In this document: one piece after another, positions 1 to 64,000 of the stretch | How the letters are laid out: each line of letters opens with the position of its first letter | How positions within the stretch are numbered: position 1 is the first letter of the stretch | Position numbers and translations under genes: made by a program | Notes under the pieces: model-generated | Told to the model about the DNA's origin: nothing | Database searches by the model: none | What the model saw: only the letters and a program-made list of their open reading frames with translations | Source of the DNA: Ulva prolifera | Taxonomy: Eukaryota > Chlorophyta > Ulvophyceae > Ulvales > Ulvaceae | Direction: 5' to 3' | Assembly: GCA_023078555.1 (NCBI GenBank) | Contig: CM041202.1 | Location: forward strand, 1,732,022-1,796,021 | Length of the DNA: 64,000 bases

Positions 1-78
1 GAGGCCTCGCTAACCTCACCACGTACGTAATCTGCCTCCGGCACGATCGGTCACAGAGTAACCAAGTAATAACCCCTC

Positions 79-470
79 ATGAACCAGCATGTTCGTCCAG
101 GCTTCCGTACGGCTTCCGCAAGGCTGCCGGAACGTTCCCGGATCCGTCATCGTTCCGAAATTTTAAGCATTCTTCCTCAAACAGTCCTCTGGATGCATTG
201 CGGATCCTTCGCGCGTTCCGGCACCACTCCGAAAACGTTCCGGCGGTACACCCACGTGGAGTGCACTTGCAAACCACCCGGTCGGAACGCTCGCGGAACT
301 TCCTCCCACACTCCGGGCTGCCTTCCGGACGCTCCGCCAACAGTCCTTTCGCCGTTCCGGGGGGCTCCGCCACGCCTCCGCCCCTCTTCCGCGAGCCGTC
401 CTCGCACCTTCCTCACCACCACGTCACCATTCTCCTAGTGCATGTCAGGGCTCAGGCCATCCACAGAGTA
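79..470. repeat. TTCCG-rich degenerate repeat (copy 1)
   Basis: A stretch unusually dense in the pentamer TTCCG and its complement CGGAA. It is open in several frames only because of this composition, so the ORFs over it are not believed. A second copy lies at about 37540-37945. The two share composition and a common right end, where a CACC/GCCATTCT block is followed by CTAGTG (near 420-440 here and near 37860-37880 there). This reads as two copies of one non-coding repeat or solo terminal region; no coding potential is recognised. Confidence 0.5.
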
Positions 471-859
471 CACGGAACAGCGTAATGAGTTCAGTGAATG
501 CATGAGGCCGGGTCTTGTCAGACGAAGGGCTACCTAATTGTCAGAAGATCAAGGTGAGGCGGGTGCTGGCGCACTGCGCATACAGTGTGCACACACCTAC
601 GCCGCACAACACATCCATGCCACAAACGGCACCACTCGCAGGACAAGCGGCAGCTCTCCGCCACCCCCGTGATATGCGGCACGCCCACTGCACAGCATGT
701 ATCCGATGAGCTTGCACCACGTGCACGGCCGGCAATCACCTGCATCACACCACATCCATTTCCTCAGACGCGCACACCTACTGGCACGTGGCACGCATGC
801 ACCCACGCACACAGCAGCGCAGGGTTGCTCTGCAGCTTTTCTGAGACAGCCACCCAGAA

Positions 860-930
860 ATTAGAGCTGCATATTCGGAATTGTTCTTTGTGATCGGGCC
901 CGATGACCCAACACTGGTACACAGACATGT
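860..930 (+). pseudogene. Remnant of the unknown ORF found at 9.0 and 40.7 kb
   Basis: About 70 bases closely match the core of the ORF at 8962-9283 and 40619-40938 (residues EIRxxYxxLFxxIGPxxPTL). It is more diverged than the two segmental-duplication copies are from each other, so it is an older, separate copy. It breaks off into unrelated GC-rich DNA on both sides. 480-860 and 930-1380 hold no gene that can be supported. Confidence 0.5.
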
Positions 931-1379
931 GCGCCTTCTACAGCATCTGCGCGCTGGAATGGCCCTGTGTGTGCTAAGGAGACAGAGCCGGAGTGGCTGG
1001 TGCACCCCTAGGGCAACACACAAGCACGCCAATGCCCCCAGTGCATGTACGACATGCGACGCCAACCCATGTCGCACCCGCACACGGCGCTCTTCACAGC
1101 ATGACAGACACGCACACGCACACCCCCGGGCCCACACCGAAGCAATCCCACACTGGTCTTGTGCGTGTGGTAAACGGACAAATCCGGAGAGGCCAGTACC
1201 ACCGCCACGGAAAAGAAATAGCACAAAGAAAATCACCGAGGGTATTGGAAGCCGGCTCATGCCGAGCCCAATCACAACCGGCCAGTGCAGCAAGATGGCC
1301 CCACACCCGTGCCAGCCGCGCATCAGCACACTCACCCGCAGTCACCCACGCATCGATATCCCCACACCTTCACCCCACG

Positions 1380-1702
1380 CTGGCGTCGGGGCACTCAGCC
1401 TGGTCCGGCTGTCGCATGAAACATATGTGCGTGTTGGCCCGGCCGCGCTTGCTTTCCTCAATCGCCTTGCCGATGTGGCTGCGGGGGCGGGAGCGGTCTT
1501 TTGACGGCGATTCCTACAGAACGCGGTGCGCGACCTTCCCATGACGCTTTGCTGTGCTTTGGCCACACGCTCTGCCGTGCTTTGACGCGTCAAGTACACG
1601 CCGCTGCCCGGATCATGGCACGCCACGCGGGCAACACAGTTCTGACGGGACTGGCGGTCCTATGCGATGATCTCTCGCCACTCACTCGCAGTCCGGCCTA
1701 AG
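1380..1702 (+). pseudogene. LINE family B remnant, C-terminal region
   Basis: The translation contains SHETYVRVGPAALAFLNRLA, matching the better-preserved LINE B fragment at 3064-3489. After about residue AGAVF the match continues in another frame (RALTRQVHAAARIMARHAG), so there is at least one frameshift. This segment lies after the restriction-like endonuclease domain of REL-type non-LTR retrotransposons, where a V-P-x-x-x-E-T-Y-G-R-x-G motif is typical. It is a dead 5'-truncated copy. Confidence 0.7.
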
Positions 1703-1935
1703 CGGCGAGCAGCCCGCCGCATCCCCGCCTTCCCCTCGGTCAGCAGCCGTCGGATGAAGGCGCGGGTGCTTTGCCGACCGTCGTTCGCTGGCCCGCATGC
1801 GGCCGTCTCTTGCACGTGCTCCGACTCCCTGACACAGCCCATCTGTGCCGCTCGAGGCTGTTCTGAATGAACATGGGTATAGCAATATCAATTGAGGTGG
1901 GGACGGCTGCGCGAGAGGGAGTGGGTTGTGGTCTA

Positions 1936-1980
<45 letters not shown>
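1936..1980 (+). repeat. Homopolymer run of 45 G
   Basis: Forty-five consecutive G residues. This is the longest of several long G or C runs in the window (others at 25189-25217, 26697-26716 and 27170-27206). The run is flanked by ordinary sequence. It could be a true G-quadruplex-prone tract or a place where the assembly length is unreliable. 1981-2835 has no supported gene. Confidence 0.9.
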
Positions 1981-1983
<3 letters not shown>

Positions 1984-2837
1984 CTGTGCGGCAGCTTGCA
2001 GCCCTGTCGCTACCGGCGCAACCCCTGAAGAAGCCGCCTGCCCCCCCTCTTCCAGCTCCCATGCAACCCGCAACCCCCGTCCCGCAGACTTCTCCCCAGT
2101 TCACCACCTACTCACCATCAGGGCAGCTCCAGTGTTGTCCAGCAAGACAGCAGCGTTGCATCCGCCAGCGCGCCTGGGCCTGACGGGGTGACTACGTGTA
2201 CATGTGTCGCAACTGCAGTGTGGCTGTGTGCATAGCCAGGTACAGGCCTCTGTCCTTTGTAACTACATACAGGTAGAGGCTACCTAATTTGACAGAAGTC
2301 ATTGTTTGGCGTTGCGGAGCTCGCTCTTTTGCAACCGTGTATGCCGTTGACAATTCGTGCAGCACTATGATTTGGAGCCGTTGCCCAGCCAAATCCGACC
2401 TTGCGGCATTGCAGACCTGGGCATATTGCTGCACAACCCGGCTAATAGATTTGATCCCGTCCAAGCAAAGTAGGCAGCGGTTTTTTTTTTTTTTGCATTT
2501 GTATGGTCCGTACCACTGATTGCATGGTCCATAGCCTCAGGCTGATTGGTTAGTCAATGCGAGGGTGCGGTGGTGCACCCACCACGTCAGGGTTTTTTCC
2601 CATGCAGCTACCAGACCATGGTGGCCCTGTAAAGTCACAGAACTATCCCGAACGTTGACGCTAGAGATGGGTTTGCTGCGTTGCGGTGCGGGGAGGAGTG
2701 GGTGTCTGCTGGCCGGCCGCAGCCCGTTTTTGGGCCACCTTGAGCGTGGCCGAGGTAGCTACTGGCATCGTAGGTGGCTGTGCGTGTGGGCTTGTGCCAA
2801 CATCGTGCGCTCCGCACGCGGTCGCGCTATATTTGTT

Positions 2838-2893
2838 ACAAGGACAAAGGCAGCAAGGCGGGCAGCACCGCGAAAGAAGCAAACAGACGAAAC
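2838..2893 (-). repeat. LINE family B 3' end, antisense fragment
   Basis: Reads TTACAAGGACAAAGGCAGC and onward on the plus strand, the reverse complement of the family B 3' terminus seen at about 4015-4072, 18730-18778 and 40385-40449. It is a short 5'-truncated insertion, with no coding sequence. Confidence 0.7.
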
Positions 2894-3063
2894 GCGCTTT
2901 ATGTGTGCATGCATGATGATATACGTATGACCACGCACGGTGCTGTGCTTGATTCAGTGCCTGTGGTGTCATGGATGGCTCGGATCTTGACACCAGTAGC
3001 CTCTCTGAAAGCAGTTCAGACCCCAAAAAAACTGTATCGAATATTTTGGAACCTGGTACGTGT

Positions 3064-5160
<2,097 letters not shown>

Positions 5161-5163
5161 ACT

Positions 5164-5670
5164 TTACGACCGAGCACGACGGTGACTCCGCACAGGCAAC
5201 AAGCCGCTGCAGCCAGGGCCCCATGGCCAGTTGCCGTGGATGCAATCACACCGCGCTGCTGCCACTTTCTCAGAGCGCCGCCCCCTGCTGTATGCGAGCA
5301 GGCGCATGGGCAGGCGCATAAGCTCCTCGAAAGCGGCAACAACCTCCTCTCCCGCGCCGTCGCCGTGCGCGTGCGTGCACGAGTCGGCGACCCGCTCCCA
5401 CAACCTTGTGCACGACTCGGCCCACCCCCGCCAGGCAGCCGGAGGGACATGCATGCGCAGCCGTGGGACCGTGTTGGCACGCTGCACCGGCGGGGCCGAT
5501 GCGGCCGCACGGAGTCCGGCCTGTCCGCGGGGGCCCGCCCGCTGCGACTGGCTACCTGTTCCCCGCCCCTTGCCTTTCTTCTTGCCGCCCCGTCGGGTGC
5601 GTTGCTGCTTATAATTAGTGCCGCCGCACGTGCCTCCACTGACCTGCGCATTGACGGGCCCCGGGATCAC
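5164..5670 (-). pseudogene. Possible LINE N-terminal coding fragment (antisense)
   Basis: The minus-strand frame ends with EELMRLPMRLLA followed by SRGRRSEKVAAARCD. This resembles the region upstream of the reverse transcriptase in algal REL-type LINEs, where a helical L-P-x-R-x-L segment precedes a basic G-K-x-K-x-x-A run. Upstream is a basic GKKKGKGRGTG stretch. The match is by eye and weak. Two other long frames overlap, so composition alone could explain the open frame. Confidence 0.3.
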
Positions 5671-5725
5671 GTGGCCTCAGGGGGAGCCCCCCGCCTGAGG
5701 CCACGCCCCAGCGGCTGAGAAACTG

Positions 5726-5950
5726 GTGAAAGATTCAAATTGTGACCTCCTCGTCCGTAAGCTTGCTGAGTCAGTAGCCATGCAGCCTGATGAGGCGTGG
5801 GACTGGGACGCTGTTTTGTCTGATGTGCTTCCAGGTGCCGAAGGTGGTGACTCGGAGGAGGTAGTTGATAGTGACAATGATGATGAGCAGGGCATTGAGC
5901 GTGATGAGTTACAGCGCTTGCTGACCTTTGGTATGCAAGAGGGCGACTGA
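5726..5950 (+). CDS. Short acidic open frame, unknown
   Basis: Seventy-four codons with an acidic C-terminus (GAEGGDSEEVVDSDNDDEQG). It could be the last exon of a host or transposon gene; acidic tails like this also occur in transposase N-termini (compare 33538-33666). There is no recognised domain and no partner exon identified. Kept only because the codon content looks less compositional than its neighbours. Confidence 0.2.
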   Translation: MKDSNCDLLVRKLAESVAMQPDEAWDWDAVLSDVLPGAEGGDSEEVVDSDNDDEQGIERDELQRLLTFGMQEGD

Positions 5951-6109
5951 ATGTGCATGTTGCTGTTGTTGCCCACACAAACATGCCTTGGAGGTAAATG
6001 TATATAATTGCAAAGAATATTCCTCACTACCATACTTCAGCAGACAGATAAAATTGCGAGCGCAGCGAGCCCGAAATGTATTTGGCATCCCTCCAGAAAA
6101 AAACAATTA

Positions 6110-7075
6110 CGGCGGGACTCACTCCAGCTACAGGGCATCGACCTCGACACGCCGGCCGGCAGGCGGGAAGCGGCGTGGCTCAGGAGCGCGTCGGGGGGGC
6201 CTGCAGGCGCCTTCCTCTCCGCTCTGCCGGGGCGGCGTTCTCACCCTGGGCGACGACATGTTTGTCCTGGCGGTGTGGCACCGCCTACGATTCCGCGTCC
6301 CGACGGACGTCTCCCCCCCCCCTCCGTGCAAATGCAGTGCAGGTGTTGCCGCCGAACCAGACCATGCCATGGTCTGCAAGAAGGTGGCAAAGGAGACCCA
6401 GATGCGCCATGATAACCTGGCTCGTGCCTTGCGCCTGGTCGCCTCTTACGCCGGACTGCAGTCTGCCCTGCAGCCGCTCTACCGTGCCCTCGCGAGGGGC
6501 GCGGGTGTGGAGCGCGCTGTGATCACAGCGCTGAATCGCCGCGGGGACATTGTCGTGGTCATGCCGCGCCTGGAGATGGCGGCCGTGGACGTCGTGGTCA
6601 CCCATGCGCCGGCGGCCTCGTACGTGGCCGCTGCGGCGCGGGAGACGGGTGCGACGGCGGAGCGGGCGGAGGACAGGAAGCGGGACTGCTTCCGGCGGGA
6701 CGTGCCTGACCATGCCGCGTTCCGGTTTGTTCCGTTTGCAGTCGAATCGTGTGGCTTCATGGGCAAGGCTCGTCGGTAAGTTGAGGGATATGGCCGCTGC
6801 CCGTGGGCGCATCTCCAAAGGCGCGTTTGTCCAGTGGGCGCTGCGGGTGTTGTCGGTGTCATTGCAGCGTGGCAATGCGGATATGTATCGGAAGTCTGGG
6901 CTTGTCATCTCTCGGGAGCAGGGGTTGCGGTATGATGCGGGCCTGGAGGACGCGATCCTGCCGGACTGAGTTGTGAGTGGGGTTGTTGTGTTCGTGTGTG
7001 TGTGAGTGTATGTTGCTGTTGATTCGGATGAGATTCGGTTTCAGTGTTTGTTTTCTCCCGTTCCCGCTTTTGTAA
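6110..7075 (+). mobile_element. LINE family A copy, frameshifted: zinc knuckle, endonuclease, 3' UTR
   Basis: The best LINE A copy. In order: GRREAAWLRSASGGPAGAFL (linker typical of REL-type LINEs), a frameshift near 6235, LTLGDDMFVLAVWHRLRF, a zinc-knuckle-like CKC...DHAMVC, RHDNLARALR, then GDIVVVMPR...VDVVVTHAP (restriction-like endonuclease core), RFVPFAVESCGFMG, a second frameshift near 6770, and LRVLSVSLQRGNADMYRKS ending at a stop at 6967-6969. The 3' UTR ends TTCAGTGTTTGTTTTCTCCC and then TTTTGTAA at 7075. It is non-functional (two frameshifts, no reverse transcriptase). It defines the 3' end recognised in at least eight other places here. Confidence 0.8.
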
Positions 7076-7154
7076 ATTACGGCGGGGTAGCCCTCCGAAA
7101 TTTCAGCATACCAGCGGTGCTTGCCCTCTGAAAATGGAAACACTCAGCGGGAAT

Positions 7155-7237
7155 ATTGCTGTTGATGCGGATGAGATTCGGTTTCAGTGTTTGTTTTCTC
7201 CCGGGGGGCGTTAACGGCCGTTCACTCTTTTGTAAGG
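7155..7237 (+). mobile_element. LINE family A 3' end, truncated
   Basis: A second LINE A 3' terminus directly downstream of the larger copy: GATGAGATTCGGTTTCAG and TTTGTTTTCTCCC, then a short insertion-like interruption (GGGGGGCGTTAACGG), then CGTTCACTCTTTTGTAA. The interruption contains GTTAAC. No coding sequence. Confidence 0.7.
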
Positions 7238-8080
7238 ACTGAGCCGTATCCTATTGGACATTGACAACTCCGAATTCACGGCTCTGGTTTTCTGCCAAAC
7301 TCGTTGTGTTCACATCCAGGTTTGGCATGACTCAGCAGAGTGAGGCCGAGCGAGCCCGCCATGCCAGCCCCCAATTCCAGCAGCTTGCTGGCTTGCCTGG
7401 CACTTGTAGGAGTAGCACATGTAAATTATGTGGCAGGTGGGATCCATGTGTGGTGCTGTCCACCTTCAAATATGCCCCAAAACTGACTTTTTCAATTCTC
7501 AGTGCAAGGATGTTTGCGGCAGGCCACTGTGATACCCCAGAGTGCATTACCACTGATGTTGTGTTGTGAAAATTCGCAGCCTCAAGGCCAAACAACCAAC
7601 ATGCAGCTCGACCAGAATCCGCCCGATCAGCACTTCACATATACCTCAAGTGATCTCCTGTTCGAATCTGAGCCTCAATCCTTGCACACCAGCTCCAACA
7701 GCTATTCTGCGTGTGCTATCGAGCCCGACTATGCGTGTGCTTCACCATTTTCTGTGCTGAAAGTTGCTGTGCACTCAGTCTCACAAATCGAATGCATTCA
7801 CCGGCAGCTTTTTTGCGTGCTTCGCGAATCTGCATTCCAGTTGTCAACACTGATCTCGTGGAGTGCATGGCGTGGCGGTGTGGTGAGTGGTGTCCCGTGA
7901 CGCACGCCCCATGCGAGATTCCAACACCCCGAGTTTGGGTGAAAACCGGTGACGGGACCACATTGCCGAATGTCGCACCATTCTGAACGGGCATAGAGAA
8001 GCACGGCAAAGAATCTCTTGGTATATACGGTGTCTGTGGGCCTTCACGCAACATAACAGAACGCCACCAAGCCGGAGCTT
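7238..8080. other. Non-coding stretch with two small dispersed repeats
   Basis: No gene supported. 7238-7285 (ACTGAGCCGTATCCTATTGG and following) is nearly identical to 62397-62445 and related to 62896-62940. 7985-8080 (AGAGAAG...CGGCAAAGAATCT, then CAGAACGCCACCAAGCC) is closely repeated at about 19468-19580. Both look like short dispersed elements of unknown class. Confidence 0.5.
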
Positions 8081-8289
8081 CCTGAGGCCGGACGTCGACA
8101 CCGCTGGTCCACCCGGAATGTGCTCAGTAGGCTACCGAAGAGTGAACGGGAACAGACAACCACGACAAGCTTCTGTAGGCTACAGAAGAGGACACGGGTG
8201 CAAGCACGTACAGCACGAAAACCTGTTCTGATCATGAGCCATCGGAAGTGTGCACATCTCCGGTACGCCCCTTCATGTTTTTACAAAAG

Positions 8290-8560
8290 AGTTGTACTGT
8301 GCTCGTGTGTGTACTGCTGTTGCTTCGGATGAGATTCGGTGTTGGTGCGTGTCTTCTTCCGTTGACACTTTTGTGACATATGCTTGCCCTATATAGAGTT
8401 TGAGCAGGGGGATCCCCCCTGCGGTCGTTACTCGTCTTGTTGCAGCGGGGTAATGCTGAGATGTACCGGAAGCCTGCGATTGTGATCTCGCGTGAGCAGA
8501 GTTTGGGGGCTATGATACGGGGCATGCAGACCCGAATTCGCCGGACTGTACTTGTTACAA
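8290..8560 (+). mobile_element. LINE family A variant, truncated (shared by both duplication copies)
   Basis: Contains a GATGAGATTCGGTGTTGGTG variant of the LINE A 3' end, and then coding-like sequence (MYRKPAIVISREQSLGAMIR) homologous to the C-terminus at 6859-6969. The same arrangement occurs at about 38330-38508 plus 38649-38740. This insertion therefore predates the segmental duplication. Confidence 0.65.
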
Positions 8561-8961
8561 AGGATTTGTGTATTGTCATGTCAGCTGCAGCTGCAGCTGT
8601 GTGTGGCTGCGTGCGTCAACGCTGGCTCGAGAGGAAGCATATATCTGTGTTTGTTTGCTTTCCACCGTTCACTCTTCTGTGGCACATGCCTTACGTTGCG
8701 CGCAACAGCGTACGCTCGACAGAGACATTCACCCAAACCTAGAACCTTGAGGATTCCAAGCTCGCATCACACAGTCGTGTCACAAGCCCGAGGCCACACA
8801 GCTGAAAGATGATCATGACGCATGCCTCGACAGCACATGGCAGCCAGCTAGACAATCCCTGTCTGTGGGCCCCTGTAGCCTCTTCTGGAGCAGGGGGCCT
8901 CGCCTTGAAGGGCCCCAAACCTACACTCCTGAGTCCGTCCCATAACAGGCACTCACCAACA

Positions 8962-9283
8962 GATCTAGAGAAGAGCTCGCATGTCACACTAGCACTGAGC
9001 CAGAAGTGCCGGCGCCTGAGGTCTGCCCGAGCCGTAGGAAGCTGCAGTGCATCGATCGGGCCCCGTGAGGGCATACATGCTGGCCCGTGAGGATCAGTGG
9101 TGGAGTGCCTTGTCCCATTCTTGGGGCAGCCATCCAGAAATTAGATCTGAATATCCGGATTTGTTCTATTTGATCGTGCCCAACGGCCCAACACTGGCGA
9201 GGACAAAGCCCGTGGCGGACTCGGCTGCAGCCGGCAAAGCAACAGTTGCTACAAGTGTAGTTGATAAAGCTACAGAGGAGTGA
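8962..9283 (+). pseudogene. Unknown ORF, copy 1, frameshifted
   Basis: Homologue of the open ORF at 40619-40938. The shared C-terminal block reads REDQWWSALSHSWGSHPEIR, then SEYPDLFYL. Copy 1 lacks one G in the GGGGCCCC run near 9060 and has a 6-base deletion just downstream. The upstream part is thus in another frame from the downstream part, and a stop (TGA) falls in the original frame. Broken in this copy. Confidence 0.6.
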
Positions 9284-9299
9284 ACGGGGGCAGGCAGAC

Positions 9300-10749
9300 A
9301 CCACGAAAGAATCTCATCCGCTGCTACTAGAATGTACGTGTAGTCTTCTACAACACCCCCACACGGGAGCCCGCAACGCGAATGCAAGGTGCCATGCATG
9401 TGGTGTATCACCCTCGTCGCCTTCGTGTGGTTGGAGCTTCACAATCGGAGTTGTCATGCTTTAGTTCATACGCGGATCTACTAGTACACCTGTGCACTCT
9501 TCAGTGCTACTAGTAGTGAATGGTGATGGTTTTCGCACTCCAAGGCCGCCGGCAGCAGTCCAACCACATCTCATGATCATGGCACTTGCGGTCACGCGCT
9601 TCGCTCCGGTAAGCGCACTCAAATGTGGCTGCAGTGCTCTTCTCCAAGAGATGCGCCCCTCAGCAGTACGTGGTCTGACGAGCAGTGTTCCTGGACTTCT
9701 TTGTTTTATCTCATGAGTGGTGTGTGTGCTTGGACTCCTGAATGCGGCTATTGCTCTGCTCACCATGATTTGTTTCAGGGCAAGATCTGTGCAATGTTGT
9801 TTTACACCCGCAACTCTTCTGCAGCTTCATGCATCATGGTGAGCCTGGCATTGACCTGTGGTTTGAACAGTTTGTTGTCGTCTAGCATGTGCTGCGCTGT
9901 CAATACACTCTTCTGTCACGCATCTCAAACACACAGCCTGAGGGGAGTAGCCTTGCTTGCTTGTTCCTTGTAATACAAGGGAGCAGGCACTCGAGTTGCC
10001 GATCGGGGTGTCATGCCAAATGGACCGCGAGCGCCTCAGAACGCTTTGCAAAGTGCCGGGATCATCTACACAAGCTCAAATTTCCTGAACGCAACTGTAC
10101 CTTTGTTTTGAGTGGCTGGGCTGCCCTGCTTTGCCCGGCGGATGCCTGTATGGCGCTCGCATCGGCCTCAGAACACATTTTTGACTCACCTATACGTTGC
10201 TGTAAAGCTGGTTCGGCGCTATGCTAAGCTAAACACGCTGAAGGGGCATCTGCAAACACTGTCATGGCATGTGTCGCTGATGCGCATGCATCGGTGTATG
10301 CCACATGTACATGTGCATGCAGTAGAGCTCTGAGGTAGCGGGACCGTCCCGCGATCACGACTCGAGTCGACTGCCATTTTTGTGAGAAGTCGCGGTATGC
10401 TAGTAGTCTGGACTCACCGCCGCCAGGCACCTCGCCCATACAATGCACATATTGCACTGCTGAAAAGTACTGCCATGGCTCTCAACACATACCTAATCAC
10501 CTGAGTCTACCAGGATTGCAGATAGAATGCTGACCGCTCACCGGTACCATGTCGAGGAAAGAGCATCAATTGCAACCCGGAAAACATTTCTTTTGACTGA
10601 CGAGGATGGAATGAATGTCTAGCGCTGCTCGAGTGGCAGCCAGAATGTCAATTGGTAGTTGTCTCGTACCAAGGACATGACATGGTTGACTGTGCTGATA
10701 TGTAGTCTTCGCTGGCCTGCTGACAGTGTGGCGTGTCCTGAGGCCGAGT
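9300..10749. other. Non-coding part of duplication copy 1
   Basis: No gene supported. Collinear with about 40990-42530. Several short open frames are shared with copy 2, but none has a start, splice context or composition that argues for coding. An old antisense LINE A tail-like remnant lies near 9275-9320 in both copies. Confidence 0.5.
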
Positions 10750-10772
10750 ATATTGCAGTATATATACATAGT
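10750..10772 (+). promoter_or_regulatory. TATA-box region of the glycoprotein gene, copy 1
   Basis: TATATTGCAGTATATATACA lies about 60-80 bases before the ATG at 10832. The same element is conserved in copy 2 at about 42522-42542 (TATATTGCAGCATATATAC). Spacing and sequence fit a core promoter TATA box with a short 5' UTR. Confidence 0.55.
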
Positions 10773-10831
10773 GAGTATAGGTATTTGCGACTCACCCTGC
10801 ATGACTTGCAGGCTCGCCTAGACCTGAAGCC

Positions 10832-13441
10832 ATGACGCTTGCCACAGCCCTAGCGCTGACAGCGTTGCTAGCAGCTGTGGGTCTGGGGGTTTGCACCGCT
10901 CAGGCTGTCAACGTAGATCTTGCAGCCGTGTGCGAAGAGCCGCAATGCACCGTCGCGGGTGGCACTTGCACATCCACCACAGACACAGGCTGCTGCGATT
11001 TTCCGTCGGGCCAACGTTGTGCTGGGATCCCTGCTACTGGGAGATGCGTGCCTCGCGACTGCAGCGATGACACAGGCGCGCGAATCATGCCGGTGCCTCA
11101 GGATTGCCTCTGCCTCGACTCGAGTGAGTGTGACGAAGCCCTGGAATGTGCCACGGACGGTACCAAAGCCAACACGTGTCAGGTGCGACGTCGCACCACA
11201 GGCGCACTGCATGTTATAACAACAGCGCTATCAAATAGCAGCTGCGCAATCGCGGCATCTGATGACAGCTTGCATGTTCATCACGGTGGATCGGCTGCAT
11301 GCGTACTCCAGTGAATGTCATGGCGTGACCTGGCATGCTCAACCGTGCAACACCAGAGACAGCATGCGTCATTACCACGCCACTGGCGTACCTTCGACTG
11401 TGCAGGGCTTGCATCCCTTGCCAGCGTAGGCACAGCAGCTTTGTTTGCGTTACGGCCGTTAACATTGCGGCATTTGTATGCTTTCATGAGTTCATTTGTC
11501 CGTCCGGAGATATTTTCGGGCACATAGTTCAGACCAAACTGACTGGGGTCGCTGTCTGACGAGCCTCCTGATCAGCAGCCTTCAGAGCCCGGTCACGATT
11601 CTGCATCATGGGCTGCAGGTGTTCCTCGCCATCTCGCTGGTTTGGACGGGAGACTACGAGCTGGATTTGATAAGGGGTGGCGGCGGCGGAGACTGTGAAC
11701 CTGGGAATGTGATAACCACTGCCAACGCTTTCGGATCCTGCGAAATTCCATCTTCTGTGACCTTCACGTATTCCTCCGATGCCGTCGTCTGCGGCGGCCT
11801 CCTCACCGCAAGCCTTGCCTCGGCACGACTTCAATGCTTTGATATTTACGAGGTTTCGCTCTCTGCAGCTGCATGGGGTGTTGAGTTGGGGTCCTCTGAT
11901 TGCTCCGTACCAAGTACAGACTGCGTCGGGTTCATCCGGGATGGCTACCTAGCTCTTCAATTCGATCCAGACGATCTGTCTTGTGGGCAATCCGAGCCGC
12001 CACCTCCCCCGCCTCCCCCGCCTCCCCCACCTCCTCCGCCTCCCCTGCCTCCCCCACCTCCTCCACCACCTCCACCTCCCCCGCCAGCGCCTCCCCCGCC
12101 TCCCCCACCTCCGCCGTCACCTCCACCTCCCCCGCCCGCGCCTCCCCCGCCTCCCCCATCACCCTCACCTCCGCCGCCGCCCCCCCGCCTCCCCCGCCCC
12201 CGCCTCCCCCGCCACCCCCGCCTTCCCCGCCCCCGCCTCCCCTGCCTTTGCCACCACTCCCACCTCTGCCGCCACCCCCACAATCACCGCCGCCCCCTAC
12301 GCCGACGCCGCCCCCTCCGCCACCGCCTCCATCACTACCCCCACCGCCACAATTTCCGCCACCACCGCCCCCCTCACCGCCGCCTCCTCCTCCAACGTCA
12401 CAATCTCCACAGCCTCCACCACCACCCCCGCCCGCGCCACCCCCGCCAACCCCGCCTCCCCCATCACCCCCACCTTCCCCGTCCCCGCCTCCCCTGCCTT
12501 TCCCACCACTCCCACCCCCGCCGCCACCCCCACAATCACAGCCGCCCCCTACGCCGTCATCGCCCCCTCCGCCACCGCCTCCATCACCGCCCCCACCACC
12601 GCCCTCCCCGCCGCCTCCTCCTCCAACATCACAATCTCCACAGCCTCCACCACCACCCCCGCCCGCGCCGCCCCCGCCTCCCCCATCACGCCCATCTCCA
12701 CCACCATCCCCGCCTCCGCCGCCACCCGCACCACCCCCGCCTCCCCCTCCTCCCCCATCACCCCCACCTTCCCCGCCCCCGCCTCCCCTGCCTGTGCCAC
12801 CACTCCCACCCCCGCCGCCATCCCCACAATCACTGCCGCCTCCTACGCCGTCGTCGCCCCCTCCGCCACCGGCTCCATCACCGCCCCCACCGCCACAATC
12901 ACCGCCACCACCGCCCCCCTCAGCGCCGCCTCCTCCTCGAACATCACAATCTCCACAGCCTCCACCACCACCCCCGCCCGCGCCACCCCCGCCACCCCCG
13001 CCTCCCCCATCGACCCCACCTTCCCCGCCGCCACCCCCACAATCACCGCCGCCCCCTACGCCGTCGCCGCCCCCACCACCTCTGCCATCACTGCCGCCGC
13101 CCCCAGATGGACCTGGCTCAGGTCCGGGACTGCCTCCGCGAGACAACACCACACTTCCTGGCCAAGTCCCACCCTTTGTCACGGTCATCATCATATCAGC
13201 CGCTCGGCCTCAGCCGGACAGGTTCACCTTTGGCGACTGTGGCAGGCCAGGGCAGGCGTGCTGCGTGGCCGTGTTCCGATTCATATCGATTGGTGTGTGT
13301 TTTGGCAGCAGCACATGTGATGTTGACTCGTTCTCGCCCGCATGCCTTGACACTTCCGTATGTGACGGGCTTGGTATTCCATTTGGCGGGTTCACCGTCG
13401 ATGGATTTGGTGTCGGGAATGTGTGCACCTCGTTCTTCTAG
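10832..13441 (+). pseudogene. Secreted proline-rich (HRGP/pherophorin-like) glycoprotein, copy 1, frameshifted
   Basis: Same two-exon gene as 42605-45103. Exon 1 is 10832-11182: a signal peptide (hydrophobic core LALTALLAAVGLGV, then a cleavage-like TAQA) followed by a 12-14 Cys domain. The intron is 11183-11618 (GTGCGA...CTGCAG, phase 0). Exon 2 runs from 11619 to 13441: a VFLAISLVWTGDYELDL domain, the proline tract, and a C-terminal Cys domain ending VCTSFF. Within the proline tract near 12180 the frame changes at a run of seven C, after which the original frame reads Arg-Pro instead of poly-Pro; the C-terminal domain is only reached in the other frame. It is therefore a pseudogene, unless the C run is a sequencing error. 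Confidence 0.7.
12000..13095 (+). repeat. Proline-codon tandem repeats, about 252-bp units
   Basis: C/G-rich tract of CCN and CCG codons in which a unit of about 84 codons (SQSPQPPPPPPPAPPP ... LPVPPLPPPPPPPQS) recurs with 252-bp spacing, with one longer spacing near 294. Equivalent units lie at 44200-44710 in copy 2. The antisense frames over it are glycine-rich shadows. Confidence 0.75.
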
Positions 13442-14620
13442 GGCCTGCTAGTTGCTATTCTTTTGGATGAGGTTGCGTCCGCGAGCACCGGGGCGCCGTA
13501 AATACGCTGAAGTCAAGAATACAATTGTGCACGCCATCATGGTGCCAACGAGCAGATCGCGTGCATCCAAGATAGTGTTGTCGAGTTGATGTTGCAATTA
13601 CATGTAGTGCAATTATGTAGCATATATAGCAAGACGGTGTTATCACAGGTACGATATTCGTGCCTCGTTTTCATCGTATTATAGTAAGTCAATGCTCTGC
13701 CACACAATGGCGCGAACTCTTGTAATCATCATCATGTTTTTGCAGGCGCACGCATGCAGTATGCATGCATGATGACATGCTTGTGGGCTGCGCCCCTAGA
13801 TCGTTTGTTGAATGGTGTTGCATATGGGTTCCTTGATTCAGTCAATGTGGCCTGCTGACCATGCTGCTAAGCATGATTCAATCTGGTGGCACAAATATCT
13901 TCTGAGTTGCGTGAATCAGACATGCTGTAGCGGTACATTGTGCATTTTCCACTAGGCAATAGTAGCACATTTAGTGCACATCTAGTGTATTTTACGGTAT
14001 GTACTATGCACATGAGAGCACCACCAAGTGAAGGAATGGTGTGATGTTGTCGAGAGAATGTTTTGGTGGGTCTGATTTCCACAGAGCAATAGGTCTCCTT
14101 TGGGCTGTGGTGTGCGTGGCAATACTATATATACAGCAGTGCACTCCCTGAGAGACATCTTGTCTAAGCAGAGGAATGCATGTGTGTTGTGTTGTATTGA
14201 GCTCGGGCGCAGTCAATCGCAAAGACTGATCACCTGCGATTCTCACAAGTATGTGTTGCAAGTGCAAGATTAGACGCGGCCGGCCGGTGGCACCGCATGA
14301 ACCACACATGCACATCACAGCCTAGAACTCATTCTGCCAAGTCACGTTGATGAGGTAGATCACTAGGTGATAGATGAGCTTTTGACTTCTTTTTTTGGAT
14401 GACCTATTTTATCACATTTGTATCACTGACTGTAGCGCAGGTGACTCTAGAGTGCCTCTCTCTGGTCGGCAACAAGGCAATCAAAACACAGAACCAAACT
14501 GCAAGGACGTGTCCACACACCATGCACATTTACACTCGCGCCGCACCCGACACATTCTGTGGGTGCTTGGCCTTAGGTGTGCTCTGTCATCAGCGTGTCG
14601 GCGGATGGCGGAACTGCGTG
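13442..14620. other. Downstream non-coding region with a conserved TATATATA block
   Basis: No gene supported. 14035-14320 contains a block centred on ACTATATATACAGCAGTGCA. It is conserved in copy 2 (46140-46430), and a diverged inverted relative lies inside the transposon at 39998-40200. A minus-strand open frame of 104 codons covers it, but its counterpart in copy 2 is not the same length and has no recognised domain. Confidence 0.5.
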
Positions 14621-15020
14621 TTGCTGCGCTGCTCGGGGCTTTCTGTTGGTGAAGGGGATGCAGTGGGGGACGGCTGCGTTAGGGGGATTGGGTTGGGGTC
14701 TAGGGGCTGGGGGGCCCGGGCGGCTTACACGTTGGGCCGGCAGCGGCCGGGCTGCCAGCTTGGGCCACCGCGGCCGCGCGCACGGCGGGATCGTATGGTG
14801 GTGTGGGGGTTTGGTGGGGGGGTGTGGGTACACGTTCCGTGAATTCCTGTCGGGCTGAGGCGTGGTGTTGTGTGTGGGTGCTCGTTGTGACTTGGCTCTG
14901 CACTCGAGGGATTCGGGGTGACTGCCGCTCTCCTGGCGCGCGTGCTTTGGCTGTTCGTGTGCTTTGACGTTGCCCTGGCGGTGCTACCTGCCCCTCCGGT
15001 TTTTTTCTTATGTAAGAAAC
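14620..15020 (+). repeat. GC-rich repeat ending TTTTTTTCTTATGTAAG
   Basis: A G-rich, GGTGTGGGGGTT-type sequence with composition like the 3' UTR of LINE B. It ends TCCGGTTTTTTTCTTATGTA here and TCCGGTTTTTCTCTTGTGTA in copy 2 (about 46740-47132). The (T)TGTAA-like end and the GT-rich body suggest a third LINE 3' end, but no coding homology confirms it. Confidence 0.35.
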
Positions 15021-15899
15021 ACGCAAGTATCATTGACATGCAACCTAGCGTACAGTGACAACCCACACACATACAAATCGCTCTGGCAGTAGACAGATGA
15101 TGAAGCTCGCGCAAAGGTCAAGAGATTTGAAAGGGGCAATGCCGCGTACTATATGACGGTGGCCCTGGAAACACAACAATGCACGTGTCGGGGGAAGACA
15201 AGTCCGCTGCAAATCTTTACTTCATTTACATCAGTGTGTACAATTTCCGCCCCGCTACGGCATTGTCACAACAAGAGATGCCCATCTAGACTCAGCAGGA
15301 GAACATCCAAAACAACACATGGATACATCGCCCGCAGTTGCACAATCACACAACGGCAAGTACAGCACCGTTGTCACTCTTCAATATAGGGACTGCCATC
15401 GCTAGCCAGAAGCTGCGGCGACGTCCGTCGACACAACAGATTGAACATGGAATGCATGAATGCCCCCAGCTTGAGCTGCGTCACGCAGTGACACCCTCCG
15501 CAGCCTACACATTGGCGTGCCGTGACTTTTACCTCAGAACAACGGCACTCCAGGCTTGGTTCGTGTGAGAACTTGGACCCCCCGGGCACGCTCTGGGTGC
15601 ACAAATTGCTGTGCGCAAGGGCTACCATGTCCGCCACCCAGAGATGGCTCAAAGATCAGATGCGTAACAGCAATAATACTGTACTTGCTCGGATCTGCAT
15701 CAACAACAAATACGGTGGCAGTGAGCGTGGGAGCCCGGCCACTGCGCTCAGCAGCCATGAAGGTACAGATTCAGACGGCCCAACCAGGCGCAACTGCCGC
15801 GTGCCACACAGACAGGATCCACCAGTCCCCCTCATTCGCCAGCCTTACATGAGATACCCAGTGTTGCGGGTTGTGGCGAGGAGCGCCTGCACGCCGGGG

Positions 15900-17193
15900 C
15901 TGTACCGAGACGGCGTGGCTGAGGCGGCGAGAGAGGGCGATCTGCCATCCGGAGGGCCGCCGCACGAGGCGGTACTCCACTGTGACGTCCTGCTCATACG
16001 AGTCCTGCCGGCGGCCCTTGAACATGACGTCCGCCCGCTCGATGATGTCGGCCTCCACCGTTGCCACCCGCGGTCGCAGCATCTCCGCCCGCCTGATCTA
16101 CATGCGCGCGGCAGCAGTCGGTCACGCACGTGCTATATGCATGCGTCACGGCGCTCAGGTATAAATCTGTCAGAGGGCCATGCATGGGCACAGGGGCGAC
16201 CACACAGCTTTGCCTGGGCGATTCATTGAAAATGAAAGCAGGAAGAGGATCTATTGCTGGGAAACGGGAAACGTTTGGATTGCCGGAAAAGGCGGATTGT
16301 TGGAGGATCGTGGTGCTGGGACGCCCAGACAAGGCCAGCTGCTGAAGTTGATCTCATGGACAGCGTGTGAGCCGGTCTTGTCGTGGGTGTCCTTGCAATT
16401 GTGCTTTGCTGAAGCAAGTGACAACTACAAAAGCAGGGACCTTCCGCATCACCTTAATGCACAACACCAATGTGCGGCCCCCAGCAAAGCTCCTTCCCTG
16501 GAAGCTGCTGCCACGAGTTCACCCACATGCACGGAATTGTCCGCAAGTAGCGCGGCGACTCGGGAGAAAGCACTCGGTCGTGCACGCATGACATGCACGC
16601 CTGAAACAGTGAGCCGCGTGCCGATAGCGTCGCAGTGACATGTCTGGGGCCGCGCCGTGATCTTGAGGGCCTCGCAGTTCCTGTGCCAGTCCTTCGACTG
16701 CATGTCGCGCACCCGCGTGCGCCACAGCCGTAGCATCGTGCTGCGCAGCACCGGCTCCAGCGCGGCCGAATCGTGCGCCGGGCCCATCGCGAGCGCCTTT
16801 GCCTCCATCCACGCCAACAGCGTCTGCTTGATGCGGTCGATCTCAGTACTGCTGATGTCTGGCGATGAGGTCTGCATGCATGCCGTGCATGAATGTCGTA
16901 CATGCATGCCTCAAGCTTGTCGTATGTCGCACGCAGGACGCACCCGCAGGACGCACCCGATGGCGCACGCTCCCGTTGGATTCGCGTGCAGGTGTGATTG
17001 TGATGATCTTTGTTTGCACCCGGGCACGCGCGGCATGCGCGGCAGGGCCCGCGGCGCGGCCCGCGGCGCTCTTGTAGTGGCCAGCGGGGGCGAGCACCGC
17101 CACGGCAGTGATCAGGAACTCCCCCGCCCACGCGGCTACGCGCAGGAGGTGCCCTGCGGCCCCCCCGGCTGGCCCCTCGTCTGCCGCATCTGT
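15900..17193 (-). pseudogene. ARC6 3' fragment (exons 7-9 only), duplicated copy
   Basis: Minus-strand homologue of the last three exons of ARC6 in copy 2. The exon 7 equivalent from 17193 encodes the membrane segment (GEFLITAVAVLAPAGHYKS). The exon 8 equivalent at about 16855-16590 encodes SSPDISSTEIDRIKQTLLAW and DWHRNCEALKI. The exon 9 equivalent at about 16098-15900 encodes VEYRLVRRPSGWQIA. The duplication ends at 17319 within the preceding intron, so no J-like or TPR exons are present. The stop codon used in copy 2 (TAG at 48060-48062) is CAG here (15900-15902), so the frame runs on for about 40 codons. It is a truncated, non-functional duplicate of the gene at 48060-54190. Confidence 0.85.
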
Positions 17194-17319
17194 CTGCAGA
17201 CCCTGGATGCATGTCAGGCGTGGCTAGCCATGACGACTGAGCAGCCGCGGCACATGCAGCGCTTTGGCCTGAGCAATGAGCACGCGAGGGAAGCTCACTG
17301 GCAGCCGCTGGCGTATAGC

Positions 17320-18590
17320 TATTGCAATAGCAGGATTGAACACTCCTTAGGGGGGGGCTTAAAAAGCCACTACACGGTCCTCATCGACTCTTTAGCAACG
17401 TGTGTATGACCGTATAGGGAGGGGCTGGTGACCCCGTGGGGGCCGCATAGGGATGGATTGGGGACTCTGTAAGGGCACGGATGACACATCCTTTTTTGTT
17501 TTGGATGATTTTTTTGGATGATCACTAGCCTGAATCAGCAGCACAGGTGACATGTCCATACTCTGTGTGGCGACAGTCTGGTGTGTAGTCCACTCTAGGT
17601 CTGATGGTTGCTCGGATTCATTCTTACAGGCCTTGGACCGCAACGAATTGGCAATGGTCGGCTCTGGAATTGGCAAATCTGGCGTTCACAGAGGAGCAAC
17701 ACAGATCACATCTTCAGGTGACACGAATGAACTTGGTAAATGGCTTGTTCAGATGCCCTTGTAGGTCGTCGCCGATAATACACACGATAATACACACGCT
17801 CTAACAATGGAGTGATCTTACGGGACACATAATGCAGGTGCCAGGCTTACTACACAATAACTGATGTAGGTTTTGTGTTGTCTGTTTGACCACCCACTGA
17901 TGCACTTATGGACACGACACAACCTGTAGCAGATATAAGAATTCCCATCGTGATGTGATGATGGCTTGCAAATGTGGATGGCTGACTGTGTCAAGTTTCA
18001 CATGCAGTAGTGGCAAACTGTTGTCAATGCAGCTGCAAGCTGCATGTCAACATGGTCGAGCACACTGGATCCTTGAAGTTTGATCATGCTGTTAGTCTGG
18101 GCAGTGTCTAAACGGTATGAGCCGCTGCACTCCAGGTGCTCACCCCAAAGCTGTATGGCTGGTGTCATGCACCTTTATACATGCCCGCGAATGCTCCTGG
18201 CTGTTGCTTTGCATGCCAATGCGCCTCACAGAAGTATTGGTTGCAGAGCTGGTCGCATGCGACGTAGGCACCAGCACAAGGACATTATCGGGTAAGTTGC
18301 AACCAAAGCAGCAAAGATTTGGCCCTCGAGTGTTTGGGCAGCAGCCGTGACTGTCACAAGACAGGTCAGCTTAGATTCCGGGCTGCCTGAGCAGCTGTGG
18401 GCACTCTGGTGGGCAGCCTGATCAAATGTTCCAGTGGATTCCTTTCAGGCTGCAAGACATCAACTGCAAGACAACACAGTCGCAATACTTTTCAGCGACT
18501 GCTTCTGGCAGGAGATTAAAATCTCAGTGTACCACCATGGCGATGAGAAGTTCATATACCCGACGTGTGCGTAGACGGTGTGTTACAAGG
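17320..18590. other. Unique non-coding spacer right of copy 1
   Basis: Begins abruptly after the duplication break. Contains a G/C-rich tract (GGGGGGGCTTAAAAAGCC near 17350) and two ATGATTTTTTTGGATGATC-type stretches near 17500. No open frame with convincing coding content. Confidence 0.5.
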
Positions 18591-18596
18591 ACAAAC

Positions 18597-18861
18597 GTTT
18601 GTGGGTGTGTGGGTCTGTGCGTGTGTGTGCTGGTGTGTGGGTGTGTGCTTGGCGGTCTGCGGATCTGTGTCGCTTGCTACGCCGGTGATGGGTGAGATGT
18701 TCGTGGGTGTCTTGGTGTTTGCTTCGTCTGCTTGCTCCTTTCGCGGCGCTGCCCGACTTCCTGCTTTTGCCCTTGTAACACAAGGACAAACGCAGCAAGG
18801 CGGGCAGCACCGCGAAAGATTCGGTTTCAGTGTTTGTTTTCTCCCGTTCACTCTTTTGTAA
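18597..18861 (+). mobile_element. Clustered LINE B and LINE A 3' ends
   Basis: 18597-18778 is a 5'-truncated LINE B 3' UTR ending CCCTTGTAA. 18780-18817 is an antisense LINE B tail (ACAAGGACAAACGCAGCAAG). 18815-18861 is a LINE A 3' end (GATTCGGTTTCAGTGTTTG to TTTTGTAA). An antisense LINE B tail also starts just upstream at 18590 (TTACAAGGACAAAC). This shows repeated insertion of the two families at the same spot. Confidence 0.7.
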
Positions 18862-20448
18862 ACATATATCTAGCAAACAGACGAAGCAAACACACAGACA
18901 CGCACGCACGCGACACCCACCACGCGTAGACGGTGTGTCGACCGCTTGAGCAGCCACATGTTGATAAGGCAGACGATGCCAGAAGAGTGTATACATTACA
19001 CGTGCCGCAAGCTGATGCTGGTGCTGTGATCTGCCTGGCGGGCGGCCTGGTGGTATACATTCGTACCGAGCGGTACGCTGCCGTACACAGGCTGGTCAGC
19101 ACTTGGCTAAATGGCCACACAGACAGCCATTTGGCATGCCATAAAGTTCTTTGTAACGACAACACAATGTGGGTGGTCATAGGGGGAGTGCAGCGGGCAT
19201 TGCCTGCATTGCGCTTTTACCTGCGCAGGCATATGCATGCGTTGGTACGTCGTCGTAAATGTAAAGTGGTCCCTCGTCAGTAAGGGCCACCGTGGTCGCC
19301 CGGTAGGTCCATGTACCGCGGCTCCGAGGTAGCAAGCACAAGCCGGTAGTGTCATCGGTAAGTGGTTTACCATCATGCTACCGCCCGTTCACCCATTCGT
19401 CGATCCTGCCTGTGATATGTCACCTGCAAGGTTGCGTTCACGCCTGATATCGATGTGTGTCGCACCATGCTGAACGGACATAGAGAAGTACGGCAAAGAA
19501 TCTATTCCGATATACGGTGACTGTAGGCCTTCATGATCACGCCAAATAACAGAACGCCACCAAGCCAGAGCTTCCTGATCAGCTCTATGTGCGGTCACGG
19601 TTGTGTGAAGGATGTCAGGTCTGATGCAGGATTCCCCGAAACAAACCCTAAACGTCTGCCCAGGGGATCCAAGATGGAACATCTTCCTGGGCTCAGGTAC
19701 CACACCCGGAAATGGTGGTGGTTCTTGGATGATGGAAGAAATTCGAGACAAGCAGATTACGGCACTTGCATTCACATTTTGAAGGGGGCATCAATTGCAA
19801 GACGAGCACGTGGAAGGGGGGGAGGGCGCGCGCGCACCAACGGCAGCTTCGAGGCGCTGCAGCTCAGCGGCATGCTGCTGCCGATCACTAGGAGAATGGC
19901 GACACTCTGAAACGGATCCGGGTGTCGTCCGCCAGATTCCGAAAGTCCGTTCACTCTCTGATACCTCTCCGACGTCATCGGATGCGAGCAGTCGGATGGA
20001 CCTTGGACTTTGGCACCGAATCATCCGCCGACCCAGGTATAATCTGCCGGACTGTGGACGTACCTTACCGCTGCCAGTGGCCTTCGCATGTCTGCGCCGG
20101 CTGCCATGATACGAGGTCACTTCGGGCCAAGCCCGCGCTGACAGTGGATCGAATGATACTATTGGTTACTTTATTACTACACGCGTATCTGGAAACGACT
20201 GGATTGGACACGGTGCAGGTATATGTGGACCCATACTCTTGGCAACTGACATCGACTTTGGGCAGGAGACGAAGCGGCAGGAAGCTGGAGGCAGGCTCAC
20301 AATAGCGGTGACTTTCTGCATCGCCCAAGATAGCGTTGGTCCGTATTTCAGGCTCGGCAGCAGTCCATGTAGTGTTGGTCGTCGCCCTGTGAATGGTGGC
20401 CGGAAAAGCGTGCACATAGGTTCCTGGATGCTAATGCATGCGGTGGTC
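18862..20448. other. Spacer left of the large transposon
   Basis: No named gene. 19468-19580 repeats 7985-8080. A plus-strand frame 18933-19283 (LVVYIRTERYAAVHRLVSTW) and a minus-strand frame 20415-20065 (EPASSFLPLRLLPKVDV) are open, but have no recognised domain or splice partners. The true left end of the large transposon may lie in this stretch; no terminal inverted repeat was found by eye. Confidence 0.4.
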
Positions 20449-20805
20449 CAGAGTGGCCATTCGGCGAATGGCCACTCTGGCGGAGTTACGTCATCATGCT
20501 CCAGGTAAGGCGTGCGCTCGTCCTCCTGGACACGAATGCATGTGATGGTCCAGAGTGGCCACTCGCCGAATGGCCGCTCTTGCGGGATGACGTCATCGTG
20601 CTCCAGGTAACGCGTGAGCTCATCCCGATTAGTACCTGGCTGCGAGTGCATACGCTGATCCAGAGTGGCCATTCGCCGAATGGCCGCTCTGGCGGGATGA
20701 CGTCATCGTGCTCCAGGCAACGCGTGAGCTCATCCCGATTAGTACCTGGATGCGAGTGCATGCGCTGGTCCAGAGTGGCCATTCGCCGAATGACCGCTCC
20801 AGCGC
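20449..20805. repeat. Left palindrome array of the large transposon
   Basis: Four copies of a 33-bp palindrome at 20449, 20551, 20661 and 20771 (spacings 102, 110, 110). The first is perfect with core GGCCATTCGGCGAATGGCC. The other three have the central G replaced by C (TTCGCCGAA), that is, the opposite orientation, with small mismatches. Each 110-bp unit also contains GATGACGTCATC, itself palindromic, and GATTAGTACCTGG. The same palindrome recurs at 35644-35988 in the right array. Paired arrays of this kind at both sides of transposase genes are expected for subterminal repeats of CACTA-type elements. Confidence 0.8.
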
Positions 20806-21053
20806 GGTTGATCTCACCCTGCCCTACCCGAGTGATCAGGCGCCTTTGCATTCGGGGCCCCCAACTTGGGTCGTGCTTCATGAAAGGGACAAACGGTGGT
20901 TATTGTGTATGATACGGCTAACGTCCAGCGTTTGGAGTTCACCTGGCGTTTAAGTGCACCGCGTCCCTGCTGGCGTCGTATTCCTTCGCCTAGCTGCGCT
21001 GCTCGTGACCAGTTTCCGCTTCCGGCAGTGACCAGAATATTTTTTTGCATACA

Positions 21054-24000
21054 ATGGATCCGCGCCATGCTGCAGCAGTTGCAGGACTGTCAAGTACCCA
21101 GAATGGGCCTACTTCCGCTCGCAGCGGAGACTTACTCGTCGGTCGCATGCGTACTCAGAGAATCCCTGTAGTGGGTACTTTAATTTCAAGGGACGGGCGT
21201 TTTACGGATCGTGCCCGCGTCGGCCGCAACGACGGTCCACTGTCCGGTCCTGGGGTGTCGGTGTGGTGGTCCCTGGGGGTGGTTCTGCGAGACGACGTGG
21301 TGGAGAGTCGGACGAGGGAGCTGGGTACGGCCAAGGAAGTGATTGTCACTACCTGTCTCGCGCTCTCCTCCTGGCTGCACGAGCAGGCAATGCTCGTGTC
21401 CTCGTGGGAGGGCAAAGGGAAGACCCCACATGGCTGCCTGGTGCCCCGGCGGTGGAAGCCCCTGTTGGGAAAGAAAGAGGTGTGTGTGCCCGGTGTGCTG
21501 GTGGATCAGCTGAGCGCGATCTGCATTTACTGCCAGTCCACTGACACGGGGCCCGGCTAACCTGTGGAGTGGGGCCAGGACTCAGTGCCGCCATTTGTGC
21601 AGGTTGAGATCACCGGCCACGTATGTGAGTCTGGCCTCCCTAAGACCAGAATCACAGCGGAGAGAGATCCGGAACTTCGCCAGCGGTTCGATCTTCCTCA
21701 GATCAACGTGGGGGAGAAGCGCAAAGGCCCGGACCCCCCGAGTCCAGACGGTGTGCTCTCTGCACGCATGTTGTGGTGTAACGCAGTCACGTATGCTGTC
21801 CCCACATCGTGCGCGGCATGGCCTCCGCATTCGTGCACAAGTGACATGGGTGTTCTCGGTGCAGTGTATCATTGCTCCACCCCGCGACACGTCGTGTGGG
21901 CCTGGGCTTCCTTCATGTCTGGGCTGTCCCCTCATCGCACCAAGTTGTGGACAGCCGGAAAGGCGTCTCCCGCGGTGGAGGGTCAAGGGTCCTCCAGGAG
22001 CAAGGAGAGACCCACATCCAACCTCCCAGAGGATCTGAACCCGCTGGTGGCGTGGGTGCTGTATGAACACGCACACTGCGCCCAGCTCGAGAGCATGGAT
22101 GAAGATGAGCTCGAGCCGTGTCAGTCGATAGCACGGCACATTGGGGACCGGTGCCACAGGATGTTGGCGAACACAAACGGGGTCCCTGCACAGCCGGTTT
22201 TCCAGCTGACCTCGGGCGCGCCGGTGTTAGTCGACATGCACACCTCGCACTCGGACCTCATCAAAGCTTTCGTGCGCTCCGGTGACTTACCATGACTCCG
22301 GCATGGACAGGGGGACTGCCTGTTGGTCTGTGTGCTGTCCTGTTCTACCCGGTATTCGTGCCTTATCGCATGCATGATCGTGGCCATGGTGCCCCGGGCC
22401 CTGTTTCTGTTGATCCCTCAAGTCTGGCCTGTCACCGGCCTGGGCTCGAGCTGTGTAGTCAGGTCTCTTTGCGTGCAGGATGTCAAGATCCTCGGTGAGT
22501 TTGTCGCCGCGCTCGACAACTTAGGACCCTGGGTAGTGGCTTATGCGGCGGAGCACCCTCTGTTTGATTGTGCAGAGGTGCGAGGTGCCACTGACCTGTA
22601 CATGCCATCGAGAGCTGCGTGTCTGTGCAGAGCTGTATATGCGTTCTGTTGCCCGTCCCCCATTGTTGAGTATACCTGGATCTCGCCGTGCAGGGTGACC
22701 GAGTAGCCCGAGCTCTCCGTTCGGCGTGGAGTTCTGTCCAGGCATTCAACTCCCACATCATGTGGGCATGTGAAGGGCTGCAACTGACCTCTACGGAACT
22801 GGCGTCCTTCGCCACGAATGGGGTCCACCTGTTCATGCATGCTTATCGGCGCCTCGTCGCCGTGGCTGTGACAGGGGACCCGGGGGCGCCTGTCCTGGAG
22901 AGGCGGCGTGTGCAAGACATTCCAGTCTTGGAGCCCAGCCTCCTGGATCCCGCCTTTGCCGCCATCCTGGTGTGCACGGTGAATACCAGCAGTGCGCTAC
23001 CAACCTTTTCGTCTCCATTGTTCAGGAATCAGTTGTTACCTGCTGTAGCCCCCGAGGTGGGGCAAGACTCAGCTTTGCAGACAGTGCTCTCGTCTGAACC
23101 ACTCGGTGCATCCAGGTTTGGTGAAATCGGGGTATGGTCAGCCCGTCAAGAGGCTGGCCGACGACCTGATCCCCTTGTGCCCGCCCCACACGCTGTGGCA
23201 CTGGGCGCTCAGGAGCTGGCGGTACCTTAGCGTGGTGCAGAAAGACACCGCGGGGAGCAGTTCCGGGAAATCAGCATCCCCGTCGGTTGTCCGCCTTAGG
23301 CCAGGATCATTCCCCGAGATCAAGGACTGGGATTATGCCGGCGCTGAAGAGCTTGCCAAGCTGTCCTTGGCCAAGGGGATGCAGAGCTCAAAGTGTTACA
23401 TGTGCGAACCCCCGGTGATGGTCCCTACAGTGTCCAGGAGTGTCTCTTGCAGAACATGCTCCCTGCATGTTCAGTCGTATGCGTCTGAGTTCTGGCCATC
23501 AGATCCTCCTGTTCTTTCACCAACGGGAGCATGTGCTGCTGTTAGGTGATCCAGAGTTGACATGCACGGGCCCTGGGACTACCAGCGTGTTCTGTTTGTT
23601 GTTGGCGACTCTGGTTAATTTTACAGGGCGGAGCTCAATAACATTCCCGAAGGTATCCTCGCCACCCTGCCCGAGGACTTGCGGCAGCCGCCTGTCGTAG
23701 CACCCCAGCCTACCCCTGGGGCAGGGGGTGCCGGTGACACCCCTGCCTCTGGCCAGCGCAACCGTCGACGAACCGGGAAGCACGAGGTAGCTAAAGCACG
23801 TACTAAGTCGCTATTGCTGCGTAAGATGGGCCTGCCACCAGCCAAGAAGGGGGACACAGCCGCTGACGGCACCGACCCCGGCGGCAGCGACACTCAGGAA
23901 TCCGGTGGGGACAGGGGCACCACCCGCCCTGCGTCCAAGGTGGCCACAGGGCCAGAGGTGCTCGGCCCGGGTGCCGCTGCGGGGGGGGGGGCAGCGGGGG

Positions 24001-25372
24001 GCAGTCTCCCAGCCGGGGGGGGGGGTGCGTGTGGCCGTCCCGCAGAGGCTCTGCCGGTCACGGCAGCGACAGGGGGGTTGAGCCTGACTGTGGGGCGGGG
24101 GGTGGTTTGGGGGGGAAAGCAGCGGCGGTGGCAGATTCGGCGGCGAAGGCGGGATTGAACCCCACTGTGAGGGTGGCAGCCACTGGGGGGGCTGCGGAGG
24201 CATTGCCAGTCACAGCGCTGAAGGCGGGACTGAGTCCCGTGGAGGGGAGGGCAGCGGGGGGGGGGGACGCGGAGGCTACGGCAGGCTTGGCGGGGCAGGG
24301 CGGGTTGAGCTCAACGGTGGCGGGGGAGGCGGGGGGGGGGGGGGGCCGCGGAGGCTACGGCAGGCTTGGCGGGGCAGGGCGGGTTGAGCCCAACGGTGGC
24401 GGGGGCGGGGGGGGGGGGGGGGGGGGGCCTGGGGGGGGCTGGGCTGCGGAAGCTATGGCAGACATGGCGGCGCGTGGCGGGTTGAACCCACCAGTGGGGG
24501 GGGAAGTTGTGGGGGATGTTGCGGGGATCCCCTTGCAGGGTCAGGACGCTACAGGTCGTCCAGAAGTGGGCCCCTTTAGCCTGCCTGTCCCCGTGCCGGC
24601 GGGGGGACCGGAACCCGTTCCTACAGGGTTTATGCAACCGGACAGTGCGGAAGGAAGTGGGGGTCTGGTGTACGATCCGGTAGCAGACGCCATGTTTGCA
24701 GATGCTCTCGCTGAGGCAGTGCTGTATCCGGAAGACCACTCCTCAGATGATTTCGGATCCATCAGCTTGGATGACGATTCGGATCGTTCTGACCCAGCGG
24801 ACCCCCGCTGCGCTGAGCACGAAGTGGCGACAGAGGACCCTGAGACTAGGCCGTCCCAAATAATCTACCTGCACGATAGTTCGGGGTCAGTTCGTCTAAC
24901 CGTGGACGAGTCCTTCGAGGAGCAGAAGACCACCCTGCGCATGGCCGCCACTTTCGTATCCCCTCCGGGTGGTTCGGTCGGGCGTGCAGCTCAACTGCGG
25001 CTCATTGTCGTGGCAGTGGACCTGATGTTGGTAAGCACCGCCGGCATGGGTTTGACTAAAGCGGAGCGCTTAGTCCGCATGAAGTCGATCATATCGGCGT
25101 ACGGGCTCCAACCAGATGAAGGCACTGTATCCGAAGTTGTGTCACTGATTCAGACGGTGCGCTCCTCCAAGCAAACTACCCCCGCCAGCCCCCCCCCCCC
25201 CCCCCCCCCCCCCCCCTGGCCAGTCTGTCGCATGGCCGTGGTGGGCCAATTCTCTACTCCCGCTCCCAAGGCAGACGTCCAGTACCCAGGGATGTTGACC
25301 GTGCAGGGACGCAATTCTACAGAGGGCAGCGAAGCCGTCCCAGCCCCGGATCCTGTGGTGAATACTGGTTGA
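21054..25372 (+). CDS. Large transposon-borne protein of unknown function
   Basis: Exon 1 is 21054-21479 (ATG after a T-rich stretch; ends KPLLGKKE at GAG|GTGTGT). Exon 2 starts at 21603 (VEITGHVCESGLPKTRI). Further exons are inferred at about 22482-22670 (DVKILGEFVAALDNL), 22695-23115 (GDRVARALRSAWSSV), 23116-23540 (CYMC ... SCRTC, a possible zinc-binding pair) and 23625-25372. The last part has a basic RNRRRTGKHEVAKARTKS region, glycine/alanine minisatellite repeats with long G runs (24120-24480), an acidic block (SISLDDDSDRSDPAD) and the stop at 25372. The frame shifts between 23679-24158 and 24029-25372 across the G runs, so either an intron or a length error lies there. It converges on the protease gene. 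No family was recognised. Confidence 0.55.
24120..24480 (+). repeat. G-rich minisatellite in the unknown transposon gene
   Basis: Imperfect tandem units containing GCGGAGGCTACGGCAGGCTT, each ending in a G run of up to 17. The frame is Gly/Ala-rich. Unit and G-run lengths differ between copies, and the reading frame depends on them. Probably responsible for the apparent frame change in the host gene. Confidence 0.6.
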
Positions 25373-25450
25373 TGAGCAAAGTCCCTGGGGGATGGGGGCC
25401 TGTGGTCAATACTGGTTGATGAGCTAAGTCCCTGGGGGATGGGGGTGCCG
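25350..25450 (+). repeat. Short tandem duplication spanning the stop codon of the unknown transposon gene
   Basis: AATACTGGTTGATGAGCAAA followed by GTCCCTGGGGGATGGGGG occurs twice in tandem, about 55 bases apart. The stop codon TGA is in the first unit. 25451-26111 between the two convergent genes has no supported feature. Confidence 0.6.
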
Positions 25451-26111
25451 GTAGCACAGCTGCGTGGGAGTACACTTTAATGCGGCGTGCAGTGTCCGCT
25501 AAGCCATCAAGCGTAGAACTTCCCGGCAGTATCAGCATAGTCACTTTGTTAATGCAGATGCTACGGGAATACGTCACAATTCTTCCCATTTCGGCGGTAA
25601 TACAAGCACGGTGGGCCACATCACTGTACAGTGATGCAACCCCGTCTACTAGTGCCATACGCTCTGCTATAATGCAGAGGTTGACCGTTGTACCCGGCGC
25701 CCCTCTAATCCTACAGCGCCGACCTGGTGTAGCCGTTGAGGATTGATAGGATTTTTTACACGAAATAACGATTAGAATACTGAGTCGAACTCCGTACGCA
25801 AACTGTGGCGTCTTGTCTTCTGTAGACAGTGTGTTCAGAACAGTTTCAGCTGTGCCTGCCTGGCAGCAGCCCGCAGCGCTGCAGTCGAGACACCGAGGTT
25901 CACTGCAGCTGCAGCTAAATGGCATCACCTGGCCTGTGGCGTCGGGATCTCCCGGATGCCACCATTCAGTGACTCATACACGCGTCTTCAGCGAAATAGC
26001 CATTAGCTTGTTATACTGCTGACACAGGGTTGCCACTACCGGGCGCGCCTTCTCCAGGAAGGCGTCAAAGCGCGCGTGCAGTTACCACTCCCTGCAGATC
26101 CAGCAGCTTCA

Positions 26112-27167
26112 TCAGGCAAAGGTCCCCACCGGGCCTCCAAGGGGGTGCCGGAGGATAGATGGTGACAATGCTGCGGTGGACATGGCAGGTGCATCGAGTC
26201 GCCCGCACCTCAGCTCCTCTTCGGAAAAGTCTTTGAATGGCGGTGTCTGGAGGTGGCGGTCCCACCTAGCGTCGGCTAGCATCTTGGTGCCGTCCTCGAC
26301 TGATAAGTGTCCCAACTTGTCGCCCCCTCTCCCGCCTCGGTGCCACTCTTGAATGAGGGCTCGAGTGAGGACGATATGGTACAGGACCGCGTGCTGCACC
26401 TTGACGTCCTTGGTGTGTAACATGACCCTTCGAGTCGCCTCGTCACCGTGGATGTCACTGCTGAACACAGTTCCCCCCTCCTGTCGCATGCGGTGGATGA
26501 CGTCGCACACAGCGTCGGCCAGCATGCATGTGAAAAACCCGCAGTCGTGGCCGTTTGGTTGCTGCGGGGTTCCTCCAACCTGGACACCATTGGGGGACGG
26601 TTATAATGCTAATGTTACGTCAACAGATCAAGTCCACCGCAGACCTTGGACGCGGGGTGGTTCCAAAGCGGTACGCTGTCCGGTTTCGGGCAGAGAGGGG
26701 GGGGGGGGGGGGGGGGTCTGGTGGGCGCAATCAGAGGGTGATGTTGTGTCAACGATTGCAGTCCATTTGGTAAGATGCGCGACTGTCAAGGGTCAGAGGA
26801 CAGCATCTGTGTGGATGGTATCGTAGGAGAACAGTGGGACGTGGGCATTGTACCTTCGCCAACTTCAGGGTTATCCTAGCGGTGGATTCGGTCGGCCGGG
26901 TGGCCAGTCGGACGTTGTGTCGGCGGCCCACTGCTTTTACCCGAGGCCGGGTGGTAGATGGGGGGTCTTCCGGGGGGGAGGGGGCCCGGCCCTCGGGGCA
27001 GTCAAGCGCCATGCACAGAGCCTCACTCAAGACGTCCCTGGCCCGTTCAGCGGTGCCTGAGCCGGCGCTGATCAGGCTGTCAAAGAACGACACAGTCGGC
27101 GCCTCATTCTGCTTCATACGCCCTGCATTATGGCTGAAACGTCAGTAGTGGCGTTCAGCGGGACTAC

Positions 27168-27207
<40 letters not shown>

Positions 27208-29367
27208 ATGGGGGGGGCGGGGGGCAATATGACAGTCCTACGCACGGCAGGCTACCTCATCACAAAGTCAGCTGCGGCGGGAGAGCGTACATGGGTGCCA
27301 GATGACAGCCAACATCCAGTGGCCGTTCCGGGGGACAGGGACTAAGACACATTCTTGCTCAAAGGTGTGAGCTCTGAACAACCACCGCCCCATAAATCTG
27401 GTGCGTTTGCTTGACCAGTCTGCGTCCGCATCCCCAGTACATATCCCAGCCATATTCTGGCTAGGCGTTGCAATGACGCCCTGCCCGGCCAGCGCGACAC
27501 ACCTACTCAAGGCGTAGTCAACGTGTGTACTCTCGGCCCAGGCGGTGGGCCAGCCTCTCGCGAGGGTTTCCAGACCGACTGTAACAGACACCCGAGCATC
27601 CCCAAAATGCCCTAGCTGCAAGGTCACACCCCCCACCACATGCGGGAACCTCTCCCCATCGTCGTCGGAGGAGGACACTACGGTCGGTTCAGCTGCCTCC
27701 TGTTTTGTGTCGGCAGCGGATGTACCGGCGTCTTTGGAAGTGGACCCCCACTGCTGCTTCAGCTTGCCCGGAGGCTTTGCAGGGAAGTTTGTGACCCAAT
27801 CCGGTGGCACCACCGGAGGGTGTGCCAGGAGGGATGGTGACAGCCGCGGCTTATCCTTACCGGCGGCCGAAGGCTCCGGGACGTCCGGGGCAGGAGGAGG
27901 TGCGGACAGGATTGGTCCCTCTTGACCGGGTGCTGGACAAGCAGGCTCCGGAGAGGCCCGGAGCGGGGGGGGGGCCTCGCCGATGGAGCAGATGGCTGCA
28001 CCGACTGGGGCAGGTTGGGGCCCCTCGCTAGGGCCATCATCAGGGGTGACGGATGGAACCGGATTGGCATCGGTGTCCGACCTCGCCTTATTGTCTCCTT
28101 CGGCAGGGGGGTCCGCAATGGGCCCTTCCCAGGCGGGGGGATCATCCGGGGGACCTGCCGGCCCCGCGTCTGCGGCAGCTAGTCTGGTTTCGATAGCTGT
28201 AGCGGATTCGACCAGCCGCGGCGGCGGCAGACAGCCACTGGTCCGCGATGGCGACGGCGGCCTCATAGGGCCAACCGGCTGTGGGGACTGCGGGGGCAAC
28301 GCCACAGGGGGAACCCCTACTGCAGCCGGCCCCTCGGGCGGCGGATGATCCCGGCTAAGGATCTGCGCTACGGCCGCAGCCCCCCCCCGTGCGGCACCCC
28401 GTGCCCCCCTGGGCCACCTAATTCGGGCGGGCTGCTGAAGACTGGTGCCCCGATCTGCGCGCCCTCTACCCGGAGCCCGTGCCCCTCGTGCCTCGCCAAC
28501 CCGCTGCTGCTGCCGCGGATGGGTGTGTCTGCCACGCCCCTGCCTTCGGACACCCGGGCCTATGCTGGTGCCGCTGGACTCTGTTGGCGGCGGGGCAGCG
28601 GCTGCACCCGGTCCTGGGGCTGTGGCGGTGCCGGTGACTCCCCCAAGAGCGGCGTCGGGTCCCCCCCGGTCTTCACCGTGCGACCCGCCCGCCCCACCCC
28701 TATCTAGCTGTAACGCCAACATGGGCGCCTGCAGAGGCCCCACCTGAACCTCGGAGAGAGGCCACTTCGGATTTGGAGTCCGTGCGAAGTTTGCCTCACA
28801 CGTTATCCACTCGCAGATCACGTCTGTCCCGCCCGTGTGCCGCACACGTTCGAGCAGGCCGCCAGCGTCTTCAATGATGCCCGCGCCGACCTGGCAAGAC
28901 CGGTACAGCACGATCTCCTGTGGCGCGCACGGGGCCTTGGTATGGACCGCGCGCTCGAATGCGATCATCCGGAGGTCGTGCCAGAGGGACTTCATCTTCT
29001 GCTCTACCTGCGCGGCGTGGTCGGCGGTGTGTGAAGCCTCTACACTCTCCTTCATCGCCCGGATCGAGTCCAGGTACATTTCTAACCCTTCCCCCCCGGC
29101 CTCGACTATAGAGCCCACCATGGTAACATCTACAGTCGTTAATAGGTAGGCGTTGGCCATGAAGTCTATCGGGAACCCGGGCTTCCGGGTACAGATCGTT
29201 AGTGCTGGGATTGGCTGGCCAGGCGTCCAGTTACCCTTCAGGGCGGTTTCCAGGAACCGCTGGAAAGACGAGTCACACGAACGTTTACTACGAATTGTCG
29301 CAAGGTAGGACCGCAAGTCTCCGTCCGTTATCATACTGGCACACATCGTATGGACTGTACACCGCAC
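26112..29367 (-). CDS. Ulp1-type (C48) cysteine protease of the transposon
   Basis: Three exons on the minus strand: 29367-27291, 27122-26854 and 26579-26112. Splice phases agree (phase 1 at CCAT|GTACGC with CTGCAG|GG; phase 0 at GCGAAG|GTACAA with TCCAG|GTT), giving about 937 aa. Residues 1-220 look folded. Residues 220-560 are Pro/Gly/Ala-rich and probably disordered. The C-terminus is a Ulp1/SENP catalytic domain with all signature elements: the His strand VLVPVPRNGHWMLAVIW, the Asp strand VSFFDSLIS, and the oxyanion-hole Gln with catalytic Cys in TPQQPNGHDCGFFTC. Such proteases cleave SUMO-like modifiers and are found as second genes in some CACTA, Mutator and KDZ transposons. The 5' start could be the ATG at 29367 or the in-frame ATG some 11 codons later. 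Confidence 0.85.
27170..27206. repeat. Homopolymer run of 37 G in intron 1 of the protease gene
   Basis: On the coding (minus) strand this is a run of 37 C, placed about 48-84 bases upstream of the acceptor at 27122, where a polypyrimidine tract is expected. Intron 2 (26580-26853) likewise holds 20 G at 26697-26716. The placement suggests these runs serve, or began, as polypyrimidine tracts. Confidence 0.8.
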
Positions 29368-29657
29368 AGTAACGTTCTATCCGCGCTATCGCGACGCCGT
29401 CTCCCTACATCAACTGCATCAGACCTTGCACCTACCATTGATCTGTCCGCTGGACCTGCGACGTGCACTAACAGACGACACCGACGCTTGAAGAGGGAGC
29501 GAAAGTGGCCACGAGCGCACACCGCAGGACGTGGGTTGTATGGCTCCAACGAGGGTGGCGCCTGTAGACACGCACTGGCGGGGAATCTGGTCCCCCCCGT
29601 GGCTTGCTGGCAAGTTTGGAAAATGCAAAGTGGGCACAACTGGGATTGCAGTCAATG

Positions 29658-29710
29658 ACAAGACCACCGCCAAATGCCTTGCTGACGAAGGCATTTGGCG
29701 GTGGTCTTGT
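29658..29710. terminator. Perfect 23-bp hairpin just after the transposase stop
   Basis: Arms 29658-29680 and 29688-29710 are exact inverted repeats separated by GCTGACG. The hairpin starts five bases beyond the transposase stop codon at 29715, on its 3' side, in the 350-bp gap before the protease gene. It could be an mRNA 3'-end or insulating structure. Equally it could be a small fold-back duplication or a MITE-like scar. Confidence 0.5.
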
Positions 29711-29714
29711 ACAA

Positions 29715-32700
29715 TTACACAGTTCGGCCAGAAGCCTTGTTCGCAGTGGCCCAATACTGCACATTTTGTGCACCCCTCCGGACTGGAACTAACTGGCATG
29801 GAACTGCGTCCAAGTCTACGACGTATCTGCCGCCATATGCCCGAGACCCCCTGTTTGCACCCGCCACACCGAAAAACTCAGGGGGACGTTTCAACACGGG
29901 ATCTGGGGCGCGGGCTCCCGGGGTGGCTGGCAAGGTGCAATTATACAGATCAGCAACCCCCAGGTACAATGGGTTTGGTTTCGCAACACATGACACGCAA
30001 CTCACGCCATCCCGGGGCTGCAGACACGCCCGGATGAAATACTGCAGTTCCCCGACGAAATACGTCACTGTCCCGCCACCCCCGTCCCCGTCCCCCCCAA
30101 TGAGGTACCTCAAGAGGCACCACTTGTTGTCTTTCTTCCCTTGCGTAGACTGTTGCGCGCAGCTGAACATGTCTGCAACGAGGGATTGCATCTGATGGAA
30201 CTTCATAAGTGTCACTGTACCCTCACGGCGAGCCTCATCAACAGTGCCATCCACCTTCAGGCCCAGAGCTCGGTGGATGGCCGCGCGACGTGCATATCCA
30301 ACCCCCAGGCGACAGTGAGTTGGCCAGCCCTCCTCCTGTAGGGAATCCTGATGGAAGAGGAGGTACGGCAACCCTGTCAGCTCATCTCCCACGAAGTCAA
30401 GGGGGAGGACCTCTGCTGTCTCAGACTGGGCAGGAGCCCTGCCCACCCCGACGACCCTGCCGGTGATCCGGTCGCTGTCAACTGATTGATCCCCGTCAGC
30501 GGATCTTCCATTGCGAGTTCGTGCCCGCCGGCGTTTCTCCGTCGCTATGGCAGCCGACAGTGAGGTCATGGCAGCAGGCAGTGAAGCTGCATCATGTAGC
30601 AGCCGCATACATGTGCGGCGCAGCAGTTCATCGCTCACGTATACTTGTTCAGGGCAACGAGTTGATCGATATTTGATCAGCCTCTTCAAGAGCTGGACCA
30701 TCCGCTCGATCCAGAATTCAAGACTGAAGAAGGATGCACCGCAGCACCTCACCTGATCCGGAAGGTGACAAGCTGCCAGATGCAGCTTGTACGTGCTGAG
30801 AGCGGCGCCCTCAAACGTCTCCTCCGCCAGCTTGGCGTACTGCAGCATCAATCGCTGTGCTTCCGTGATTCGGGCCGGTGTGTGCTGACCCTCTTCATAT
30901 CTGAGAAAGTAGAGGGCCCCTGCTCGCAGGAGCCCCCACGACAGCTCAAACACACTGCGTATGCGTTTCTCGGAGGCTTTCCACGGGAGATCGTGCAGGA
31001 GGTACAGCGAGAATGTCTCGGTGAAGGCCAGCCAGTCTTCCATGAGCCAGCGACTGCGGTACCTACGCAAACAGTCACCCTGACTCATACGGGCTGCTTC
31101 AACAGGAGTGTACATGGTTCCCTTGTCCAAGTAACGGTATGACAAGTGGCGTAGCCTCGGATGCGAGCAGGGCGTGCAGGCTATGGGACTGCGCACTTGG
31201 TGATGTCGGAGTACACCTTCTTGAAAAGAGAGGTCTGCATGATGTGGGGCGCTCTGGCAGCTATCGCCTTGACGACATCCTCTGGCAGTCGGAACAGGGC
31301 CCGGAGGCCCGTCAATGGCGCCTTCTTGGACTTCTTCCGGCCCAGGGGAGGGAGCCACTGGTTCCAGAAGTCCATGAGCACACCGAGCAGAAACACGTGC
31401 GCCACTCCGAGCCGGAAGAAATGGCAGGGACTGCAACGTCACAGCGTAATTCATAATCCATTCCAGACTCAAGGGCCGGGCAGGGAGCAGCAGGCTGGGG
31501 GTGCTCGTACTTGAAGTAGGAGAGGAGACTGAAGAGCGGAGAACCTTTCACCCCCAGTAGCTTGTACTCGTCTTTGGCGAGCTTGGCCCTGGACTTCGGT
31601 GTCTTCCGGTCGCAAAAGCGTTTCAAGGTTGGTGCGTGGACCTGCAATACCACAGGCCTGGCCAGGGTTACCACAAGAAAAGAGCCGTATCACCTACGAC
31701 GCGTATTCGGTGTCAGAGGGGTTGGCAGGATGAGTTGCGGCGCACAGAGGGGGGGCCGGGGAGTAGGCCGCATGTGCACAGATGGAAATCGAGGACACTG
31801 TCAATGGAATTGCACCTGAGCAGCGATCTTGTCGCCCTTTCGGCCCCTCGCCAGGATCTCTGCCGCCGAGTACTTCAAGCGGTTGTCTGACTCCCAGGAA
31901 CAGGGCTGCACCTGCTGGGGCTCGGTCCACGTGGTCCGCGGCGGGATGCCACCAGTGTCCGGTTGTACACTCCCAGGCACCATCCGGGGGTTTGCAGCAG
32001 AAGATGCCGCTTCTTCCTCCGGGGTGAGTGATTTCCCTTTCAGAGGCCCGTCGGCATAGCAGGGCACGGGCTGATGCAGAGGGAGGTGGTGTCCCATCCA
32101 CCTGCATCGCCGTGGCATGCATGATAGCAAGTGTAAGCGGGACAGGTACGTGAGGCAGCACTAGCAGGAAAGTGTTTACACACGGAAGTGACCACCACGG
32201 ACCTGACCGTGTTGGCGGGGTAATGCCACACGCCGTTTTGGGCACATCTGAAACATGCCCTCTTCGCTGTGTGGCCGATGCTGTTGGTAAGTTTCTCCAG
32301 CCATGGGATATCCCCCTCCACACAGCACAGCACCGGCCACACGTGCAGTACCTCGCCCCCAGGCAGTGTGATCTCGAGTGCCTCTCCGCCAGCTCCTGCA
32401 TTGAAGCCATCACATGATAGCGGGGACAGACACTACGGGGTCTGGAACTATACACATCACCCGGCAGTGATGAGGCAGGCAAGGTGAGTGCGCGCCCGGA
32501 TCATGCTTCTTGAAGAACGCCATCACGGAATCCAGAATGCTGGCCATGCACGTCGGTTCGGATGGCCCCTCCACCACTCCAAGGGGAATCCAGGCCACAT
32601 TGGTACTTGAGAGATGGGGCGGCAGGTCAAGCAGGCGGATCCCCCAGATGGTGACCCCGTGCTGCTTGTTGACATACAGCTGGGCCCCGTCCCCCCCTGC

Positions 32701-34225
32701 AGGAGACGCGACTGTCGGGACACGAGGCTGAGGGTCTCAAATCGCGGAGTGGCATATGCATGCCGTTTGTGCCTGATAGCCACCTACTCAGTTGTGGAGA
32801 TGGATCGCACCGAGGCTGAACAGCAGGACAAGCTCCCGATGCTTTGGCTTGAGGATTTTTCCCCCACACGCCAGGTTGAGGGCCTTTCCAGCCGGGGAGT
32901 TGAGGAAGCTGCTTTTGTCTTTGACAGCTGTTGCCCTGGCTTCCCGTACGCTCGTCAGCAGCCCCGGCTGCAGGAGGAGGTCTTTCAGCGAGGCTTCTTC
33001 GCCAAAGAAGAAAGCTGAGCGCACTGGGACACCCTTCCCTGTGAGATCGACATCGAATCGCTGTTGACAACAACCAGGAGTTCCGCAGGTGTCCGCCAAG
33101 TGCTGGTGATGGTCACCCGGATCAAGTGGGGGGAACAAGGTCCAGCATTGGGGACAAACGTGGCGCGTCACAGAGGAAACAGGCGGGACACCCAACACCG
33201 CCTTGACGAGGTGAAAGGAGGGGGGGAAAAAGTTGCCATCGGGTAGCAGGAGGTAATGTATGAACCTGCACCACGTATCGACGACCACGTCTTGTATGCG
33301 AAAGAGGCTCTTCAACTGGGCAATCCACATGCACACCGTGAGGACGGTGAGGGCGCTGCCAGTGTATATGTGTTTCATGCGTTGGTCATGCCACCAGGCG
33401 CCCGTGCCCTTCCGGGCCCCTGTGGTGGGGAGCGGGCCGTCGTCATCCGCCTCCTGCATGGGCAACGATCCGGCTAGTCCCACGGAGGAGTACGAGCGGA
33501 TTCACAGCGTTGCATGTAATGGAATTTGAGGACACACCTCGGATTCGTCTGAACTGTAGTCCGTCTCTGAGGAGAAGGCAATGGAGTCTGCGTCTGAGGT
33601 GTCTGAGTCGGCGTCTGAACATTGTGCGGGGCCCTCGGCATAGTCACTTTCGGACGGTGGGGGCAGCTGTACACAATCCCAACACATCAGAGTTGCTTTG
33701 GGCGAGCAGGCAGGATACAGCAAAGGGACAGGAGCGCTGACACCCATGGCCATCACGAGCCGCTGTCATGCAGATCTGCATCATGATCAGGCAATCCGGG
33801 ACTCAGCACGGTCAACTGCCGCAGGTACGCACGTCGAAGAGGTCGTCGGAGTGGGCAGGGTCATTGGGGGGACCCCACATGTCTGGAGGGGATGGTGGTC
33901 TCCCAGAGGGACCGGCCCCGTCGTGTATGCCGATGACGTCATCATCGGCAGCAGCGGAGGTCGGGCCATTGGCTGGCCTCGAGACTGGGCCCGCGTCGTC
34001 GTGTCCACCAGCGGCTCTCCGCGCTGCGGCTGCTGCACTCAGTAACTTGCTGCAGGGAGCGTAATGGTTTTGGGCGGTTGTGTGCCGGGCAAACTTCTCA
34101 CCACAGGCTAGACACTGGTATTTCAACGGTTCCTTTCCCGTCGGCTCGGGAGGGACCAGGCGCTTACAGTTCGCCTTGGCAATCAAGTCGTTCACCTCAT
34201 ACCTCTTCAGTCTAGACTCGGCCAT
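29715..34225 (-). CDS. tnp2/CACTA (Plavaka-like) transposase
   Basis: Multi-exon minus-strand gene. Exon 1 (34225-33833) has an N-terminal zinc finger, CLACGEKFARHTTAQNHYAPC (C-x2-C-x12-H-x3-C). Exon 2 (33666-33538) is acidic (DADSDTSDADSIAFSSETD). Exon 3 (33453-32811) contains a zinc-ribbon CPQC ... CGTPGCC. Exon 4 (from 32696) has DGAQLYVNKQHGVTIWGIRL and NVAWIPLGVVEGPSEP, the start of the tnp2 catalytic domain. Later exons give WPVLCCVEGDIPWLEKL with CFRC (about 32380-32200), KLLGVKGSPLFSLLSYFKYE (about 31560), FLLGVLMDFWNQWLPPL (about 31400-31200) and KLHLAACHLPDQVRCCG with FWIERMVQLLKRL (31150-29715). Internal exon ends after exon 4 are approximate. DNA cleavage and joining at the element's ends is the expected role. 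Confidence 0.8.
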
Positions 34226-34561
34226 CGTAGCCAGCCGTAGTTGAGCATACTTGTGACGAAGTCATACGACAGAGCGGCCTCTGGTGTTTACCGTTCCTAC
34301 GATGGCATTAAGTACCACCAAGACCTCCCTGTCGTCTACCGTGTTCGCCCTGTCGCCACAATATCTGGCGAGGCGCCGGGGTATCGCGGCAGCCAAACCT
34401 TTGAAGGCAGACCGCACGACGACGCTACACCGGCATACCATTCAAAGCACGGAGCAGCAAAGCATGGGCGAACGACGCGATCTGTTACCTGTCATACGAA
34501 AAGACCATCCACAGTACCGACTGTATACGTGTGTTAATTCCGCTTTGCCTAATCCTCCACC
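34226..34561. promoter_or_regulatory. Divergent intergenic region, transposase / fourth gene
   Basis: Separates the transposase start (34225, minus) from the ATG at 34562 (plus; context CACCATGTCC). It probably holds both promoters. No clear TATA box on either side. Open frames here are short and not believed. Confidence 0.45.
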
Positions 34562-37059
34562 ATGTCCAACCTGCAGTTCACGTTCCTCCGCGCCTCGCCC
34601 GTCATCATCGAGAAAGAAGTAGTAGATGATGCTGACAACGGAGCAGGGATGCTTGACGTGCTGGTCAGCAACGTGTGGAGCAGGGGTGCCGGCGTCGACG
34701 GGTTGACTTTGACGTCAACCGTCGACAAAGACAGCTCCGTTGATGTCGACAGTGTCGAGAAACTGATGACGTGCGTAAAGTACTTCTTCAGGAAAGGCAC
34801 AATCGCTGGACTGCTGAAGCCGCCCGTGCTGGTGAAGGCGCTGGGCAAGGGCAGAGGGAGCGTGGGACAAGCGTCGGCAGCAGTCGGCACTGCACACTCC
34901 ACAGCTACGGCCTTGACTGCGGACCCCGAAGCTGCCGTGCGTTGGGACATGATGAAGAATGCGGTGCTGATGTGGACGGAAGGGATGAGATCGAAGGTGG
35001 AGGGAATGGCCACTGCCCACAAGGAAGGCAAGCTAGTGCAGGCACTAGTGAACCTGAATGCCCCAGCCGACGAGAAGGTGTGGGTCGGGAGTATTCTAAC
35101 GATGAAGCAGGCGGACGCACTCGGCAAAGCTGCATATGGGGTACGGCTGCTGTCTCCGACTAACAACGTGATTGCAACCTGAGGTCCACTACCACCCCGT
35201 CAGGGCCACGGGATCGCATGCCACCGACTTTCAGTGTAGTTTCTTGCGGCACTTCACCATCGCCATTCGCGGTCAGAATGCAGTGACGGGTATCGTGTAC
35301 AGGATGGCAAAACAAGTGAAGCGTACGAAGTTGCGACTAATATCAATCATGCTTTCTACAGCCAGCACAACCATTTGAACACCACGACCAAAGAGTGTGC
35401 CTCTGCTGATGCTCGGGTTATGCCGTACCTGTTGCCGTGCCCAACGGTGGCGGAGAAGGGGAGCATACAATATCCGCCCAGACGGAGGTGACCCGATGTG
35501 CAGGAAGTATGCGAGACGGGCGTGGGACCATAACACGGCGCTGCGGAGGAATCCCGACTCTCGCGAGAAGAGGAAGCTTCAAGCGGCAATGCAAGTATTC
35601 CAGAACTCCAAGGCATGTCCTCCTCCTTGGCCAGAGCTGGAGTGGCCATTCGGCGAATGGCCAATCCAGCGTGTCATGCATTGTCTTGCACTGCACGGGC
35701 CTGGAGTGGCCATTCGGCGAATGGCCACTCCAGCGTGTCATGCATTGTCTTGCACTGCACGCGCCTGGAGTGGCCATTCGGCGAATGGCCACTCCAGCGT
35801 GTCATGCATTGTCTTGCACTGCACGCGCCTGGAGTGGCCATTCGGCGAATGGCCACTCCAGCGCGTCATGCATTGTCTTGCACTGCACGCGCCTGGAGTG
35901 GCCATTCGGCGAATGGCCACTCCAGCGCGGCGCGGCCTGCATGAATCTGCACTTGCATGGGCACTGACTGGCCATTCGGCGAATGGCCACTGTGTTCCAA
36001 CAAACGTGATTCGTGCGCAGTTCACCGTGAGAGGAGACCGCCTCCCTATTGCTGACGAACCCATGAAAACCCCCGAGGCATGGGCTATGGAGGACGGTCT
36101 GTATGTGTGCGAAGGAATCGCCAAGGTTGCTGCAGCCAAGCGCGCCCTCGAAGGGACCGCTGACTCTCCCGTCCAACGGGGCAAGAGACCAAGGAAGACC
36201 GGGAAGGTACAAACTCACCACACGCTGTACTGCCCGCCTGAGGGTGGCCATTAAGTGGTACCAGGATTGCACGGGCGCCTGTGTGAGCGGCATGTGCCAT
36301 GATTCGAGACAGCCATGCGGGTACAGGCTCCTACCGCATCCAAGTCAGGAAGACGGGGCACTCCTTCCAGCAGCGGACGGCGCACAATGCTCGCTGACTT
36401 TTCTCCCCGGCGGCCAGGCCTCCAGCGAGAACCAAAGGGAGACCGCAATGCTGCTCAGGACAGTGAGCACCAGCCGGACGAGGTGGGTCACGATCAGACG
36501 GAGGAAGATGAAGAGCCTGATTCTCCCCAGCGTGCAGACGATCGATGCAAGTCCCCGGAGATGGAACTACAAGACGTTGCGCCGGTATGTCCTCTTATGG
36601 TTTGTGCCAATGTGTGCCTAGTCCGATTTTAATTGCCCCACCCATCATCAGCCCAGGTGTAGAAGCGCATGTTCGTTGCAGAAGCCCAACAGAGCTCTCG
36701 AGAAGCGAAAGGCCAAGGCAGACAAGGAGGCCGCCCTACAAGCGCGTAGCGATATTCGGAAAAAGATTGAGGATTGCAAGGCTAAGCAGGCAATGCATCA
36801 GCCCAAAAGCAAGGGTCCGAGCGTGCAGAAATTGAAACAACAGATTAGTGTATTGACGGTATGTCACTACCCCGATACACTTGATCCGACATGTGACACC
36901 AATGTCTGCAATCCCTGGTAGTAGCACCATTTGTGTGACAGTCACTCGGACAACGACTGCATCGGAGCCGTGCACTCATGCAGATGGTATTGCATGCAGG
37001 ACGAGTTATCAAAGGTTCAAGACACCATAATTGACGGCCTCCCGGATGAGGACGAGTAG
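34562..37059 (+). CDS. Spliced gene of about 499 aa in the transposon, unknown; TnpA-like candidate
   Basis: Seven exons fit by splice site and phase: 34562-35167, 35303-35424, 35504-35594, 36021-36206, 36327-36584, 36682-36858 and 37000-37059. Donors include GTATGT twice; acceptors are all CAG. The N-terminal 200 residues (MSNLQFTFLRASPVIIEKE; MMKNAVLMWTEGMRSKVEG) look globular. The middle is basic (KYARRAWDHNTALRRNPDSR). The C-terminal third is charged and helical (KRKAKADKEAALQARSDIRK, KLKQQISVL) and ends in acidic DGLPDEDE. Intron 3 (35595-36020) contains the whole right palindrome array. The gene is divergent from the transposase. By analogy with En/Spm TnpA, which binds subterminal repeats, a repeat-binding role is inferred; no domain was recognised. 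Confidence 0.6.
35638..35990. repeat. Right palindrome array, inside intron 3 of the fourth gene
   Basis: Six copies of GGCCATTCGGCGAATGGCC starting at 35644, 35708, 35772, 35836, 35900 and 35970. The first five are at exactly 64-bp spacing, with near-identical linkers (GTCATGCATTGTCTTGCACT and GCACGCGCCTGGA). With flanks, each is a 33-bp palindrome, CTGGAGTGGCC...GGCCACTCCAG. All have G at the centre, whereas three of the four left-array copies have C, so the two arrays are mostly in inverted orientation. Because 64 is not a multiple of three, the translated repeat cycles through EWPFGEWP, VAIRRMAT and SGHSANGH, with no stops in any of the three. Confidence 0.85.
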
Positions 37060-37540
37060 ACATGCCAGTGCATTGCTTGCTTGTAGTTGGGTCACCTCAG
37101 GACCATCTTGCAGCCTGTACATAGGTCCTTTGCCCGGTCATGTCCAGGCAATGTCAGGGAGTCTGTCCTGAGGGAATGTATGGGAGTGTGAGCTATGTAG
37201 GAAGCTCGATATGAACAAGGAAAGCGCAAGCCATGTAAGCACCTACATCATATGAATGCAGGCATGTTGCCATCTCCAGTGCCGTGTACATGTGCCTCAA
37301 CTGATAACAAACAAATCCACCCCATCATGCTTCCACGAAACCGCTCTCCTGCCTTCACCCTGCTTACACGAGCGCGACCAAGTCTGATCCGGAAATGACG
37401 CCCATGACGCCTCTGCTGAAGCATGGCGCCACGCGCGTGTCCACAAGTGCACATCATTCGTGACCATGCGTGAGTACCCCAAGCCATACGGGTACAAGAC
37501 GTGGGGAGGCCACCACTCCTTAGGCCCAGCCCGTACTTCC
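37060..37540. other. Spacer right of the fourth transposon gene
   Basis: No gene supported. The right end of the large transposon is expected somewhere from 37060 to 37560. No inverted match to the left side was seen by eye. Confidence 0.4.
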
Positions 37541-37945
37541 CGCATCCCCGAGGCGGACGTCAGACGGATACGTGTCGGATCCGGAATTTAGTGCATCCGT
37601 CCGTAGCCCGTCCGCCGGACGCATAACGGAACCGACTTCTCTTCCGTACATCCTCCTGTTGTGCTCCGAAGACAGGCTCGCCACAGAAGGCGTTGCCCTG
37701 GGGCGTACCGGACGGGAATCGGAAAATCCTACCTACCTCTGCCCCACCTCCGCCACAACGATCCGATACTCCGTGCAACCTACGTCCGGCTTCCACCGAC
37801 TCTCCGAAGGCTCTCCAACTGCCCCTCCGTACACACTACGTCAGCTCTCCGAATCACCGTGTCGCCATTCTTCTAGTGGATGGCTCTCGAGTGCAGCCGC
37901 GGCCGCCTGTAGCGTCACGGAAGCTCCTCATGAGGCCGGACGTCG
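37540..37945. repeat. TTCCG-rich degenerate repeat (copy 2)
   Basis: Same composition and right-end sequence as 79-470. It runs up to the left edge of duplication copy 2 at about 37931. At the equivalent edge of copy 1 (8081) there is instead the element shared with 19468-19580, so the duplication boundary here coincides with a repeat. Confidence 0.5.
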
Positions 37946-38003
37946 ACACCGCTGGTCCACCCGGAATGTGCTCAGTAGGCTACCGAAGAGTGAACGGGAA
38001 CAG

Positions 38004-38064
38004 TTGATTCCGATGAGATTCGGTTTCAGTGTTTGTTTTCTTCCGTTCACTCTGTTGTAAATGC
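38004..38064 (+). mobile_element. LINE A 3' end insertion, 61 bp
   Basis: TTGATTCCGATGAGATTCGG to TCTGTTGTAAATGC inserted between an 11-bp target-site duplication AACGGGAACAG (37993-38003 and 38065-38075). Copy 1 has the empty site at about 8143-8153. Confidence 0.85.
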
Positions 38065-38124
38065 AACGGGAACAGACATGTCTGCTCTGTACAAGCAAAA
38101 CAAGCATCTCTAGGCTACAGAAGG

Positions 38125-38226
38125 CTTACAAAAGAGTGAACGGGAGAAAACAAACACTGAAACCGAATCTCATCCGAATCAACTGCAACATACACTCACA
38201 CACACACGAACACTACAACCGCACCC
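38125..38226 (-). mobile_element. LINE A 3' end insertion, 102 bp, antisense
   Basis: CTTACAAAAGAGTGAACGGG and onward through ATCTCATCCGAATCAACTGC. Flanked by the 13-bp duplication AGGCTACAGAAGG (38112-38124 and 38227-38239). The corresponding site in copy 1 (about 8176) has one copy of AGGCTACAGAAG and no insertion. Confidence 0.85.
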
Positions 38227-38524
38227 AGGCTACAGAAGGGGAACCGGGTGCAGGCACGTACAGCACCAGAACATGTTCTGAGCCATCGGAAGTGTGCACA
38301 TCTCCGGTACGCCCCTTCATGTGTTTACAAAAGAGTTGTAGTGTGCTCGTGTGTGGATTGCTGCTGCTTCGGATGAGATTCGGTGTTGGTGCTTGTCTTC
38401 TTCCGTTGGCACTTTTATGACATATGCTTGCGTTATATAGAGCTTGAGCAGGGGGATCTCCCCTGCGGTCGTTACACGTGTTGTTGCAGCGGGGTAATGC
38501 TGAGATGTACCGGAAGCCTGCGAT

Positions 38525-38648
38525 CCTGCCGGACTGAGTTAACGTTGTGAGTGCGGTTGTTGTGTTCGTGTGTGTGTGAGTGTATGTTGATGTTGATGCG
38601 GATGAGCTTCGGTTTCAGTGTTTATTTTCTCCCGTTCACTCTTTTGTT
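38525..38648 (+). mobile_element. LINE A insertion into an older LINE A copy, 124 bp
   Basis: CCTGCCGGACTGAGTTAACG to CTCTTTTGTT. Flanked by a 16-bp target-site duplication ACCGGAAGCCTGCGAT (38509-38524 and 38649-38664). The target is itself the shared LINE A variant fragment; copy 1 keeps it uninterrupted at about 8463. It begins in the last codons of the LINE and contains the whole 3' UTR. Confidence 0.9.
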
Positions 38649-38974
38649 ACCGGAAGCCTGCGATTGTGATCTCGCGTGAGCAGAGTTTGGGCGCTATGAT
38701 ACGGGGCATGCAGACCCGAATTCGCCGGACTGTACTTGTTACAAAGGGTGTGTGTATTTGCATGTCAGCTGCAGCTGCAGCTGTGTGTGGCTGCGTGCGT
38801 CAACGCTGGCTCGAGAGGAAGCATACATCTGTGTTTGCTTTCCACCGTTCACTCTTCTGTGGCACATGCCTTACGTTGCGCGCAACAGCGTATACACCCA
38901 CACACCAACAAACCCACACCCACACACGCGTTCAGCTGTGTGGCCTATGGCTTGTGACACGACTGCGTGATGCG

Positions 38975-39076
38975 AGCTTGGAATCCTCGAGGTTCTAGGT
39001 TTGGGTGAATGTCTGTCGAGCGTACGTACGCTCGACAGACGTTCACCCAAACCTAGAACCTCGAGGATTCCAAGCT
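38975..39076. repeat. Near-perfect palindrome, 51-bp arms, no spacer
   Basis: Centre CGTAC|GTACG at 39025/39026; the arms differ at one base. Left of 38975 the sequence back to about 38893 is the inverse of 39530-39600, on the far side of the LINE A insertion. The original inverted duplication was therefore longer (about 130 bp per arm) and the LINE later entered its right arm. Copy 1 has only the right-arm orientation (8711-8761). Confidence 0.85.
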
Positions 39077-39520
39077 GCGGATATGTATCGGAAGTCTGGG
39101 CTTGTCATCTCTCGGGAGCAGGGGTTGCGGTATGATGCGGGCCTGGAAGGCGCGGTCCTGCCGGACTGAGTTGTGCGTGCGGTTGTTATGTTCGTGTGTG
39201 TGTGTGTGTGTTACAAGGACAAAGCAAGCGAGGCAGGTAGCACCGCAAGCAAGAAGCAGGGGAAACGCACACCACGCAGCAAGCCACACGAAGCGCACAC
39301 CAAAACCCACGCAACGGCGGCACCCGCGCCGGACACAGCGACACGGCAACACAACCATACACACGCCCATGCCCACACGCCCATCCCCACCCGAACCCCG
39401 CCCAACAGCAAGGCGGGGTTGTAACAAGTACAGTGTTCGTGTGTGTGTGAGTGTAGGTTGATGTTGATGCGGATGAGATTCGGTTTCAGTGTTTGTTTTC
39501 TCCCCTTCACTCTTTTGTAA
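39077..39520 (+). mobile_element. LINE A copy with a nested LINE B-type insertion
   Basis: Coding tail MYRKSGLVISREQGLRYDAG with stop near 39170, 3' UTR, and end CACTCTTTTGTAA. It is flanked by the 9-bp duplication TTCCAAGCT (39068-39076 and 39521-39529). Within its 3' UTR, 39211-39435 is a further antisense element starting TTACAAGGACAAAGCAAG, flanked by TTCGTGTGTGTGTG on both sides. Without it the UTR matches 6970-7075. Confidence 0.85.
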
Positions 39521-39574
39521 TTCCAAGCTCGCATCACGCAGTCGTGTCACAAGCCATAGGCCACACAGCTGAAG

Positions 39575-40449
39575 GCGTGTGTGGGTGTGGGTTTGTGGGT
39601 GTGTGGGTGTGTGCTTGGCGGTCTACGGATCTGCATGTGTCTTTTGATGCGCCGGTGGTGGGTTTCCTGGGCGTGGTGGGTGTCGCGTTGTGGGAATAAA
39701 CAGGTGATCTGTCACTTGTTGTATTAGCCTTTGCTCAATACATACACAGCACCTGTGCATTCTCTGTTCAGACAAGATTACATGTGCTAAGTTGTCTCAC
39801 CTGTGGGAATAAACAGGTGATCTGTCACTTGTTGTATTAGCCTTTGCTCAATACATACACAGCACCTGCAGCATCTGTTCTATGAACTCTATGCTACCCA
39901 CAGTTCTCACAATGACACTCAGCACACGAACACAACATGCAGTCCAAACTACCGTAGCTGGATGTGCATACCTGTGCATTCTCTGTTCAGACAACATGTC
40001 TGCTACAGAGTGCACGGCTGCATATATACCATTTCCACGCACACACCATGGTGCACAGAGCACAACACTCTGGCTCTGTGGAGCTCAGATCTACCAAATC
40101 ATCCACACCATCACATCATACTATACCATAGGATGTGTGGTGCTCTCACACGACGCGTACGCAGTCGTGTCACGCATCATGCCAGGCATCTGCCTGCATG
40201 CGTGTGTGTTGACTCGTTTTCCTGAGTCTTCACTGTACGTCTCACGTGTGCATGCAACACTAATAGAGGACAATCAGAATATGAGGCAGCCACTGCTGCA
40301 CCTCACATTTGACTACAATATTAGCATGACTCATTCTCACAGCCCAGAGAAGTCTGTGCTGCCACACGCGTGCGTGCGTGTCTGTGTGTTTGCTCCGTCT
40401 GTTTGCTTCTTTCGCGGTGCTGCCGCCTTGCTGCCTTTGTCCTTGTAAC
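39575..40449 (+). mobile_element. LINE B 3' copy interrupted by a TGTGG element
   Basis: 39575-39688 is LINE B 3' UTR (GTGTGCTTGGCGGTCTACGG). 39689-40366 is a different transposon. 40372-40449 is the rest of the LINE B 3' end (TGTGTTTGCTCCGTCTGTTT to TGTCCTTGTAA). The flanks are CACACAGCTGAA on both sides; copy 1 has a single CACACAGCTGAA there (about 8794-8805). Confidence 0.8.
39689..40366. mobile_element. TGTGG...CCACA transposon, copy 1, 678 bp, 5-bp target duplication
   Basis: Starts TGTGGGAATAAACAGGTGAT and ends GTCTGTGCTGCCACA. Flanked by CGCGT on both sides (39684-39688 and 40367-40371). The first 113 bases are repeated in tandem (units begin at 39689 and 39802, each preceded or ended by TCTCACC). 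Internal sequence 39998-40200 is an inverted, diverged match to the TATATATA block at 14035-14200 and 46140-46300. No protein domain recognised, so it is non-autonomous. The superfamily was not recognised; TG...CA ends with a 5-bp duplication would also fit a small LTR-type element. Confidence 0.75.
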
Positions 40450-40618
40450 ACACACACAGCTGAACGATGATCATGACGCATGCCTCGACAGCACATGGCA
40501 GCCAGCTAGACAATCCCTGTCTGTGGGCCCCTGTAGCCACATCTGGAGCAGGGGGCCTCGCCTTGAAGGGCCCCAAACCTGCACATTGAGGTCGTCCCAT
40601 AACACGCACCCACCAACA

Positions 40619-40938
40619 GATCTAGAGAAGAGCTCGCATGGCACACTAGTACTGAGCCAGAAGTGCCGGCGCCTGAGGTCTGCCCGAGCCGCAGGAAGCT
40701 GCAGTTCATCGATCGGGGCCCCGTGAGGGCATATATGCTGCAGCTGGCCCGTGAGGACCAGTGGTGGGGTGCCTTGTCCCATTCTTGGGGCAGCCATCCA
40801 GAAATTAGATCTGAATATCCGGATTTGTTCTATTTGATCGGGCCCAACGGCCCAACACTGGCGAGGACAAAGCCCGTGGCGGACTGGGCTGCAGCCGCAC
40901 CCGGCAAAGCAACAGTTGCTACAAGTGTAGTTGATTAA
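40619..40938 (+). CDS. Unknown conserved ORF, intact copy
   Basis: Open for about 105 codons. The conserved part reads FIDRGPVRAYMLQLARED, WWGALSHSWGSHPEIRSEYP, DLFYLIGPNGPTLARTKP, and the stop follows VATSVVD. The N-terminus is not defined; there is no convincing ATG at the left edge, so this is probably an exon. Copy 1 (8962-9283) has a frameshift, and a third, older remnant lies at 860-930. It may be an exon of a host gene or part of an unidentified mobile element. No domain recognised. Confidence 0.4.
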
Positions 40939-41049
40939 GCTACAGAGGAGTGAACGGGGGCAGGCAGACACCACGAAAGAATCTCATCCGCTGCTACTAG
41001 AATGTCCGTTCTAGTCTTCTACAACAACCCCACACGGTAGCCCGCAACG

Positions 41050-41105
41050 ATGTCTTACAAAAGAGTGAACGGGAGAAACAAACCCTGAAACCGAATCTCA
41101 TCCGA
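41050..41105 (-). mobile_element. LINE A 3' end insertion, 56 bp, antisense
   Basis: ATGTCTTACAAAAGAGTGAA to AATCTCATCCGA between an 11-bp duplication AGCCCGCAACG (41039-41049 and 41106-41116). Copy 1 has a single AGCCCGCAACG near 9368. Confidence 0.85.
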
Positions 41106-41165
41106 AGCCCGCAACGCGAATGCAAGGTGCCATGCATGTGGTGCATCACCCTCGTCGAAGGCGAC

Positions 41166-41200
41166 GAGGCCCTTCATGTTACAAAAGAGGCCCTTCATGT
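41166..41200 (-). mobile_element. Tail-only LINE A insertion (7 bp) with 14-bp target duplication
   Basis: GAGGCCCTTCATGT occurs at 41166-41179 and 41187-41200, separated only by TACAAAA, the complement of the LINE A tail TTTTGTA. It looks like an insertion event that was aborted after only the tail had been copied. Confidence 0.6.
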
Positions 41201-41204
41201 AGTT

Positions 41205-42520
41205 GCAGCTTCACAATCGGAGTTGCCATGCTTTAGTTCATACGCAGATCTTCTAGTACACCTGTGCACTCTTCAGTGCTACTAGTAGTGAATGATTTTG
41301 ATTGTTTTCGCACTCCAAGGCTGCCGGCAGCAGTTCAACCACATCTCATGATCATGGCACTTGCGGTCACGCGCTTCGCTCAGGCGGCCGGTAAGCACAC
41401 TAAAAGGTGGCTGCAGTGCTCTTCTCCAAGAGATGCGCCCCTCAGCAGTACGTGGTCTGCCGAGCAGTGTTCCCGGACATCTTTGTTGTATCTCTCATGA
41501 GTGGTGTGTGTGCTTGGACTCCTGAATGTGTCTACTGCTCTGCTCACCATGATTCGTTTCAGGGCAAGATCTGCGCGATGTTGTTCTACACCCCCGCAGC
41601 TCTTCTGCAGCTTCATGCATCATGGTGAGCCTGGCATTGACCTGTGGTTTGAACAGTTTGTTGTCGTCTAGCATGTGCTGCGCTGTCAATACACTCTTCT
41701 GTCACGCATCTCAAACACACAGCCTGAGGGGAGTAGCCTTGCTTGCTTGTTCCTTGTAATACAAGGGAGCAGGCACTCGAGTTGCCGATCGGGGTGTCAT
41801 GCCAAATGGACCGCGAGCGCCTCAGAACGCTCTGCAAAGTGCCGGCATCATCTACACAAGCTCAAATTTCCTGAACGCGACTGTACCTTCGTTTTGAGTG
41901 GCTGGGCTGCCCTGCTTTGCCCGGCGGGTGCCTGTAGGGCGTTCGCATCGGCCTCGGAACACATTCTTGACTAACCTATGCGTTGCTGGTAAGCTGGTTC
42001 GGCGCTTTGCTAAGCTAAACACGCTGAAGGGGCATCTGCAAACATGTGTCGCTGATTCGCATGCATCACATGGTGTATGCCACATGTACATGTGCATGCA
42101 GTGGAGCTCTGAGGTAGCGGGACCGTCCCGCGATCACGACGCGAGTCGACTGCCATTTTTATGAGAAGTCGCGGTGTGCTTGTAGTCTGGACTCACTGCT
42201 GCCAGGCACCTCGCCCATGCAATGCACATGTTGCACTGCTGACAAGTACTGCCATGGCTCTCAACACATACCTAATCACCTGAGTCTACCAGGATTGCAG
42301 ATAGAATGCTGACCGCTCACCGGTACCATGTCGAGGAAAGAGCATCAATTGCAACCCGGAAAACATTTCTTTTGACTGACGAGGATGGAATGAATGTCTA
42401 GCGCTGCTCGAGTGGCAGCCAGAATGTCAATTGGTAGTTGACTTGTACCTAGGACATGACATGGTTGACTGTTCCGATATGTAGTCTTCGCTGGCATGCT
42501 CTGGCGTGTCCTGAGGCCGA
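41205..42520. other. Non-coding part of duplication copy 2
   Basis: Collinear with about 9420-10750 and free of further insertions. No gene supported. Confidence 0.5.
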
Positions 42521-42521
42521 G

Positions 42522-42544
42522 TATATTGCAGCATATATACATAG
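42522..42544 (+). promoter_or_regulatory. TATA-box region of the glycoprotein gene, copy 2
   Basis: TATATTGCAGCATATATACA, about 60-80 bases upstream of the ATG at 42605, matching 10750-10772 in copy 1 with one change. Confidence 0.55.
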
Positions 42545-42604
42545 TGAGTATAGGTAGTTGCGACTCACCCTACATGACTTGCAGGCTCGCCTAGACCTGA
42601 AGCC

Positions 42605-45103
42605 ATGACGCGTGCCACAGCCCTATCGCTGACAGCGTTGCTAGCAGCTGTGGGCCTGGGGGTTTGCACCGCTCAGGCTGTCAATGTAGATCTTGCGGCC
42701 GTGTGCGAAGAGCCGCAATGCACCGTCGCGGGTGGCACTTGCACATCCACCACGGACACAGGCTGCTGCGATTTTCTGTCGGGCCAAAGTTGTGCTGGGA
42801 TCCCTGGTCCTGGGAGATGCGTGCCTCGCGACTGCAGCGATGACACAGGCGCGCGAATCATGCCGGTGCCTCAGGATTGCCTCTGCCTCGACTCGAGTGA
42901 GTGTGACGAAGGCCTGGAGTGTGCCACGGACGGCACCAAAGCCAACACGTGTCAGGTGCGACGTCGCCCCACAGGCGCACTGCATGTTATAACAACATCA
43001 AATAGCAGCTGCGTGATCGAGGCATCTAATGACAGATTGTATGTTCATCACGGTGGATCGGCTGCATGCATACTCCAGTGAACGTCATAGCGTGACTTGG
43101 CATGCTTAACGTGCAGCACCAGAGACAGCATGCAACATTACCCCGCCACTGGCCTACCTTCGACTGTGCAGGGCTTGCATCACTTGCCAGCGTAGGCACA
43201 GCAGCTTTGTTTGCGTTACGGCCGTTGCGGCATTTGTATGGTTTCATGAGCTCATTTGTCCGTCCGGAGATCTTGCCGGGCACGCTGCTCAGACCAAACT
43301 GACTGGGTTCGCTGTCTGACGAGCCTCCTGATCAGAAGCCTTCAGAACCCGGTCACGATTCTGCATCATGAGCTGCAGGCGTTCCTCGTCATCTCTCTGG
43401 TTTGGAGGGGAGACTACGGAATGGATTTGAGGAGGTATGACGGCGGTGGAGACTGTCAACCTGGGAATGTGATAACCACTGTCAACGCTGGCGGATCCTG
43501 CGGTGCCTCATCTTCTGTGACCTTCACGTACTCCTCCGATGCCGTCGTCTGCGGCGGCCTCCTCGTCGCAAGACTTGGCTCGGCACAATATGATTGCGAA
43601 TTTATTTACGAGGTGTCGCTCTCTGCAGCTGCATGGGGTGTCGAGTTGGGGTCGGTTGGTTGCTCGGCACCAAGAACACAGTGCGCCATGGACATCAGCG
43701 ATAGCTACGTGGCTCTTCGATTCAATCCAGATGAACTGTCTTGTGGGCTATCCGAGCCGCCACCTCCCCCACCTCCCCCACCTCCGCCGCCACCTCCACC
43801 TCCCCCGCCAGCGCCTCCCCCGCCTCCCCCTCCTCCGCCGCCACCTCCACCTCCCCCGCCAGCGCCTCCCCCGCCTCCCCCTCCTCCGCCGCCACCTCCA
43901 CCTCCCCCGCCAGCGCCTCCCCCGCCTCCCCCACCTCCGCCGCCACCTCCACCTCCCCCGCCAGCGCCTCCTCCGCCTCCCCCACCTCCGCCGCCAACTC
44001 CACCTCCCCCGCCGCCCCCGCCTCCCCCATCATCCCCGCCACCCCCATCACCCCCATCTCCACCACCACCCCCGCCTCCGCCGCCTACCCCATCACCCCC
44101 ATCTCCACCACCACCCCCGCCTCCGCCGCCACCCCCGCCTTCCTCGCCCCCGCCTCCCCTGCCTGCGCAACAACTCCCAACCCCGCCGCCACCCCCACAA
44201 TCACCACCGCCCCCTACGCCGTCGTCGCCCCCTCCGCCACCGCCTCCATCACTACCCCCACCGCCACAGTCACCGCCACCACCGCCTCCGTCAACGCCGC
44301 CTCCTCCTCCAACATCACAATCTCCACAGCCTCCACCACCACCCTCGCCCGCGCCACCCCTGCCTCCCCCTCCTCCCTCATCACCCCCGCCTTCCCCGCC
44401 CCTGCCTCCCCTGCCTGTGCCACCACTCCCACCCCCGCCGCCACCCCCACAATCACCACCGCCCCCTACGCCGTCGTCGCCCCCGCCGCCACCGGCTCCA
44501 TCACCGCCCCCACTGCCACAATCACCGCCACCACCGCCCCCGTCACCGGCGCCTCCTCCTCCAACATCACAATCTCTGCAGCCTCCACCACCACCCTCGC
44601 CCGCGCCACCCCCGCCTCCCCCTCCTCCCCCATCACCCCCACCTTCCCCGCCCCCGCCTCCCCTGCCTGTGCCACCACTCCCACCTCCGCCGCCACCCCT
44701 ACAATTACCACCGCCCCCTACGCCATCGCCGCCCCCACCACCTCCGCCATCACTGCCGCCGCCCCCAGATGGACCTGGCCCAGGTCCGGGGCTGCCTCCG
44801 CGAGACAACACCACACTCCCTGGCCAAGTCCCACCCTTTGTCACGGTCATCATCATATCAGCCGCTCGGCCTCAGCCGGACAGGTTCACCTTTGGCGACT
44901 GTGGCAGGCCAGGGCAGGCGTGCTGCGTGGCCGTGTTCCGATTCATATCGATTGGTGTTTGTTTTGGCAGCAGCACATGTGATGTTGACTCGTTCTCGCC
45001 CGCATGCCTTGACACTCTTGTATGTGACGGGCTTGGTATTCCATTTGGCGGGTTCACCGTCGATGGATTTGGTGTCGGGAATGTATGCACCTCGTTCTTC
45101 TAG
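42605..45103 (+). CDS. Secreted Cys-rich, proline-rich (HRGP/pherophorin-like) glycoprotein
   Basis: Two exons, 42605-42955 and 43379-45103; the intron has GTGCGA...CTGCAG and phase 0. About 691 aa. Residues 1-25 are a signal peptide (LSLTALLAAVGLGV then CTAQA). Residues 26-117 are a Cys-rich domain (CEEPQCTVAGGTC, DTGCCDFLSGQSCAG, CLCLDSSECDEGLEC). Residues 118-240 form a second domain (GDYGMDLRRYDGGGDC, SSVTFTYSSDAVVCGG). Next come about 330 residues of almost pure Pro with Ser/Ala/Thr/Gln, including 84-residue tandem units. The C-terminal Cys domain (FTFGDCGRPGQACCVAVFRF, VCFGSSTCDVDSF) ends VCTSFF. Two globular Cys domains flanking a hydroxyproline-type rod is the plan of volvocine pherophorins, but the domains themselves were not matched to a family. 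An extracellular-matrix or wall location is inferred. Confidence 0.75.
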
Positions 45104-45703
45104 GGCCTGCTAGTTGTTAGATTCTTCTGGATGAGGTTGCGTCTGCGAGCACCGGGGCACCGTAAATACGCTGAAGTCAATACTACAATTGTGCACGCCA
45201 TCATGGTGCCAACGAGCAGATCGCGTGCATCCAAGTTAGGACTGTTGAGTTGATGTTGTAATTCCATGTTGTGCAATTATGTAGCTTATATAGCAAGACG
45301 GTTTTATCACAGGTACTGCTATTGTGCCTCGTTTACAGCGTGTTGTAGTAAAAGTCAATGCTCTGCCATACAATGGCGCCAAATCTTGTAATTGTCATCA
45401 TGTTTTTTGCAGGCGCACACATGCAGTACGCATGCATGATTACATGCTTGTGGGCTGCGCTGCCCGTAGGTCGTTTGTTGCATGGTGCTGCATATGGGTT
45501 CCTTGATTCAGTTAATGTGGCCAGCAGACCAGGCTGCTAAGTATGCTTTATTGTGGCAGCACAAATATCTTCTGAGGTGTGTGAATCATACATGTTGTAG
45601 CGGTACATTGCGCATTGTCCACTAGGCAACAGTAGCACACCCAGTGCACATCTAGTGTATAGTACGCTAGGTACTATGCAAATGAGAGCACCGCCTAGTG
45701 AGG
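45104..45703. other. Region downstream of the glycoprotein gene
   Basis: Collinear with 13442-14040. No gene supported. Confidence 0.5.
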
Positions 45704-45708
45704 GAATG

Positions 45709-46139
45709 TGTGGCAATATGAGCTCTGTTAGCTGCTATGATCACTAGTCATACAGTACAAACTCCTGTCAATTGCGAGTCAAAGATCTTACAGAATAACC
45801 ATGGCGTGTGTCTCACCTGTGGCAATATGAGCTCTGTTGGCTACTATGATCACTATTCATACAGTACAGACTCCTGCACCACGTATCACGCTGAGCACAC
45901 TGATCTCTGCTGTAGTCAGTAGACAGACACACACAAACAGCAAAGCATTCGCACCTGTCAATTGCCAGTCAAAGATGACCTGGAATTGACAGCTACGTCC
46001 TACTAATATAGTATATTCTGTGCTCTGGACAGCCGACCTTCGGTTTGCCCGCATACTCACAGCCAAATGCATGTGATCTGCTGCACTCGCGTTATCACAG
46101 CTAAGACACGCTTGCACCAGGGGAGCTCTGCTTCCCACA
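45709..46139. mobile_element. TGTGG...CCACA transposon, copy 2, 431 bp
   Basis: Starts TGTGGCAATATGAGCTCTGT and ends GCTCTGCTTCCCACA. Flanked by GAATG on both sides (45704-45708 and 46140-46144); copy 1 has an empty site with a single GAATG at about 14035. As in the element at 39689, the first 109 bases are tandemly repeated, with the second unit starting at 45818 after TCTCACC. The second unit has an internal insertion. Confidence 0.8.
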
Positions 46140-46739
46140 GAATGGTGTGATGAAGTCGAGAGGATGTTTTGGTGGGTCTGAGTTCCACAGAGCAATAGGC
46201 TTTCTGTGGGTTGTGGTCGCCATGGAAATACTATATATACAGCAGTGCACTCTCTGAGAGACATCTTTTCCAAGCAGAGGAATGCACAGATGTTGTGTTG
46301 TATTGAGCTCGGGCGGAGTCAATAGGAAAAACTGATCACCTGCGATTCTCACAGGCATGTGTTGCAAGTGCAAGATTAGACGCGGCCGGCCGGTGGCACC
46401 GCATGAACCACACATGCACATCACAGCCTATAATTCATTCTGCCGAGTCACGTTGATGAGGCAGATCTCCAGGTGATAGATGAGCGTTTGACTTCTTCTT
46501 TTGGACGACATCTTTAATCACATTTGTATCACGGATCCGGACTGTAGCGCAGATGACTCTAGAGTGCCTCTCTCTGGGCGGCAACAAGGCAACCACAACA
46601 CAGAGCCCATCTGCAAGGACGTGTCCACACACCATGCACATTTACACCCGCGCCGCACCCGACACATTCCGTGGGCGATTGGCCTTAGGCGTGCTCTGTC
46701 ATCAGCGTGTCGGCGGATGGCGGCGCTGCCGTGTTGCTC

Positions 46740-47132
46740 CGCTGCTCGGGGCTTTCTGTTGGTGAAGGGGATGCAGTGGGGGACGGCTGCGTTAGGGGGA
46801 TTGGGTTGGGGTCTAGGGGCTGGGGGGCCCCGGCGGCTTACGCGTTGGGCCGGCAGCGGCCGGGCTGACCGCTTTGGCCACCGCGGCCGCGCGCACGGCG
46901 GGATCGTATGGTGGTGTGGGGGTGTGGTTGGGGGGTGTGTACACGTTCCGTGGATTTCTGTCGGGCTGAGGCGTGGTGTTGTGTGCGGGTGCTTGTTGTG
47001 ACTTGGCCCTGCACTCGAGGGATTCAGGGTGACTGCCGCTCTCCTGACGTGCGTGCTTTAAATTGGGCTGTTCGTGTGCCTTGGCGTTGCTCTGGCGGTG
47101 CTTCCCGCCCCTCCGGTTTTTCTCTTGTGTAA
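46740..47132 (+). repeat. GC-rich repeat, copy 2 of 14620-15020
   Basis: GGTTGGGGTCTAGGGGCTGG and onward to GGTTTTTCTCTTGTGTAAG. Same comments as for copy 1; possibly a LINE 3' end. Confidence 0.35.
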
Positions 47133-47382
47133 GAAACACGCAAGTAGCATTGACATACAACCTAGCGTACATTGACATCCCACACACCTACAAATCGCTA
47201 TGGCAGTAGACAGATGATGAAGCTCGCGCAAAGATCAACAGATTTGAAAGGGGCAATGCCGCGTACTATATGACGGTGGCCCTGGAGACCCAACAATACA
47301 CGTGTCGGGAGAAGGCAAGCCCGTTGCAAATCTGTACGTCATTTACATCAGTGTGTACAAGTCGCGCCCCGCTGCGGCATTG

Positions 47383-47874
47383 TCACAACAAGAGATACCC
47401 ATCCAAACTCAGCAGGAGAACATCCGAAACAACACACGGATACATCGTCCGCAGTTTCACAATCACACAACGGCAAGTACAGCACCGTTGTCCCCCTTCA
47501 ATATAGGGACTGCCACCGCTAGCCAGAAGCTGCGGCGACGTCTGTACACACAACAGATTGAAAATGGAATGCATGAATGACCCAAGCTTGAGCTGCGCCA
47601 CGCAGTGACACCCTCCGCAGCCTACACATTGGCGTGCCGTGACCATTACCTCAGAACAACGGCACTCCAGGCTTGGTGTGTGTGTGTGAACTTGGACCCC
47701 CCGGGCACGCTCCGGGTGCACAAATTGCTGTGCGCTGGGGCTACCATGTCCGCCACCCAGATATATCCCAGAGATCAGATACGTAACAGCAATACTGCGC
47801 TTGCTCGGATCTGCGTCAACGACAAATACAGTGGCAGTGAGCGTGGGAGCCCGGCCACTGCGCTCAGCAGCCAT
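47383..47874 (-). CDS. Uncertain Cys-rich ORF downstream of ARC6
   Basis: 163 codons on the minus strand, beginning MAAERSGRAPTLTATVFVVD and containing CRCSEVMVTARQCVGCGGCH. It lies just beyond the ARC6 stop, on the same strand. In copy 1 the frame is split (15758-15534 and 15652-15374), because a TGTGTG stretch differs in length. This could be ARC6 3' UTR or a small separate gene; nothing recognised. Confidence 0.25.
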   Translation of the reverse strand: MAAERSGRAPTLTATVFVVDADPSKRSIAVTYLISGIYLGGGHGSPSAQQFVHPERARGVQVHTHTPSLECRCSEVMVTARQCVGCGGCHCVAQLKLGSFMHSIFNLLCVQTSPQLLASGGSPYIEGGQRCCTCRCVIVKLRTMYPCVVSDVLLLSLDGYLLL

Positions 47875-48059
47875 GAAGGTGCAGCTTCAGACGCCCCAAC
47901 TTGACGCAACTGCCGTGTGCCACACAGACAAGATCCATCAGTCCCCCACATTCGCCGGAACTGCCGCATGTCACACACACAGGATCCATCAGTCCCCCTC
48001 ATTCGCCAGCCTTACATGAGATATCCAGTGTTGCGGGTTGTGGCGTCGGCACGCCGGGG

Positions 48060-51000
48060 CTATACCGAGACGGCGTGGCTGAGGCGGCGAGAGCTGGCGA
48101 TCTGCCAGCCGGAGGGTCGCCGCACGAGGCGGTACTCCACCGTGACGTCCTGCTCATACGAGTCCTGCCGGCGGCCCTTGAACATGACGTCCGCCCGCTC
48201 GATGATGTCGGCCTCCACCGTTGCCACGCGCGGCCGCAGCATCTCCGCCCGCCTGATCTGCATGCGTGCGGCAGCAGTCGGTCACGCACGTGCTACATGC
48301 ATGCGTCACGGCGCTCCTGTATAAATCTATCAGAGGGCCACACATGGGCACAGGGGCGACCACACAGAGGGGGTCATGCACTCCCGCTAAAGGGTGGGAC
48401 CGGTAAGGGCGCGCAAAATCGACCGCAAATTTGACGAATTGGGCAAGCTTTTGACTATTGACTATGTCTAGTGCACGATCTGGGAGGTCTAACTCGTATG
48501 ATTGGGGAAATCGGGCCGTATTCGCTGGAAAGCTTTCTTGGGTTGGGGAGAATCGCCAGTTGGTTGGCGCGGCTCCCCAATCCTCCCCAATCACACGACC
48601 GCTTGCCCAATCCTTCTCAAACCACCTATGTTGAGGCTTTAATTACATTTAGGAGCCCCTGGGGGGTCGCGCCTGCTTCTGTGGCGCCGCTAGGTGCTCC
48701 GGCGATTCATTGAAAACGAAAGCAGGAAGAGGATGTATTGCTGGGAAACGGGAAACGTTTGGATTGCCGGAAAAGGCGGATTGTTGGAGGATCGTGGTGC
48801 TGGGACGCCCAGACAAGGCCTGCTGCTGAAGTTGATCTCATGCACAGCGTGTGAGCCGGTCTTGTCGTGGGTGTCCGTGCAATCGTGCTTTGCTGCAGCA
48901 AGTGACAACTACAAAAGCACGGACCTTCCGCATCACCTTAATGCACAGCACCAATGTGCGGCCCCCAGCAAAGCTCCTTCCCTGGACGCTGCTGCCACGA
49001 GTTCACCCACATGCGCGGAATTGTCCGCCAGTAGCGCGGCGACTCGGGAGAAAGCACTCGGGCGTGCACGCATGACATGCACGCCTGAAACAGTGAGCCG
49101 CGTGCCGATAGCGCCGCAGTGACATGTCAGGGGCCGCACCGTGATCTTGAGGGCCTCGTAGTTCCAGTGCCAGTCCTTCGACTGCATGTCGCGCGCCCGC
49201 GTGCGCCACTGCCGTAGCATCGAGCCGTGCAGCACCGGCTCAAGCGCGGCCGAGTCGTGCGCTGGGCCCATCGCGAGAGCCTTCGCCTCCATCCACGCCA
49301 GCAGCGTCTGCTTGATGCTGTCGATCTCAGCGCTGCTGATGTCTGGCGATGAGATCTGCATGCATACCGTGCATGCATGTTGTGCATGCATGCCTCAAGC
49401 TTGTCGTATGACGCATGCAGGATGCACCTGACCACAGCGTTCAAATGCTGCATTTGAACGGCGTGGCGCACCTTGCCGTTGGACTCGCGTGCAGGGAGCG
49501 CCGATGCGATTGTGGTGATCTGTGGTTGCACCCGGGCACGCACGGCGCCCGCGGCAGGTGGGCCCGCGGCGCTCTTGTAGTGGCCAGCGGCGGCGAGCAC
49601 CGCCACGGCAGTGATCAGGAATGCCCCCGCCCACGCGGCTACGCGCAGGAGGTGTCCTGCGGCCCCCCCGGCTGGCCCCTCGTCTGTTGCATCTGTCTGC
49701 AGACCCCGGATGCATGTCAGGCGTGGCTGGCCACGGCGGCTGAGCATCCGCGGCACATGCAGCGCTTTGGCCTGAGCAGTTCTCAGTGAGCACGCGAGCG
49801 AAGCTCACTGGCGGCCGCTGGCGTATAGCTATTGGGGCACAATGCACGTATGCATGTACAGCTCACAGAACAGAGCCCAGCACATCGGCAGGCAGCGCAG
49901 GTGCTGAGTGCATGCTCTCAGCGACATACTGACTGGTATGACGAAACGCGTGTGAGCTGCAACAGTTTTGCCCTTGTGCCTCTGGTGGGCGTTTGGGCCG
50001 TGCTTTTTGGTTTTGAACGCTCTGCGGTCTTCTACGGCGTCCTGCGCTGCAGTGGCCCGTGCTCGTGCAGATCGGTGGATAAGTTGCGTACAAAAGACTG
50101 AACGGGAGAAGTCAAATACCACAAAAGAATCTCATCCGAATCAACACTAACACACGCAAGATCACGCTACGACCGCGCCCGCACCTCAGTCCGGCAGGCG
50201 CGCGCGGTGGATAAGTGGCTTCTTGATACAGCATGCAGAGAATAGATCAGACATGCCGCTCTAGCAGCACACACTTGCCTGTTAAGAGGCCCATCAAAAG
50301 ACATTGTATGCTTGGGTTGCTGTGATGCCAAATCCGGAGTCGTGGCGTCACCGCGGCTCAAAGTATCAGCGATCGTCCCTACTGGTAGTTTCATCTGCGT
50401 GCCTCGCTGCAAGCTCTACGTCAAACGTCACATAGGAGCCGACATGTCATGACATGCAATCTGAGACACTGAGCAGGCCCCACCATGAATGACTGCTCTC
50501 TCTCGAAGTATATACACACACTCATGAACGTCAGCACTCGATGGCAAGAAGAGCGCATGTTTGCGCTGTAGGAGGCAGGGCCTCACCTCGAGCGACTCTG
50601 GGGTGACCCGCAACCGACCGTCCTCCCGGACAGCTGCGGCCAGGGACGCGAGGCCGAAGAACGAGAGCATTGCGACGAGCGCGCGCCGCCCTGCCGCCGC
50701 CACGCCCTCCGCCACAGCACGCACAGCGCGCAGCGGCGGCGGCGCCTGGAGCTCCGCCTCTCGCTCGTCGAGGTACTGCTGCACCTGCACCACCAGCCGC
50801 CGCAGCTTGCGTGGGGGGTCTGCTACAATCGTGCAAAACGCCCCTCGCTATGGTTCTGCTGCTGCCGGCATGGTCGCCACAACGCTATACGTGGAGCACA
50901 CGCATGCTGCAGCCAGGGCTCTGATGGCATCACCTGCACCGGCTGGACTGGCGGCCACGTGGCGTGCATTGCGTGCCAGCAGGACTCCCGGTTTGCGCCG

Positions 51001-54000
51001 GTGCTGGCCAGTGGAGCACAGCAGGCGCACAGGCTCTGCATCATGGTGATACACCAGGGACAGCTGGCCTACGCCAACGCCGGGTTTCCAGCAGAACACA
51101 TCAGGGGTCTGATCACAGTCGCAGCACATCTAGCGCCTGATGCCACTCAGGGTCCGCTCCTAACCGATCATCGCGTCGTGCCAAATATGAACTTAAACAC
51201 TCTGCATGTATCACTGGCAGGATGGGTCGAGCGCGCCTGCCGACGATGACCTGCCTGCGCCACATATGATCATTAATACTGATGCATGGATGGGTCGACC
51301 ACGCCTGCCGACGGTGACCTGCCGCTCATTCGTTTTCTGAGACATACAAAAGCGACTACAGAGGGCAAGGAGTCAGGGGGGAGGGCAGCGGACCTCAGGC
51401 AGCATGCCCCAGTACTCCAGCGTGAAGGTGCGGCCCTTGTAGAAGTCCGGCATCTCCGCCGTCAGCACGGTGCGCACCCACCGCTCCACCAGCACGCACG
51501 CCCCCGCCTCCGGCCCACCCTCGCCGCCCGTCGCCTGCGCCACAAACTCCACGACGCCGGAGTCCGGCGGCGGCGCGCTGCCGCCGCTGCTGTGCGTCAG
51601 GCGCAGCGCGGCGAGCGCGGCGTCGAGGTCGCCGAGGAGCGTGTGGCACACTGCCGTCTCTACCGACACGTCCATGCGCTCTGCACCGCGGTCGCACACA
51701 CCGTGGAGTGCACACCGTGAAGCGGACACCGTGAAGCGCACACCGTGACCGTCGAAACAAATTATGTCGCACAAGGCGCCCTTTGTGGCATACTCCGATT
51801 TGTGCTAGGACAGCAGTGGGACGCTGCCCATGCGCATGAGGCAGCAAGTCATGGCCATGCATGTGCCTACATGCAAGTATATGGATGGGCGTGATTTAAC
51901 TGCACGCGATGTTCTCTGCAAGGGCCCTGGAAATCGTTCGCTATCCAGGCTGCGGACATGGTATTCACGCGCCGCAATCATTTTGGGTGTGCCCTGTATC
52001 ACGGGCAACGGCACCGGAAACCTCATTGCTGGGCATCCACACTGAATGAGTGCCGCAGTTCTACGAGGCATGCTGAGCAGGCAAGGGCGGCCAGACGGGA
52101 AGCAGAAAGCCTTGCTGACTGTCGTATCAGGAGCTGCAGCAAGCACACTACAGGCTCCCAACAAGGCCACTGTATAAGGACCAGACGATCTCCACACACA
52201 CACACAAGACTGAGCAAGTGAGTCCCCCAGCGTGGGCGCTGCACTTGCATGCAGATATTGACGTGGACAGGAATCGCCAGCGGTGCAATGGCGCTGTTGG
52301 GTGGCTGCCAGGGGAGAGCGGTACGGGCCGCACTGTCGAGGCGCTGCAGGTGCCGGAGTGGCTCCTCCAGCATGCGGGGATTGGATGAGGCCACAGCCTT
52401 ACCCATGAGGCAGAAGGCGACCTCGTAGGCCTCCTTTGCAGGGAGGTCGGACACCGAGGGCACCCCTGGGCCTGTGTAGAGCCACAGGACCTCGTCTGTC
52501 GATAGCGATGGCCGCACTGCTTTCATGATGCCATACCTGCAATCGCTACGCTCGCTCTAGACCTCTCTGTGCGTTGACGGGCGGCAGTTGCAGCAGTGCA
52601 AAGATGGAGCATTCAGCATGGGAGACTGGACTGAAGTGGGAGCAAGAGGTTCGCCAAACACAGTGAATCCGGAGTTTGAGGGCTGCAGAGCTAACTGGGT
52701 TGTATGGGGCGTATATGTTGTAGAAGGCACGGTGTGGAAGCATGCCGCCGCTCTGAAAGAATGTGGCAGAGCGCGTTGCCATTGCAAGACTCGGAATGCG
52801 AAGCTGCCATTGAATCTTTTCAGGCAGCAGGTGCAGGGTGGTCCGCAAGCCACTGAATGCATCACTGCACATGCCTGCGATGCAGTACGCCACTGAATGC
52901 ATCACTGCACACTGCTGTGACACTGCACACTGCTGTGACACTTCACACTGCGGAAGGCTCTTCTCGGCTTCACAGGCACCAAGATGTTGCTCCAGTTGAG
53001 GTGGCTGCTGGACCATGGCCAAGCCTTTGCAGCGTGCACTTTGCCACAGCGGAGCCCCGCGAGACTGATAGCACGCCCGCGATGTTGCTGAATTGATCGA
53101 CTGGAGAATGGGCTGAGTCCTCCTTGGCCTGCAATGTCGTGGGCTCGTTGGAGACATACCTGGTGTCTTTGCTGAGGGCAAGAGGCCCCTGTGAGGACCA
53201 CATGGACCCCTTCAGGTAGTCCAGCGCAGCCTGCCGCTTCTGTGGTGCATGAAAGTGTTTAGTGGCGAACCCCAGCCGGCTTTTGAGGTAGTCTTCCGTC
53301 ATTTCTTCTTCAGCTGTCTCGATGTCCTCTGCGGATTGCACAGCTGTCAATGCACCGTTGAAACTGTCTAGCGCAAATGTGACAGGACAACAATGCATCC
53401 CTTCGCCGAATATGCACACTGATGTGTGGCAGATGTGTGACAGCGTACCAATCAGCTTGTTGTTCGGGGCATGCTTGGACAGGGCAGCCTTTGCTTCAAG
53501 CAAATGCTCGAAGCCTTCAGCACTTCTCGACGATTCGAAGTCTTTCTGTGCAAGGTCACAATGTGCGCGAGCCATGGCGATCACCACGTCAGTCGTGCCA
53601 GTGTCATTTGAAGACCTCTTCAGCCATTCCTGTGAGAGCTGAACCACGGCCTGGGAGAGACCATGCTCCTGCACGTGCTCAGATTTTGCATGCATGATGA
53701 TGCTCAAGCTGGTGTCTGACGACATGGCGACCGCGATGTTTTCTCACCTGCAACAGGGCGATAGCTCCAGGCAGCGACGCGTGCTCAACTTCGGCATTCT
53801 GCAGCTCATACGCACTTCTGGATGATGTGTCAAGCAACGTGTCTGCAACAGTGACAAGCAATTTTCTTCGGTTTTCCAGGCACTTGTCGCTATATCCAGA
53901 ATTCTCCGGAGCTTTGACAATTCGGTCATACGCCTGTCTACAGTCTTCCACGGACGCTCCCTGCACAGGTTCAGGCTCGGAACCAACTTCAGGCGTCCTG

Positions 54001-54190
54001 ATCATGCTTGATCATGTTCTGTGAACTGACATACCTTGGGAAGCTGCAGCAGGTCGTATAGATTTACAGGGAGCGGGACAGTGGCGTTGCCGACACCATC
54101 GCCCCGATTGCTGACACTCGCCGAAGCACGGCAGGCTATCCTCGAGGAGACTCGGCTGCCGAATGTTTGGCGTCTGATCGCCGATGCCAT
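48060..54190 (-). CDS. ARC6: ARC6-like plastid division protein
   Basis: Nine or more exons: 54190-54035, 53960-53748, 53668-53160, 52536 to about 52330, 51680-51394, 50822-50587, 49696-49472, 49355-49083 and 48257-48060 (ends of exons 4 and 5 uncertain). About 770 aa; Arabidopsis ARC6 is about 800. Order: Ser/Arg-rich plastid presequence, J-like domain (VNLYDLLQLPK, YSDKCLENRRKLLVTVADTL, no HPD, as in ARC6), PGAIALLQ, TPR-type helices (TDVVIAMARAHCDLA; AKEAYEVAFCLMGKA; ETAVCHTLLGDLDAALAALR), one membrane span (AWAGAFLITAVAVLAAAGH) and the intermembrane-space domain (WMEAKALAMGPAHD, SMLRQWRTRARDMQSKDW, VEYRLVRRPSGWQIA). ARC6 spans the inner envelope, anchors the FtsZ ring in the stroma and binds PDV2 outside. 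Only this copy is complete. Confidence 0.92.
48366..48703. mobile_element. Insertion of about 338 bp in the last ARC6 intron
   Basis: Present in copy 2 only. Copy 1 has CTTTGCCTGG at 16207-16216 in its place. Begins AGGGGGTCATGCACTCCCGC and ends GGCGCCGCTAGGTGCTCCG. Contains an internal pair TTGGGTTGGGGAG / CTCCCCAATCC able to fold. No coding frame; no clear terminal repeats or target-site duplication. Probably a non-autonomous element. Confidence 0.5.
50086..50204 (-). mobile_element. LINE A 3' insertion in ARC6 intron 6, 119 bp
   Basis: Antisense: TGCGTACAAAAGACTGAACG to CAGTCCGGCAGGCGCGCG, flanked by the 12-bp duplication CGGTGGATAAGT (50074-50085 and 50205-50216). It starts at the LINE's terminal codons (CTGCCGGACTGA on the minus strand). 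It lies just outside the segmental duplication. Confidence 0.85.
51215..51330. repeat. Direct repeat in an ARC6 intron
   Basis: ATGGGTCGAGCGCGCCTGCC and ATGGGTCGACCACGCCTGCC, each followed by GACG(A/G)TGACCTGCC, about 70 bases apart. A second short array of CACACCGTGAAGCG-type units lies at 51695-51750, next to the exon 5 acceptor. Local tandem duplications only. Confidence 0.6.
52850..52955. repeat. Short tandem repeats in ARC6 intron 3
   Basis: CACTGAATGCATCACTGCAC twice and CACTGCTGTGACACT-type units two to three times. No coding role. Confidence 0.6.
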
Positions 54191-54787
54191 CGCTCCGGCC
54201 TGCGCTGAAGTGCTTACCTGCGAAGCTGTGCGCTGCGAACCGAGTAAGTACAGACCAATACAACAGCTACGGGGACTGGAACATTACATACACACGCGAA
54301 ACGATGTCGTTGCTTCTTTCATGTGCGTCCTGGCGTCAGGCTGGCTGTGGGGAGCTTGAGGATCGAACCAACACGGACAGACCGCTTTGAATAGCTGCTC
54401 TACCGCTAGCCACCCCCGCTTTCTCTAGACCCACTGCCCTGCGGGTCGTTGCACCACCGAGGCTTACTGCTGACTGTGCTTCCGCGTGGAAGTGAATGCA
54501 TCCATGGCGAACAAACATGAAGCTTTTCTGCTGCAGTTCCATGAGATTCAGAGGTGAAGTTGAAGCTTCGTTGGCTGTGCACTGCCGTACTGGTGGCCTA
54601 GATGCTAGGCTGTGGCAGCTTCGGTGAGCCTGTTACAGAGCGACAGATCTCGTAAGATACTAACTACCTCTGTGTCTTCGGGGAGTGTGCCACCTGCACG
54701 TCAAGTGCAGCAGCGCATGGCAGGCGATCACATACATGCTGCGAGTCGCTGTGCCCTGGCGTTTGAGTGTGGTGACGCCCACGCGAC
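54191..54787. promoter_or_regulatory. Divergent promoter region ARC6 / TFB4
   Basis: 597 bases between the two start codons, which point away from each other. No TATA box obvious. A tRNA-like B-box (GGTTCGATCC on the minus strand, near 54365) with an A-box-like GGTAGAGC 36 bases away is present, but does not fold as a tRNA. Confidence 0.6.
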
Positions 54788-56507
54788 ATGAGCGTTAGCC
54801 TAGATGTTCTTGTCGTGATCTTGGAGACCCATGATCAAGCGTGGTACGATCTGGAGGTTGCAAGCAGGTCGCAGGACAATGCTCTCTCCACCAAACAGTA
54901 CATTGGACAGGTGGGGCTTGATCATCAGCAATGTTGTGGCACAAGGGAATTTCGATGGTGTCCATTATCGCCTGCATTGTAACTTGCGCGTAATGAGCAG
55001 GTGTGCACATTCTTCAACACGTTCCAGCTGCTGAACGACAGCAATCGTTTGGCAGTCTTGGCGTCGTGTAACACAGGAGTGAAATGCCTATATAACGACC
55101 TGCAGCTTTTGCTGGACCCTGAGGCTGTTCTGCCTCGTGGTGCAGCAGCAGAGGCTGTGGTGGAAGGTCTGACCCGCTTAGTCAAAGGTGTGGAATCCTG
55201 TGTTCTGTACTCTCTCTTCACATGTCTACACGTTCACAGAGATTCGAGAAGCCAGCATTCATGGAGAGAGAGAGATCTGCCTTGCACCAATTGAGGTTCA
55301 ACTGCTTTTTTACTTCACGCAGCCTGTGTACAACACCTGCCACAGTGCGGCTGCATTGAGCTCCACTAACCCGGTACACACCAAAGTCGATCGTCTCTTT
55401 AATCTATCCTTGTCTCACACAAACAGTGTTACCATACAGGTCCTTGACCCGTGCTTTGCATGGCCCGCCTTGCAACGTGAACAGTCATAGCTCAACCGGG
55501 GAGATCTCGCCAAGTGCAGTCCACTGTGCAAACTGTGCAATCACAGAACAATTCCTTTTATTATGGCGGTCGCAGCCGTTGCCGAAATTGTATCCAAGTC
55601 CAAGCCGTTCTGGCAGACCGTTAGTTGGGCTGTGCCCTACGACAGCAGCATCACCATCTACGGCACATCGCAGAGCCATACAGCCAGCAACAGGCAACCA
55701 CATCTTGACAATGTGAGCTTGGGTCGTAGCTGGCGCCTGATCGCCAGTCGCTGGCCTTGGCTGTGGGGTGTCGCTGTTCTTTCCTGACCTGTATGCCTGC
55801 CCTGCAGATGATCCCCCAACGACGGAGCCCGATCCTTCAAAATGCAATCACATGTCTGCAGCTCTTAGCAAGGCCATGTGTATGATATCGCGCTTTGCTG
55901 GGAAAGACACCCAGGCTGCAGCCTCCCCAGCCGCCCGCATTCTCGTGCTTCAGGCGAGTGCAGATGTGACGAACCAGTACATTGCATGTATGAACACCAT
56001 CTTTTCAGCGCAGCGCCTCAACGTTACAATAGACGGTATTGCTATTACCCCCGCCAAATCGGCGTTCATTGAACAGGTGCGCTGGAAAACTGTGTACATG
56101 ACGCTCTGTGCCGGCGTTATGTCACTCCATCGATCGTCCTACGCTGCCCAATCACTTTCACATCATCTGCTTTTGGTCAGGTCAGCAGTGCACGGAAGCA
56201 CAAGATTGATGCAGGCATATTTCATGTGCAGGCTGCTCACATGACGAACGGAATGTATCTACAACCTCAGAATCCCAATGGACTGTTGCAGTACCTCTCT
56301 AGCTGCTTTGCCGCTAGTCTGCCCACGAGAACCATGCTGGAGCTTCCGAGGCCCAAAGGAGCAGCCTTCAAGGCCACATGTTTCTGTCACGCGAATCCAG
56401 TAGATGTTGGCTTTGTTTGCTCTGTGTGCCTTTCAGTTTTTTGCAGCCCTTTGGCAACGTGTATGACATGTGGAACTGAGTTCACAAAACGTCCCAAGCA
56501 AACGTGA
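54788..56507 (+). CDS. TFB4: TFIIH subunit TFB4 / p34 (GTF2H3)
   Basis: Four exons: 54788-54910, 55001-55187, 55808-56076 and 56232-56507. All GT-AG with matching phases (0, 1, 0); 284 aa (human GTF2H3 is 308). The N-terminal von Willebrand A-like fold begins LDVLVVILETHDQAWYDLE. Conserved blocks follow: NDSNRLAVLASCNTGVKCLY, AALSKAMCMI, ARILVLQAS, YIACMNTIFSAQRLNVTIDG and GLLQYLSSCF. The C-terminal zinc-binding C4-type domain reads CFCHANPVDVGFVCSVCLSV, then CMTCGTEF. The product pairs with TFB2/p52 and SSL1/p44 in core TFIIH, acting in transcription initiation and nucleotide-excision repair in the nucleus. Start chosen as the first ATG of the conserved frame. Confidence 0.92.
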
Positions 56508-57051
56508 TGAAAGTGCAACAGGACATGCGAACAATGAAGATGCTTAGCAATTGAGGCAGTGACACTTCTTTAGGGACGCTGGTGTGCGGTATCAAAGCAA
56601 TCTTGATCAATGCCGCTCAAAACTATGCCAGTCTTTCTTTGCGGTGTGTGACTGGGATCACAAAGGAAACTGCATGCAGCTCTCTCTCGTAATGGCGTGT
56701 GGCTGCAGACAGCATGATGTGTCTTCGTGCATACTTGATAAGGGATCTTCAAGTAGATCCTCAGGCCTATGCAAGATCGTGTGCAAGCTGATGCCTGCCT
56801 ATGTCTGCCAGCAATCGACGCCTTGAGCTGCCACTGTGCCAACAGCATAATCTGTTCGTGTATTTGTGTCTGAATCACGAGTAGATACTGCATCTGGGAA
56901 TCGTACCGGATGACATGGTTGGTCCTACTGCCTGCAATGCATTTCAGCCGTAGCGACAGGTGAACACACGTTCACTTGTGCGCAATTGAGCTTAGCTGAG
57001 CCAGCCTGTCTCCATACAGTCCGCAGCATCCGTTTACATGCTGCGCTTCAG
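56508..57051. other. Intergenic region after TFB4
   Basis: No gene supported. A minus-strand frame at 56893-56570 is open, but has no recognised features. Confidence 0.5.
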
Positions 57052-58232
57052 GTCTTCTACATACTGCTCGACGACTGTGGACCGCATGATCCCCCTTCGC
57101 TTCGCGGGGTTTGGCGCAACTTCGCCCGACCATTGCCTTCAGTAGATTGCCGGTATCACTGTCCTGAGTTGCACATAAGTCGCAACGAGCCCTTGCTCAC
57201 TGAGTTGCATTTGAGACAGAGTTTCAAGCTCAATGGCTCAGACTACCCGAACTCCACCTGGAGTCAGGCCATGGTACGACGCGATCAATGCTGCGGTACA
57301 CTGGCCATGTTTTAAACTGCCACGATACATCAGTGACGCACGCAAGTGTGTAGCAACTTAAATTCCGCAAAAGGCATGGTCAAGTTCGGGGGGGAGGTCA
57401 GTTCTTTGATGGCATGCTTGCTGCAGCAGCACCGCACTTTGCGCTGTCCGCGGTACAAAGCGTGTTTGACAAAATAATGCGTTTATGCCGTTGCAGTGGG
57501 TGGCTCTGCCCCACGCTCACAAAGCTACGGGATTCAAAGCTAAGAGTGCATATGGGCATTCGCCTGCTTTCCAGCAAGAAACGTGCGCAATCATCATCTG
57601 TTGGGAACAGTTGAAAACATGCCAGCATCAGTTCTCCTCTTTTGAGTAAGCCCTGCTGCGAGTTTGCAGCACCAAGGGGGCCATGGAGAACAGCATCATC
57701 ACGTCAGTACGTCCGACACCTGGATCCAAGGCCTCAGCCACACCTAGCAAGCAGCTGATGACGTATAAACCACATGCAACAAGGAACAGGCCGAAACATA
57801 CGGTGTGACACCCTGCATCATTGGCATCAGCTTGTGAACGGTGTGTGTCGTTATCACGGCGTCACTCATATGCAGTGTGCATCTTGGAGTGCCCTGATTA
57901 CTCAAATGTAGATCATTACAACGTACGTTAGTGGCTTTGGGAATCTATGCACATGTTTGGGGACTGGCTTTTTGGATGCGGGTGGCAACACTTTCAGAAA
58001 CCGGGCATCAGAAAACGGGCATCACTTCCAGCTGTTGCTCAGCTTTGGAAGCTTTCCATCACTGGCTGAACGTTCAGCCGCATGTGAAAGAATGTTTGCA
58101 GATGGAAAACACCGTTGGAAGCCGCTTTGGCATTCACCCAAGCATTAAGACTGAGCGATACCGTGGCAGCAGCCAGATTAAGTTCGAGTCAACAGATCCC
58201 GAGACTAAGAAGCCATGGAAAACAACAAATCA
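57052..58232 (+). CDS. Unrecognised spliced locus
   Basis: Three stretches look like exons with proper borders: 57052-57273 (CTTCAG|GTC ... GCCATG|GTACGA; FYILLDDCGPHDPPSLRGVW), 57402 onward (GGTCAG|TTC; FFDGMLAAAAPHFALSAVQS) and about 58101-58232 (TTTGCAG|ATG ... CTTCG|GTGAGT; MENTVGSRFGIHPSIKTERY, then KFESTDPETKKPWK). Phases and the donor of the middle exon are not settled, and the start and end are unknown. Nothing was matched to a family. It lies between TFB4 and MRM1 on the same strand. Confidence 0.35.
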
Positions 58233-58344
58233 GGCCTTCGGTGAGTGTACGGAAGTGCAGGGCACCACTGGCCTTTGCAACCAAGGAATCTGTTCCGATG
58301 TGGCGAAGCGGGTACACAAGAAGATTGGCATTTATGGTTTATGA

Positions 58345-59238
58345 GTGCCGTGCCAAAGACCCCAAAGCTCTTCAAGTAAGGGCTTCCGTACCAGGGTTTG
58401 GACACGATGACTGTCGCCGGACATGGGCGGAAGATGTAAAGGGGCATCTGTTTACTGGAGAAGCCCAGCAATGCATGCAGTACATCTGTCTGAGCATGCA
58501 GGCAGCAGGCGCAGTATCCCGGCAAAAGCGAGCCGTTGTTATGTACCGAAACAGCTCGCACAGTTCCCTCTCCTGTGTATACGCGAGGAGGACGCTGTTA
58601 TTTTTGCAGCCACATGAGTCGGACGTCGTTGTTAGACACAGTTTGCAGAGTGTTACAGCTTGCCTCGCGAACGGCGCACACACACCCAATGACTGCATCT
58701 ATATTTGCTGGCTGTGCTTCGTCATGGAGAGCTGCCTTGCCGCGCCAGTCGCGAGCCTCTATGGCCACGCGCGCCGAGCCACAGGTGAACTGGGACAACT
58801 TCACTGACGCTCCGTCAACCGGTACGAAATTGGCCGGTGTATTGAAAGCCATGTATTCATACCTGCCTGGAAATTTCGCTGTCATTTCACACCGATCTCG
58901 CTGCACACTCCATTGGCAAATGGCGGCATGCCGTTTGTATTTACGCTTTGTACGATGCCGGTGGGCCTCACACTACGCAAATGAATCTCTAGACCCAAGA
59001 TTATCTCTCTCAACTTCATGAGCTCTCGAGGTCGTGTTATTGTCGCCTTTGCTGCGGTCTGCGATCTTACCTCGACAGCATTTCGTCGCCAACGTCCCGA
59101 CCAGCGCGAAGAACACGGTCCACTGACCACGGATGCCGATAGATTATCAACTTTGATGAACATGTCATCACGATTCCCTGCGGCGGTAGCTGAAGGCACC
59201 CGGTAGTCCGCTGCTTCCTGTGTTGCTTTGTCGCCAGT
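58345..59238. other. Region upstream of MRM1
   Basis: Open frames on both strands without recognisable domains. An ATG at 59018 begins a presequence-like MSSRGRVIVAFAAVCDLT. It could be joined to the MRM1 frame through a 37-base GTAGTC...GCCAG segment (59201-59237), but an intron that short is doubtful. Confidence 0.4.
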
Positions 59239-61442
59239 GTGCCGAAACACACGTCAGACAAAGGCTATTCAAAACGTGCAGACTCGTCACGGCGCCAGAC
59301 AATCAAACGAAGCCCAGATGGCAATGATGCGATATACTCTCCAGGCAACATGGAACGCAGCGCCAATCAGCAGCAGGGCGACCGCAACAGGCGCCCATCG
59401 TACGACGACAATCCCTTCTCGTTCGACGAGTCGCCCAGAGAAAGCAAGTCACGTCCACAGGGCGAAATGTTCAGCGGCTTCAGCGACCCGAAGACCTCGT
59501 TCGAAGGCAGCGGTGCGGTCAAAGGATGGGGGCAGGGCCCCCCCGGCGCCGGCGACCGCTCACAGGGGGGCCGTGGCCGCAGGGGCGGCCGCTCCTCTGA
59601 CGCCTCTGGCGATTTCCGAGGCGGCCGCTTCTCCGGCGGTAGACGCGGTGGCCGCGGGGTTGGCGGCAGGGGAGACCGGGACTGGGACGAGCGAAGACAA
59701 GGAGGGGACTGGGGAGACTCGCGCCGTGGCCGCGGTGGCCGCGGCGGTGGTGGCAGGGGGGACCGGGACTGGGAAGGCCGAAGACAAGGAGGGGACTGGG
59801 GCGACTCGCGCCGTGGCCGTGGGGGCCGCGGGGGCAGCGGCAGGGGCAACCGGGACTGGGAAGACCGAAGACAAGGAGGGGACTGGGGCGACTCGCGCCG
59901 TGGCCGTGGGGGCCGCGGCGGCTACCAGGCGGCTCCCACTGGCTCCCCGCATCGCGGCGGCAGCGGGCAGTGGGAGGAGCGGAGTGAGCGGGAGCAGTGG
60001 GAGGCGCAGCTGCGCAGCCAGGGGGAAGTCTCGGCGGCTCGCGACGGCATGCAGGGGACCGTTGCTCTGTATGGAGTCTCCCCAGTGCAGGCGGCACTGC
60101 AGCTTCACCGCCGCACCATCCACGCGCTCTACCTGCAGGTCCGCCTCACTCCGCATGCATGCATCCAATGCACCTGACATACGGCGACGGCTACGCGTGT
60201 GAAGGGCACCGGACGCCGTGACGTGATCGCGCGGGCGCTGCTGGTGCCTGCGCGCCATGCTCGTGCAAAGAACCGCGTGAGGTAGTGCCACAATTATGAG
60301 GGTAGACGACACTTGCAGCAAGGTTAGAACCACGGAATGTGCAGGAGACGATGAATCTCGCGAAGCGGAAGGACGCGGCCGCGGTGTCGCGCATCCGCGC
60401 GGCCGCAGAGGGGCGCGGCATCCCGGTGGAGCACCTCAGCAAGCACGCGATGAACGCTCTCGCCGACAACCGGCCACACCAGGGCGTCCTACTCGACTGC
60501 GGCGACCTCGAGGCCGCCGAGATGGACGTGCTGCCGACGGCGGCGGAAATCGCGGCCGCGGCACCCGACGCTCCGCCGCCGGTGTGGCTCGTGCTCGACG
60601 AGGTGTCCGACCCGGTGCGCGACTCTCGCACGCTCATGCATGAGCTTCATGCATCGGCTCTGGCTCAGAGCCGGTGCCGGTCCCCGCGTGTGCGTCTGAC
60701 TTCCACAGGATGCTGTGGCGGCTGCCAAGTGTGCGTTGCCAGGCGCTCTGCTTTCCATGAGCCTGGCTCTGAGGTGTTGCACACCCTTATGTTCGATATT
60801 TCAGCACACGGCGCACAACACCTGAACACTCCACGGCATGCACGCTGGCAAGCCACAGTGGGGACCGGTGCCACCACGAGCGCACCCCGACGCCTGCGGC
60901 CACGCATGCAGCAAAACTTCGGCGCCGTCGCGCGCTCCGTGATGTTCCTCGGCGCGGCCGGCATGCTCGTCAGCACGCGCAACTGCGCGCCCCTCTCCGC
61001 CGTGGCCTCCAAGGCCTCCGCCGGCGCCCTCGAGGCGCTGCCGGTGCACGGCTGCGCCAACCTCCCCCGCACGCTCGCGGCCGCGGCCGCCGGCGGCTGG
61101 GCCGTCCTCGGCGCCGACGCGGCCGCGGCCGCGGCCGCGGCCGAGGTCGGCTCCGCCGCCGTCGCGGCGCCGACGCTGCTCGTCGTCGGGAGCGAGGGCG
61201 CGGGCCTCCGCACGAACGTGCGCCGCGTGTGCACCGGCTTCGTGAAGGTGCAGGAGGCGGCGGCGCTGGACCGCGGCGTGCTCGACTCGCTGAATGTGAG
61301 TGTGGCGACAGGCGTGCTGCTGCATGCGCTTCTGCGGGCCGCGGACGCGACGGGCGGGGACTGGGAGCCGGCGGCGCCTGTGGCAGAGGGGGACGCGGCT
61401 GCTGCTGCGGCAGAGTTCGGGAGTGACTCGGACAGCGCGTAG
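59239..61442 (+). CDS. MRM1: MRM1-type SpoU rRNA 2'-O-methyltransferase with RGG-rich extension
   Basis: Three exons, 59239-60138, 60345-60614 and 60912-61442; all phase 0, GT-AG. The codon at 59239 is GTG; the first in-frame ATG is 59350 (MERSANQQQGDRNRRP), so the true start is 59350 or an upstream exon. The first 250 residues are dominated by RGG/RDW tandem units. Then comes the L30e-like substrate domain (LYGVSPVQAALQLHRRTIHA, VDNRPHQG-type ADNRPHQGVLLD) and the SPOUT methyltransferase: motif 1 DEVSDP|QNFGAVARS across the intron, motif 2 LLVVGSEGAGLR and motif 3 LNVSVATGVLLHALL. By family it methylates a ribose in organellar large-subunit rRNA, using S-adenosylmethionine and a trefoil-knot fold. 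About 566 aa from 59239. Mitochondrial or plastid location is not resolved. Confidence 0.88.
59640..59930 (+). repeat. RGG/RDW coding tandem repeat in MRM1
   Basis: Three tandem units of 81-87 bp encoding GDRDWxxRRQGGDWGDSRRG plus RGGRGG. Units are nearly identical at the DNA level (CAAGGAGGGGACTGGGG repeats), so the array is young or being homogenised. Confidence 0.8.
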
Positions 61443-61568
61443 AGGCGTGGGATCTCCATGCGAGATGGCCCAGTCGCGAGGGGTCGCGCTTCTTGGGGGT
61501 GTGTAGATGTAGTTGTCATGCTTCATGACTCATGCATGTGGACTTGCGGAGGTCTTTGTAGGCTGAGA

Positions 61569-61985
61569 TCAGCTGAGCTTGCGAGGTGGCGTGAGGAGCT
61601 CATCGCTTATGACTGCTGTAACACACAAGCATGGCCTAGAAAGACCTTGCTGTGAGAGGTTGATGGGAGAGCAGCGATACGGCACAGTGTATGCATGGCG
61701 TGCGTGCAGCACACACCAGCCTGCGCGCCAGACACCTGCCTCCATGCAAATGGCGACATGCACAATCCTTGAGGCTCTTGAGTTGACTTCCACAAGGTCT
61801 CCAGTTGCATGCGGTTTTTGTGTGGTTGCCGCGATGATTGCGGCAGCATCGGCTACATCAGACAGCATCACATGAAGAAACTCCAGAAGTGTCATACCAT
61901 ACTCATTGAGCCGCGGCACGTGTGCTGTCCAAGAGGCGCTGCTCCTCAAAGGATGTCGTCCACTCGGGGCTGGATCTGCACCGGG
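61569..61985 (-). CDS. Possible exon of an unknown minus-strand gene
   Basis: Minus-strand frame with NEYGMTLLEFLHVMLSDVAD and AAAIIAATTQKPHATGDLVE, preceded by a T-rich stretch and an acceptor-like GTGCAG near 61978. It converges on MRM1. The length and helical, non-repetitive composition suggest coding, but no partner exons or family were recognised. Confidence 0.3.
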   Translation of the reverse strand, partial: PGADPAPSGRHPLRSSASWTAHVPRLNEYGMTLLEFLHVMLSDVADAAAIIAATTQKPHATGDLVEVNSRASRIVHVAICMEAGVWRAGWCVLHARHAYTVPYRCSPINLSQQGLSRPCLCVTAVISDELLTPPRKLS

Positions 61986-62089
61986 TACAAAAAAAACTGG
62001 TTAGGCCTGCACGTATGTCAAGACAACAATTTAATTAAATTATATGACACAATGGTGGTAATTTTGAATCCCTGTTGACTCACGGGGAA

Positions 62090-64000
62090 CTTAATGGTTG
62101 TGGAGTTGCTGCAGGGGATCCGCAAGAGGGCAGCAAGGCAGGTGTTACGCGACACGTGGGGTTTGAATTAGCCGACACGTGGGGGCCTTGCAGCACTCAA
62201 CTGTGTCTGTAGCCTGTAGGCCAGACATGGTCTGAGCGTGAACTGCAACCATCGTATTGTAGACATGCATGCAGTATCGGTACGAATTACCGTCTGGCAG
62301 TACACGAGGATTGATCTGCGTCATGCAATATCTCCTTTGTGCAGGCCCTCCGAGCTGAATCGGTTGCAGCTGTGTAAAGTAAAGTAAATCCAAATTTACT
62401 GAGCCGTATCCTATTGGACATTGACAACTCCGAATTAACGGGACCACATATGCCCATATGTGTGATCATGCATTTTAATCACGCACAGCATGCAGTCACA
62501 CCAGCTCTTGAATCCTTTGCAACTGCATTGGCTGTTGGGCTTGCCCAGGATCAAACTCCTTGGAGTACGACCTCGCCACACCCATGTGTGCAACTCGTTC
62601 AAAGGCATTTCGGCAGCGCCTTGCATGCTTTCGCTATGCTGTTGCATGTATCTTGCGATCCCTGCTCCGCAGCTGGGCTCCAGCGGCACATGTGCCTGCG
62701 GTTGAAAGATTTCCTATATGTTTGCAAGGCGACTATATTTTTGCAAGGCGTGAGAGTGACAATACATGACAGTGTTCACACCAAGGCGATGTGATGGAAA
62801 CGTGGTGATGTGATCCCCAAAAGTCATGAATTTGCAAGCAAGTACATTCCTCCCAAAGGCAAAGAAAAGCAGATCTGGATAATTGTAGCCATGTTTTAAC
62901 TGGACAATGACAACTCCGGATGACCGGGACCACATGCCTTTATGGCCATGTCCACAATTTTGTGGTCGCCCTCTGTGATCGGCTTACATGATGGACGACG
63001 CAACACGCACGCCCACATGAAACAAGAAAACGCTGGCCTGGTCAGTACACCTCGACCTGGCAGCTCCCGGAAACATCCCTCGCAACGCTAACGCCGCATT
63101 GTACAAAACCCTTGTGGTCAGTGCCACAGCATACCTCCCCTAACCGCCTGCATGATGTTCGCCAGCAGCACGGATTGCCTTGACGCCATGCTGCGATGAC
63201 CGATGTAAGAGTGTTTGAATCGTTTGAATATATACATTACAATGGCTGCAGCAGGCAGCCTCGCGAGCCTGACTACGAGCCTTTCTCCCTCTTGGCTTGC
63301 AACCTGGAAGGCATGAGTTCGTCGCTGCCGAGCAGTGACAGCCTGGCGAGCCTGACCACGAGCCTGTTCCCCGCTTCCTCTCTGGCACGGTACTGCTCTA
63401 AGCACTCCTCCTGTAGCAAAGGCGCACAATTTATGTCAAGCGTGCTGTTCCGGAACAACACGCAATCGTGTTCGGCCTGGTGCAACATCGTGTGCCTGGT
63501 GAGTGTTTGAGTGAACAATAAGGGCGAGCTTAGAAGGTAAGCCAGGAGAATTGCTGCGTCGAAGCTGCACATGTAATTACCCCTCCCATCATTGACACGA
63601 TCATGCCACTGGCTCCCTGTGCTGAAGAATACTGCGTGTTAATACTGCGTGTGAATGCGCATCACAGCACCTATCACCTGTCTGCATGCTGCAGCTCGCC
63701 ACTAGGATAAGTATGGCGGATGTGGAGGTATTGTTGTCTGACACTGCCCCGATTTCATGGCGTACACACAAGCACAGCAATGCCCAAAATTGATCGGTGC
63801 CTCAGCCCGACCATACCCACCGACACGCAACCATGAAGCTGCAGTGGATGGTGCGGCAAGCAAGATGTAAGCTCGTTCACCATACATGGTGAACGAGCTT
63901 ACATCTTGCTCGCAGCATGGCATGCCTGGTGGTGGCAAACACAATGCTTGGGAACTGCGGATGGCTACCAACCGGGAGCGCCGTCCAGGAAATCTATGCG
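62090..64000. other. Right-hand region without recognised genes
   Basis: 62397-62445 and 62896-62940 are two copies of a short repeat (ATTGGACATTGACAACTCCG; ACTGGACAATGACAACTCCG, then CGGGACCACAT), also found at 7238-7285. 63255-63390 contains two related units (GCCTCGCGAGCCTGACTACG; GCCTGGCGAGCCTGACCACG), about 83 bases apart. A possible minus-strand exon frame lies at 62689-62435. No gene can be named. Confidence 0.45.
63859..63910. repeat. Perfect inverted repeat, 25-bp arms, 2-base loop
   Basis: Arms 63859-63883 and 63886-63910 (AGCAAGATGTAAGCTCGTTC ... reverse) with AC between. No surrounding gene. Similar in kind to the fold-backs at 29658 and 38975, and may be a small inverted duplication. 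Confidence 0.85.

What the first reader, a model, noticed from the sequence alone, without database searches (positions are those of the whole stretch)
20449..37059. A four-gene, protease-carrying tnp2 transposon with matching palindrome arrays on both sides
One region holds a tnp2-type transposase, a separate spliced Ulp1 protease with intact His, Asp, Gln and Cys motifs, a large unknown protein and a second unknown protein of about 499 aa, framed by arrays of the same 33-bp palindrome. Ulp1 genes are known passengers of some CACTA, Mutator and KDZ elements. The combination of four genes with long paired palindrome arrays is not one I recognise. All frames of the protease and most of the transposase are open, which suggests recent activity.
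Basis: partly seen in the sequence, partly recalled or inferred. Interest (0 to 1): 0.9.

Follow-up and report, generated by a model that had tools for sequence, protein, structure and literature searches.

The report
Four-gene jumping gene with self-labels
This stretch is an 18,000-base cut-and-paste transposon of the CACTA kind that carries four genes together, and related families carry their own version of the same mirror-image DNA label near their ends, which suggests that each family encodes a protein that reads its own label.

Summary
The region is one CACTA (EnSpm) transposon, window 19886-37878 (17,993 bp), with CACTA...TAGTG ends and a 3-bp target duplication (GAT). From 100 listed ends (of 195), 30 TIR-bounded copies were paired; 23 of 30 hold probes of all four genes. 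The transposase shows the D, D, C(2)C, H(4)H, E order of the CMC group; the Ulp1-like protease keeps His, Asp, Gln and Cys motifs. Left ends of three copies with different flanks are 99.2-99.5% identical, so movement was recent. Beyond that: (1) the gene set recurs in families whose transposase is about 79% and 58% identical, once with the left gene and protease inverted as a block; (2) the palindrome arrays are family specific. The one distant-family right end read carries another palindrome of the same 13-1-13 design in the homologous intron of the fourth gene. Of listed sites, palindrome 1 lies near its own TIR in 45 of 50, palindrome 2 in 70 of 100. I read the arrays as binding sites of an element-encoded dimeric protein (TnpA/VANC-like), probably the fourth gene's product; that step is inferred. 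New variant of a known kind.

The parts
19886..37878 (.). complete CACTA/EnSpm element, 17,993 bp
   Evidence: ends shared with four complete copies (c2, c3, c4, c6); homology stops at the same bases
19883..19885 (.). target site duplication, left copy (GAT)
37879..37881 (.). target site duplication, right copy (GAT)
19886..19911 (+). left terminal inverted repeat, begins CACTAGGAGAATGGCGACAC
   Evidence: 195 matches to the TIR pattern in the genome, 2 in the reversed control
37853..37878 (-). right terminal inverted repeat, ends GTGTCGCCATTCTTCTAGTG
20448..20802 (.). left subterminal palindrome array (4 units, spaced 102-110 bp), upstream of gene A
21009..25372 (+). gene A (large unknown protein); conserved blocks in frames 21009-21560, 21561-22295, 22670-22907, 23116-23401; exon limits not settled, nor whether one gene spans all of it
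   Evidence: own-genome hits in three families; 33-34% identity to an open 472-aa frame of a distant family; codon phase in three windows, 22820, 23180 and 23300
26112..29376 (-). Ulp1-like (C48) protease gene, spliced; His, Asp, Gln and Cys motifs intact; splice sites not settled
   Evidence: PF02902 3.3e-12 for hand-joined pieces; 51% identical homologue over 97% of the 702-aa frame
29718..34225 (-). transposase gene, spliced; C2H2-like finger near the N terminus (by eye); D200, D317, CFRC 336, HLAACH 662 in the partial model
   Evidence: codon phase, exon model, start and finger read, motifs kept in a relative
34562..35140 (+). gene U exon 1 (193 aa)
   Evidence: 42% identical to the homologous exon of a distant family, same splice point
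35303..35394 (+). gene U exon 2
   Evidence: GT-AG, same phase as in the distant family; limits chosen by hand
35504..35594 (+). gene U exon 3
   Evidence: as exon 2
35595..36020 (+). gene U intron 3, filled by the right palindrome array (35637-35995)
   Evidence: the homologous intron of the distant family holds its own array
36021..36206 (+). gene U exon 4
   Evidence: as exon 2
36345..36584 (+). gene U exon 5 (start uncertain; twelve stop-free acceptors from 36309 to 36516)
36682..36858 (+). gene U exon 6, lysine- and glutamate-rich, coiled-coil-like by eye; further exon(s) likely
1..440 (.). right end of a neighbouring element of the distant family (ends ...CACGTCACCATTCTCCTAGTG)
   Evidence: its gene hits at C7:1716402-1729011

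Best explanation
An autonomous-looking CACTA/EnSpm transposon. Shown: it inserts with 3-bp duplications and moves as one four-gene unit (gene A, Ulp1-like protease, CMC-type transposase, gene U). Inferred from the family: the transposase cuts and joins at the CACTA ends. Inferred (about 0.5): a dimeric protein made by the element, most likely U or else A, binds the palindromes near both ends, helps bring the ends together, and counters host silencing or regulates the element, as TnpA does for Spm and VANC for VANDAL. The right array lies in an intron of U, so binding there could also give feedback on U's own transcription or splicing (about 0.25). The protease probably removes SUMO from a host or element protein at the element (about 0.35).
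For: CACTA ends and 3-bp duplications: 12 of 12 facing end pairs under 35 kb that were read at both ends match. Four-gene unit: 23 of 30 TIR-bounded copies hold all probes. Recent movement: left ends of c2, c3 and c6 are 99.2-99.5% identical (best aligned stretch, over 400 bases, of the first 1.4 kb) with different flanks; c3 sits inside the protease frame of an older relative, and the joined flanks minus 3 bp give an uninterrupted 550-aa frame. Transposase: D, D, C(2)C, H(4)H, E order, kept in the relative. Arrays: confined to elements in what was examined; family specific; same 13-1-13 design and same intron although the sequence differs; positions 8-15 of the half-site depart in at most 2 of 37 distinct units each (the units were found by likeness to this consensus); unit number varies between copies.
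Against: No transposition, transcript or binding data. Pfam's tnp2 model (PF02992) does not reach this transposase. No known DNA-binding domain was found in the scanned pieces of U or A, and two structure models of U exon 1 failed (mean pLDDT 37.6 and 36.9). Between close copies U's first open frame shows little constraint (dS 0.084, dN 0.059-0.066). Only one right end of the distant family was read in full. 29 of 100 listed palindrome-2 sites lie near neither TIR. The palindromes could serve as hairpins or cruciforms instead of protein sites.
Confidence: 0.8

Rival explanations
1. The arrays are transposase binding sites: copies of a TIR-like core, so that the transposase itself, through its N-terminal finger, reads both the TIR and the arrays, and U and A do something else.
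For: Each family's half-site shares 7 bases with its own TIR (GAATGGC and GAATGGT), 6 with the other's; shuffled half-sites reach 7 in 89 of 5000 and 229 of 5000. A C2H2-like finger lies near the transposase N terminus (by eye).
Against: The similarity is short and only mildly better than chance. In Spm/En the subterminal repeats are recognised by the accessory protein TNPA (PMC2613891, passages seen).
Confidence: 0.3
2. The arrays act as nucleic-acid structures: hairpins in the intron RNA, or cruciforms in DNA, that regulate splicing or silencing, without a sequence-specific protein.
For: Symmetry is kept while the sequence changes: two palindromes with one design in the same intron; symmetric departures 19 against a shuffle mean of 10.4, reached by 1 of 2000 shuffles.
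Against: Most departures (68) are one-sided, and the inner half-site (positions 8-15) hardly varies within a family, which pure structure would not need; the left array is not shown to lie in a transcript. Concerted spread of units, or replication-linked correction of imperfect palindromes, could also keep symmetry.
Confidence: 0.2
3. The palindrome arrays are selfish tandem repeats without function that rode along.
For: Unit number varies between copies; one copy (c6) has three right units where the window, c2, c3 and c4 have six, and still has intact ends.
Against: Two different palindromes of the same design at homologous places in two families, and the same palindrome in left and right arrays with different spacers and periods.
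Confidence: 0.1
4. The four genes are separate insertions or a chance neighbourhood.
For: Isolated gene hits without a transposase hit within 25 kb: 11 of 96 U, 18 of 91 A, 12 of 84 B, 20 of 91 C48; I take them for truncated copies, assembly ends and cellular Ulp1 genes, untested one by one.
Confidence: 0.02

Closest known systems
CACTA/EnSpm elements of plants (En/Spm, Tam1, soybean Tgmt*; PMC2613891, passages seen)
   Same: CACTA ends, 3-bp target duplication, large size, repeated subterminal motif in both orientations, diverging subterminal motifs between families
   Different: Here the transposase, the protease and two unknown proteins are separate genes on both strands; the motif is a near-perfect 27-33 bp palindrome in regular arrays; the right array lies in an intron of the accessory gene; PF02992 is not reached
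Grapevine Cactavine CACTA families with an ULP1 domain (PMC2528002, passages seen)
   Same: CACTA element that carries an Ulp1 domain (five grapevine families)
   Different: There discussed as a transduplicated domain; here an old, separate gene kept with three others in diverged families
Giant EnSpm and KDZ elements of brown and red algae (PMC12477816, passages seen; its reference 51 on Bostrychia not read)
   Same: EnSpm elements above 10 kb with accessory genes
   Different: The accessory protein named in the passages (ParB-like DNA-binding plus DNA methyltransferase) gave no Pfam hit in the frames scanned here; no palindrome arrays are mentioned in the passages seen
VANDAL elements and VANC anti-silencing proteins of Arabidopsis (PMC10398659, passages seen)
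   Same: Family-specific tandem arrays of a short motif that change quickly and are read by the element's own protein; works-like comparison only
   Different: VANDALs are Mutator-like (recalled), not CACTA; VANC binding is shown there, here it is inferred; the motifs are not described as palindromes in the passages seen

Membership tests
CACTA/EnSpm superfamily | terminal inverted repeats that begin CACTA | tested here: met
   CACTAGGAG.../...CTTCTAGTG in the window and the copies read
CACTA/EnSpm superfamily | 3-bp target site duplication | tested here: met
   12 of 12 facing pairs under 35 kb read at both ends; one wider facing pair (C1:9458015 and 9506022, 48 kb: CCG and CAT) does not match and is not counted; that left end matches C1:9528289 at 70 kb (CCG)
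CACTA/EnSpm superfamily | CMC-type transposase: C(2)C and H(3-4)H between the second D and last E (definition from PMC12730594, passages seen) | tested here: met
   D200, D317, CFRC 336, HLAACH 662, then SLEFWIE, in the partial model; kept in a relative; assigned by eye, no structure
CACTA/EnSpm superfamily | transposase recognised by Pfam Transposase_21 (tnp2) | tested here: not met
   no hit for the 875-aa model; one weak hit elsewhere in the genome. I take this for a limit of sensitivity, not a defining failure
CACTA/EnSpm superfamily | subterminal repeats near both ends | tested here: met
   window arrays at 565-887 bp from the left and 1885-2211 bp from the right end
KDZ (Zisupton) | 8-bp target duplication (PMC12730594, passages seen) | tested here: not met
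   3-bp duplications
Plavaka | termini TGT..ACA or CATCA..TGATG (PMC12730594, passages seen) | tested here: not met
   CACTA..TAGTG
Mutator-like elements with Ulp1 | 9-bp target duplication (recalled) | tested here: not met
   3 bp
TnpA/VANC-like self-recognition system | element-encoded protein binds the arrays | not testable with these tools
   no binding data; no DNA-binding domain found in the pieces scanned
TnpA/VANC-like self-recognition system | arrays family specific | tested here: met
   listed sites, palindrome 1 (50 of 293): 45 within 4 kb of TIR 1, 1 of TIR 2, 4 of neither; palindrome 2 (100 of 497): 70 near TIR 2, 1 near TIR 1, 29 near neither
C48 (Ulp1) peptidases | catalytic domain with His, Asp, Gln, Cys | tested here: met
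   PF02902 3.3e-12 over 115 residues of hand-joined pieces; motifs read

The most novel reading that the evidence does not exclude
The element carries a lock-and-key self-recognition module: a dimeric accessory protein (U) and a palindromic label with a fixed 13-1-13 geometry that co-diverge by family, one label array sitting in U's own intron as a feedback switch, with an Ulp1 protease as a fixed partner that strips SUMO-dependent silencing from labelled copies.
Probability: 0.25. Interest if true: 0.8.

Novelty: new variant of a known kind. Interest (0 to 1): 0.56.

Why it matters
Subterminal repeats and their binding proteins in CACTA elements are known from plants, and how repeat and reader coevolve was left for later work in the soybean paper (PMC2613891, passages seen). 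Here one genome holds several diverged families with the same gene set and, where read, the same label geometry with different label sequence, so the question of how a transposon keeps label and reader in step becomes testable by swapping labels and proteins in vitro. It also gives a case where an Ulp1-like protease is an old, stably kept partner gene instead of a recent capture.

Tried and rejected
KDZ, Plavaka and Mutator were considered because of the Ulp1 gene and rejected on ends and target duplication. Codon-phase analysis among close copies was uninformative (the first attempt failed by a script fault). Between close copies the first open frame of U (34553-35179, a little longer than exon 1) has dS 0.084 and dN 0.059-0.066, which shows little recent constraint and speaks against my reading; against the distant family the differences over 187 codons are 73, 67, 106 at positions 1, 2, 3, a modest excess at position 3. 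A first exon model of U had wrong splice points and stops and was replaced by one chosen by hand so that both families agree. Transposase homologue search outside the genome: none at E 0.001 among the 7,999 candidates scored. Structure prediction of U exon 1 failed twice, so no fold search was run. Rfam: nothing over threshold in the window. A search for the assembly size in papers found nothing; the organism is not identified (size and composition made me think of a green alga; not tested). What I say of print rests on the ten paper searches and on passages of eight papers; no paper was read whole. Rows dropped before counting: further fragments, leaving T 87 of 97, U 96 of 102, A 91 of 128, B 84 of 99, C48 91 of 91. 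In one search only ends on contigs C1 and C2 were entered, where the listed sites lie.
Full report
What it is. Searching the window's own genome (88.9 Mb, 44 contigs, unnamed) with 201 bases of the left array gave many copies. Six copies with 30 kb each were fetched and compared with the window. Four of them (c2, c3, c4, c6) match from window about 19,880 to about 37,880 and stop at the same bases at both ends; c1 is interrupted and runs past the fetched stretch, c5 matches only its first 4.6 kb or so in the 30 kb fetched. At the stops the sequence reads CACTAGGAGAATGGCGACAC... and ...GTGTCGCCATTCTTCTAGTG. The window element is 19886-37878, 17,993 bp, between two copies of GAT. Of facing end pairs under 35 kb that I could read at both ends, 12 of 12 carry identical 3-bp flanks: window GAT, c2 GAC, c3 GAA, c4 ACC, c6 TAT and seven more from the termini loci, GAG, AGA, CAC, ATA, TGG, GTG, ATA. 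One wider facing pair on C1 (48 kb, CCG and CAT) does not match; its left end matches another right end at 70 kb (CCG); neither is counted. The TIR pattern with up to two mismatches occurs 195 times, reversed control 2. These are the marks of a CACTA/EnSpm element.

The genes move together. From 100 listed ends of 195, 30 facing pairs closer than 35 kb were formed; 23 lie between 17 and 21 kb, 5 are longer, 2 are short (3.4 and 7.2 kb). 23 of the 30 hold all five probes (two of gene A, called A and B; C48; transposase; U); of the other seven, four lack only the C48 probe, one lacks C48 and U, and the two short ones hold one gene each. Around 87 transposase hits, all other probes lie within 14 kb, in any orientation, in 24 of 36 close relatives, 12 of 20 at 70-83% identity (11 without the row at C3:6531868, where they belong to the nested copy c3) and 22 of 31 below 70%; five position-shift controls give 3, 2, 2, 0 and 0 of 87. 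With order and orientation fixed as in the window the numbers are 22, 12 and 10, controls 0, 0 and 1. The drop among the distant ones has a cause: in 10 of the 31 the gene A and protease block is inverted relative to transposase and U. Some copies with a 96-97% transposase have gene A at 72-76% and its second block at 59-63% (C1:3851649, C3:4854939, C9:502669), so left halves seem to have been exchanged while the set stays whole.

Recent activity. In the first 1.4 kb of c2, c3 and c6 the best aligned stretch (over 400 bases) is 99.2-99.5% identical, at different places with different duplications. c3 (18.9 kb) lies inside an older relative; joining that relative's flanks minus one 3-bp copy gives an uninterrupted 550-aa frame that resembles the window's protease frame (other two frames 96 and 55 aa).

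The genes. Transposase (minus strand, 34225 to 29718): against the older relative, 22 of 32 windows of 120 bases from 29,780 to 33,500 have at least half of their substitutions at one codon phase, an exon model is open, and the order D, D, CFRC, HLAACH, E, which defines the CMC group according to PMC12730594 (passages seen), is kept in the relative. Pfam's PF02992 is not reached and DUF4218 only weakly. Protease: a 702-aa frame ending just after the His motif, then short pieces with the Asp and the Gln-Cys motifs; joined by hand they hit PF02902 at 3.3e-12; one metagenome protein is 51% identical over 97% of the long frame and ends at the same point. Eleven C48 hits, all beside a distant-family transposase, lie in open frames of 1,037-1,122 aa. 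Gene A: conserved blocks between 21.0 and 23.4 kb, 33-34% identical to an open 472-aa frame of a distant family; exon limits unsettled. Gene U: exon 1 is 42% identical to the distant family; exons 1-4 and 6, with limits chosen by hand so that both families agree, have the same splice phases in both; the start of exon 5 is uncertain. Four metagenome proteins are 82-96% identical to the distant family's U.

The arrays. The left array has four units spaced 102-110 bp, the right one five regular units of 64 bp plus a degenerate one; left and right share the palindrome and little else. The core is confined to elements in what was examined: with up to 4 mismatches 47 in 91,069 bp inside and 0 in 92,931 bp outside five complete copies, and the 50 listed exact sites (of 293) lie either within 3.5 kb of an A or U hit (45) or within 1 kb of a TIR (5, at C1:9458015). 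The right array fills intron 3 of U. In the one distant-family right end read (locus L020, end at C2:3883212) the homologous intron, 828 bp, is filled by about ten units (TRF 10.4) of 61 bp with another palindrome, GAATGGTTGGTGG-C-CCACCAACCATTC; the first palindrome was not found in that 3.5 kb. Both have 13-base arms around one central base. The second palindrome occurs 497 times exactly in the genome, control 0. Palindrome 1 lies within 4 kb of its own TIR in 45 of 50 listed sites, near the other TIR in 1, near neither in 4; palindrome 2 in 70 of 100 listed sites (of 497), near the other in 1, near neither in 29. By nearest gene hit within 12 kb, palindrome 1 goes with the close families in 45 of 50 (5 without a gene), palindrome 2 with the distant ones in 43 of 100, the close ones in 2, none in 55. 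Only 100 of 195 TIR-1 ends were listed. Half-sites share seven bases with their own TIR, mildly better than shuffles (89 and 229 of 5000). Among 37 distinct units, departures from the consensus are symmetric 19 times against 10.4 expected, reached by 1 of 2000 shuffles, while 68 are one-sided and 1 is two-sided but unmatched.

How it likely works. Cut-and-paste by the transposase at CACTA ends follows from the superfamily. Spm's TnpA recognises the subterminal repeats, which are cis-determinants of excision, and is linked to demethylation; VANC proteins bind fast-changing tandem arrays of their own VANDAL family and induce loss of silent marks (PMC2613891 and PMC10398659, passages seen). The family-specific arrays with fixed geometry fit such a reader protein acting as a dimer. 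U is my first candidate because its gene hosts the array and its exon 6 looks like a coiled coil by eye; A and the transposase's finger are not excluded. The function of the protease is inferred from its family only. Against this stand the weak recent constraint on U, the lack of any recognised DNA-binding domain, and the failed structure models.

Known or new. CACTA with Ulp1 domains (PMC2528002) and giant EnSpm elements with accessory genes (PMC12477816) are in print, so the kind is known. In the passages I saw I did not meet a four-gene CACTA set kept through diverged families, or palindromic arrays of one geometry with family-specific sequence inside an accessory gene's intron; the searches were those.

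Noticed in passing
window 1-440: Right end of a neighbouring element of the distant family (gene hits at C7:1716402-1729011), TIR CACTAGGAGAATGGTGACGTGG; 60 exact copies of this TIR in the genome.
   Followed up: partly
window 18685-18923 and 38001-39610: Long inverted repeats on both sides of the element (for example 18817-18861 and 38126-38170, 45 nt, fully complementary); an 80-base piece is 81% identical to the right subterminal part of the distant-family element in L020.
   Followed up: partly
C1:4763677, C1:10276907, C2:5108420, C2:3890536, C2:6991598, C3:2081733, C6:5708898, C7:6241793, C7:6273436, C35:2560 (G000): Distant-family copies in which the gene A and protease block is inverted relative to transposase and U.
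   Followed up: partly
C1:3851649, C3:4854939, C9:502669 (G000): Mosaic copies: transposase 96-97% but gene A 72-76% and its second block 59-63% identical to the window, as if left halves were exchanged.
   Followed up: no
C1:1026588-1027647, C1:3877681-3878193, C1:12340905-12341697, C2:774243-774752 (G000): Palindrome-2 arrays within 2.5 kb of a TIR 2 without a transposase hit nearby: probably non-autonomous or further relatives.
   Followed up: no
window 11490-13451 and 43250-45103: Two long open frames (653 and 617 aa) over resembling CC-rich tandem repeats; no Pfam hit.
   Followed up: no
window 60306-61442: SpoU rRNA methylase gene (PF00588, 9.4e-23), probably a host gene.
   Followed up: no
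C2:3783945 and C2:3862976 (G000): Copies c4 and c5 share the left flank shown and are 100% identical in the left end compared: probably a duplication of an already inserted element, with c5 truncated or interrupted.
   Followed up: partly
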